A DNA stretch of 44,259 nucleotides, from contig JAKSKP010000008.1 in NCBI GenBank assembly GCA_024401635.1, positions 1 to 44,259 on the forward strand. Reading direction: 5' to 3'. The DNA is from Bacteroidales bacterium. GTDB lineage: Bacteria; Bacteroidota; Bacteroidia; Bacteroidales; UBA932. The position numbers and the translations under genes were made by a program. Each line of letters begins with the position of its first letter. Position 1 is the first letter of the stretch. Below, piece after piece: positions 1 through 44,259 of the stretch. Below the pieces are notes generated by a model, which saw only the letters and a list, made by a program, of their open reading frames with translations, did not search any database and had not been told where the DNA came from.

Positions 1-190
1 CATTCTTTTCATTTCTAGGTTTTTTACTGTTTATACAATAATAAATAATTGTGCTCCAAAAATAGGAATTAGTCGCCAAGATTGTTCGCGCGATATCCCG
101 TACGAAAGAAAAATCAAGATTATATTATAGGAAAAACTACTGTATCCTATTTATAATGAACAAGATAACACTTGACAGATAAAGGCATTA
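1..190. other. AT-rich non-coding stretch at left edge
   Basis: This stretch lies downstream of the DUF6377-like gene, which ends at 191. I see no credible ORF, RNA gene or consensus promoter in it. A short imperfect inverted repeat (ATAGGA near 127-132 and TCCTAT near 144-149) is too weak to call a terminator. Confidence 0.5.
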
Positions 191-1678
191 TCAAGATATG
201 CGACAAATATTAGACTCGAAATCATCATTCTCACAAAGAGCATTGGCTTTAAGCTTCGACCTGTACGTATAGACGGTGGCCGGTGCGCAATTCAGGAAAA
301 TGGCTATTTCACTGCTCTCCTTGACTCCCAGTCTGATTGCGGCCAGAACCCTCAGCGGAAGATTCATTGAATGTTCGTCTTTAAAGCGGGCCTCCGGTTT
401 AAGAAGAGCATTCACCTTCTTGATGAAGTCCGGATATATTTTGAGAAACGTCTCGTCAAACTCCATGTAAAAGTCCGAATACCTGGAATCAGAAGGGCCC
501 TTCAAGCAGTTGATTACGGCATCCTTGCCTTCTTCCTTCAAAAGCATTCTGAGTTCATGCCTATATCTTTCTACCGATCCCAGATACTCCACTGAACGCT
601 TCATATATCTGTGGATATATTCTTCCTTCTCTTTATTTGTCTCCACCAGGAGCTTCCCCTGCTTCACATTGAAAGAATACAGCCAGAGGAGAACCACAAT
701 CAGCAAAAGAAGAATCGCGGCAGATGTCCTGAGAATCCATATCCGCTTAGTTTCGGATTTTGAAAGGGCGGAAACGATAGCCGACTCATATTCGACAGCG
801 GTATTCATTCTTACCCAGTATTTGCTGATAAGGGCATCCTGCATGCACAGCTCTATCATTCTTGAAGATATCCTGTAATTCCCTCTCAACATCTCGGCCA
901 TCGCCAGTTCCTGAAGAGCGGAATAGGCCTTGATCGAAACCTGGAAGTCGTGTATCGCTGATTGCGCAAGCCAGTACTCATACTCATAATTCTTCCCAAG
1001 AGCCTTATAGCTCTGGGCAAGCAGATAGGCATTCCTCGACTTCATATTCAGATGAAGGGGAGCACTGGCTTCATAGGCCAGGGAAAAATGCATCCTTGCA
1101 TCGGGAAATTCCTTCTTGAACATACATATCGTACCCAGCAGCATCTCCCTGAGATCCGTCTCGATTGCACTGTCCTTTACGGCGTCGGACATAAACATGC
1201 ACAGCTTTTCGTCCAAAGGATATAAAAGAAAATAGGAACTCTCCAGGATGGAGTAGCAGTCATTTCGGAATGAGAAAGGGACTTCTGTGGTGTCGAATTT
1301 TTCAAAAGCTTCATCAAACAGTGAATATTCCCCGTCAACAGCAGACCGCCAGGCATCAAAAATAAACTTTGGGTACTTTTCCGAACCATATTCAGCCAGA
1401 CGATCGGCATAAACCCTTGCTGAATCAGTATTGAAGTAATAGTATTCGCTGAAAAGCCCGTACGCAAAATCTGCTGCCGCACTGTCAGAAGAAGTGGTAG
1501 CCAGAGCACGACTCAGGTTATCAACCCTCTGCTGGAATTCATGCTGAAACCTGTCCCTGCACAAAATTACCTGCCGGAGATCATCCAGTTTGTTGTCCAG
1601 TTTAGTATGCCTGCAGGCGGAAAGAGCCATCAGGCAGAAGAGCAATGCCGGCAAGGCGGTTGACCTTAGGGTAAACAT
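191..1678 (-). CDS. DUF6377-like membrane regulator: TPR sensor, one TM helix, C-terminal HTH
   Basis: Probable membrane-bound transcriptional regulator of the Bacteroidota DUF6377 type. From the chosen start the protein is 495 residues. It opens with a lipoprotein-like signal (ALLFCLMALSACRH) and continues with about 290 helical, TPR-like residues (for example LAQSYKALGKNYEYEYWL). One strong membrane helix (ILRTSAAILLLLIVVLLWLY) follows, then a charged linker. The C-terminus is LuxR-like: LRVLAAIRLGVKESSEIAIF followed by CAPATVYTYRSKLK fits a helix-turn-helix. The start at 1678 is chosen because it begins the signal sequence and has AGGA just upstream. The longer frame from 1753 adds 25 arginine-rich residues lying wholly inside glpF. 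The start overlaps the glpF end by 13 bp, so the gene is probably co-transcribed and translationally coupled. Its target is unknown; glycerol or aldose genes upstream are a guess. Confidence 0.7.
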   Translation of the reverse strand: MFTLRSTALPALLFCLMALSACRHTKLDNKLDDLRQVILCRDRFQHEFQQRVDNLSRALATTSSDSAAADFAYGLFSEYYYFNTDSARVYADRLAEYGSEKYPKFIFDAWRSAVDGEYSLFDEAFEKFDTTEVPFSFRNDCYSILESSYFLLYPLDEKLCMFMSDAVKDSAIETDLREMLLGTICMFKKEFPDARMHFSLAYEASAPLHLNMKSRNAYLLAQSYKALGKNYEYEYWLAQSAIHDFQVSIKAYSALQELAMAEMLRGNYRISSRMIELCMQDALISKYWVRMNTAVEYESAIVSALSKSETKRIWILRTSAAILLLLIVVLLWLYSFNVKQGKLLVETNKEKEEYIHRYMKRSVEYLGSVERYRHELRMLLKEEGKDAVINCLKGPSDSRYSDFYMEFDETFLKIYPDFIKKVNALLKPEARFKDEHSMNLPLRVLAAIRLGVKESSEIAIFLNCAPATVYTYRSKLKANALCENDDFESNICRIS

Positions 1679-2394
1679 ATTCCTACGAAGCAGATGGCCG
1701 CGAAAGCCGCGCCGAGCATGGGACCGGCTACGGGAATCCAACTGTAATTCCAACCGCTGTCGCGTTTGGGACTCTTCATCGGAAGAATTGCGTGGGCGAT
1801 GCGGGGCGACAGGTCACGCGCCGGGTTGATGGCATATCCTGTGGCACCTCCCAAAGACATTCCTATCGCCATTATCAACAGGGTGACGGGGACCGCCCCA
1901 ATGCTTCCCATACCGACTTCAGGGGTATTGCCTTCAGTGGAGAACATCAATATGCAGAAGCATAACAGCCAAGTACCGATGAACTCGCAGAAAAGATTCC
2001 TCCACGTATTGCGGATGGCCGGCATCGTGCAGAAGGTGCCGAGCTTGGCATCGGGGTCCTCAGTAGCATCGTAATGGTCCTTATAGAATGCCCAGGTCAG
2101 AAAGGCCCCGAAAAAACCTCCGAGCATCTGAGCCAGAATATATCCCGGAAGCATTGACCAGGCAAAACTGCCTGCCAGCGCAAGGGAGAGTGTGACGGCC
2201 GGATTGAGATGCGCTCCCGAGTACGGTCCTGCGACGAATACGCCGCACATCACCGCCAGGCCCCAGCCAAGCGTGATTGTCAACCATCCTGCACCCTGAC
2301 CTTTGGATTTGCTCAGGCCGGTGCATGCACATACTCCTGTACCCATCAGGACAAGTACCGCCGTACCTAAAAATTCTGCGAAATAAGGATTCAT
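1666..2394 (-). CDS. glpF: Glycerol uptake facilitator (aquaglyceroporin, MIP family)
   Basis: Inner-membrane channel for passive glycerol entry. At 242 residues it is of normal MIP length. Both pore motifs are present: SGAHLNPAVT for the first NPA box and GYAINPARDLSPR for the second. The Asp after the second NPAR is the marker of glycerol facilitators as opposed to water-only aquaporins. Hydrophobic segments fit six membrane helices. It lies one base downstream of glpK and overlaps the next gene, so transport and phosphorylation are expressed together: GlpK traps glycerol as glycerol 3-phosphate. No glpD or glpA dehydrogenase is in the window, so the next step must be encoded elsewhere. Identity as a glycerol facilitator is firm. 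Confidence 0.93.
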   Translation of the reverse strand: MNPYFAEFLGTAVLVLMGTGVCACTGLSKSKGQGAGWLTITLGWGLAVMCGVFVAGPYSGAHLNPAVTLSLALAGSFAWSMLPGYILAQMLGGFFGAFLTWAFYKDHYDATEDPDAKLGTFCTMPAIRNTWRNLFCEFIGTWLLCFCILMFSTEGNTPEVGMGSIGAVPVTLLIMAIGMSLGGATGYAINPARDLSPRIAHAILPMKSPKRDSGWNYSWIPVAGPMLGAAFAAICFVGICLP

Positions 2395-2395
2395 A

Positions 2396-3880
2396 TCATT
2401 GTTTGCTTAAAGTTCTTGAAACGGCCTCGGCCCATCCGGCCTTGACACTGTCCGTATAATCCCTGGGGGCTGACGGGGTAAAAATCCTGTCCGACTGCCA
2501 CTGGCTGCGGATTTCATCCACATCCTTCCAGAAGCCGACTGCAAGGCCGGCAAGATATGCCGCGCCCAGCGCTGTCGTTTCGGTCATTTTCGGTCTTATG
2601 ACGTCCGTACCCAGAATGTCGGCCTGGAATTGCATCATCAGATTGTTGCGTGATGCGCCGCCGTCAACCTTCAATCCGGAAAGCCTTACGCCGGCATCCT
2701 TCTGCATGGCATCGACAATGTCCATAGTCTGAAAAGCTATGCCTTCAAGAGCAGCCCTGGCTATGTGCGCGGCAGTGGTACCCCTTGTTATTCCAGTGAC
2801 GCTGCCCTTCGCGTACTGGTCCCAATACGGGGCTCCAAGACCCGTGAGAGCGGGCACGAAATACACGCCTCCGTTGTCAGGGACACTTGCTGCAAGAGCC
2901 TCAACCTCCGAAGAACTCCTTATTATTCCCAGACCGTCACGCAGCCACTGGACCACCGACCCGGCCACGAAAACGCTTCCCTCGAGGGCATAGTTCACGG
3001 TATCGCCTATCTTCCAGGCTACCGTCGTGAGAAGTTGATTGTCCGACCACACCGGCTTGTCTCCCGTATTCATCAGCAGAAAACAACCGGTACCGTAGGT
3101 GCTCTTCACATCGCCCTCTTCCGTGCACATCTGTCCGAAAAGCGCGGCCTGCTGGTCTCCGGCTATACCCGCCACCGGAACCGCCACATCGCCAAGAAGA
3201 GTGGTGTATCCGTAGATTTCGGAAGAAGACCTGACTTCAGGCAACATGGATTCCGGAATATCGAGCAATTCGAGCAGATCTTTGTCCCACTTCAGTTCGT
3301 TGATATTGAACAGCATTGTCCTGGAGGCGTTGGTCACGTCAGTGATATGAGTCCTGCCACCGGTAAGGTTCCATACCAGCCAGCTGTCGATTGTCCCGAA
3401 GCGCAGTTTTCCCTGCCTTGCCTTCTCTCTGACTCCCGGCACGTTGTCAAGTATCCATTTTATCTTGGTTCCGGAAAAATAGGCATCGATTATCAGCCCC
3501 GTTTTCCGGCGTATGCTTTCGGTGAGACCCTGTTCCTTAAGCGAATCGCAGAATCCGGAAGTGCGACGGTCCTGCCATACTATGGCATTGTACACCGGCT
3601 TGCCGCTTTCCGCATCCCAGACGACCGTGGTCTCCCTCTGATTGGTTATTCCTATCGCCGCAATGCGGGATCCCGTCAAACCGAGTGAGGCTATGGCTTC
3701 GTTGAGCACGGAGGATTCCGAAGACCATATTTCCATCGGATTGTGCTCCACCCAGCCGGGCTGGGGGAAATGCTGGGTGAATTCCCTCTGACAAACGGCG
3801 CAGGCTGTACCGTTGCGGTCAAAGACTATGGCTCTGGAAGAGCTTGTGCCCTGGTCGAGGGCTATGACGTAATCCCTCAT
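2396..3880 (-). CDS. glpK: Glycerol kinase
   Basis: Cytosolic FGGY-family kinase that phosphorylates glycerol with ATP to sn-glycerol 3-phosphate. Its 494 residues match the usual length of about 500. The N-terminus carries the phosphate-binding motif [32 protein letters not shown] and the conserved IVWQDRRT follow, and the C-terminal half has [19 protein letters not shown] and [10 protein letters not shown]. All are typical of GlpK and unlike xylulokinase or ribulokinase. Its start overlaps the stop of the upstream aldose epimerase as ATGA (3877-3880), and glpF follows after one base, which indicates one operon. Confidence 0.95.
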
Positions 3881-4944
3881 TTCTGAACGCTGAACCTGTA
3901 GAATGTATGCTGGGTGTACTTCTCTCCGGGGCGAAGGATACAGGGAGGGAAGCCGGGCTGGTTGACGGCATCCGGGAAGTTCTGGGTCTCGAGGGCGAGG
4001 GCATCGCGTCTGCCCACCCTGATGCCCTTGACCTTTCCGTCATAGCTGCCGTCGAAGAAGTTTCCTGTATAGAACTGCATCCCGGGCTGGTCCGTGTACA
4101 CCTCCACGCTCCTTCCGGAAGTTTCTTCGGTGAGGATGCAGGCCTTGCGCAGAGTGCCGGCCTTGCCGGAGATAACCCAGTTGTGGTCGTATCCGCCTCC
4201 GAAAACCAGCTGCTGATGCCCGTCTTCTATACGCTCGCCTATGAGATGCGGCGTACGGAAATCGAAAGGAGTCCCGTCCACACTCATAAGTTCGCCGGTC
4301 GGAATGAGGGTCTCGTCCACGGGTGTTATGCTGTCGGCGCAGATGGTGATGCTGTGGTCAAGTATGGTTCCGCCCCTGGAACCTTTGAGGTTGAAGAAAG
4401 CGTGCTGCGACAGGTTCACCGGCGTGGCCTTGTCGGTAACGGCTTCGTACCTGAGGTCAAGGGCGTTGTCGGCGGTGACGGTAAAGGTCATCGTTATCTC
4501 CAGGTTTCCGGGATAGCCGTCCTGACCGTCGGGGGCCACGTAACGGAGAACAAGTGAATCCTCTCCGTGCTCAAGCACGTCCCAGACCACCATATCTATA
4601 CCTTTCAGACCACCGTGAAGGGAATTGGCGCCGTTGTTGACGGGGAGCCTGTACTCCACTCCGTCCACGGTCATACGGCCCTTGCATATACGGTTTGCCA
4701 CACGGCCCACAGTGGCGCCGAAAAAGCGTTCCCCGGTATTGTTGATGTAGCGGTCCAATTCGTTGTAGCCCACTACGATATCATCCTGGATTCCGTTACG
4801 GTCCGGTGTGTCAATGCCTATCACCCTGGCTCCGAAATTGCTGATGCGGGCAGTTACGGTGCCGTTGCCGATAGTGTAGATGCCGACTGTCCTGCCGTCG
4901 ACCTTGCTGATTTGCTCAATCTCCTTTTTCATATTATGATTCAT
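3877..4944 (-). CDS. galM: Aldose 1-epimerase, cytosolic
   Basis: Mutarotase interconverting the alpha and beta anomers of aldoses. The 355 residues carry the family catalytic signatures: NSLHGG and SQHAFFNL (the two His) and [10 protein letters not shown] (the base Glu), plus the typical [11 protein letters not shown] and GGGYDHNWV stretches. There is no signal peptide, unlike the lipoprotein paralogue at 20485-21627, so this copy should act in the cytosol. The start is ambiguous: ATG at 4944 overlaps the kinase gene end by 11 bp, while a second ATG at 4932 lies just after its stop codon. It sits between the sensor kinase and glpK in the coupled string. The substrate cannot be read from sequence. 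Confidence 0.9.
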
Positions 4945-7900
4945 TTGCTTTGTTTACAGGTAAAGTGACCGTGAAGCAGGCGCCTCCCAGCTTGAAGCTG
5001 CGATCGTAAGTGATGCTGCCACCGCATTTCTCCACTATGTTGCGGCTTATGGCAAGGCCCAGCCCCGTTCCGCTGCTCTTCGTGGTGAAATTCGGGGTGA
5101 ACAGTTTGTCCATATTCTCGGGAGAAACCCCGGGGCCGTTGTCCTCTATCGCAACGTCCAGCGTACCGGCAGCAACTCCGCGGCGCAGGCTCACGACTAT
5201 GTGCGGTTCGGCGACAGACTCCAGGGCCTGGATGGCGTTGGTGACCAGATTGACGAACACGCGGGTAATCTGCGGCTTGGGACCGTACACCATGGCGTCA
5301 GGGATTCCGAGATATGTGATTTCGGCTCCAGAATCGCCGAACAGCAACATCTGGTCCCGCAGTACCCTGTCCACGTCGAACGCCACAGGCTCCTCGCTGT
5401 AAAGCTTGGCGAAGGTACCGAACTCGCTTGCGGTCTGGGACAGTATCTCTATCTGGTCCAGAATGACCTTGGACACCGAATCGAACCTTTCCTCCCATAT
5501 GGGATCCTGTTTCTGTTTGAGACGCACCAGCCTCTGGATTTCCAGCTTTATCGGTGTCAGAGGGTTCTTTATCTCGTGCGCCACCTGGCGGGCCATCTCG
5601 CTCCACGCCTTATCCCTTTCCGAAGCGGCCAGGCGGGCCGTGCTCTCCCGGAGGTCCTCCACCATACCGTTGTATGCGCCGACAAGGGCGGATATCTCGT
5701 CATCGCCCTCGTAGTCAATCTGTTCCATATTGCTCACATCCATTCCGCTCATCTTCTGACTGATGGCCAGAAGGGGCCTGAATATGGACTCGGTAGTGGA
5801 GGAGGACAGCAGCACGGCTATGATGAGTATTATGAGGAAAAGGCTTATTATCGCCGACGCGTGGAAAATAACCTCAGCCATAAGGTCCATATCCCTCGAC
5901 TGATAGGCCGTCGAAGCGATGGCTATTATGTCACCGCCGGCTCCAATCACGGGCGCATACAGGACATTGGTCTGACGTCCATTCCTGATTTCGCCGTTTA
6001 TGAAATAGCGCTGGTGGGCAAACATAATGTTCCTGTAGGCAACATCGTTCATACGTACGCTGACCAGTTCCTCCAGAACATCCGGAGAACTTCCCATAAA
6101 CGCCTTGCCGTCGGGTGAATACAGTACAATATCGGACCTTGAATTGCGTCCTATTTCCTGCAGTTTGCCTATGAAGCGCCTGTCGAGCATCGCAGAGGCG
6201 GAAGACATCTGGCGGCATTCGCTTTCGAGCATCAGCTGTATGGCGCTGACACGCCTTGACATCGCATTGTCCTGGTTGCGCTCGTTTCTCTGATAGATGA
6301 ACACCACGCTCACAAGAGCCACGAGCACCAGCATGAACACAAGGGAGGATACGACCACCCTTCTCATCCTCGTTGAGAAGAAATTCGGGCCGACATCCTT
6401 CCTGCGGAACTTCGTATGGAAAGGCATCGATATGATGAACATCAGCAGCACGAGGAAAGTGACACTCACGAGATACGCCGTGAGGCCCATCTTGCGTCTC
6501 GATATCACTATGGTCTCGTCAGAACTTATGTTGTTGACGAAATGCCTGTAACCGGCCCTCTTGAAAGTGAGAAGGCCCGAGTCTCCCGAGCGTATCATAT
6601 CGTCGGCGACGGTGGGATAGGCGTAGTTGCCGCTGAAGGAAACAAGATGCCCTTCGTTGTATTTGGCATAGGAATACAGCCTGGGAAGGTTTACGCTGCC
6701 GAGACTCTCCCCGTTGTCCGTAAGACCGGGAGACTTGGGAGTGATGCCTATAAGCAGTATCTTCAGCCCGGATTCCTTGTCGTAATAGTTGAACACGCCC
6801 GTATAGTATGATGCGAAGGCCGGGTTGTATTCATAGATGAAATGGGAATCGGGGCCGATGGCCGTTCCACCCGAAACCAGGGCCGATATCCTGTCGAGCA
6901 ATGCGCGGTCGCTGCCGGAACCCACTTCGACGGAGATGTCATAGTGATGATGGAGACGCATGAAATACATCTCCGTGAGCCTGTGCTGCAACAGGGCTTC
7001 GCTGCCCGACACATTGGTAAGCATCTGCAGTACGGGGTCCTCTTCGATATCCGCATCCGCACCTCTGAGTATGAGCTCCATGCTCAGATCCCTGTCCACG
7101 GCGAGGCGGTTGCTCCACACCATCACCCTTGACTGTTCCTTCCGGAAACCTGCCGCCGCCGTCGTTCCTCCTAGCACTATGGCCACTATGAAGGAGTATA
7201 TCAGCACCCAGCGATGCGTCAGTATGCTGAAGCTGTGTTTGCCCCCGTCGTATATGCCTATGACCGTTTCCACTATGAGCAGGACGCCCGTGAACAGGAA
7301 TGCGTAGGAGATGTAGGCCCAGAGCGTGTACCAGGACAGGGTGTTGAAGCGGTACAGTTCGACGCCTATCACGGAATTGCGTATGATGCTGCAGAAAGTG
7401 AAGAATATGTAGAAGAGAAGAAGGCCCACAACGACCGCGGCTCCGGCCAGAAACAGCCCTGAGGGCCATTTCCTGTTTCTCAGGACTTCACTTATCCTGT
7501 CACGGCACAGGTAGATGCAGAATATGCAGAGGAAAATCGACAGATTGAAGATAAGCAGGGTGCCGAATGAGTTAAGCACCGCATCATGGGCATAGAGCAC
7601 TGGATTGAACAGCTGGTTGTACTCGGTCAGCTGAATGCCCCAGTGTCTTGCCACCAGAGTGAAGGCGAATATTACGGCAATCGAGGCAAGGCAGTTGCGT
7701 CCGGACTGGTGGGAGGCCAGGAAAAAAAGCAGGGCGAGAATCAGAAGGGCCAGCGCTATCCACCTGAAGCCGTAGCTCGTGACTATGGGCGAGGACAGTG
7801 TCAGACCGGGGGCGGTGACCACCTTGAATATGGGCTGCCCGTCCAGATATACGGGGGACCCCTCATCCTGTCCCAGCACGTCCACGTTGTATTTGCCGTG

Positions 7901-8443
7901 GATATGTATGCGTGGATTGATGCCATTCCTTCCGCTGGCTATATTCTCGGCTTTGCTGTCCTTGACCAGCAGTCCCTCCACGACCTTGACGTCCCCGTCC
8001 GAAAGCATCTTCACAATGTACCAGCGGTCGCCGAGGTTCATATACGAGGCCGATTCGGAGGCTTCTGCAAGAGGCGAGGCCAGGGGCATACGTGAATCCG
8101 ATATGCGCTGGTACAGGAACTTACGGGAAATGTCGTCGTCCGCTATGCTGAAAAGGTTGTACCAGCTGTGCAGGGTGTCGCTGACATATCTGTACAGCAC
8201 CATATCGTCGGGGAGGGAATGCAGATCCGCCCAGTCTTCGTTTGAGGAAGGGCGCTCGAGAAGCAGTTCCGCATAACGGTCCAGGCGGTCCATACGCGCC
8301 TGCGCCCTTTGAGAAACGTGAGACGCGAGGTTTTCCGTATCGTAGGTGTATGTCCTCACAAACAGGGACAATATGGCAAATATCGCCGCAAGCGCCAGAA
8401 GGACGTAGCACAGACTGTCGTGTATGAAGGTCTTCAGTTTCAT
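4934..8443 (-). CDS. NtrY-like multi-pass sensor histidine kinase
   Basis: Very large (1169 residues) membrane kinase. After an N-terminal helix (LLALAAIFAILSLFV) and an extracytoplasmic segment comes a block of about six helices (roughly residues 225-420). A second extracytoplasmic region runs to about 640, followed by two more helices, a third sensor region (about 730-860), another helix, and a HAMP-like linker. The HisKA domain has VAHEIKNPLTPIKLEIQRL with phospho-acceptor His956. The ATPase shows the N box (NLVTNAIQAL), G1 (EDNGPGV) and G2 (GTGLGLAIS). The H-box wording resembles NtrY kinases, which pair with sigma-54 activators. The likely partner is the NtrC-like regulator at 11713-12861. 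It overlaps rlmH by ATGA. The ligand is unknown; the N-terminal two thirds resemble nothing I can name. Confidence 0.88.
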   Translation of the reverse strand: MKLKTFIHDSLCYVLLALAAIFAILSLFVRTYTYDTENLASHVSQRAQARMDRLDRYAELLLERPSSNEDWADLHSLPDDMVLYRYVSDTLHSWYNLFSIADDDISRKFLYQRISDSRMPLASPLAEASESASYMNLGDRWYIVKMLSDGDVKVVEGLLVKDSKAENIASGRNGINPRIHIHGKYNVDVLGQDEGSPVYLDGQPIFKVVTAPGLTLSSPIVTSYGFRWIALALLILALLFFLASHQSGRNCLASIAVIFAFTLVARHWGIQLTEYNQLFNPVLYAHDAVLNSFGTLLIFNLSIFLCIFCIYLCRDRISEVLRNRKWPSGLFLAGAAVVVGLLLFYIFFTFCSIIRNSVIGVELYRFNTLSWYTLWAYISYAFLFTGVLLIVETVIGIYDGGKHSFSILTHRWVLIYSFIVAIVLGGTTAAAGFRKEQSRVMVWSNRLAVDRDLSMELILRGADADIEEDPVLQMLTNVSGSEALLQHRLTEMYFMRLHHHYDISVEVGSGSDRALLDRISALVSGGTAIGPDSHFIYEYNPAFASYYTGVFNYYDKESGLKILLIGITPKSPGLTDNGESLGSVNLPRLYSYAKYNEGHLVSFSGNYAYPTVADDMIRSGDSGLLTFKRAGYRHFVNNISSDETIVISRRKMGLTAYLVSVTFLVLLMFIISMPFHTKFRRKDVGPNFFSTRMRRVVVSSLVFMLVLVALVSVVFIYQRNERNQDNAMSRRVSAIQLMLESECRQMSSASAMLDRRFIGKLQEIGRNSRSDIVLYSPDGKAFMGSSPDVLEELVSVRMNDVAYRNIMFAHQRYFINGEIRNGRQTNVLYAPVIGAGGDIIAIASTAYQSRDMDLMAEVIFHASAIISLFLIILIIAVLLSSSTTESIFRPLLAISQKMSGMDVSNMEQIDYEGDDEISALVGAYNGMVEDLRESTARLAASERDKAWSEMARQVAHEIKNPLTPIKLEIQRLVRLKQKQDPIWEERFDSVSKVILDQIEILSQTASEFGTFAKLYSEEPVAFDVDRVLRDQMLLFGDSGAEITYLGIPDAMVYGPKPQITRVFVNLVTNAIQALESVAEPHIVVSLRRGVAAGTLDVAIEDNGPGVSPENMDKLFTPNFTTKSSGTGLGLAISRNIVEKCGGSITYDRSFKLGGACFTVTLPVNKANES

Positions 8444-8910
8444 TCGTGATGGTACGGCTCGCCGTTAATTATGGTGAACGCCCTGTAAAGCTGTTCGGCA
8501 AAAATCACGCGCACCATCTGATGCGGGAAGGTCATACGGCTCAGGGAAATCCTGCCGTCAGCCCTCGAATACACTTCGTCGCTGAATCCGTAGGCGCCGC
8601 CCACAACGAATACGGTATTCCTGCCGGCGGACAGCAGTTTCTCCAATTTTCGTGCCCATTCGACACTGGAATGCTCCTGTCCCCTCTCATCAAGGAGTAT
8701 TACGACATCATCGGGTTTGACGCATTTCAGTATCAGTTCGCCCTCCCGCTTCTTTATCTGATCGCGGTTCAGGGCCGACACGCTCTTCAATTCCGGGATT
8801 TCCACGATGGAAAAGGGAATGTAATGGCCCAGACGGTCGGTGTACACATCCAGACCGTCCTTCACCCATCCCCTGTTGGTCTTGCCTACGGTAAGAAAAG
8901 TAATTTTCAC
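8440..8910 (-). CDS. rlmH: 23S rRNA (pseudouridine1915-N3)-methyltransferase
   Basis: SPOUT-class methyltransferase acting on pseudouridine 1915 in helix 69 of 23S rRNA. The 156 residues cover the full family length. The C-terminal SAM-binding knot is clear: VFVVGGAYGFSDEVYSRAD, then LSRMTFPHQMVRVIFAEQLY and the terminal INGEPYHHE. The start codon is GTG, giving the conserved KITFLTVGKT N-terminus. It leads the minus-strand string and overlaps the sensor kinase by four bases, so a ribosome-maturation enzyme and a signalling gene share one transcript. A TATATTTG -7 box lies about 30 bp upstream. Confidence 0.95.
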   Translation of the reverse strand: MKITFLTVGKTNRGWVKDGLDVYTDRLGHYIPFSIVEIPELKSVSALNRDQIKKREGELILKCVKPDDVVILLDERGQEHSSVEWARKLEKLLSAGRNTVFVVGGAYGFSDEVYSRADGRISLSRMTFPHQMVRVIFAEQLYRAFTIINGEPYHHE

Positions 8911-8940
8911 AGCACTCCCGGACTAAATTACCAAATCACA

Positions 8941-8948
8941 CAAATATA
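8941..8948 (-). promoter_or_regulatory. -7 box (TATATTTG) of the rlmH operon promoter
   Basis: On the minus strand this octamer fits the Bacteroidota consensus TAnnTTTG. It would place the transcription start near 8937 and a leader of about 27 bases before the rlmH GTG. I found no good -33 TTTG at the usual distance of 19-21 bases. Confidence 0.5.
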
Positions 8949-8970
8949 ATGAATTTGGCATAATTTTTAC

Positions 8971-8978
8971 TATGTTTG
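8971..8978 (+). promoter_or_regulatory. Candidate -7 box (TATGTTTG) for the DUF4783 gene
   Basis: It fits TAnnTTTG and would start transcription near 8982, five bases before the ATG at 8987. A TTTG at 8954-8957 is only 13 bases upstream, too close for a standard -33 element. If real, the box favours the ATG at 8987 over the one at 8972, which lies inside it. Confidence 0.35.
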
Positions 8979-8986
8979 CACTTGTA

Positions 8987-9427
8987 ATGAAGAGATTGTC
9001 GACACTTGTGCTTTCCGCCTTTCTGCTTGCAGGCCTCTGCCCTGCGCAGACCCCCGTCCTTACCGGAATGTCATCCGGGCAGATGATACAGGATTCGTCA
9101 TATGACGTTTTCATACCCATAGGCAAATACATAGCGGCGGGTGATGCGGAGTCGCTCTCTGCCTGGTTTGCTTCCACTCTGGAGGTATCCGTGCTGGGAG
9201 TGTCAAGCGACTGTTCGAAGATACAGGCCAAGCAGATAATGAAGGCTTTCTTCAAAAGTTACGCCCCGCGGAGTTTCAATATAAACCACCAGGCGGGACG
9301 CGAAAATCAGAAATATGCCTTGGGAGACCTGAGTGCCGGAGGAGAGCATTTCATAGTCACGATATTCGTGTCTTGCCCTTCGGGAGGCAGTTTCAGTATC
9401 CAGCAGTTGAAAATAGACAGGATGTAG
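8987..9427 (+). CDS. DUF4783-like secreted protein of unknown function
   Basis: A small exported protein of 146 residues with a clear signal peptide (MKRLSTLVLSAFLLAGLCPAQ). The rest is one compact domain resembling the Bacteroidota DUF4783 family (FIPIGKYIAAGDAESLSAWF; IQAKQIMKAFFKSY; YALGDLSAGGEHFIVTIFV), with an NTF2-like flavour from sequence feel only. The start at 8987 is chosen because the signal peptide begins there; the frame also allows 8972. From memory, this family often sits beside rlmH in Bacteroidota, which matches here. It converges with efp, one base apart. No function is known to me. Confidence 0.75.
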   Translation: MKRLSTLVLSAFLLAGLCPAQTPVLTGMSSGQMIQDSSYDVFIPIGKYIAAGDAESLSAWFASTLEVSVLGVSSDCSKIQAKQIMKAFFKSYAPRSFNINHQAGRENQKYALGDLSAGGEHFIVTIFVSCPSGGSFSIQQLKIDRM

Positions 9428-9428
9428 C

Positions 9429-10001
9429 CTACTTCACAACCCTTCCGCCGTATGAACGGTCGGTAGTGTTGACGGAAATGAGCTCATCGTTGTGGATGAA
9501 CAGGGGAACCATTATGGTGGCGCCTGTCTCCAGAGTGGCCTCCTTGAGTGCATTGGTTGAGGTATCACCCTTGACTGCAGGCTCGGTGTAGGTCACCATA
9601 AGCTCGACATAGGTGGGAAGTTCGCAGGTAAGGCAGCGCTCATCGTCCTTGTCGACGTGGAACATCATCTCGACGTGCTGTCCCTCCTTCATAAGGTCAG
9701 CATTATCGACGAGGTCGTGGCCCAGGTGTATCTGCTCGTAAGTCTCCTCGTGCATGAAGTTGAAGCCGTCCTCGTCCTTGTAAAGGAACTGGTAGGGGCG
9801 ACGCTCCACGTTTATGATGTCTATGCGCGCACCTGCCGTGAAGGTATTCTCGAGGATACGGCCGTTCTCCAGATTGCGGAGTTTGGTTTTCACGAAAGCG
9901 GGGCCCTTGCCGGGTTTAACGTGCTGGAACCATACGATTGAGCAGGGTTTTCCGTTGTAATCGATGAAAAGTCCGTTTTTGAAATCAGCTGTTGTTGCCA
10001 T
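9429..10001 (-). CDS. efp: Translation elongation factor P
   Basis: Ribosome-binding factor that relieves stalling at polyproline stretches. The 190 residues cover the three beta-barrel domains. The N-terminal domain carries the tip loop FQHVKPGKGPAF, with Lys32 at the position modified in many bacteria. The middle domain has YEQIHLGHDLVDNADLMKEG, and the C-terminal signature region is TSTNALKEATLETGATIMVPLFI. A well-formed promoter sits at 10041-10071, its -33 element inside the end of ispH, so efp probably has its own transcript as well as possible read-through from cmk-ispH. Confidence 0.95.
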   Translation of the reverse strand: MATTADFKNGLFIDYNGKPCSIVWFQHVKPGKGPAFVKTKLRNLENGRILENTFTAGARIDIINVERRPYQFLYKDEDGFNFMHEETYEQIHLGHDLVDNADLMKEGQHVEMMFHVDKDDERCLTCELPTYVELMVTYTEPAVKGDTSTNALKEATLETGATIMVPLFIHNDELISVNTTDRSYGGRVVK

Positions 10002-10040
10002 AAATGTATTGAATTTGTTATAATTTGCCGAAATAGCTCA

Positions 10041-10071
10041 CAAAAATAGGAAAATTCTATCCAATCTCCAA
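10041..10071 (-). promoter_or_regulatory. efp promoter (TTG - N20 - TATTTTTG)
   Basis: On the minus strand a TTG (10071-10069) is followed after 20 bases by TATTTTTG (10048-10041), a full match to the Bacteroidota -33/-7 pattern. The predicted start is near 10037, leaving a leader of about 36 bases. The -33 element lies within the last codons of ispH. Confidence 0.6.
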
Positions 10072-10947
10072 CACTTTGGAAGCCACATCCTCCAACAGCC
10101 AGCGCGGCGTACTGGTGGCTCCGCATACACCGACCCTGTCCCCGGGATGGAACCAGGACGCCTCGAGTTCAGAAGCGGACTCTATATGATATGTCCTGGG
10201 ATTCACCTGGCGGCACAATGCGCTGAGTACCTTGCCGTTGGACGAAGACTTGCCGGAAACGAATATTACCGCATCGTGCGAGGCTGCGAACCGGGCCAGA
10301 TTCTTCTGGCGGGCGGCCACCTGCGTGCATATGGTATTGTGAACCTTTATGTCAGGCACCAGGGCGTCGAGCCTGGCACAGATATCGGCATAATCGGAAG
10401 GACTCTTGGTGGTCTGCGAAAAAATCTCCACGGGCCTGGTGACGTCTATTCTCCCGTCCCTGACGGCTTCCTCCAGCATGGCGGCATTCTCTATGACCAC
10501 CGCATCTCCGTTCACCTGGCCAAGCAGGCCCAGAGTTTCAGCATGGCCTATCTGGCCGAAAATCAATATCCGACGGCCACGGCCCTCCCGTCCGGCAGCG
10601 GAATAAGCCTCGCGTATGCTGCGCTGAAGTTCAAGAACCACCGGACAGGTACAATCCACGATGCCGAATCCGGCACGCTCCGCCTTCCTGTAAGTGGACG
10701 GAGGCTCTCCGTGGGCACGTATCAGAAGTGTCCTGCCGTCTGCCTCGGTGGTCTTTTCAAGCGTCGCGTAATCGATGGAGCGCAATCCAAGGGAGCGGAG
10801 CCTCTCCAGTTCGGAGTCGTTGTGCACTATCGCACCAAGCGAGTGGAGGCTTCCCTCCGGATGGGTGGCGAGAAAGTTCTCGGCACTCCTGATGGCCCGT
10901 ATCACTCCCCCGCAGAAACCTGAGTTGCTGTCAATCTCAACCTTCAT
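10057..10947 (-). CDS. ispH: 4-hydroxy-3-methylbut-2-enyl diphosphate reductase
   Basis: Iron-sulfur enzyme of the last step of the MEP isoprenoid pathway, yielding IPP and DMAPP. The three cluster cysteines are in family context: SGFCGGV near the N-terminus, VDCTCPVV in the middle, and HNTICTQVAARQ. Other hallmarks are IGHAETLGLLGQ, SQTTKSP, GKSSSNGKVL and CGATSTPRWLLEDV. The ATG at 10947 gives the usual MKVEIDSNSGFCGG start. An upstream in-frame TTG at 10962 would add five residues and is less likely. It overlaps the end of cmk by 11 bp, so the pair is co-transcribed, a common arrangement in Bacteroidales. Confidence 0.95.
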   Translation of the reverse strand: MKVEIDSNSGFCGGVIRAIRSAENFLATHPEGSLHSLGAIVHNDSELERLRSLGLRSIDYATLEKTTEADGRTLLIRAHGEPPSTYRKAERAGFGIVDCTCPVVLELQRSIREAYSAAGREGRGRRILIFGQIGHAETLGLLGQVNGDAVVIENAAMLEEAVRDGRIDVTRPVEIFSQTTKSPSDYADICARLDALVPDIKVHNTICTQVAARQKNLARFAASHDAVIFVSGKSSSNGKVLSALCRQVNPRTYHIESASELEASWFHPGDRVGVCGATSTPRWLLEDVASKVLEIG

Positions 10948-11653
10948 CCGCAATGGGTTCAAGACCGTATTTTTTCCTAAGGATGTCCGCTATCCAGAGC
11001 ATCTGGTCATCGAAAGTCATATGGCTGTTGTCCAGGACTATGGCATCAGGAGCCTGCACAAGCGGAGAAACCTCGCGGTGCGAGTCGATGTAGTCCCTCT
11101 CCTGCAGGTTCTTCAGGACGGCGGCAAGGTCGCATTCCTCGCCTTTCTCCCTCAATTCGGCGGCCCGGCGCGCAGCCCTTATTCCGACGTCTGCGGTCAT
11201 GAATATCTTCACGCCGGCATCCGGGAAGACCGTGGTGCCTATGTCCCTTCCGTCCATCACTACGTTGGAATTCCTTCCGTGCTCGCGCAGTATCCCGTCC
11301 ACGAAATTGCGTACGTAGCGCTGGGAAGCCACCAGGCTCACGCAACCTGACACCTGCAGGGTGCGGATATCGTCCTCCACGTTGCGCCCGCCCATATACG
11401 TAAGGCTGCGGCCCTCCTTCTGCGAATATTCGAAATGGATGTTGAGGTCACCCAGGAAAGGCTGGAGCCCGGCAACATCGATGCTTCCGTCGGAGATGAA
11501 ACCGTTTTCCATCGCAAAAAGCGTCACAGCCCTGTACAGAGCCCCGCTGTCAAGGTACAGGAAGCCATAGGCACGGGCTATGCGCTTGGCGAAGGAGCTC
11601 TTCCCCGTACTGCTGAAGCCGTCTATGGCGATTATGATGGATTTCTCATACAT
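10937..11653 (-). CDS. cmk: Cytidylate kinase
   Basis: Phosphorylates CMP and dCMP to the diphosphates using ATP. The 238 residues begin with the P-loop in IAIDGFSSTGKSSFAKRIA, followed by FLYLDSGALYRAVTLF, the characteristic CMP-kinase N-terminus. VVMDGRDIGTTVFPDAGVKI and RDYIDSHREVSPL are the conserved later motifs. It is transcribed away from the response-regulator gene; the two starts are 59 bp apart and a minus-strand TATTTTTG box lies about 14 bp upstream. Confidence 0.95.
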   Translation of the reverse strand: MYEKSIIIAIDGFSSTGKSSFAKRIARAYGFLYLDSGALYRAVTLFAMENGFISDGSIDVAGLQPFLGDLNIHFEYSQKEGRSLTYMGGRNVEDDIRTLQVSGCVSLVASQRYVRNFVDGILREHGRNSNVVMDGRDIGTTVFPDAGVKIFMTADVGIRAARRAAELREKGEECDLAAVLKNLQERDYIDSHREVSPLVQAPDAIVLDNSHMTFDDQMLWIADILRKKYGLEPIADEG

Positions 11654-11661
11654 TGTCTGAG

Positions 11662-11694
11662 ATTGACAAAAATAGAAAAAATATGCTAACTTTG
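11662..11694 (+). promoter_or_regulatory. Promoter of the NtrC-like regulator (ATTG - N21 - TAACTTTG)
   Basis: ATTG at 11662-11665 and TAACTTTG at 11687-11694 fit the Bacteroidota -33/-7 pattern with 21-base spacing. The predicted start is near 11698, about 15 bases before the ATG at 11713. It overlaps the opposing cmk -7 box. Confidence 0.6.
11667..11674 (-). promoter_or_regulatory. -7 box (TATTTTTG) of cmk
   Basis: On the minus strand the octamer fits TAnnTTTG and would start transcription about ten bases before the cmk ATG. No clear -33 element is visible. It lies between the -33 and -7 elements of the divergent regulator promoter, so the two polymerases should exclude each other. Confidence 0.45.
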
Positions 11695-11712
11695 AAAAAA
11701 TAACTTTACAGT

Positions 11713-12861
11713 ATGAATATACTCATTATCGACGACGAGCGTTCGGTGCGCGGTTCCCTGGGAGAGATCCTCAGGGATGAAGGTTATGAAGTGGAGGTTG
11801 CCGAGAACGGTCCCGAAGGACTGGAAAAGGCTGACAAGCAGCATTTTGACGTTATTTTCTGCGATATCAAGATGCCACAGATGGACGGTACTGAAGTGCT
11901 GGACAAACTGGTGGAATCCGGCACGGACTCGGCCATCGTGATGATCTCCGGGCACGGAGACATAGAGACTGCCGTGGACTGCATAAAGAAAGGCGCGTTC
12001 GATTTCATACCCAAGCCTCTGGACCTGAACCGTACTCTCATCACGATACGCAATGCTTCCGAAAGGACAAGTCTGGTTTCCCAGACAAAAGTCCTGAAAA
12101 GGAAAGTTTACGGCGCCGATATGATAGGAAAGTCACCGGCGATAGACCATATAAAGGAAATCATAGCAAAGGTGGCTCCCACGGACGCACGCGTTCTGGT
12201 GTGCGGAGCAAACGGAACCGGCAAGGAGCTGGTTGCCAGGAATCTGTGGCAGAGCAGTCCGCGCAGCGCAATGCCATATATAGAGGTAAACTGCGCGGCC
12301 ATCCCGTCGGAACTTATCGAGAGCGAACTTTTCGGACACGAAAAGGGTTCGTTCACCTCTGCCGTGAAGCAGCACAAGGGGAAGTTCGAGCAGGCGGACG
12401 GAGGCACGCTTTTCCTTGACGAGATAGGGGACATGTCCCTGGCGGCCCAGGCAAAGGTCCTGCGTGTCCTGCAGGAGAAGAAGTTGTCCAGAGTCGGCAG
12501 CGACAAGGACATAAATGTGGACGTGCGTGTGATTGCAGCCACCAACAAGAATCTGATCGAGGAAATCGAGAAGGGTAATTTCCGTGAAGACCTATACCAC
12601 CGCCTGGCGGTAATAGTCATAAACGTACCCGCCCTGGACGAAAGGAAGGATGACATCCCCCTGCTTGTGGATTATTTCCAGAACCAGATTTCGGAAGAAT
12701 CCGGAATGTCCAGGCTGGAAGTGGACGATGAGGCAATGGCGCTTCTGACGGAAAAAAAGTGGCCCGGCAACATACGCGAGCTGCGCAATGTTGTCGAGCG
12801 ACTTATGATTCTGTCTTCCGGCCGCATCACGGCCTCCGACGTCAGAGACTACGTCCTTTAA
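11713..12861 (+). CDS. NtrC-family response regulator lacking a DNA-binding domain
   Basis: Response regulator of 382 residues. The receiver domain has the acidic pair Asp7-Asp8, phospho-acceptor Asp51 in FCDIKMPQMDG, and the FIPKPL lysine. The AAA+ domain has Walker A GANGTGKE (165-172), the sigma-54 contact loop as GSFTSA (212-217, canonical GAFTGA), Walker B GGTLFLDEIGD, and the arginine-finger region FREDLYHRLAVI. The protein stops at SSGRITASDVRDYVL, where NtrC proteins continue into a Fis-type helix-turn-helix, so it cannot bind DNA in the classical way. Its probable kinase is the NtrY-like protein at 4934-8443. It may activate sigma-54 holoenzyme from solution, as proposed for a few DNA-binding-domain-less activators. 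It converges with the transketolase C gene three bases away. Confidence 0.88.
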   Translation: MNILIIDDERSVRGSLGEILRDEGYEVEVAENGPEGLEKADKQHFDVIFCDIKMPQMDGTEVLDKLVESGTDSAIVMISGHGDIETAVDCIKKGAFDFIPKPLDLNRTLITIRNASERTSLVSQTKVLKRKVYGADMIGKSPAIDHIKEIIAKVAPTDARVLVCGANGTGKELVARNLWQSSPRSAMPYIEVNCAAIPSELIESELFGHEKGSFTSAVKQHKGKFEQADGGTLFLDEIGDMSLAAQAKVLRVLQEKKLSRVGSDKDINVDVRVIAATNKNLIEEIEKGNFREDLYHRLAVIVINVPALDERKDDIPLLVDYFQNQISEESGMSRLEVDDEAMALLTEKKWPGNIRELRNVVERLMILSSGRITASDVRDYVL

Positions 12862-12864
12862 CCC

Positions 12865-13803
12865 CTATTTGCAGAGTCCTGCAATATATTCGGGAGTATA
12901 GTTGTAATCGTTCATCAGTTCCGCAGGGGTTCCTGATTCGCCCCAGCGGTCACCTCCGTTGAGAAGTTTCACCCTGCAGGCCCTGCCATCTTCGGCAAGG
13001 GCGGCGCATACGGCCTCTCCGAGTCCGCCCGCGAGGTTGTGTTCCTCACATATCACGCAACGGCCGGTCTTGGCGAGTGACGCGAATATGGTCTTGGTGT
13101 CGAGAGGCTTGATGGTGGCGACGTTGATGACCTCGGCGCTTACGCCTTCCTTCTCAAGCAGAGCCGCTGCCTGGAGGCAGGGCCATACCAGATGGCCGTA
13201 GCACAGGATGGTCACGTCCTTGCCCTCGTTCATCACATAGGCCTTGCCTATCTCGAACTTCTGGTCGGGAGCGGTGAATACGGGAACCACCGGGCGTCCG
13301 AAACGCAGGTAAACGGGGCCTTCATATTCGGCGGCGGCAACTGTAGCGGCAACTGCCTGGTTGTAGTCGCAGGGGGCCACCACGGTCATTCCGGGCAGGG
13401 CGCGCATAAGGGCGACGTCCTCCATCGTCTGGTGTGTGGCACCGTCCTCACCGAGGGTGATACCGGCGTGGGAAGAGGCTATCTTCACGTTTGTATGTCC
13501 GTAGCAGATTTCCTGACGGACCTGGTCATATATACGTCCGGAAACGAATTCGGCGAATGAACCGATGAAGGGAATCTTGCCGGTTATGGCCATGCCCGCG
13601 GCTACGCCTGCCATATTTGCCTCGGCGATTCCGCACTCATAGAAACGTTCGGGATATTGTTTTGCGAAGTCACCCATCTTCAATGAAGGTGTAAGATCGG
13701 CGACGAGGCCTACCACTGCGGGATTCTTGCCCGCTGCAACGACCAGACCTGCACCGAATCCGCTGCGGGTGTCCTTGTTGTCAAGTATTTTGTATTCTGT
13801 CAT
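12865..13803 (-). CDS. Transketolase, C-terminal subunit
   Basis: Second half of a split thiamine-diphosphate transketolase (312 residues), carrying the pyrimidine-binding and C-terminal domains. Visible signatures are GFGAGLVVAAGKNPAVVGLVAD, FYECGIAEANMAGVAAGMA (with the Glu that activates the cofactor), SHAGITLGEDGATHQTMEDVA and VAPCDYNQ. It follows the N-terminal subunit after 15 bases. Being last in the ara operon, it joins arabinose catabolism to the pentose phosphate pathway by consuming D-xylulose 5-phosphate. A split enzyme is normal in many Bacteroidota and is not a frameshift: each half has its own start and complete domains. Confidence 0.92.
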   Translation of the reverse strand: MTEYKILDNKDTRSGFGAGLVVAAGKNPAVVGLVADLTPSLKMGDFAKQYPERFYECGIAEANMAGVAAGMAITGKIPFIGSFAEFVSGRIYDQVRQEICYGHTNVKIASSHAGITLGEDGATHQTMEDVALMRALPGMTVVAPCDYNQAVAATVAAAEYEGPVYLRFGRPVVPVFTAPDQKFEIGKAYVMNEGKDVTILCYGHLVWPCLQAAALLEKEGVSAEVINVATIKPLDTKTIFASLAKTGRCVICEEHNLAGGLGEAVCAALAEDGRACRVKLLNGGDRWGESGTPAELMNDYNYTPEYIAGLCK

Positions 13804-13818
13804 AATAGTGTCCTCCTG

Positions 13819-14661
13819 TTAAAAATCTCCAAGTGTTTCTTCCAGCTGCTCCAGGGCAACGGCCACCTCTTCGGCCTTGGGAGCCTTTCCGTGCCATCCG
13901 TGCTTGCCTGCCATAAAGTCTATGCCGTGACCCATCTCCGTGTGGAGAAGTATCATAACCGGTTTGCCCTTTACAGTGGCGGCCTTGTCGAAAGCCTTGA
14001 GTATGGATTCCATATCGTTTCCGTCGTCAACCACAACGGTCTCCCATCCGAAAGCCGCCCATTTGGCCTGAAGGTCACCCATTCCGGCCACGTCGTTGAT
14101 GTCACCGTCAATCTGCTTGCAGTTCCAGTCGGTGATGGCAACGAGGTTGTCTATCTTGTGATGTGCGGCGAAAATGGCGCTCTCCCATATCTCGCCTTCC
14201 TCCTGTTCACCGTCACCGAGAAGGCAGTAGACGCGTGTGGGGTCGCCGTCAAGCTTCTTGCCGAGGGCTATGCCGGCGGCGCAGGCGAGTCCCTGTCCCA
14301 GCGAGCCTGAAGGCTGAACGACGCCGGGAAGTCCGTGGCTGGGAGTGGGATGTCCCTGCAGACGGCTGCCGAACTTGCGCAGAGTGCCGAGCTCTGCTGC
14401 GGGGAAATAACCGGCACGCGCGAGAGCCGCGTAATATACGGGAGCAAGGTGGCCTGCGGAAGGGATAAACACATCCTGACCCTTGCTGTCACGGGTCCAC
14501 GTGGCGGGGTCGTGTTTCATTACTGAAAAATACAGGGCGGTAACCACGTCCGTCGAGCTGAGTGATCCGCCCGGATGACCGCTTCCGGCCATATTCACCA
14601 TACGCACTATGTCACGTCGTATCTGGGTGGCGGTCCTTTTCAAAGTTTCAATGTTTGCCAT
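13819..14661 (-). CDS. Transketolase, N-terminal subunit
   Basis: First half of the split transketolase (280 residues), the diphosphate-binding domain. It shows AGSGHPGGSLSSTDVVTALY, the SAGHLAPVYYAALA stretch, the cofactor motif GDGEQEEGEIWE running into WNCKQIDGDI (the GDG-to-N pattern), and MGHGIDFMAG near the end. It begins six bases after the araB stop and is followed closely by the C-terminal subunit, so both are translated from the ara transcript. The partner enzyme transaldolase is not in the window. Confidence 0.92.
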   Translation of the reverse strand: MANIETLKRTATQIRRDIVRMVNMAGSGHPGGSLSSTDVVTALYFSVMKHDPATWTRDSKGQDVFIPSAGHLAPVYYAALARAGYFPAAELGTLRKFGSRLQGHPTPSHGLPGVVQPSGSLGQGLACAAGIALGKKLDGDPTRVYCLLGDGEQEEGEIWESAIFAAHHKIDNLVAITDWNCKQIDGDINDVAGMGDLQAKWAAFGWETVVVDDGNDMESILKAFDKAATVKGKPVMILLHTEMGHGIDFMAGKHGWHGKAPKAEEVAVALEQLEETLGDF

Positions 14662-14667
14662 ACTGTT

Positions 14668-16248
14668 TTATTTTAGATTGCTGAATATCTCAAGAGATGA
14701 TTTATAAGATTCAATATACTTGTCGAAGCCTTGCACGTCTTGTGCAGACGGCTCGACCCTGACACCGGCATTCCCCTTGAACACCTTTTCGTCAAGATAG
14801 TCCGCAAGATTCAGGCCGTTGCCGCCGTTAACCATATAGGCACCCAGCAGCGCCATTCCCCAGGCTCCGCCCTCACCGGCAGTCTCCATCACGGAAATGG
14901 CCGAGTTCAGGGCGGCGGCGAGCACACGCTGGCCGGCGGTGGTCGATTTGAAAAGGCCTCCGTGCCCCGTAATTCTGTCGACCTTCACCTTCTCTTTCCC
15001 GAACAGGACCTCATTGCCCAGTTTGAGCACCGCCACGGATGCGTACAATTGGGAGCGCATCAGATTGGAAAGGCTGAAACGGCTCTGAGAGTCGTGTATG
15101 AGCACAGGTTTGCCTTCCATCAGTCCTATTACGGGTTCTCCAGACACGAAATTGTAGGAAAGAACTCCTCCGCAGTCAGGGTCTCCGTCAAGAGCCGCGG
15201 TGAAAAGTTTCGTGTACAATTCTCCGACATCGGGGGTTCTGCCCATAAGGGTCTCGAATTCCTTGAACACGTTCACCCAGGCGTTTATCTCGGATGTGCA
15301 GTTGTTGCAATGGACCATTGCCACGGGGCTGCCATCGGGAGTAGTCACCATATCTATCACCTCGTAAGGCCTTGACAGCGCCTTTTCGAGGACTATCATC
15401 GAGAATGAGGATGTGCCGGCGGAAACGTTGCCTGTACGCTTGCGGACTGAGTTTGTCGCCACCATGCCGGTGCCTGCATCACCCTCGGGAGGGCAGAACG
15501 GTATTCCTGCCTTCAGATGACCGGACGGGTCCATCAGTTTCGCTCCGGCCTCGGTGAGGCGTCCTGCGGCTTCACCTGCCGATAGAACCTTAGGGAATAT
15601 GTCCTGAAGCTTCCAGGAGTAGCCGCGGGGGGCGACGAGCGCGTTGAACTTGTCCACCATAGCGGCATCATATGTCCCGGTAAGCGAATCAACGGGAATC
15701 ATTCCTGACGCATCGCCGACACCTATCACCTTCTCGCCGGTCAGCGCCCAATGCACATAGCCGGCCAGCGTGGTCTGGAAAGCAATGTCCCTGACGTGGC
15801 TTTCGCCATCCAGTATGCACTGATACAGATGGGATATGCTCCAGCGCAGGGGCACGTTGAAATCAAAAAGTTCCGAAAGCTCACGGGCAGCCTTTCCTGT
15901 ATTGGTATTCCTCCAGGTGCGGAAAGGAGCGAGCAGTTTGCCGGCGGCGTCGAAGGCCAGGTAGCCGTGCATCATTGCGCTTATGCCTATCGCGGAAAAA
16001 GATTCCAGTTCCACGCCGTAACGCTTCTTCACATCCTTTCTGAGTTCGGCATAGCAGTCCTGCAGGCCATTCCAGATGTCGTCAAGGCTATAGGTCCACA
16101 GGCCGTTTTCAAGCTTGTTCTCCCAAGTATGTCCGCCCTGTGCGATGGGATTGTGGTCACCGTCGATAAGAACGGCCTTAATACGGGTCGAGCCGAACTC
16201 GATTCCGAGTACGGCTCTTCCCTGTTCAATATAAGTCTTTGTATCCAT
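14668..16248 (-). CDS. araB: L-ribulokinase, Bacteroidota type (FGGY family)
   Basis: Carbohydrate kinase of 526 residues placed directly after araA. The N-terminal phosphate motif is AVLGIEFGSTRIKAVLIDGD. AIGISAMMHGYLAFDAAGKL and PFRTWRNTNTGKAARELSEL are typical FGGY landmarks, and PPEGDAGTGMVATNSVRKRTG with NVSAGTSSFSMI is typical of the ribulokinase-like branch in Bacteroides ara loci. Xylulokinase cannot be excluded by sequence alone, but the order araD-araA-araB makes phosphorylation of L-ribulose to L-ribulose 5-phosphate by far the best reading. The gap to araA is one base. Confidence 0.88.
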   Translation of the reverse strand: MDTKTYIEQGRAVLGIEFGSTRIKAVLIDGDHNPIAQGGHTWENKLENGLWTYSLDDIWNGLQDCYAELRKDVKKRYGVELESFSAIGISAMMHGYLAFDAAGKLLAPFRTWRNTNTGKAARELSELFDFNVPLRWSISHLYQCILDGESHVRDIAFQTTLAGYVHWALTGEKVIGVGDASGMIPVDSLTGTYDAAMVDKFNALVAPRGYSWKLQDIFPKVLSAGEAAGRLTEAGAKLMDPSGHLKAGIPFCPPEGDAGTGMVATNSVRKRTGNVSAGTSSFSMIVLEKALSRPYEVIDMVTTPDGSPVAMVHCNNCTSEINAWVNVFKEFETLMGRTPDVGELYTKLFTAALDGDPDCGGVLSYNFVSGEPVIGLMEGKPVLIHDSQSRFSLSNLMRSQLYASVAVLKLGNEVLFGKEKVKVDRITGHGGLFKSTTAGQRVLAAALNSAISVMETAGEGGAWGMALLGAYMVNGGNGLNLADYLDEKVFKGNAGVRVEPSAQDVQGFDKYIESYKSSLEIFSNLK

Positions 16249-16249
16249 A

Positions 16250-17794
16250 TTACATTGAAACAGCGCGGTTCAACATATAATAGACTTCATTGGTGCGCAT
16301 TTCCTGCTTGAAAGCTGAAATCGTGGTGTTCGCATCGATATGCAGCATCTCGATGCCGGCTATCTCAGCATAATCCTCCCAATATTCGGGGGTTATGTCA
16401 TAAGAGAAGCAGGAGTGATGCGTTCCGCCTGCAAGTATCCAGGCTTCCGTGCCGATCTCGAAGTTGGGCTTCGGTATCCACAGGGCGTTGGCCACGGGAA
16501 GTTTGGGCAGGGGTTTCGGCTTGATGCACTCCACATCGTTCACGATGAGACGGAAACGGTTGCCGAGGTCTATGACCGTGGCTGTCACGCCGTTACCTGT
16601 CTTGGAATTGAATACCAGTCGTGCGGTCTGGGCCTTGCGTATGCCTATACCCAGGAAATGGACTTCGAGACGAGGCTTGTCGGCTGCAACCAGAGGGCAG
16701 ACCTCCAGCATATGGCTCTGAAGTATGGCGCTGCGCTCACCGTCGAAGTTAAGCGTATAGTCCTCGAGGAAAGAGCAGCCCGTGGGCAAGCCCTGGGTCA
16801 TGAACCATACCGTGCGGTACAGGGCGGCTGATTTCCAGTCGCCTTCGGCACCGAAACCGTAGCCCTCGGCCATCAGACGCTGTGAAGCGAGACCGGGTAT
16901 CTGGTCGAAACCGAGGAAGTCGGGAGCGTTGACGTCAGCGCCTCCAAGGTCGTCGAAGTTTGTGGTGAAGCCCTTGGCGCCCTCGTCCTTGAGCACGCGG
17001 CGTATGGCGATTTCGGCCTTGGCGGCATTCTTCACGCGCAGCCAGTATTCCTTCTCGCCCTCCTCGCCGATAACGATGTCATAACTCTTCTTATATTCCT
17101 CCACAAGCGCCTCAGCTTCGGCATCGGTCACCTTGCGGAAATAATCCATAAGGGACGAAACGGGGTAGTAGTCGATATGATAGCCCAGACGGACCTCAGC
17201 CTCAACCTTGTCGCCGTCGGTAACGGCAACGTTGTTCATCTGGTCGCCGAAGCGGAGTATCCTCATATCCCTTGAATCGGCCCAGGCAGCGGCCACGCGG
17301 GCCCATACGGCGATAGATTTCTGGGGTTTCTCGTCTTTCCAGTAACCTGAAACGACTTTGCGGGGCTTGCGCAGATGGGCGCAGATATGGCCGAATTCAC
17401 GGTCGCCGTGAGCGGACTGGTTCAGGTTCATGAAGTCCATATCCATTGTATCCCAGGGAATCTCGGCATTATACTGGGTATGGAAATGCAGCATAGGTTT
17501 CTGCAGAGCCTGCAGACCCTTTATCCACATCTTGGCGGGAGAGAAAGTGTGCATCCAGGTGATTACACCCACACATTTGGTCTCGTTATTCGCCTCTTTC
17601 ATAATGGCCTCAACCTCTTTGGAAGAGTTTGCCGTACCCTTGTACACCACCTTTACAGGTATGATACCGCCTGCATTCAGGCCTTCGACCATCTCTTTCG
17701 AGTGGGCGTCAACTATCTTGACTGTTTCGCCTCCGTACAGAAGCTGGGCTCCGGTAATCCACCAGAGTTCCATATTTTCAAATGCTTTGCTCAT
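16250..17794 (-). CDS. araA: L-arabinose isomerase
   Basis: Cytosolic metal-dependent isomerase converting L-arabinose to L-ribulose. From the chosen start it has 514 residues, near the usual 500. The metal and acid residues are in family context: GYGFGAEGDWKSAALYR and SFLEDYTLNF (two Glu), SHMLEVCP (His) and AGGTHHSCFSYD (His). The N-terminus ELWWITGAQLLYGGETVKIV and GVITWMHTFSPAKMWIKGL are classic. A longer frame reaches 17863, but the ATG at 17794 gives the normal N-terminus (MSKAFENMELWW) and lies four bases after the araD stop. Confidence 0.96.
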   Translation of the reverse strand: MSKAFENMELWWITGAQLLYGGETVKIVDAHSKEMVEGLNAGGIIPVKVVYKGTANSSKEVEAIMKEANNETKCVGVITWMHTFSPAKMWIKGLQALQKPMLHFHTQYNAEIPWDTMDMDFMNLNQSAHGDREFGHICAHLRKPRKVVSGYWKDEKPQKSIAVWARVAAAWADSRDMRILRFGDQMNNVAVTDGDKVEAEVRLGYHIDYYPVSSLMDYFRKVTDAEAEALVEEYKKSYDIVIGEEGEKEYWLRVKNAAKAEIAIRRVLKDEGAKGFTTNFDDLGGADVNAPDFLGFDQIPGLASQRLMAEGYGFGAEGDWKSAALYRTVWFMTQGLPTGCSFLEDYTLNFDGERSAILQSHMLEVCPLVAADKPRLEVHFLGIGIRKAQTARLVFNSKTGNGVTATVIDLGNRFRLIVNDVECIKPKPLPKLPVANALWIPKPNFEIGTEAWILAGGTHHSCFSYDITPEYWEDYAEIAGIEMLHIDANTTISAFKQEMRTNEVYYMLNRAVSM

Positions 17795-17798
17795 ATCG

Positions 17799-18518
17799 TT
17801 ATTGTTTCTTCTTTTGTCCGTAATATGCATTGGGGCCGTGCTTGCGGCTGTAATGCTTTTCAATCAGATGACGGTTCATGGATGGCTTGTGGTTCACGAT
17901 GTCAAGAGTCGAAAGGTTGAGGGACATCGACACGAAACCCATCTTGGCAACCTGTTCCAGGACAACGGCATTGTGAACGGCGTTGTCTGCATCGGTTCCC
18001 CAGGCGAAAGGCCCGTGGTTCCTCACCAGAACCGCAGGGGTGTCCATCGGGTTCATATTCCTGAAGCTTTCGACTATGACATTCCCTGTCTCCTTCTCGT
18101 ATTCCCCGAAAACCTCCGACTTCTTCATACTGCGCGTGCAGGGAATGTCCTCGTGGAAATAGTCGGAATGTGTCGTTCCTATATTGGGAATATCCAGACC
18201 GGCCTGAGCCCAGGCTGTGGCGAAGGTGGAATGTGTATGCACAACTCCGCCTATTTCAGGAAAAGCCCTGTAGAGGACCAGATGGGTGGGAGTGTCGGAC
18301 GAGGGATTCAGATCCCCTTCCACCACTTTTCCGTCGAGATCGACGACCACCATATCCCCGGGCTTCATATTGTCATAGCTTACACCCGAGGGCTTTATGA
18401 CCACCAGGCCGCTGCTGCGGTCTATGGCGGACACGTTGCCCCAGGTGAATATGACAAGACCGTGTTTGACAAGGTCAAGGTTGGCCTGGCAAACCTTTTT
18501 CTTCAATTCTTCCAGCAT
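17799..18518 (-). CDS. araD: L-ribulose-5-phosphate 4-epimerase
   Basis: Zinc enzyme of the class II aldolase family converting L-ribulose 5-phosphate to D-xylulose 5-phosphate. Its 239 residues match the family. The N-terminus [19 protein letters not shown] is typical, [16 protein letters not shown] supplies two zinc histidines, [11 protein letters not shown] the third, and [13 protein letters not shown] is the conserved active-site loop. The C-terminus ends in [10 protein letters not shown], as in E. coli AraD. It lies one base after the symporter gene and four before araA, leaving no room for araR, which sits in this part of the B. thetaiotaomicron locus. Confidence 0.95.
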
Positions 18519-18519
18519 A

Positions 18520-20472
18520 CTACCAGAGCACTACGTAGATGATGGCTACGATGGCAATGATAAGCGCACCGCCTATGCCGTAGCCCTTGGTCGTATGGAA
18601 CAGACTGAGGTCCACGGGCAGGGCCTTGTGGTCGCGCAGCTTGTCATTGGCATTGCTGTAGAGCCATATTGCCGAACATCCGACGAGAACTCCGAAGAAG
18701 AAGAACGCCTGGAATCCTATGTCGTTGAGATATGCAATAACGTTTGTCTCCGGGCTGGTACCGGCAGGAAGGCAGGCTCCCCATATGACGACGACTGCAG
18801 CTGCAAGGATGAAGAATGCACCGGCTCCGCCGAGTATCCTGCACCACTTGAGCATATCCTTGCGGTCCGCCTCTGAAGGAAGCTCGCAAGCCTCGCTCTT
18901 CTTGCTGTCGGCAAGGGAAATGATTACGAACATCGCGAGCAGTATCATGAAGATATAGCCGGCACGGAACTGGAAAGGAACGTCACCGAGGAACAGCTTG
19001 AAGCATACTCCCAGAGGGATTGTGGCGATGGCTGTCCATACGGCGGCCTTCCCCGAAGCGCGTTTCCACAGCAGTCCGAGGCCGAATACGGTGATAATAC
19101 CGGGATATATGAAACCTGAATACTCCTGTATGTACTGGAATGCCTGGTCAAGACCTCCGAGAAGGGGTTTCACTGCGATGGCGGCTATGACAAGGGCGCT
19201 GAGGGAAGTGATACGGCCCACGTTCACAAGTTTGCGGTCACCGGCGTTCTTATCGATATATTTCTTGTAGATATCCATAGTGAACAGCGTGGAAGTGCTG
19301 TTGAACATGGAAGCAAGGGATGATATGATGGCTGCTGCAAGAGCGGCGAAGGTGAGACCCTTCACTCCGACGGGAGTAAAGTTGCGCACCAGCCAGGGAT
19401 AGGCATCGTCAGCCACCGTGATGGAACCCTTGAGGCCTTCCGCAATCTCGGGATGGAGAGAAATGTAGTATGCGCACACACCGGGAAGAACCACGATGAA
19501 GGGGATGAGGATCTTCAGGAAACCTGCGAAGATCAGACCCTTCTGAGCCTCAGCGGTGCTCTTGGCTGCAAGGCCTTTCTGGATGATGTACTGGTTGAAG
19601 CCCCAGTAACCGAGGTTGGTGAGCCATACGCCACCTACTACGGCGGCTATACCGGGAACGTTTGCGAATGCGCTGGCTCCGTGGCTTTCCTGGATTACCA
19701 GATGGAGGTGGCTGTCATTGAGATGTTCTCCTGAAGTCAGGTCGGTGAAGATGTTGCCAAGACCTGCGAGCACGCCTTCACCGCCACCAACGGCGCTGAG
19801 AGCGAACACTGCCGTCACAAGTCCGCCGACAATGAGGAAGGTGACCTGGAGCACGTCAGTCCAGGCAACTGAAGCAAGACCTCCGTAGATGGAATATGTG
19901 CCTGCAATGATGAACAGAAGGAGTATTATCACCATCCTCATCGATATCGTGATGCTTCCTATCGCGATGGACACGCCCTGAAGACCGAGTATCTGCTCGA
20001 TGGCAAGGGCACCCAGCCAGGCTACGGACGTAAGATTTACGAATACGTAAAGGAAGAGCCACAGAATGGAGAATGCAAGGCCCACACCGTCATTGTAGCG
20101 TTCGCGCAGGAACTGCGGAATGGTGAAAATCTTGCGTTTGAGCATAATGGGAAGCAGGAACTTGCCTATGACGATGAGCGTCACGGCTGCCATCAGCTCG
20201 TAAGCCGCGGTGGCTATGCCGTCCGCATAACTTGTTCCTGACATTCCTATGAACTGCTCGGCGGAGATGTTGGCCGCAATGAGCGATGCGCCGACTGCCC
20301 ACCAGGTCAGAGTGTTGCCTGCGAGGAAGTAGTCACTGGTACTCTTCTGTTCGCCTTTCTTGGTACGGCCCAGGAAGAGGCCGAGGAAAATAAGCAGGCA
20401 CAGGTAAATCAGAACGATTACCAGATCCACTATCTGGAATCCTGAGCCGGCAATAGCTTCAAAAACGTTCAT
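18520..20472 (-). CDS. Sodium/sugar symporter (SSS family), probable L-arabinose permease
   Basis: Inner-membrane SGLT-type transporter of 650 residues with about 14 helices. Family signatures include [57 protein letters not shown], and [20 protein letters not shown] with [20 protein letters not shown]. It corresponds in position and type to AraP, the arabinose permease of the Bacteroides ara locus, between the epimerase and araD. It would import free L-arabinose released in the periplasm using the sodium gradient. Substrate is assigned from context. Confidence 0.88.
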
Positions 20473-20484
20473 ATCTTGTATTTT

Positions 20485-21627
20485 TTATTTTTCTACATCA
20501 AATGCGAAGACGCAATGGCTCTTGTATGTCTCTCCGGGACGAAGTACCGTGCTGGGCCATTCGGGCCTGTTGGGGCTGTCGGGGAAATGCTGGGATTCCA
20601 GGCATATGCCGGCCCTCCGGTTGTAGGTGACGCCGTTCTTGCCGGTCAGGGTTCCGTTCAGGAAGTTTCCGGTATAGACCTGGATGCCGGGCTCGTTGGT
20701 GAAAACGGTCATCGTTATGCCGGTGGCCTCGCAGGAAAGGATGGCGTCGGGAACCAGCTCGTCAGTGTCGGACAGAACCCAGTTGTGGTCGTATCCCCCG
20801 GCGAAATTCAATGCCTCGAAATCGTTGTCTATCCTGTCACCTATGGTCTGGGGAAGTCTGAAATCGAGAGGGGTACCCTCAAGGCTGGCAATCTCTCCAG
20901 TGGGGATGAGAAGTTTGTCCGTAGGGGTGTATGATTCCGCATTGATGAACAGACGGTCCTCGCAGATGCTGTGGTTTGCGGGATCGCCGGAAAGGTTGAA
21001 ATATGAATGGTTGGTCATATTGATGACAGTCGGAGCATCCGTGGTGGCCTCATAGCTGATGTCCAGACGGTTGTCCTCGGTCACGGTATAGGTGACGTAG
21101 GCCGTCACTGCACCGGGGAAGTTGTTGTCTCCTGCAGGAGAGTTCATCACCAGTTTTACGTGGGTCTGATCGGCCTCGACCAGTTCATAGGCCTGATACT
21201 GCCAGCCGGTGAAACCTCCGTGGAGGCAGTTGACGCGGTTGTCATTGCAGGGAAGCTGGTACTCGTTGCCGTCGATTGTGAGCTTGCCACCGCCGATACG
21301 GTTGGCATAACGGCCTATGGCAGCACCGAAATCGGAGAAATGGTTCATGGGGAAATAGTCGCTGACTTTGTCGAAGCCGAGCACCACATCCTTGAACTCG
21401 CCGTTCCTGTCGGGTACCATTATGGAGACCACGCGTCCGCCGAAGTTGGTGACGCACACCTCCATTCCGTTTTCATTTGTGATGGTGTAGAGAGCGGTTG
21501 GGATACCGTTGTACTCGTCTACGAAGTTCTTGGGGTCAAGACCGGATTTGGTCAGCCCGTCCTGCTTTCCACCGCAGCAGGAGGCAAGGATGCAGGCTCC
21601 CGCAAGAATTGACAGATACTTTTTCAT
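20485..21627 (-). CDS. Aldose 1-epimerase, lipoprotein form (AraM-like)
   Basis: A 380-residue aldose epimerase with a lipoprotein signal (MKKYLSILAGACILASCCGG), so it should be anchored in the cell envelope. The catalytic His pair is in NCLHGGF and TNHSYFNLSG, and the Glu in CLESQHFPDSPNRP. FRLPQTIGDRI and GGYDHNWVL are further family marks. In B. thetaiotaomicron the ara cluster also contains such an epimerase. It would equilibrate arabinose anomers next to the GH51 that releases them and the symporter that takes them up. It sits 7 bp after GH51 and 12 bp before the symporter gene. Confidence 0.9.
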   Translation of the reverse strand: MKKYLSILAGACILASCCGGKQDGLTKSGLDPKNFVDEYNGIPTALYTITNENGMEVCVTNFGGRVVSIMVPDRNGEFKDVVLGFDKVSDYFPMNHFSDFGAAIGRYANRIGGGKLTIDGNEYQLPCNDNRVNCLHGGFTGWQYQAYELVEADQTHVKLVMNSPAGDNNFPGAVTAYVTYTVTEDNRLDISYEATTDAPTVINMTNHSYFNLSGDPANHSICEDRLFINAESYTPTDKLLIPTGEIASLEGTPLDFRLPQTIGDRIDNDFEALNFAGGYDHNWVLSDTDELVPDAILSCEATGITMTVFTNEPGIQVYTGNFLNGTLTGKNGVTYNRRAGICLESQHFPDSPNRPEWPSTVLRPGETYKSHCVFAFDVEK

Positions 21628-21635
21628 ATTTTACG

Positions 21636-23189
21636 CTATTTGATTTCGAGGGTTACTATTGAAGCTGCGGGAAGTTCCACCACCACAGCCTTGGCATTCT
21701 TCTTTATACCCGTGAATTCCTTGTTCGCGACCTTGGCTTCCTTGCCGAAGTCGTTGAAGTCGTGTATGTCCTTTGCGTTAAGGATAACGCCGCTTACCTT
21801 GGCGCCGGCCTTGAAGGCATCCCAGTCGAGGGTCACGGTCTGGCTCTTGTCGAGAGAGGGATTTACGAGGGATACGTGCATCACGCCATCCTTGCGGGAA
21901 GCCGATACGCTGAGGGCGGGTATGGCGCCGAATTCACCCCAGGAGGGAGCGGGAGCCGCAGTCTCGACGGGAACGAACTCCGCATCCTGGTGCACCTTGT
22001 ACATATTGAACACGTGATAAGTGGGGGTAAGCACCATCTGATTGCCCTTGGTGAGTATCATTGACTGAAGCACGTTGACTACCTGGGCTATATTGGCCAT
22101 CTTGATGCGCTTGGTGTATTTCTGGAAGATATTCAGGGAGAGAGCGGCCACCATCGCGTCACGCATGGTGCTCTGCTGGAAAAGGTGACCGGGGTTCGTA
22201 CCGGGCTCAACCTCCCACCAGGTGCCCCACTCATCCACGAGAAGATCCACGTGATGACCGGGGTCCAGCTGATCCATTATGGAAATGTGCTTCTGTATGC
22301 AGGGCTCTATGCCGCAGGCCTTGCTGAGAGTCTTGTAGTAACTGTCGCTGTCGAAGTTCGTGGCGAAGCCTTTTGCGCCGGGAGCCCATCCGAAAGCTGT
22401 GTAGTAGTGAACGGCAATCGCGTCCATTCTGGCTCCGATGGCTTTCATACATACCTCCGTCCAGTTGTAATCATAGTCGGAAGCGCCGGAAGCTATCTTG
22501 TAGAGGCGCTCGCCCTTGTAGTCGCGGGTATAGGTGGTATATCTGCGGAAAAGGGCGGAATAATATTCGGGAACCATATTTCCGCCGCAGCCCCAGGCCT
22601 CGTTGCCTATGCCGAGGTATTTCACGTGCCAGGGCTCCTGACGGCCGTTCGCGCGGCGCATATCGGCCACCGTGCTGGGAGCGTCGGAATTCATATACTC
22701 AACCCATTTTGCAAGTTCCTCGGGGGTGCCGCTTCCGACATTGCCGCTGATATAAGGCTCGCAGCCCAGCTTTTCGCAAAGATTGAGGAATTCGTGGGTA
22801 CCGAAGCTGTTGTCCTCCATGGTACCGCCCCAGTTGTTGTTGGCAATCTTTGTACGTTTCTCCTTGGGACCTATGCCGTCCATCCAGTGATAGTCGTCGG
22901 CAAAACATCCGCCGGGCCAGCGCAATACCGGAACCTTGAGTTCCTTCAGGGCGTTCAACACGTCAAGACGGTAACCGTCGACATTGGGAATCTCGGATTC
23001 GGGACCAACCCACAGGCCGCCGTAGACGCAGCCTCCGAGATGTTCGGAGAACTGTCCGTAGATTTCCTTGGGAATGATGGTGCCATCAGCGGCGTTTTCG
23101 TGCAGATGCACCGTGCTCTTGATCTGGGCGGATGCCGTCCCTGCAATCAGGCAGGAAAGCGACGCCAGGATGATGTTCAGTTTTTTCAT
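21636..23189 (-). CDS. GH51 alpha-L-arabinofuranosidase, first gene of the ara operon
   Basis: Exported arabinofuranosidase of 517 residues with a signal peptide (ILASLSCLIAGTASAQ). The clan GH-A catalytic pair is clear: acid/base Glu197 in GIGNEAWG and nucleophile Glu320 in LLVDEWGTWW. VPVLRWPGGCFADDYHW is the family signature strand, and the C-terminal jelly-roll (MHVSLVNPSL to VVVELPAASIVTLEIK) is present. It removes alpha-L-arabinofuranosyl groups, delivering arabinose to the epimerase and symporter encoded just downstream. It opens a 10.3-kb run of eight close-set genes, with a TAAATTTG -7 box about 35 bp upstream. Confidence 0.93.
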   Translation of the reverse strand: MKKLNIILASLSCLIAGTASAQIKSTVHLHENAADGTIIPKEIYGQFSEHLGGCVYGGLWVGPESEIPNVDGYRLDVLNALKELKVPVLRWPGGCFADDYHWMDGIGPKEKRTKIANNNWGGTMEDNSFGTHEFLNLCEKLGCEPYISGNVGSGTPEELAKWVEYMNSDAPSTVADMRRANGRQEPWHVKYLGIGNEAWGCGGNMVPEYYSALFRRYTTYTRDYKGERLYKIASGASDYDYNWTEVCMKAIGARMDAIAVHYYTAFGWAPGAKGFATNFDSDSYYKTLSKACGIEPCIQKHISIMDQLDPGHHVDLLVDEWGTWWEVEPGTNPGHLFQQSTMRDAMVAALSLNIFQKYTKRIKMANIAQVVNVLQSMILTKGNQMVLTPTYHVFNMYKVHQDAEFVPVETAAPAPSWGEFGAIPALSVSASRKDGVMHVSLVNPSLDKSQTVTLDWDAFKAGAKVSGVILNAKDIHDFNDFGKEAKVANKEFTGIKKNAKAVVVELPAASIVTLEIK

Positions 23190-23223
23190 ATGCGTAATTT
23201 GTTTCTATGTATTCCTATCTTTA

Positions 23224-23231
23224 CAAATTTA
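23224..23231 (-). promoter_or_regulatory. -7 box (TAAATTTG) of the ara operon
   Basis: On the minus strand this fits TAnnTTTG and predicts a start near 23220 with a leader of about 31 bases before GH51. No TTG is found 19-21 bases upstream, so the promoter may need an activator. Confidence 0.5.
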
Positions 23232-23249
23232 ATAAATTATTGTTAAATT
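23226..23249. promoter_or_regulatory. Candidate operator: palindrome AATTTAA - N10 - TTAAATT
   Basis: Two perfect 7-bp arms (23226-23232 and 23243-23249) separated by 10 bp overlie the -7 box and the spacer of the ara operon promoter. The position suits a dimeric regulator. AT-richness makes chance occurrence quite possible. Binding by any named regulator is not shown. Confidence 0.3.
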
Positions 23250-23302
23250 GGGCACATATTTCCGCAAGCGGACTGATTTTGAACAATTTTAACAATATTT
23301 GA

Positions 23303-24856
23303 ATGAAACGTACAATATTTCTGGCGGCCGCAGTGCTGGTGCTATGCTCCTGGACCAACCCTCTTACATATACAGACATCCCCGACAATGACGTCATCAG
23401 GGTAGGAGAAGACTACTATATGGTCAGCACCACGATGTACTACTGCCCGGGTGCGCCCATAATGCACTCGAACGACCTGATACATTGGGAAATCGTGAAT
23501 TACATATACGACTGCCTGGAAGACGACGACAACTACAACCTGCGCAACGGACACAACGCCTACGGCAAGGGTCAGTGGGCCACCTCCCTCAGATATGCGG
23601 ACGGGGTCTATTATGCGCTGTTCATTGCAAACGACCAGAAGGACAACAGCTACCTTTTCACCACGGATGACATAGAAAACGGAAAATGGTCACGCACGAA
23701 ACTGCCCCTGACGATGCACGACGCCTCACTGCTTTTCGACAACGACGGAAGGCTGTATTCCGTATATGGCAACGGAGACCTCTACATCGACGAACTCGAG
23801 CCCGACGGATCGGCGCTGAAGGAAGGCGGGATACACCAGCTGCTGCTCCGGACTCCATCCGAAGGATATATGCTGCGTTCCGAGGGTTCGCATTTCTACC
23901 ACATAGGCGACTATTACTACATTCTGGTTATAGACTGGCCCTGGAACGGTGTCAGGACGGAAACCTGCTGGAGATCGAAGAATCTGCTGGGCCCGTACGA
24001 AAGCCGCACGGTGCTGCAGGGGGCATTTGACGGAAGGAGGGACGGAGTGGCGCAGGGCGCCATCGTGGACACACCTGACGGGGACTGGTATGCAATAATG
24101 TTCCAGGACCACGGTGCTGTCGGCCGTATTCCCACCCTGCAGCGCGTCACCTGGGCCGACGGCTGGCCGATGATGGGGGCGGACGGGGTGCCGGAAAAAA
24201 GTTTCACCCACAGATTGCCGGAGTGCGGCACGGACTATGTATGGGCCTCGGACGAATTCGACAGTGACAAGCTGAAACTCGTATGGCAATGGAACCACAA
24301 GCCTCTCGACGGATGCTGGTCGCTTACGGACAGGCGCGGATGGCTGCGGCTTGCCACCGGTCAGACAGCCACGTCCATAATGGATGCCCGCAACACCCTC
24401 ACCCAAAGGACGGTCGGCCCTGCCTGCAGAAGCAAGGTCCTCCTGGATGCTTCAGGGCTGCGCAATGGCGACTATGCCGGCATCTGCGCTTTCCAGAGCC
24501 GGAACTGCTGCATAGGCGTGGAGGTCGATTCCCTCGGGGCCCGGTGGATTTCAGTGAAACAAACCGTTCCGGAAGGCAGGGGGAAATGGAGGACTGAGAC
24601 TGTCTACAGGAAAAAAATCAAGGCGAAAAGGGTTCAACTCGGCGTGGACTATGACTTCACCCGGGACAAGGCGGAATTCCGCTACTCCCTTGACGGTATT
24701 AAATGGACAAGCGTGAACCATACGCTTGATATGAAGTTCACGCTCGACCTGTTCACGGGCTACAGAAGCGCCCTGTTCTGTTATTCCACCATTCAGACCG
24801 GAGGATTCGCCGATTTCGGCTGGTTCCAGCAGAAGACGATTTTCTTACCCCAATAG
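23303..24856 (+). CDS. GH43 (subfamily 12-like) exo-arabinofuranosidase/xylosidase with C-terminal beta-sandwich
   Basis: Exported 517-residue enzyme with a signal peptide (TIFLAAAVLVLCSW). The five-bladed GH43 propeller covers about residues 20-310. Catalytic residues are Asp28 (DIPDNDVIRVGEDYYM), Asp140 (TMHDASLLFDNDG, with Ala where Pro is usual) and Glu194 (RSEGSHFYHIGDYYY). The long opening loop and GQWATSLRYADGVYYALF resemble GH43_12. Residues from about 325 (DGCWSLTDRRGWLRLAT) form the accessory beta-sandwich found in such enzymes. Likely activity is removal of alpha-L-arabinofuranose from arabinan or arabinoxylan fragments. It diverges from the ara operon, and its 3' end overlaps the endo-arabinanase gene by 64 bp tail to tail. 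The best upstream promoter match, TGATTTTG at 23274-23281, is one base off consensus. Confidence 0.87.
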   Translation: MKRTIFLAAAVLVLCSWTNPLTYTDIPDNDVIRVGEDYYMVSTTMYYCPGAPIMHSNDLIHWEIVNYIYDCLEDDDNYNLRNGHNAYGKGQWATSLRYADGVYYALFIANDQKDNSYLFTTDDIENGKWSRTKLPLTMHDASLLFDNDGRLYSVYGNGDLYIDELEPDGSALKEGGIHQLLLRTPSEGYMLRSEGSHFYHIGDYYYILVIDWPWNGVRTETCWRSKNLLGPYESRTVLQGAFDGRRDGVAQGAIVDTPDGDWYAIMFQDHGAVGRIPTLQRVTWADGWPMMGADGVPEKSFTHRLPECGTDYVWASDEFDSDKLKLVWQWNHKPLDGCWSLTDRRGWLRLATGQTATSIMDARNTLTQRTVGPACRSKVLLDASGLRNGDYAGICAFQSRNCCIGVEVDSLGARWISVKQTVPEGRGKWRTETVYRKKIKAKRVQLGVDYDFTRDKAEFRYSLDGIKWTSVNHTLDMKFTLDLFTGYRSALFCYSTIQTGGFADFGWFQQKTIFLPQ

Positions 24857-26739
24857 GTCTTGTGGTTTCCAAGACCTGCATAAACTATAGTGTGTGTGCG
24901 AGGAGAAGCCTCCCAATCCGTTTCCCTATACAGATACAGGGTCACGCCGTTGGCCGTAAGAATTTGCGAATCTTCGCTATAAGACCATTTGCCTCCTTTC
25001 CAGGGGCCTGAACTTATGGTATGATCCGCGGCAAGTTCCATCTCCACGGCTGTTCTCTGTTCGGCGTATTTGTAACTGAGATCTATATGTTCCCATTTTC
25101 CGACAATGTCAGATTCTTTGATGGCCACCTGCGGCACGGCACCATAGCGTTCCGGCAGAACGAGCGGCCACCCGTCGGAAGTCCACACTATGCGACGCAC
25201 GTGTCCCAGCATTACCGCATTAGGAGCGACACCCCCTGCGTCATTGGGGAACCTGGCCTGGGATGAATAGTACCAGTTGTCCTTGCCGTCATCGAACACG
25301 GCACAATGGCTTATACCTACCCATCCATTGCCTTTCATAAACTTGTAGGGATGCGTGAGGATGGGATAGGCATCCCCTCCAGCTTCGCTGACCTCGGTAC
25401 CGTACATATCCTCATACGGACCGTCCACTTTCCTGGAACGGACCACGCGGGTGCTGTACGGAACGTCCAGTCCGTCATAAGCTATAAAAAGATAGTACCA
25501 GCCGTCGCGATATATTATTTCAGGCCCTTCCGAAGCCTGCCAGCGGCTGGTGCTGAGCCTCGTATAAATGCGCTTTCCGTATGCGGCGATGTCCGATACA
25601 TTGCCCCAGGGATTCTTCAGCTCGGCTTTGACCTTTCCTGTCCCGGCATCCAGTTGGACAGCTACAAGCCCGCTGTGCCAACTGCCGTAGATGAGCCAAT
25701 GCTCCCCTTCCGGAGTGATGATGTATGACGGATCTATGGCGTTCCATCTGAAATAGCAGCTCTCCCAGGCTGTGGGGTTGACGTAGAAATTGAGCTGCTT
25801 GTCCGAAGCGTTGGTGATGACATATCCCTTGTCCACCCAGCTGCCGTTGTCCGCAGGATTGGACGTCTCCATTAGACCGATGAAGGCACGTTCGCCCCAG
25901 CTGGTTTTCTTTGCATCAATGTATCCCGGCACCACTATGCTGTAATACATCCTGTATAGACCGTTGCGTACCTTCCTCACACAGGGAGCCCAGTAGCCGA
26001 AGTCGGCCTCTTTTGCTCCGGAGTCGGGCAGGCCCATAGCCTTCCTTATCTCATTGAGTTTGGGCATCACCCAACCGGGAAGCGACGGCATCGTTCCGCC
26101 AAGATATTCCCAGTTAATGAGGTCCCTCGAACGGCGACCGTGGAAATGACCATGACCGGCGTGGGCGTTGCCGAAAGAGGCATCGGTCTGATACATGTAA
26201 TAATATCCGTCCTCAGCGAGGCAGACAGTAGGGTCGTGCACATTGGCAAGATTCCACTGGTTTCTCTTGCTCCAGTCGGCCATGGATCTGTAATCGTCCG
26301 GATATGACGGAGCCGTGTAGTCGTCCAGGCCGCTTGCAGCATTCGTCCTGAAGGTTTTCTCGGTCGAATAGTATGTCTTGTTCTCAGAACTCATCACATA
26401 TGCACGGGCATAGTATTCGGTGTCGGCTTTAAGGCCGGTGAGTGTGGCCTTGAAGTCATCCTCTTTGCAGGCCGCCACCTTGTCTGAAAGCGTAGGGCCT
26501 GATGAAGTGCTGTAACAGAAGCCTTTACGCGTAATCGCCACGCCATCGGCAGTGTAGCCTGAAGATAGTGTGACTTCTGTCGAACCTACAGCGGAAACCG
26601 CCGGAACTTCCACTACAACCTTATCTGTCGGAGGTACAGGTTTGGGGTCAGGCGTTATGTTATTATCCCCTCCGCAGGAGGTAAGGGCCAGAAACAATGC
26701 GCAGGATGCAAAATGTCTGGTAATTTCTGCTGCTTTCAT
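24793..26739 (-). CDS. GH43 endo-1,5-alpha-L-arabinanase, lipoprotein
   Basis: Surface or periplasmic lipoprotein of 648 residues with lipobox cysteine Cys22 (FLALTSCGGD). A fibronectin-III-like domain spans about 42-135 (VSAVGSTEVTLSSGYTADG; TGLKADTEYYARAYV). The GH43 propeller follows, with Asp169 (NVHDPTV), Asp336 (WNAIDPSYI) and Glu404 (ASEGPEIIYRDGWYYLF), the layout of endo-arabinanases. Residues from about 565 (DIVGKWEHIDLSYKY to TYWGKKI) form the arabinanase C-terminal beta-barrel. The last 13 residues after WGKKIV look like an unstructured extension lying inside the opposing GH43 gene. It is the enzyme partner of SusC/SusD, 84 bp after susD with a hairpin and a -7 box between. Confidence 0.9.
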   Translation of the reverse strand: MKAAEITRHFASCALFLALTSCGGDNNITPDPKPVPPTDKVVVEVPAVSAVGSTEVTLSSGYTADGVAITRKGFCYSTSSGPTLSDKVAACKEDDFKATLTGLKADTEYYARAYVMSSENKTYYSTEKTFRTNAASGLDDYTAPSYPDDYRSMADWSKRNQWNLANVHDPTVCLAEDGYYYMYQTDASFGNAHAGHGHFHGRRSRDLINWEYLGGTMPSLPGWVMPKLNEIRKAMGLPDSGAKEADFGYWAPCVRKVRNGLYRMYYSIVVPGYIDAKKTSWGERAFIGLMETSNPADNGSWVDKGYVITNASDKQLNFYVNPTAWESCYFRWNAIDPSYIITPEGEHWLIYGSWHSGLVAVQLDAGTGKVKAELKNPWGNVSDIAAYGKRIYTRLSTSRWQASEGPEIIYRDGWYYLFIAYDGLDVPYSTRVVRSRKVDGPYEDMYGTEVSEAGGDAYPILTHPYKFMKGNGWVGISHCAVFDDGKDNWYYSSQARFPNDAGGVAPNAVMLGHVRRIVWTSDGWPLVLPERYGAVPQVAIKESDIVGKWEHIDLSYKYAEQRTAVEMELAADHTISSGPWKGGKWSYSEDSQILTANGVTLYLYRETDWEASPRTHTIVYAGLGNHKTYWGKKIVFCWNQPKSANPPV

Positions 26740-26756
26740 TCTTTTCTTAAATTGAA

Positions 26757-26789
26757 CGGAGACGGATAGTCAGACGCTATCCGTCTCCG
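26757..26789 (-). terminator. 13-bp perfect hairpin between susD and the endo-arabinanase gene
   Basis: Arms 26757-26769 (CGGAGACGGATAG) and 26777-26789 (CTATCCGTCTCCG) are exact inverted repeats around a 7-base loop. On the minus transcript the stem is followed by UUCAAUUUAAG, a poor U-tract, so it may be a partial terminator, an RNA-stabilising intercistronic stem, or a 5' leader stem for the enzyme gene. The structure is certain; its role is not. Confidence 0.6.
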
Positions 26790-26800
26790 CAAAATTAACT

Positions 26801-26808
26801 CAAATATA
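26801..26808 (-). promoter_or_regulatory. Candidate internal -7 box (TATATTTG) ahead of the endo-arabinanase
   Basis: A minus-strand TAnnTTTG match lies between susD and the hairpin. It would start transcription near 26797, giving a leader of about 58 bases that contains the hairpin. The nearest TTG is 23 bases upstream, slightly far for a -33 element. Confidence 0.35.
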
Positions 26809-26823
26809 CGTTTGAACCAATAA

Positions 26824-28590
26824 CTAGAGTTCAACTACGGGACGGACCGTCCAGCCTTTGGCGCGGAATGCTTCGCCGTTGTCCGTGCTGTTGTTTGCCG
26901 AGTTGCCTGTCACGTTGGGATTGGCATTGAGAGTTCCCTGGAAAATGGGGAAATACTCATGTCCCTTGTTATAATACTTGTAGGAATAGTCACTGGCAGT
27001 ATCAATGGTGAGTTCCACTGTTGAAGGTGTTCCGTCAAGCATATAGCAACTATGCTGTTTGATCTGATCCAGACGGGCGCTGTCATAGAAGAAGCCCCAA
27101 CGGATGAGGTCTATTCCTCGTCCGTTCTCGCAGCCGAACTCCTTCGGACGTTCAACGTTGGCAATCTGCTCGAAGAGCTTGTCTGCGGTGTTGAAGTCCT
27201 CAAGTTCCAAATCGGGGAGAGCTGCACGCCGACGTACCTGATTGATCCACTCTATAGCCTGAGCCGTAGGACCGCTGATCTCGTTCTCGCACTCGGCGGC
27301 ACGAAGAAGTACATCGCTGTAACGCATCAACCTGAGGTTCACACCGCAGTGAAGGCCGGTAACGATAGTGCTGTAGATATTGTTGCGTGCATTCGTGAAT
27401 TTGGCGATTGACACGCCTCCGTTCTGAGTGTTGGCGACAGGTGTCGCAGTAATCTCATTCATATAGACAATATTGCTGCGAGGGTCACCGCCAGGATATG
27501 CTGCCGTCTTGGCTCCTGTGTAGGAACTGTATTCGGGTTCATAGGATACGATAGTCCAGTAGAGACGGGGGTCAAGTCCTCCATCGGTGCATTTTTCTGC
27601 TTTAAACAGGTTGTAGAGCCATGGAGAAACAGCCAGATCACCCCAACTGCCGAGCGCTCCGGAACCGTAGTTGGACTCTACTGCATGCCCCTGAGTAGAA
27701 TTCTTGCTTATGTTGACGGGAGTCCATTCCTCATCCGTTCCACCCATTCCATAATCCAGGAACTGAACTTCGAACAGGCTCTCCGCATTGTTCTCGTAAG
27801 CCGTGCCCTCACGGAAGTTGTCACCGTAATCTGCCATAAGCATATACTTTCCATACACACCGGAGATAATGTCCTTCAGGATCTCAAGAGCTTCGTCGAA
27901 TTTATGACGGAACATAAGGGCACGGGCATAATAACCGGCAGCGGCACCGCAGGTGGCGCGTCCTTTCGCCCATTCGCCGCCCGCATCGCGGGAAGGAAGC
28001 AGGATCATAGCCTCAACAAGGTCCTCTTCAATCTGGTCGAATACTTCGTCTTGAGTCGAGCAGGGAGCGTAGATGGTCTCAAGTGAAGAGTAGTCCTCAT
28101 AACTTGTGTAGAGGGGCACATTCTGGTAATATGTGCTGAGCTCATAGTAGGCTAGCGCCCTGAGGAAAAGGGCCTGCCCCTTGATCTTGGAATATGAGTC
28201 ATCGCTGAGGTTCGCGCCATCCACTTTCGAAAGAACGAAATTGCAGCGGTTCACAACGTGGTATGCATCACGCCACATCCACAGACCACCTATATCTATG
28301 GTTGCAGGGGCGTTGAGGTTATCATATTCGAGGTACCATATCTGAGAAGAGTTCCATACCTCGTCCCCGCGTACCGCGTCCATAGTGTAACCGACACGCG
28401 AATAGGTACCCTCCAGACGGATTCTGTTGTAGCAGGCAATAACGGCCTCGTTGAGATCAGCCTCCGTATTTCCGAAGTCGTATGTCGTCTGGTTGTTGGG
28501 ATTAACGACATCCAGCTGTTTGTCGCAAGAGACTGTCAGGCAGAGTGCCGCAAATATTGCCAGAGCTATTGATATTTTTTTCATAATCAT
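26824..28590 (-). CDS. SusD-like outer-membrane glycan-binding lipoprotein
   Basis: Starch-utilization-system D homologue of 588 residues that caps the SusC barrel and binds the oligosaccharide. The lipoprotein signal is FAALCLTVSCDKQLDVV, followed by the SusD-type N-terminus (TEADLNEAVIACYNRIRL) and TPR-like helices (KGQALFLRALAYYELSTYYQ; GRATCGAAAGYYARALMFRH). The C-terminal region has RYSDVLLRAAECENEI and EWINQVRRRAALPD, the classic SusD/RagB stretch, then GRGIDLIRWGFF and EYFPIFQGTLNANPN. It starts 20 bp after the susC stop. Two ATGs (28590 and 28584) are possible starts. The glycan is inferred from neighbours to be arabinan or arabinose-rich pectin. Confidence 0.94.
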   Translation of the reverse strand: MIMKKISIALAIFAALCLTVSCDKQLDVVNPNNQTTYDFGNTEADLNEAVIACYNRIRLEGTYSRVGYTMDAVRGDEVWNSSQIWYLEYDNLNAPATIDIGGLWMWRDAYHVVNRCNFVLSKVDGANLSDDSYSKIKGQALFLRALAYYELSTYYQNVPLYTSYEDYSSLETIYAPCSTQDEVFDQIEEDLVEAMILLPSRDAGGEWAKGRATCGAAAGYYARALMFRHKFDEALEILKDIISGVYGKYMLMADYGDNFREGTAYENNAESLFEVQFLDYGMGGTDEEWTPVNISKNSTQGHAVESNYGSGALGSWGDLAVSPWLYNLFKAEKCTDGGLDPRLYWTIVSYEPEYSSYTGAKTAAYPGGDPRSNIVYMNEITATPVANTQNGGVSIAKFTNARNNIYSTIVTGLHCGVNLRLMRYSDVLLRAAECENEISGPTAQAIEWINQVRRRAALPDLELEDFNTADKLFEQIANVERPKEFGCENGRGIDLIRWGFFYDSARLDQIKQHSCYMLDGTPSTVELTIDTASDYSYKYYNKGHEYFPIFQGTLNANPNVTGNSANNSTDNGEAFRAKGWTVRPVVEL

Positions 28591-28610
28591 ATTTTTTCAA
28601 TGTTTGACAA

Positions 28611-31600
28611 TTAGAATGACAGTTTCGCTCCGATCATAAAGGTCATTGGTGCGGGATATGAGCAGTAGTTGAAGCCCGGAGTGAACGTGCCGCCGGCGTA
28701 GTCGAGGTTATATCCTCTGTATTTGCTTATTGTGGCAACATTCTGTGCTGACAGGTAAAGACGTACATTGTTCAGATATCCGCCGAATAGCTTGTCATTG
28801 AAGTTGTATCCCAACTCGATGTTTGCAATCTTCCAATATGCTCCGTTCTGAAGGAAGCGCTCAGAGAAATAGTCATTGGTAACTGAGCCGTTGGCTTTGT
28901 AGTAAACCGCCGGAACACTTGTGTTCGTGTTTTCGGGAGTCCAGGCGTTGAGCAGGTCGGCGCTCTTGTTGGTCACTCCGTATGAACTGTGCAGAATCCT
29001 GTCAACCTCATCGAGGACCTTGTGGCCTGCCGCTCCGTAAGTCGAAACATAGAGATCGAAGCCCTTGTATTCGAGACGGAAGCTGAGACCGTACTGAACT
29101 TTCGGCATTCCGCTGCCGATGATGGTCTGGTCAGCGTCGGTTATCTGGCCATCGTTGTTCACATCGACATACCTTACGTCACCGGGTTGTGCACCCTGCT
29201 GCTCAACGTGTTTGCCGGCAGCGTTGGTGTTGTTGTCGATTTCCGCCTGACTCTGGAAGATTCCATCGCAAACCCAGCCGTAGAAACGGCCGACTTCGCT
29301 GCCCACTTCCGTTTTGCAGTAACCGTCAATCCTTGAAGTCTCGCCCATTCCCAGGGAAGTCACCTTGTTCTTGGGAAGGGTGATGTTTGCAGAGATATCA
29401 TATTTGAGTTCCCTGTCATAATTATGGTATGAGGCGGCAAGCTCAAAGCCTGTGTTGACCATCGTGGCGGCGTTCATTGTAACAGATTCATTGGTGGCAC
29501 CGGCCTCAGCGGGAACGGGAACACTGTAGAGAAGGTCCTCTGACTTAGCCTGATACCAGTCAGCGTTGATCTCAAGCTTTCCACCGAACATCGCATAGTC
29601 GATACCTATGTCGAGAGTCTTTTTCTTCTCCCACTTGATGGCAGTGTTAACGTAATCGGAAATTGCCGAACCGGTCACCTTTTCACCCGCAAAGCTGTAA
29701 GTGTAGTTGCCGCGGGCCATAGTGGACATATATTGGTAGTCACCGATGTTCTCATTGCCGAGAATACCGTAGCTGGCACGGACTTTCAGAAGACTTACAA
29801 GGTTGCGGTCAACGTTGAAGAATTTCTCCTTGTCGATCCTCCAACCTGCGGAGAATGAAGGGAACCAGCCCCAGTGGTTGGCAGAAGAAAGGCGGCTGGA
29901 ACCGTCACGACGCACAGTGGCCTGAAGGAGATATCTTCCGTCGAAATCATAGTTGATACGGCCGATGTATGAAGTAAGCACATGCTCGCTTTCGAAGCTG
30001 CCTGCATCCCTGGTGGTACCGTTGCTTACCTGAAGGTAATAAGGCTCGGGAAGGTTAACTCCCTTTCCTGTAAGAGTGTGATAATCCTCACGCTCGAACG
30101 TATAACCGACAACAGCATTGATATGGCTGCGGCCGAACTTTCCGTCGTAAGTCAAGTAGTTCTCTATCAGAGCATCGCTGTAGCTGCGGTATCCCTCTGA
30201 TACGTTCTCGTTGTTCTTGTCCAGATAGTTGGTGTTGCTTTGGATGAATGCTGACACGAAAGTGAAGTCCTTGGCATATGTGCGGCTGTAAGAAAGGTTG
30301 AGGTTGTATGAGAGCTTGTGGTTATCATTGTGGTAACCGAACATTCCCAACAGGTCAACGCTGGCAGAGCCTGTCGCTACGATACGGTCGACAGTGGACT
30401 TCCTCTTAAGAAGGTTGTTTGTAAGCAGGGGGTTGGTCATACGGATGTCACCATGGATTTTGTCGTAGTACGTACCATATCCGTATGAATCATATGAATA
30501 CTCGGATGCAGCGGCGATCTTGTCATCGAGGCACCAGGTGCTCTCGTCGTAGGCAAGTATGCTGGGAGGCATAATAAGCGCCGATGCCATAACGGGATAT
30601 TGCTGGCCGTAAAGACCCTGCACATATTCGTTGGCGTTGCTCAAGGATAAATTGTTCTGTGAGCTGTGAGAATATACGATACCCGTACGAAGCTTGATGA
30701 ACTTTATATCCATCGTATTGTTCACGCGGGCAGTGAAACGGTCGAAGTCGGGACCTGAACCGCGAAGCGTACCCCTCTGGCTGAAGTAGTCGAGACCGAC
30801 GTTGTAGGTGCTCTTCTCTCCACCGCCGGAAAGGTTGATGTTGTGATTGTGACGAATACCGGTCTTGAACATCGCCTTGAACCAGTCGGTGTTGTACTTG
30901 GCGGGGTCAAGATACAAGGGGCTCTCCGTATCATATCCGGCAGGGAAGTCAAGCGCATTGTTGTCGTAAGCCATACGGGTGTATTTGCCGAAGTCTTCGG
31001 CATTCATCACGTTGTATACACCTTTTCTGATCTGGTCGACACCGAAATATCCGGAGTAGTCGATTTTGATCTTCTGGTTCTTCTTACCGCTCTTGGTGGT
31101 GATGATGATCACACCGTTGGCTGCACGTGAACCGTAGATGGCGGCTGCGGATGCATCCTTGAGTACCTGGATGGTCTCGATGTCGTTGGGAGAGAAGTCG
31201 CGGATTGTGGTTCCCATAGGAACACCGTCCACAACGTAGAGAGGGCTGGTGTCACCGAAGCTGCCCAAACCGCGGATCCTTACCGCGGGGTCGGCACCGG
31301 GCTGACCGTCAGAAGTAATCTGCACACCGGCAACCTTTCCTTCAAGCATTGTGGAAATGTTGCTGTTTGACACCTTCTTCATCTCGTCTGCATCGACGAT
31401 TGCCACGGAACCGGTGAGGTCGACCTTCTTCTGTGAACCATAGCCGATGACTACAGTCTGCTCGAGAAGTATGTTTTCAGTCTTGATGGTAAGAGTACCG
31501 AGGTCTGCACGCCCGAGAACTGCAACTTCAAGGGTTTCATAGCCGAGGGCGGAAACCTGGAGCGTAGCATCTGTTGGAACGCTGAGTGTGAAATTTCCAT

Positions 31601-31811
31601 CGATATCAGTGGTGGTTCCCTGTGTCGTGCCTTTGACGAGGACGCCGGCACCCATTGCCGGCTCTCCGAAATCATCAATGACCTTTCCAGAGACTGTCAC
31701 ATTGTCTGCCGGCTGAGCCTTAGCCGCCGCAGAAGCATCGCTTGCGTTTGCCGCCAACGGAGCCGTTGCCATGAGGCAGAAGAGTAATAATGTCGTAAAT
31801 GTATGTTTCAT
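28611..31811 (-). CDS. SusC-like TonB-dependent transporter
   Basis: Outer-membrane importer of 1066 residues. After a signal peptide (LLLFCLMATAPLAANA) comes the carboxypeptidase-regulatory-like domain (VSGKVIDDFGEPAMGAGVLV to VSALGYETLEVAVLG). The TonB box region follows, then the plug (GYGSQKKVDLTGSVAIVDAD; MLEGKVAGVQITSDGQPGAD; PLYVVDGVPMG; ASAAAIYGSRAANGVIIITT). The remainder is the 22-strand barrel, ending in the aromatic signal PMTFMIGAKLSF. It works with SusD immediately downstream. The binding-protein gene is 16 bp upstream, so susC is second in its operon. Confidence 0.95.
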   Translation of the reverse strand: MKHTFTTLLLFCLMATAPLAANASDASAAAKAQPADNVTVSGKVIDDFGEPAMGAGVLVKGTTQGTTTDIDGNFTLSVPTDATLQVSALGYETLEVAVLGRADLGTLTIKTENILLEQTVVIGYGSQKKVDLTGSVAIVDADEMKKVSNSNISTMLEGKVAGVQITSDGQPGADPAVRIRGLGSFGDTSPLYVVDGVPMGTTIRDFSPNDIETIQVLKDASAAAIYGSRAANGVIIITTKSGKKNQKIKIDYSGYFGVDQIRKGVYNVMNAEDFGKYTRMAYDNNALDFPAGYDTESPLYLDPAKYNTDWFKAMFKTGIRHNHNINLSGGGEKSTYNVGLDYFSQRGTLRGSGPDFDRFTARVNNTMDIKFIKLRTGIVYSHSSQNNLSLSNANEYVQGLYGQQYPVMASALIMPPSILAYDESTWCLDDKIAAASEYSYDSYGYGTYYDKIHGDIRMTNPLLTNNLLKRKSTVDRIVATGSASVDLLGMFGYHNDNHKLSYNLNLSYSRTYAKDFTFVSAFIQSNTNYLDKNNENVSEGYRSYSDALIENYLTYDGKFGRSHINAVVGYTFEREDYHTLTGKGVNLPEPYYLQVSNGTTRDAGSFESEHVLTSYIGRINYDFDGRYLLQATVRRDGSSRLSSANHWGWFPSFSAGWRIDKEKFFNVDRNLVSLLKVRASYGILGNENIGDYQYMSTMARGNYTYSFAGEKVTGSAISDYVNTAIKWEKKKTLDIGIDYAMFGGKLEINADWYQAKSEDLLYSVPVPAEAGATNESVTMNAATMVNTGFELAASYHNYDRELKYDISANITLPKNKVTSLGMGETSRIDGYCKTEVGSEVGRFYGWVCDGIFQSQAEIDNNTNAAGKHVEQQGAQPGDVRYVDVNNDGQITDADQTIIGSGMPKVQYGLSFRLEYKGFDLYVSTYGAAGHKVLDEVDRILHSSYGVTNKSADLLNAWTPENTNTSVPAVYYKANGSVTNDYFSERFLQNGAYWKIANIELGYNFNDKLFGGYLNNVRLYLSAQNVATISKYRGYNLDYAGGTFTPGFNYCSYPAPMTFMIGAKLSF

Positions 31812-31827
31812 AACGATTCTCTTTTAA

Positions 31828-33585
31828 TTAGTCAAAGACAAGATACGAAGCCTCCGTAACGATGGCGAACGTAAGGTCATCACTGTTGACGGGGATATTG
31901 TCATAATGCTGGAAATGCTCTTCGCCACTTGCATAAACCACGAAATAGCGGATGCTGGCAGTGCCGTCGCCGTTGTTGGTGACAGTGATGGCAACCTGCG
32001 AACCGTTGATGTTGTCCTGGAAATAAGTTCCGTCAAAAATCCAGTCTGCAGTCTTGAGGCAAGGCTCCCAGCCGTCACCCCAACCATAGTTATCCATACG
32101 GACAACAACATATTCCCTGTTGGCAGTTGCATAATCCGCATTCCTGAGAACGACGCACGGACTATGCCAGTTACCCGCATTGTCGGAACCCACGTACATG
32201 CTTACGGTCTGACTCGTCAAAGGAGCTACGGACCAGTCGTTGCTGGTACCTTCAGGTACCCACCAGGGTGTTGTGCAATCGGTGAACCCTACCTGCTTGG
32301 GGTCCTGGGCGGCCTGTGCGCTCTTCGCGATAGTGAGGTCTCCGGTGGCCGTAATCTCATTTCCTGATGCGGAAGTGTAGGTCACGGTAAAGACGTCCTC
32401 ATATACGCCGGCAACGCAGTCATAAACTACCTTGTCATCCTTGAATGCCACGACAACCTGAGCAGGAGTAAGGATGCCGGTTGTACCGTCAGCATAGGTA
32501 GCTGTTACCTTGACGGAGTTGGGAGAAAGAGTGAGCTTCTTAGCACCACCTATGTAATAGTAAGCAGCTGCGGAAGCTTCGATGCTGACTACGGGGTTGG
32601 TAACTTCAAGAGTGTAGTAACCGTTCACCATATTTCCCGCATTGCCCTGCTTTGTCAGGTTGTAGGAGTAAACTATGGTCTTCTTGCCGACAGTTGAGAG
32701 GTCAGGCACGTTGAACACCATCTTGGCGGTATCGGCCACGGCTGTGGTTCCGTCGGTGAAGGTTACCGTAGCGATACCGTCGCCCCAGAAATCAGTTTCG
32801 CCAAGTTCAAGCGAAGCAGGGGTTCCGGTAACAGTGATGGAAACGGGCTGCTCGTCGGGAATCTCGGCAATCTGAGACTTCGTCCTGAAAGCGGACAGCA
32901 TCTCGAAATGGCTCTGATCTGTGGTGATATTGGCATAAATGTCAGCAGCTGCAGGCACCTTCTGATTGTAAGTCTCCGTAATGGAGAGACCCCATACGTA
33001 GTTGGTGGCAGTGGCAGTGACGTATGCATATCCGGCGCTGGCGTGATCGACCTCAATCGCGACATGGGCACTCTCCATAAACTCCTTGAATTCATCCCAA
33101 TCAGCGAGTTTGCCTTCTTCAAAATAGTCTATCTGCAGCAACGCACTCGAATAATCGGCGTTGCCCCATCCGTACGCATCGGATCTGATGACGAAAAGCT
33201 CCGCATAGGCGGGGTCATCATCGGTGCTGGTACCGGGAGTGGTTGCCATTACAAGGTTCCAATTGCTCCAGTTGTTGATTTTTGAAGTGTGGTTGATGAA
33301 TTCAAAGTGCAGCAATTGGCCTGAAGGAACCTGGAAGAACTGGCTGTGGTCCTCCCACCAGGCAGAAGAGCAGTCTTCCGCCCCGACAATGGTCTTCGTG
33401 ATGTCCACGACAACCGTGTCTCCATGATCTTTCTTGCGCTTCTCGGCAGCGATGGAGTCAATTTTCGACTGAAGCCAGGCGGGCTCGTTGACGGTATATC
33501 TCTCCATCTTTGAGCAGCCGGCCGAGGTCAAATATATGACTCCCAGGCAGAAAAGCACGCCGAACATAAATAATGGTTTTTTCAT
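31828..33585 (-). CDS. Surface glycan-binding-type lipoprotein with duplicated terminal modules
   Basis: Envelope lipoprotein of 585 residues (lipobox cysteine Cys24 in YLTSAGCSKMERY), the first gene of the susC operon. Module A (about 66-235) and module B (about 432-585) appear to be diverged copies. They share DC-[ST]-x-x-WW, then [FV]V-[IV]R-x-D-x-YGWG, and a late Y-x-NI motif (YANITTD / YDNIPVN). Between them are two bacterial Ig-like domains (about 247-330 and 331-421) of the TVTFTDGTTAV / KVTATYADGTTGI type. The many Trp and Tyr suggest carbohydrate-binding platforms joined by a stalk. No catalytic motif is seen. Its role is inferred to be SusE/SGBP-like, although such genes usually follow susD. 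I cannot name the module family. Confidence 0.75.
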   Translation of the reverse strand: MKKPLFMFGVLFCLGVIYLTSAGCSKMERYTVNEPAWLQSKIDSIAAEKRKKDHGDTVVVDITKTIVGAEDCSSAWWEDHSQFFQVPSGQLLHFEFINHTSKINNWSNWNLVMATTPGTSTDDDPAYAELFVIRSDAYGWGNADYSSALLQIDYFEEGKLADWDEFKEFMESAHVAIEVDHASAGYAYVTATATNYVWGLSITETYNQKVPAAADIYANITTDQSHFEMLSAFRTKSQIAEIPDEQPVSITVTGTPASLELGETDFWGDGIATVTFTDGTTAVADTAKMVFNVPDLSTVGKKTIVYSYNLTKQGNAGNMVNGYYTLEVTNPVVSIEASAAAYYYIGGAKKLTLSPNSVKVTATYADGTTGILTPAQVVVAFKDDKVVYDCVAGVYEDVFTVTYTSASGNEITATGDLTIAKSAQAAQDPKQVGFTDCTTPWWVPEGTSNDWSVAPLTSQTVSMYVGSDNAGNWHSPCVVLRNADYATANREYVVVRMDNYGWGDGWEPCLKTADWIFDGTYFQDNINGSQVAITVTNNGDGTASIRYFVVYASGEEHFQHYDNIPVNSDDLTFAIVTEASYLVFD

Positions 33586-33646
33586 GCTTTTTCGGTTTTT
33601 AAGTTAATGATTTTAATTCCGCTTAAAAAAAACAAGAGGTTTTCGG

Positions 33647-33654
33647 CAAATTTA
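33647..33654 (-). promoter_or_regulatory. -7 box (TAAATTTG) of the SGBP-susCD operon
   Basis: This minus-strand TAnnTTTG match, identical to that of the ara operon, predicts a start near 33643 and a leader of about 58 bases. There is no TTG 19-21 bases upstream. That space is occupied by the inverted repeat at 33661-33704, consistent with an activator-dependent promoter. Confidence 0.5.
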
Positions 33655-33660
33655 TATAAT

Positions 33661-33704
33661 AAATCCACCCGATAAGTTCACATTCAAACCTTAAGGGTGG
33701 ATTT
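33661..33704. repeat. Inverted repeat, two perfect 10-bp arms around a 24-bp loop
   Basis: AAATCCACCC (33661-33670) pairs exactly with GGGTGGATTT (33695-33704). It begins 8 bp after the HTCS-like gene stop and ends just upstream of the SGBP-susCD -7 box. It could be the terminator of the regulator gene (the following ATTATATAA is only weakly U-rich and the loop is long) or an operator covering roughly -14 to -60 of the PUL promoter. Confidence 0.55.
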
Positions 33705-33711
33705 TTGAACA

Positions 33712-36711
33712 CTATTGTTTTAGGAATAACGTGGGAGAAGTCCCATACTCTCGAGTAAAGCATCTTGTGAAATACTTTGGATCGTTGAATCCGACTTCGT
33801 AGGCGATTTCCGAGACGTTCATATTCCTGCTCTCCTTATTATTGATGAGAATCTCGCGCGCTATCGAGAGCCTATAGGTTCTGATGAACTGACCTATGGA
33901 CTGGTTCAAAGACGATCGCAATCTCTTATTCAACAATGTCTTGCTCATCCCCATAACCTTGCAGAAGCCATCCACGTCAAGACCGGGATTCTTGTAGTTG
34001 ATGCGAATGGCCTCCAACAGCTTCTCAACAAACTTATCATCCCTCCGGATATCCGCCTGGCGCGCCTCCTGTGCGAACAGTATCCTGTGGCCGGCAAGTT
34101 CCTCATTCTGTCTGGAGAGTATCCTGTTCTGGCTGGCAAGTTCCTCCGCCTTCAACTCAAGCAGTTTCTTCTGTTCCGAGATCTCCCTGGTCCTCTCATT
34201 CACGGTATTCTGCAGATCCTCCCTCTGTTTTGACAAATGCTTTATTCTCAATTTTACAAACAGAACAATTGCAGCGGCAATAAGGAAAATCATAATAAGA
34301 AAGAACCACCAGGATCTGTAGAAATATCTGGCAACGACTATTTTGACCTCATTTGTCCCCAGAACCTCGGATTCGGAGTTCATCGCCTTTATCTGGAGGG
34401 TGTAGCTGCCCGCCGGGAGAGTTGCAAAGTTTATAAATCGCCTGTTCTGTCTGAGCGTAATCCACTCATCATCGAACCCCTTGAGCCGATATGCGCAGAT
34501 AGCGGGAGAAGCCGCCCCATAGTCCAACAGCGAGAATTCAAAACCAATGGATTTGTCTTTTTGGTGCAGCCTGATTTCATCTGCGCAGGAAATATCCTTG
34601 TCAATCGGTTTGTCTCCGGCAAAAATATCATTCTCGCCTATCGTCAGACGGGTGAACTTGAGATTGAACTGCCGCTCGTTACGGCATTCCCGCTGGGGAG
34701 TCACGACAGTCAGTCCGTTCACCTGACCGAAATACAGGCTGCCATCGGGAAGTTTGGCCGAAGCATTCCAATAAAACTGAGCGGAAGACAGCCCGTGTTC
34801 GGGATAGTAATTGGTAAAAGCAAGAGTCTTCGGATTGAAACGGGACAAGCCGTATTCGGTCGATATCCATATTCTCCCGTATTTGTCATCCAGAATGCCT
34901 TTGGCCATATCATTCGCAAGGCCGTCCTCCGTAGAGAATCTGGTGAAGTGCATATTGCCATCCGCATCCTCGCTGTCCAGCCTGTATATTCCATTGCCAT
35001 TCGTCCCAACCCACAAAGTACCGTCGGATGTTATCGACACACAGTTGACTCTGTCCGAATACCCTTCGCCCGGACTGATTACCCTGGCGCTGAACATATC
35101 CTTGCCTGCAATGCTTCCTTTCCTGTGCAGGTCGAAAACATAAAGACCCCGATGGCATCCTATCCACATCCTGTCCCTGCTGTCCACGCACGCACCTATA
35201 CTTCCGAAAGGCTGGTCTTCCAGCACTGGAGAAATCGTGCCGGAAGCCAGGTCATAGACGAATATGCCTACATTGGCTCCTATCCACATATAGTTGTTGA
35301 CAGGATCATATTTCAAAGCCCCGATATAGCTTATCGGCCAATCCGAAGCCGTTATATTCCTGGTGAAACGCAACCCGTCCAAAGAAAGTATACTGATGCC
35401 ACCACCCCAGGTTCCAACCCACATATTGCCGTCGCCATCACACTCCAGTGCACTTACCGAATTATGAGCAAGACTGCTGTTCCTTGTAGTAAAACCGTGG
35501 AATTCACCGGAACCGGGATATGTCCAACACAACCCTGCTTCAACGCTTCCTGTCCATACCCGCCCTTTACTGTCTGCCATTATCGAATTGACAGGATTCG
35601 GGGCAATGGACGTAGGAGAGTCCTTGTCGTATGCATAATTCCTGACCGACAGCAACTTGGGGCTTACGACAACTATGCCTGCACTTTCCGTCCCTATCCA
35701 TATCTGGCTGTCAAAGCAGTTTATGCAGTTTATGAAATCACTGCTGAGAGTCAAACCGTTGCTGCCAATCCTGCCGGAGTTGATTCTTTCGAAACAGTCA
35801 TTGAACGGGTCATACACATTGAGCCCTTTGAGGGACGAGACGAGGAGCTGGCCGTCGGCGGTCAGACAGAGAGCTGTCAAAAAGTTCTGTGAAAGAGACC
35901 TGTCATCCGATGCAGAATATTGATAGTGTCTGATTTTCCCGCTGGCCATATCGAATCGGACCAATCCGTTTTCAGTGGAAATCCACGCTTCATTGTCTTT
36001 CAGAAGGCAGTCTGACACATATGCATTGGCTTCTATCGGCAAATCGTTTATCACATTAGCGGCCATCAGGGCTCCATCGCTCTCAAACAATCTGATTATG
36101 CTGGAGCCGTAACTGGTCCAGACCGTGCCGTCACCTTCCACGTCACGCAGAAAATTGTCCTGAAGTCCAATTCTGGGATCAGAGAAGGTCAGGATTTCAT
36201 CAAGGTCTCCTTCCTTTGAGAAAGAAACCCTGTATATGTCGGACCCGGACTTGACCCAAACATTTCCATTTGAATCCGTCGTAATGAATCGAATGGTCCT
36301 GCCCTGAAGTTGCTGAAGTTCAGATACCAGTAGCGTACAGCTGTGAAGCGTCTCCAAATCCAGGATATGCAGACCGCTTATGGACGTTACCCACAGTCTC
36401 CGGAAATGGTCCTCCGTAATACAGGTCACAAAACTGCTCAACTGGGGATCTGTATAGGAAGTGAACGTGAGAAAATCCGTCCCATCGAAACGCGAAAGCC
36501 CCCCTCCGGACGAGGCTATCCATACAAATCCAAAACTGTCTTTATATATATAATCAACAAAATTCGCCGGCAATCCGTCCGACATAGAAATATAGTTCAC
36601 AAGATACTTATCATTGAACGCCGACTGTGCTGAGCTATTCTGTGAAAGTAACGGAAGCAATCCCGCTATAAGCAGGGATGCCAGTTTCGAAAATCCACCA
36701 TCTATTTTCAT
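33712..36711 (-). CDS. Kinase-less HTCS-like regulator: Reg_prop propeller, Y_Y_Y, TM, coiled coil, AraC domain
   Basis: Inner-membrane regulator of 999 residues. A signal-like helix (LASLLIAGLLPLLSQNSSAQ) precedes two Reg_prop beta-propellers with repeated units such as DSFGFVWIASSGGGLSRFDG and DSRDRMWIGCHRGLYVFDL. A Y_Y_Y domain follows (LPAGSYTLQIKAMNSES), then one membrane helix (about 802-821) and a 55-60 residue coiled coil. The last 110 residues are an AraC-type helix-turn-helix (SLNQSIGQFIRTYRLSIARE; NVSEIAYEVGFNDPKYFTRC). HTCS proteins have HisKA, HATPase and receiver domains between membrane and AraC; here there are fewer than 70 residues and none of these. The start at 36711 has GAGGA five bases upstream and sits below a promoter; an open frame reaches 36828 but crosses that promoter. 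It probably senses arabinan oligosaccharides. Confidence 0.88.
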   Translation of the reverse strand: MKIDGGFSKLASLLIAGLLPLLSQNSSAQSAFNDKYLVNYISMSDGLPANFVDYIYKDSFGFVWIASSGGGLSRFDGTDFLTFTSYTDPQLSSFVTCITEDHFRRLWVTSISGLHILDLETLHSCTLLVSELQQLQGRTIRFITTDSNGNVWVKSGSDIYRVSFSKEGDLDEILTFSDPRIGLQDNFLRDVEGDGTVWTSYGSSIIRLFESDGALMAANVINDLPIEANAYVSDCLLKDNEAWISTENGLVRFDMASGKIRHYQYSASDDRSLSQNFLTALCLTADGQLLVSSLKGLNVYDPFNDCFERINSGRIGSNGLTLSSDFINCINCFDSQIWIGTESAGIVVVSPKLLSVRNYAYDKDSPTSIAPNPVNSIMADSKGRVWTGSVEAGLCWTYPGSGEFHGFTTRNSSLAHNSVSALECDGDGNMWVGTWGGGISILSLDGLRFTRNITASDWPISYIGALKYDPVNNYMWIGANVGIFVYDLASGTISPVLEDQPFGSIGACVDSRDRMWIGCHRGLYVFDLHRKGSIAGKDMFSARVISPGEGYSDRVNCVSITSDGTLWVGTNGNGIYRLDSEDADGNMHFTRFSTEDGLANDMAKGILDDKYGRIWISTEYGLSRFNPKTLAFTNYYPEHGLSSAQFYWNASAKLPDGSLYFGQVNGLTVVTPQRECRNERQFNLKFTRLTIGENDIFAGDKPIDKDISCADEIRLHQKDKSIGFEFSLLDYGAASPAICAYRLKGFDDEWITLRQNRRFINFATLPAGSYTLQIKAMNSESEVLGTNEVKIVVARYFYRSWWFFLIMIFLIAAAIVLFVKLRIKHLSKQREDLQNTVNERTREISEQKKLLELKAEELASQNRILSRQNEELAGHRILFAQEARQADIRRDDKFVEKLLEAIRINYKNPGLDVDGFCKVMGMSKTLLNKRLRSSLNQSIGQFIRTYRLSIAREILINNKESRNMNVSEIAYEVGFNDPKYFTRCFTREYGTSPTLFLKQ

Positions 36712-36728
36712 TTGTCCTCTATTTCTTG

Positions 36729-36760
36729 CAAACATAGTTATTAATAGGCTCATCGACAAG
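36729..36760 (-). promoter_or_regulatory. Promoter of the HTCS-like regulator (CTTG - N20 - TATGTTTG)
   Basis: On the minus strand CTTG (36760-36757) is followed after 20 bases by TATGTTTG (36736-36729), a full -33/-7 match. The predicted start near 36725 leaves a leader of about 14 bases before the ATG at 36711. This supports that start over upstream ones. Confidence 0.6.
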
Positions 36761-36782
36761 TATGTATAAGATTTTTTCTTAG

Positions 36783-36790
36783 TATATTTG
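36783..36790 (+). promoter_or_regulatory. -7 box (TATATTTG) of the divergent GH51 gene
   Basis: Plus-strand TAnnTTTG match, predicted start near 36794, about 19 bases before the GH51 ATG. No TTG lies at -33 distance; the intergenic 36737-36782 may hold the regulator's binding site. Confidence 0.5.
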
Positions 36791-36812
36791 TTTTTGAGAA
36801 AAAAAGAAAGAT

Positions 36813-38786
36813 ATGACAGCAAAAGCAATCCTTACCACTATCGCAACGATTTTGGCTTTTTCAGCCGGCGCACAGGTAAACCAGTTCGACATCAACCTCA
36901 AGAAAAAAGGTGCTCCGATTCAGCCTACAATGTATGGAATCTTCTTCGAGGACATCAATTTTGCAGCAGACGGAGGCCTTTATGCCGAACTTGTCAAGAA
37001 CCGCTCATTCGAGTTTCCCCAAGACCACCTTCAGGGATGGAAAGCCTTCGGCAAAGTAGATGTGCTGAGTGACGGGCCGTTTGAGAGAAACCCCCACTAT
37101 GTTCGCCTTACTGAGCCGGGACACCCTCACAAATGGACCGGTCTGGACAATGAAGGTTTCTTCGGAATAGGCATCAAGAAAGGCGAGAAGTACCGTTTTT
37201 CGGTATGGGCCCGCGTACCGGGGGACAAAAGCGAGACACTCCGCATAGAGATTGTCAACACCGCCTCTATGGGTGAAGAGCATTTCTATACACAGGGCCG
37301 CATCACAGTGAGCTCCACAGAATGGAAAAAATATCAGATTACCATAACCGCCAAGGAAACCAACCCGAAGGCCGTGCTGCGAGTTTTCCTTGAAAGCCGA
37401 GGAGGCAGCGTTGACCTCGAACATCTGTCACTATTCCCGGTTGACACCTGGAATGGACACGAGAACGGGCTTCGCAAAGATCTCGCCCAGGCGCTCTACG
37501 ACCTGCATCCCGGAGTGTTCCGCTTCCCCGGAGGATGTATAGTGGAAGGAACCGACCTGAACACGAGATACAACTGGAAAAATTCAGTCGGCCCCGTTGA
37601 GAACCGTCCTCTGAACGAAAACCGTTGGGAATACACCTTCCCTCACAGATTTTATCCAGATTATTTCCAGAGCTACGGACTCGGATTCTACGAGTTCTTC
37701 CAGCTTTCCGAGGAAATAGGCGCAGAACCCCTTCCCATTGTCAGCTGCGGCCTGGCCTGCCAGTTCCAGAACGAAAACGAGGATGCTCACGTTCCCGTGA
37801 ACGAGCTCCAGCCTTATATTCAGGACGCTCTTGACCTCATAGAATTCGCCAACGGGGGCACCGACACAAAGTGGGGAGGCCTCCGCGCATCAATGGGTCA
37901 TCCCGAATCTTTCAATCTGAAGTTCATAGGCGTGGGCAACGAGCAGTGGGGCAGCCTGTACCCTGAAAGGCTCAAACCGTTCATTGATGCCATACGCGCC
38001 AAACATCCTGAAATAAAAATCGTCGGGTCTTCAGGTCCCAACTCGGAAGGAGATCAGTTCGATTACCTGTGGCCTGAAATGAAGAAACTCGGTGCCGACC
38101 TTGTGGACGAGCATTTCTATCGTCCCTACGACTGGTTCCTTGCCCAGGGCGCACGATATGACAGTTATGACAGAAAGGGTCCGAAAGTGTTTGCTGGAGA
38201 ATACGCCTGCCACGCCAAAGGCAAGAAATGGAATCATTTCTACGCGTCCCTGCTCGAGGCCGCCTTCATGACCACAATAGAACGCAACGCCGACATAGTG
38301 CATATGGCCACATACGCCCCTCTTTTCGCCCACGTTGAAGGCTGGCAGTGGAGACCCGACCTCATCTGGTATGACAATCTCAACTCATTCCGTACCGTCA
38401 GCTGGCACGTACAACAGCTCTATGGACAGTACAAGGGACAGAATGCGCTGACGCTCACGATGAACGGATCCAACGTAACCGGCGCTGAAGGGCAGAACGG
38501 CCTGTTTGCAAGTGCAGTTGCCGACGGAGACAAGGTTTACGTCAAAGTGATAAATACGTCTGACAAATCACAGGACATAATCCTCAATTTCAAAGGACTC
38601 AAGAAGAAAGAAAGCGTAAAAGGCGTAGAGCGCATCAAACTCGTGTCAGACAAACTCTATGAGGACAATTCTCTGGCCCGGCCTGAAAACATCGCGCCTT
38701 CAAGCGAAAGTTTTGAGAAAGAAGGCCCGACAATGTCAACCACCATCGAGCCATACTGCTTCTCAATCTTCGTTATCCAGCGTTAG
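36813..38786 (+). CDS. GH51 alpha-L-arabinofuranosidase with inserted carbohydrate-binding-like domain
   Basis: Exported 657-residue enzyme (signal ILTTIATILAFSAGAQ). The N-terminal strand IQPTMYGIFFEDINFAADGGLYAEL is typical of the long GH51 type. Residues about 75-215 form a CBM4/9-like beta-sandwich (GWKAFGKVDVLSDGPFERNP to VDLEHLSLFP). The catalytic barrel follows, with acid/base Glu377 (GVGNEQWGSLYP) and nucleophile Glu463 (KVFAGEYACHAKG), then a C-terminal beta domain. Long GH51 enzymes of this form accompany arabinan PULs in Bacteroides. It is divergent from the HTCS-like gene and converges with the next GH43, overlapping by four bases. Confidence 0.93.
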   Translation: MTAKAILTTIATILAFSAGAQVNQFDINLKKKGAPIQPTMYGIFFEDINFAADGGLYAELVKNRSFEFPQDHLQGWKAFGKVDVLSDGPFERNPHYVRLTEPGHPHKWTGLDNEGFFGIGIKKGEKYRFSVWARVPGDKSETLRIEIVNTASMGEEHFYTQGRITVSSTEWKKYQITITAKETNPKAVLRVFLESRGGSVDLEHLSLFPVDTWNGHENGLRKDLAQALYDLHPGVFRFPGGCIVEGTDLNTRYNWKNSVGPVENRPLNENRWEYTFPHRFYPDYFQSYGLGFYEFFQLSEEIGAEPLPIVSCGLACQFQNENEDAHVPVNELQPYIQDALDLIEFANGGTDTKWGGLRASMGHPESFNLKFIGVGNEQWGSLYPERLKPFIDAIRAKHPEIKIVGSSGPNSEGDQFDYLWPEMKKLGADLVDEHFYRPYDWFLAQGARYDSYDRKGPKVFAGEYACHAKGKKWNHFYASLLEAAFMTTIERNADIVHMATYAPLFAHVEGWQWRPDLIWYDNLNSFRTVSWHVQQLYGQYKGQNALTLTMNGSNVTGAEGQNGLFASAVADGDKVYVKVINTSDKSQDIILNFKGLKKKESVKGVERIKLVSDKLYEDNSLARPENIAPSSESFEKEGPTMSTTIEPYCFSIFVIQR

Positions 38787-39832
38787 AGATTAACGACGGG
38801 CCAACCGTCCTCTGACCATTCGACTTTGCGCACAAGCAACTTGGACGCAAAGTCGAAATCTTTATCATAAGCGTGGCAATAGATGTAATCGCCATCGTCG
38901 GTGCTGATAACCGCGCAGTGACCCACACCGGCATATTGCCTGTTCGGTTGGAGAACCGGAGTACCGCCGCTTTCCATCATAGGGGCCCCGTTCTTGTCAT
39001 AATAAGGACCATATACGCATTTGGAGCGGCCCACAACGGTATTGTAAGTGCTCAAAGGCCCGCGACAACAAAGGTCGAAGGACACAAACAAGTAATAGTA
39101 TTCTCCGTGCCTGAATATGAACGGAGCCTCCACAGCACCGTTCCCTGCATCGAAATCCTTGCCTCTGGGATCAGGCGAGACCGCCTTGTCGCTTGACACC
39201 GTATCCGGGGCCGTCCCCTCAGGTCTGCGGGCCACGGGATACCATACCTGCGGCTCGGCAATACGGGTCAGAGTCTTGTCCAGCTTGAACATCTTGATAC
39301 CGCGCCAGAAAGAGCCGAACACCATCCAGCCATCACCGTTCTCGTCAATTATCACGTTAGGGTCAATAGCGTTCCATTCGTCACGGCCGGGAATGGATTC
39401 CACAACCATTCCTCTGTCCTCCCACCTGAAGTCGGGAGACTCCGGATTCAAGGTCTTGTTGACAGACACACCTATCGCAGACCTGTTCTTCCCGAAACCG
39501 GAGCAAGAGTAGTAAAGATACCACAGGCCATCGTGGTAAAATATGTCAGGGGCCCAGGGAAAACCTTTGAATCCCTTATCACTGGCCCACTGCGGCAACT
39601 CCATGAAAACATTCCTCTCTATGCGCCACTTTTTCTGGTCCGTAGAAGAAAGCACCCGCATTCCGGTCATAAACATATAGTACCTGCCGTCACAGAAAGC
39701 GACTACAGGGTCGTGGCAATCCGGATTCTCAACGACTTTCCCGATGAATCGTTCGAATCTGTCGTGATGCTGGGCGCAAAGGTTGGAGCAGACAAGTATG
39801 CCTGCAGCAAAAAAAACAACGAATCTTCGCAT
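38783..39832 (-). CDS. GH43 (subfamily 5-like) arabinan-active enzyme
   Basis: Exported 349-residue single-domain GH43 (signal VVFFAAGILVCSNLCAQ). Catalytic residues are Asp41 (NPDCHDPVVAFCDGRYYMF), Asp157 (WNAIDPNVIIDENGDGW) and Glu235 (NGAVEAPFIFRHGEYYYLF). FPWAPDIFYHDGLWYLYYSC and YNTVVGRSKCVYGPY are typical of the arabinanase branch. There is a short insertion around 203-230 before the acid Glu. It should cut alpha-1,5-linked arabinan or its oligomers in the periplasm. It begins 14 bp after the lepA stop on the same strand and may be read through from lepA; no promoter box of its own was found. Confidence 0.88.
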   Translation of the reverse strand: MRRFVVFFAAGILVCSNLCAQHHDRFERFIGKVVENPDCHDPVVAFCDGRYYMFMTGMRVLSSTDQKKWRIERNVFMELPQWASDKGFKGFPWAPDIFYHDGLWYLYYSCSGFGKNRSAIGVSVNKTLNPESPDFRWEDRGMVVESIPGRDEWNAIDPNVIIDENGDGWMVFGSFWRGIKMFKLDKTLTRIAEPQVWYPVARRPEGTAPDTVSSDKAVSPDPRGKDFDAGNGAVEAPFIFRHGEYYYLFVSFDLCCRGPLSTYNTVVGRSKCVYGPYYDKNGAPMMESGGTPVLQPNRQYAGVGHCAVISTDDGDYIYCHAYDKDFDFASKLLVRKVEWSEDGWPVVNL

Positions 39833-39846
39833 GATTGATCTATTTA

Positions 39847-41634
39847 TCAGTCCAATTTCAGTACTGCCATAAACGCGCTCTGGGGGACGTCCACGGTCCC
39901 TATCTGGCGCATACGCTTCTTGCCTTCCTTCTGCTTCTCAAGCAGTTTGCGCTTACGGGTCACGTCGCCGCCATAACACTTCGCGGTAACGTCCTTGCGT
40001 ACGGCCTTCACCGTTTCGCGGGCGATGATTTTCGCCCCCACAGCGGCCTGTATGGCTATATCGAACTGGTGGCGTGGTATGAGCTCCTTGAGTTTCTCAC
40101 ATATCCTGCGGCCGAAATCATAGGCGTGGTCGGCGTGGATGAGCGTGCTGAGCGCATCGGCGGCCTCTCCGTTGAGCAGTATGTCCAACTTGACAAGACG
40201 CGCGTCGCGGTAGCCTATGAGATGGTAATCGAACGAGGCGTAACCTTTGGATATGGATTTCAGCTTGTCATAGAAATCGAACACAATCTCCGAAAGCGGC
40301 ATCTCGTAGGTGAGTTCCACCCTGTCGGAACTGAGATAATGTTCGCCCTTGAGTATTCCGCGCTTGTCCAGGCAAAGCTTCATTATCACGCCGTAGAATT
40401 CGGACTTGGATATTATCTGGGCCTGTATATAGGGCTCCTCTATCCTGCTGATGAGGGTGGGAGCAGGCAGACCGCTGGGATTGTGCACGTCGATGACCTC
40501 GCCCTGCGTGGTATACACCTTATATGACACGTTGGGGACCGTCGTTATGACATCCATACCGAATTCGCGGAAAAGACGCTCCTGGACTATCTCCATATGC
40601 AGCAGGCCGAGGAAGCCGCAACGGAAACCGAAGCCAAGGGCCAGTGACGACTCGGGTTCGAACACAAGGGAGGCATCGTTCAGACGGAATTTCTCCAGGC
40701 TGGCGCGCAACTCCTCATACTGGTCAGCCGCCACCGGGTACACGCCGGCAAAAAGCATCGGTTTGACATCCTCGAATCCGGCGATAGCCTCGGAACAGGG
40801 GTTGTCCAGTTGCGTGAGGGTGTCACCCACCTTCACTTCCGTGGCGGACTTGATTCCGGAGATTATGTATCCCACGCTGCCGCAGGGTATACTGTCGCGC
40901 GGAATCATCTTCATCTTCAGCACGCCCACCTCTTCGGCGACGTATTCTCTTCCTGTCCCCATGAACTTCACTTTGTCGCCAGCGCGAATGCAGCCGCTCT
41001 CGACTTTGAAGTATGCGATGATGCCGCGGAATGAATTGAACACAGAATCGAAGATAAGGGCCTGCAGAGGCGCGTCGGGATTGCCTTCGGGCGCAGGTAT
41101 CCTCTCGCATATGGCGTCAAGTATCTCAGGCACGCCCTCTCCCGTCTTGCCTGAGGCCAGGAGCACTTCGTCAGGATCGCAGCCCAGAAGGTCGACGACC
41201 TGGTCGCGCACGATATCCACCATCGCCGCCTCCATATCTATCTTGTTCAGGACAGGGATTATCTCCAGATTATGCTCTATCGCGAGGTAAAGGTTGCTTA
41301 TGGTCTGGGCCTGTATGCCCTGGGTGGCATCCACCACGAGCAGGGCGCCTTCGCAGGATGCTATGGCCCTGGACACCTCATAGCTGAAATCCACGTGACC
41401 CGGGGTGTCTATCAGGTTGAGGACATAATTCTCCCCCTTGTACCTGTAGTCCATCTGTATGGCGTGGCTCTTGATTGTAATGCCCTTCTCCTTCTCCAAA
41501 TCCATCGAATCCAGCACCTGATTCTCCATATCACGGGCACTGAGAGTGTTCGTAAGCTCTATCATCCTGTCGGCCAGGGTGCTTTTACCGTGGTCGATGT
41601 GGGCTATTATGCAGAAATTCCTGGTTCTTTTCAT
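39847..41634 (-). CDS. lepA: Elongation factor 4 (back-translocating GTPase)
   Basis: Ribosome-associated GTPase of 595 residues, the standard LepA length. G motifs: [14 protein letters not shown] (G1), [10 protein letters not shown] (G2), [12 protein letters not shown] (G3), LNKIDME (G4) and LASGKTGEG (G5). The LepA-specific C-terminal domain is intact ([59 protein letters not shown]). It is a housekeeping gene wedged between the GH95 and GH43 genes on the same strand. A TATATTTG box at 41643-41650 implies a very short leader. Confidence 0.97.
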
Positions 41635-41642
41635 AACTCGTG

Positions 41643-41650
41643 CAAATATA
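41643..41650 (-). promoter_or_regulatory. -7 box (TATATTTG) of lepA
   Basis: Minus-strand TAnnTTTG match lying only nine bases from the lepA ATG, so the transcript should start about five bases before the coding region. No TTG is seen at -33 distance, which falls on the end of the GH95 gene. Confidence 0.5.
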
Positions 41651-41666
41651 GCCTAAAAAATTGAAT

Positions 41667-44006
41667 TTACAGACGCACCTTCTGGCCGGGAGCAGTGTCG
41701 AAAACCTTCTCCACTCCGTCGTATTGCACTTTCAACCGCCCTCCCTTCGTGGAAAGTATATCGGCTTCAAGCAGTTTGCCATCCTTCCATTCCATATCCA
41801 CGACAAAACCTCCACGGGCCCTGAAACCGCGTACCCGACCCTGCGGCCAGGCGGAAGGCAGGGCGGGAAGAAGCCTCACGGCACCGCCCTGGCTCTGCAG
41901 CAGCATTTCCGCAATTCCCGCCGTGACGCCGAAATTCCCGTCTATCTGGAAAGGAGGATGGGCGTCGAAAAGGTTGGGATAGGTGCGTCCGAACTTGAAG
42001 TTTCCCATCCCGACCGCCGGAATGCCGTGCTCAGGACGGCCCAGTTTGTACGGCGACATCAGGGTGAACATATTCTCCATTATCTTCAGGGCATGGTCTC
42101 CGTCCCGCATTCTGGCCCAGAAATTCGTTTTCCAGCCCAGACTCCAGCCCGTCGCCATGTCACCGCGCTGAACGAGGGTCATACGGGCGGCCTCGAACAG
42201 TTCGGGCGTCGTATCGGGATCTATCTGGTTGGAAGGATAAAGGCCGTACAGATGCGAGATATGCCTGTGTTCATCCGTGGGGTCATCTATATCCTCCTGC
42301 CATTCCTGAAGCTGGCCGTACTGGCCCACCTTCATCTTCGGCAACCTGGAAATGGCATCAGCCAGGACATCCCTGTAGCCGGAGTCCACGCCCAGTTCCT
42401 GCGCCGCCCTGCGGGCGGCATCCAGTATGTCGAACACTATCTGGTTGTCCATTGTGCAACCTGCGCACAAGGGATTCGCCTTCCCCACTCCGCCGTGTTC
42501 CGGGCTCACGGAAGGCACCACCACCAGACATCCCGTGGAAGGATCGGTCTGCATATAATCGAGGTAGAAATCGGCGGCACCCTTGAGCACCGGATACCAT
42601 TTGGCCAGGAAATCCCTGTCAAGGGTGAAAAGATAATGCTCCCAAAGATGCGTGGCAAGCCAGGCGCCGCCGTTGGGGAACATTCCCCAATAAGCTCCGT
42701 CAACAGGGCCTGCAATACGCCACAGGTCGGTATTGTGATGGGCCATCCAGCCCTTGCAGCCATACATTGTCCGGGCCGTGACCGCTCCGGTCTCACTGAG
42801 GTCCCCCACCATTGAGAACAGGGGCTCGAGACACTCCGTCAGACCGCATACCTCAGCGGGCCAGTAGTTCATCTCGGTGTTGATGTTTATGGTGTACTTG
42901 CTGTCCCAGGGAGAATATACCTCGCTGTTCCACTTGCCCTGGAGGGTGGCCGCCTGACCGCCCGGCTGGGAACCGGATATGAGAAGATAGCGTCCGTAGT
43001 TGAACATGAGCTCCACCATTCCCATATCGTCACTGCCGGAGAAGGCATCGAGACGCCTGTCCGTGGGCAGGGAGGCGTTCGCGCCCGAAGGCAGTTCCAG
43101 AGACACCCTTCCGTACTGCTCGTGATATGCATCGAGGTGACGCTTGAGCAGCTTCCTGTAGGAATGATTCCGGACAGCGTCGAGACGGGAGACGTTGGTC
43201 TGCGAAGGGTTGCCGGATATGTCGTCATAACGCACGAAATTCGTGGCTCCGGAAACAAGTATCGTTGTATTCGTGGAATTGCTGACGTGCAGGACACCGG
43301 CCTGTGCCGTAACGTTGCCGTTGCCGCTGACACGCAGCCTCAACTCCGCATTTAGCCCGGACTGGATGCCTTCCAGCTCAATACCCCTGACGTTTGCCAC
43401 CATTTCATTGCCTTCGGTGCTCACCTCGTATTCCAGAGGAGCCTCGTATGAAATGGTGAAGGTCTGAGGAGCGCCGCTTTCCATATGCAGAACTATGACC
43501 TTGTCGGCAAGCGATGCGAACGCGGTCCTGCTGCGCCGCACGCCGTTCTGGGTATAATATGTGGTGTTCAAGGCATTGTGCAGGTCCAGGGAACGCTCGT
43601 ATTGCGACACTTCCGTACTGTCTTCGAAAGAGAGCGTCAGGCTGCCGGCTGGAAGGAAGCACATTCCGTGCGTCCCGGTGAAGAAGTTCCCGTCCACAAT
43701 CTTTATGGCCTCATCTTCGCGCCCGTCAAATATCAGCCGGCGCACCTCATCCAGACGCTCCAGCGAACGGGGGCTGTCATTGTTGTAAGGCCTTCCGCTC
43801 CAGAACGTTTCCTCATTCAGCATAATCGTCTCACGGGCGACACCTCCGAACACCATCGCGCCCAGATTGGAATTGCCTATGGGCAGCGCCTCCAGCCACT
43901 CCTGTGCCGGAGCATCATACCAGAGCACTTCATTCTCGGATTTCTGTAAAGCGGATGTGCAGGCGGCAAGGGCCAGCAGCGCGGGAATCAGCAGTGACTT
44001 CTTCAT
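41667..44006 (-). CDS. GH95 lipoprotein: alpha-L-fucosidase or alpha-L-galactosidase
   Basis: Envelope lipoprotein of 779 residues (lipobox cysteine Cys16 in [12 protein letters not shown]). The N-terminal beta domain opens with [19 protein letters not shown] and [10 protein letters not shown], the GH95 hallmark. The (alpha/alpha)6 barrel carries the paired Asn (Asn374 and Asn376 in [15 protein letters not shown]), Glu503 (VSPEHGG) and Asp689 ([15 protein letters not shown]), matching the catalytic set of the family. Residue 372, two before the first Asn, is Thr where characterised fucosidases are reported to have His; the one known alpha-L-galactosidase has Thr. Specificity is therefore open. 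It ends 33 bp from lepA. The plant-polysaccharide context suits terminal L-Gal or L-Fuc on xylan, xyloglucan or RG side chains. Confidence 0.9.
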
Positions 44007-44259
44007 ACATAAACGTTTTCTGTGCGTAAGTTAGGGATTATTTTGCAAAAAACATCCGCAGATTATTTTTGGGGACCTTATTCTAATCGGACGCAATAAA
44101 TATACACGGATGGCTACAACTGAGTTGGTTCGAAGTGAAAAAGACTACGTCTCCTGAATATTTCGGCTTGAGGACGGTCAAACCCCAAGAACCACGGCCG
44201 GTGGTATGCCAAGATTCCGGCATATGTTTTGGGCCAACTCGAATGTGGGATTGCATTTC
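44007..44259. other. Right-edge intergenic region without a recognisable gene
   Basis: Upstream of GH95 the region contains a 9-bp direct repeat (GATTATTTT at 44036-44044 and 44061-44069). An ATG at 44110 opens a frame of only 15 codons. The last 150 bp are open in one frame on each strand (reading, for example, WFEVKKTTSPEYFGLRTVK on plus), but neither resembles a family I know. It may be the edge of another gene or a decayed fragment. Confidence 0.4.
44042..44071 (+). promoter_or_regulatory. Outward-facing promoter (TTTG - N18 - TATTTTTG)
   Basis: TTTG at 44042-44045 and TATTTTTG at 44064-44071 give both elements of the Bacteroidota promoter with near-standard spacing, predicting a rightward start near 44075. 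No clear gene follows within the window. Confidence 0.45.

Follow-up and report, generated by a model that had tools for sequence, protein, structure and literature searches.

A membrane regulator of an arabinan-type PUL that seems to derive from an HTCS by excision of kinase and receiver

A kinase-free, HTCS-derived regulator of 999 amino acid residues is encoded at 33712..36711 (reverse strand) of the window, i.e., the whole 44,259-nt stretch of Bacteroidales DNA that was analyzed, as seen from the ORF, a Pfam scan and the purifying selection acting on five pairs of close relatives. It seems to descend from an arabinan-type HTCS that underwent excision of both domains, kinase and receiver, and the protein probably works as a phosphate-free switch made of sensor, coil and DNA-binding domain (DBD). 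The earlier note had described a one-component regulator that is tethered to the membrane and serves an arabinan-type PUL, and this description is well supported: the protein hides no cryptic kinase or receiver, and GH51, GH43, SusC/D and L-arabinose isomerase genes lie nearby. What the note could not see is that the regulator, judged by sequence comparison, derives from an HTCS by excision. Three traces, as far as sequences can tell, fit a working kinase-free switch: an inherited coil that changes length in heptad steps, decayed receiver contacts, and a different remnant in a sister group.

The ORF may start with an ATG at 36711 (999 aa) or with an upstream TTG at 36828 (1038 aa). Evidence for the ATG comes from GGACAAATG and from a TATGTTTGC box lying 16 nt ahead of it, which is of a type that we take to be a promoter box, TAnnTTTG. 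The same start-region layout was observed in five of nine relatives inspected, two of these nine stretches having missed the start. According to the Pfam scan (positions in the 1038-aa numbering; 39 is subtracted for the 999-aa form), the protein contains Reg_prop (E 1e-32), Y_Y_Y (779-820) and HTH_18 (956-1037, E 6e-17), and the standard HTCS periplasmic half proposed earlier was thus recovered. HisKA, HATPase_c and Response_reg gave no Pfam match in the regulator at E ≤ 1; as positive controls, all three were found in two parent-type HTCSs at 1e-10 to 1e-25 with the same Pfam library. The earlier note was therefore correct about the missing kinase and receiver, as it was about the ORF coordinates, and the profile search that it had proposed for a cryptic HisKA or HATPase revealed none at this threshold. 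Compared with HTCSs, the Reg_prop/Y_Y_Y sensor and the AraC-type C-terminal DBD are present, whereas HisKA/HATPase_c and the receiver are absent.

The chain begins with a signal-peptide-like N terminus (residues 1-30, 36622..36711, by sequence inspection), and the Reg_prop propellers lie between this and the Y_Y_Y domain (34369..34494). A single transmembrane helix (residues 801-821, 34249..34311, from hydropathy and sequence) is followed by a signalling-helix-type coiled coil (about residues 822-883, 34063..34248, with NERT at 838-841), the end of which is uncertain and overlaps the joint. This coil-DBD joint (34042..34092, by alignment) varies in length among relatives and is the site of HisKA, HATPase and receiver in the parent HTCS. 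The AraC-type DBD begins at residue 892 (33715..34038), and the estimate of a 55-60 residue coil in the earlier note was about right. The nearest solved sensor by sequence is 4a2l (E 5e-78), the structure of BT4663, for which a scissor-like movement has been reported, as cited in PMC8534201.

The regulator gene is separated by a divergent promoter region (36712..36812, from the sequence) from a GH51 alpha-L-arabinofuranosidase gene (36813..38786, forward strand, Pfam), a divergent neighbor that is conserved in the window's subclade. The reverse strand carries, with Pfam assignments, a SusC-like TonB receptor (28611..31811), a SusD-like protein (26824..28590), the PUL GH43 enzyme (24793..26739) and, beyond the GH51 gene, a further GH43 enzyme (38783..39832), a homologue of which is found in 15 of the 36 other kinase-free loci. 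The SusE/F-position surface protein (31828..33585, reverse strand), lying upstream of SusC and not downstream of SusD, is without a Pfam family above the cut-off and has a homologue in 18 of these 36 loci. An arabinose-use cluster adjoins the PUL (2396-23189), with L-arabinose isomerase, FGGY kinase, transketolase, an SSF symporter, aldose epimerase and a second GH51; three GH43 genes were counted by Pfam in the window. SusC homologues were found in 32 of the 36 other loci and GH51 homologues in 18; these 18 all come from the subclade of the window, which has 19 members besides the window protein. The second subclade (n = 16) has different SusC/D genes, and when three of its loci were scanned for neighbors, GH43 was found in two and an arabinofuranosidase B-type enzyme in one. 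Near one second-subclade regulator lies a gene for a Reg_prop protein that also contains His_kinase (PF06580; L048:12174-14786). Given this setting in the window and the neighbors in the loci of its relatives, an arabinose-containing ligand is likely for the regulator.

Two of the best HTCS matches align with the window protein in two blocks (1038-aa numbering): the first starts in the sensor and reaches residue 915-929, the second begins at residue 925-929 and covers the remainder, and the kinase and receiver of the HTCSs fall between them. In the alignment, the coil of parent-type HTCSs continues into the kinase-free proteins up to the joint. A tree of the sensor only placed all 37 kinase-free rows in one clade inside the HTCSs (SH-aLRT 95), and a divergent kinase-free row, L141, among distant HTCSs. 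Later, careful sensor trees gave 100/98 for the window's (genus) type and 98/95 for both kinase-free types together. In the sensor tree, L182, a protein from the family of genome G625, was nested inside the window's type, a placement that suggests transfer between families. When stretches around ten close HTCSs were fetched, a GH51 homologue was found in six and a SusC homologue in five, so the excision probably occurred in an arabinan regulator.

The sister type, represented by four proteins, is without the coil and matches the last helix of the receiver; in the window's type, the coil is kept and no receiver remnant is visible. With a receiver-helix profile (averaged BLOSUM scores, 10 HTCS tails), p values of 0.045, 0.007, 0.0007 and 0.0003 were obtained for the sister-type proteins, values which come from a third score, chosen after earlier ones failed, and from four non-independent proteins, two of them 91% identical. 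The same profile gave p 0.14 to 0.88 for 13 coil controls and p 0.63 for L182. An earlier log-odds receiver profile was not significant (G625, p 0.06) and gave p 0.049 for a coil control, L117, and the tails were badly anchored in the first pairwise test. A remnant of another kind, the last helix of the receiver, appears to survive in the sister group. The linkers of the two types have no visible coil in common, although the sensor tree joins the types; in an earlier tree with one sister-type member, the join was supported at 82/89. By AU test, placement of the sister member with one HTCS was not rejected (p 0.27), and three HTCSs between the two types were rejected (p 0.02). The pattern would follow either from two excisions or from one with different later trimming.

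Counting the window protein, full-length members of its type number 36 and come from 31 of the 300 genus genomes sampled: the genus search, with at most two candidates scored per genome, yielded 35 that run from sensor to DBD, window included, and another search added one (G003:C64). Partial copies were found at contig ends in two more genus genomes (G148 and G025). The 35 other members are 31-46% identical to the window protein, and one kinase-free relative (L121:7181-11137) has an open frame of 1318 aa with an N terminus about 300 residues longer. In a sample of the order (393 genomes, E ≤ 1e-65, two candidates scored), the matches listed included one close kinase-free protein outside the genus, in G625, and a divergent one in G495 (27% identity). 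The family of G625 (201 genomes sampled, E ≤ 1e-120) provided five kinase-free proteins, four in one genus and one in another. For five close pairs from the kinase-free clade, dN/dS was 0.057-0.195 overall and 0.006-0.087 in the DBD. Because full-length members are this numerous, dN/dS is low and the clade is supported and nested among HTCSs, the regulator, on these data, is not a broken gene. A deletion did take place, but the idea that kinase loss inactivated the gene and left a dead remnant deserves almost no credence, being contradicted by the selection on the DBD and by the 35 other full-length, diverged genus members.

A survey of the order along the lines that the earlier note proposed found that the layout is not unique: at least 28 contiguous rows in at least 19 of 295 genomes have a kinase-free Y_Y_Y-TM-AraC layout, a count to which the window protein and two further proteins from the query alignment contribute, with at most eight candidates scored per genome and other domains in the rows not scanned. 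L035-L042 and L141 are divergent proteins of this layout, mostly with short linkers and seemingly of other origin.

A separate kinase, or a partner HTCS acting through a mixed dimer, might drive the regulator, and the window does encode a kinase (4934-8443) and a sigma-54 response regulator (11713-12861). This is highly improbable, since the regulator is without a receiver to phosphorylate and the kinase, 25 kb away, is without a propeller match. Among the matches listed from the 300 genus genomes, HTCSs above the cut-off as possible partners were only four, of a distant type (27-29% identity), a count from at most two candidates scored per genome, so that others may hide where two kinase-free genes exist. 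Two HisKA matches were found in the assembly (84.9% complete), namely an ordinary HTCS and the window kinase. The latter (reverse strand) is a histidine kinase of 1169 aa without a Pfam propeller match, and together with the forward-strand response regulator it forms a pair probably unrelated to the regulator.

The ERT signature marks the signalling helix (S-helix), an element proposed to keep the domains that follow it inactive as long as there is no signal (PMC1592074). RT of this signature is present in 20/20 members of the window's subclade, and full ERT in 15/20, window included, by a motif pattern that misread L114 and L117, both of which carry ERT in their sequences. Throughout the second subclade (16/16) the ERT arginine is replaced, giving RQT in 15 and RQM in one. 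From the membrane anchor to QNE, the coil measures 72 residues in 33 of 36 members, 65 in one and 58 in two. In ten close HTCSs the distance from the anchor to the H-box region is 86 once, 93 twice, 100 six times and 114 once, i.e., in steps of 7; five rows of the series carry a one-residue anchor correction, and L136 was taken from its RT-to-H-box length. The heptad series does not extend to four rows of distant HTCSs, in which the linker is short (55). The 3.5-residue periodicity is modest, with a z of 2.0 for the window protein and values between 1.0 and 3.3 for five relatives. A dependence of signalling on linker length in heptads has been reviewed for photoreceptor kinases (PMC6798134). 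With its ERT-type signature and heptad pattern, the window coil resembles a signalling helix, and it is inherited from the parent HTCS.

In the 32 of 36 rows that could be parsed, 18-26 residues separate QNE from the first phenylalanine of the DBD, without heptad steps. Transfer through the coil, as the earlier note had proposed, is supported by the ERT-type signature and the heptad-only length changes; the other part of that proposal, rotation of a rigid rod into the DNA, is disfavored by this variable stretch after QNE. Since the joint varies in length without heptad steps, a changed pairing or spacing of two loosely hung DBDs would fit better.

Regulated proteolysis occurs in other membrane regulators. 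Here, ligand binding would expose the protein to a protease and free the coil and DBD from the membrane, for which the membrane tether and the variable, possibly unstructured joint would be suited. This explanation is quite improbable, however: a coil length fixed in heptads would be needless for free release, and no protease family was found among the 20 window ORFs scanned, a subset of all its ORFs.

In HTCSs, the DBDs are repressed by the receiver through an aspartate (D) and a lysine (K) conserved at 95 and 96%, respectively (Gao, Wu and Stock, PMC11253607). Both positions were located by the D-to-K spacing of 39 in the numbering of that paper. D is present in 26 of 30 HTCSs versus 14 of 37 kinase-free proteins (Fisher 5e-5, kinship ignored) and K in 30 of 30 versus 22 of 37 (Fisher 4e-5, kinship likewise ignored), the HTCS set including all 20 same-genus HTCSs. 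The replacements are mostly D to E and K to R among relatives that are not independent, and the tree requires at least 10 changes for D and at least 6 for K. In the window protein, an arginine in the first recognition helix (33919..33933, by alignment and PMC11253607) replaces the receiver-contacting lysine. Among 12 DBD columns conserved in ≥85% of HTCSs, only D, K and one leucine drop by more than 0.05; the leucine is M or I in 37/37 kinase-free proteins, a change that receiver contact does not explain. In the sister type, D is lost in 4/4 (N, N, G, N) and K in 2/4, one of the four being also among the 37. L182 retains both residues, and nine divergent kinase-free proteins, which belong to neither of these two types, keep D in 8/9 and K in 5/9; D is thus not generally lost wherever the layout is kinase-free. 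The decay of D and K is what release from the receiver would predict.

Such release could also leave a constitutive DNA binder, in which the unrestrained DBDs, paired by the coil, never leave the DNA and the protein either activates steadily or represses, with a largely vestigial sensor. The receiver does repress DNA binding in HTCSs, AraC DBDs that are forced to pair are cited as activators of transcription (PMC11253607), and a coil that holds two such DBDs together on a joint of variable length could be always active. The kinase-free proteins, however, keep many invariant sensor residues (28 aligned members), the coil register and a low whole-protein dN/dS, unexpected for an idle sensor, and constitutive binding is unlikely.

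In the sensor-coil-DBD switch that we favor, the parts left after excision would be the sensor, membrane helix, signalling helix and AraC DBD, and the coil would hold the protein as a constitutive dimer. A periplasmic arabino-oligosaccharide may close the sensor dimer scissor-wise, as proposed for BT4663, and this closure would shift the signalling helix between two packings. The shift would alter the spacing of the two DBDs, which hang flexibly, so that they either gain or lose the ability to bind the PUL promoters; phosphate would play no part.

The regulator shares its sensor, membrane helix, AraC DBD and PUL setting with HTCSs of Bacteroidetes PULs, such as BT0366 (arabinan) and BT4663, but is without their HisKA, HATPase_c and receiver, and its receiver-contact residues have decayed. 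Membrane one-component regulators (TTRs) are a recognised class, with Y_Y_Y in 7.7% (PMC10269533), and are likewise single polypeptides with one membrane helix that bind DNA from the membrane. The window protein joins a membrane helix (by hydropathy) and a DBD in one chain without a phosphorelay and is predicted to control transcription from the membrane; it differs from TTRs in its propeller/Y_Y_Y sensor, signalling helix and traceable HTCS descent. Membrane one-component regulators are thus already known, and the present protein is an HTCS-derived variant. The Neisseria Rsp, a chimera of PilS receptor and PilR DBD, is also a two-component system collapsed to sensor and DBD without a relay (PMC10269533); the available main text of that paper makes no mention of AraC or HTH_18. 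SusR-like regulators are PUL membrane regulators with a periplasmic sensor and cytoplasmic DBD too, set apart by a SusR DBD described as unlike known ones (PMC3878776), whereas the DBD here is AraC-type and HTCS-derived. As described in PMC1592074, the S-helix is a coil that connects sensor and output and bears an ERT-type signature, as here, but it usually lies upstream of enzymes, with links to HTH domains at low frequency, in contrast to the HTH output of the regulator. Searches of an open-access library, to which most subscription papers do not belong, revealed no description of kinase-free HTCS derivatives.

HTCSs are a main means by which Bacteroidetes choose a glycan. The quiet DBDs of the permanently dimeric HTCS have been explained through the receiver (PMC11253607). 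An HTCS derivative that occurs in nature, is under selection and has neither kinase nor receiver tests this model, because DNA binding could then be gated by nothing but the movement of the sensor. Being small and independent of phosphate, such a glycan sensor is also of use for engineering. We give slightly less than an even chance to the wider reading that the HTCS phosphorelay is dispensable, the AraC domains reading sensor movement directly via the signalling helix, with kinase and receiver removed twice, or once with different trimming, and both lineages kept. If this is true, the kinase-free proteins would be the minimal glycan switch hidden in every HTCS.
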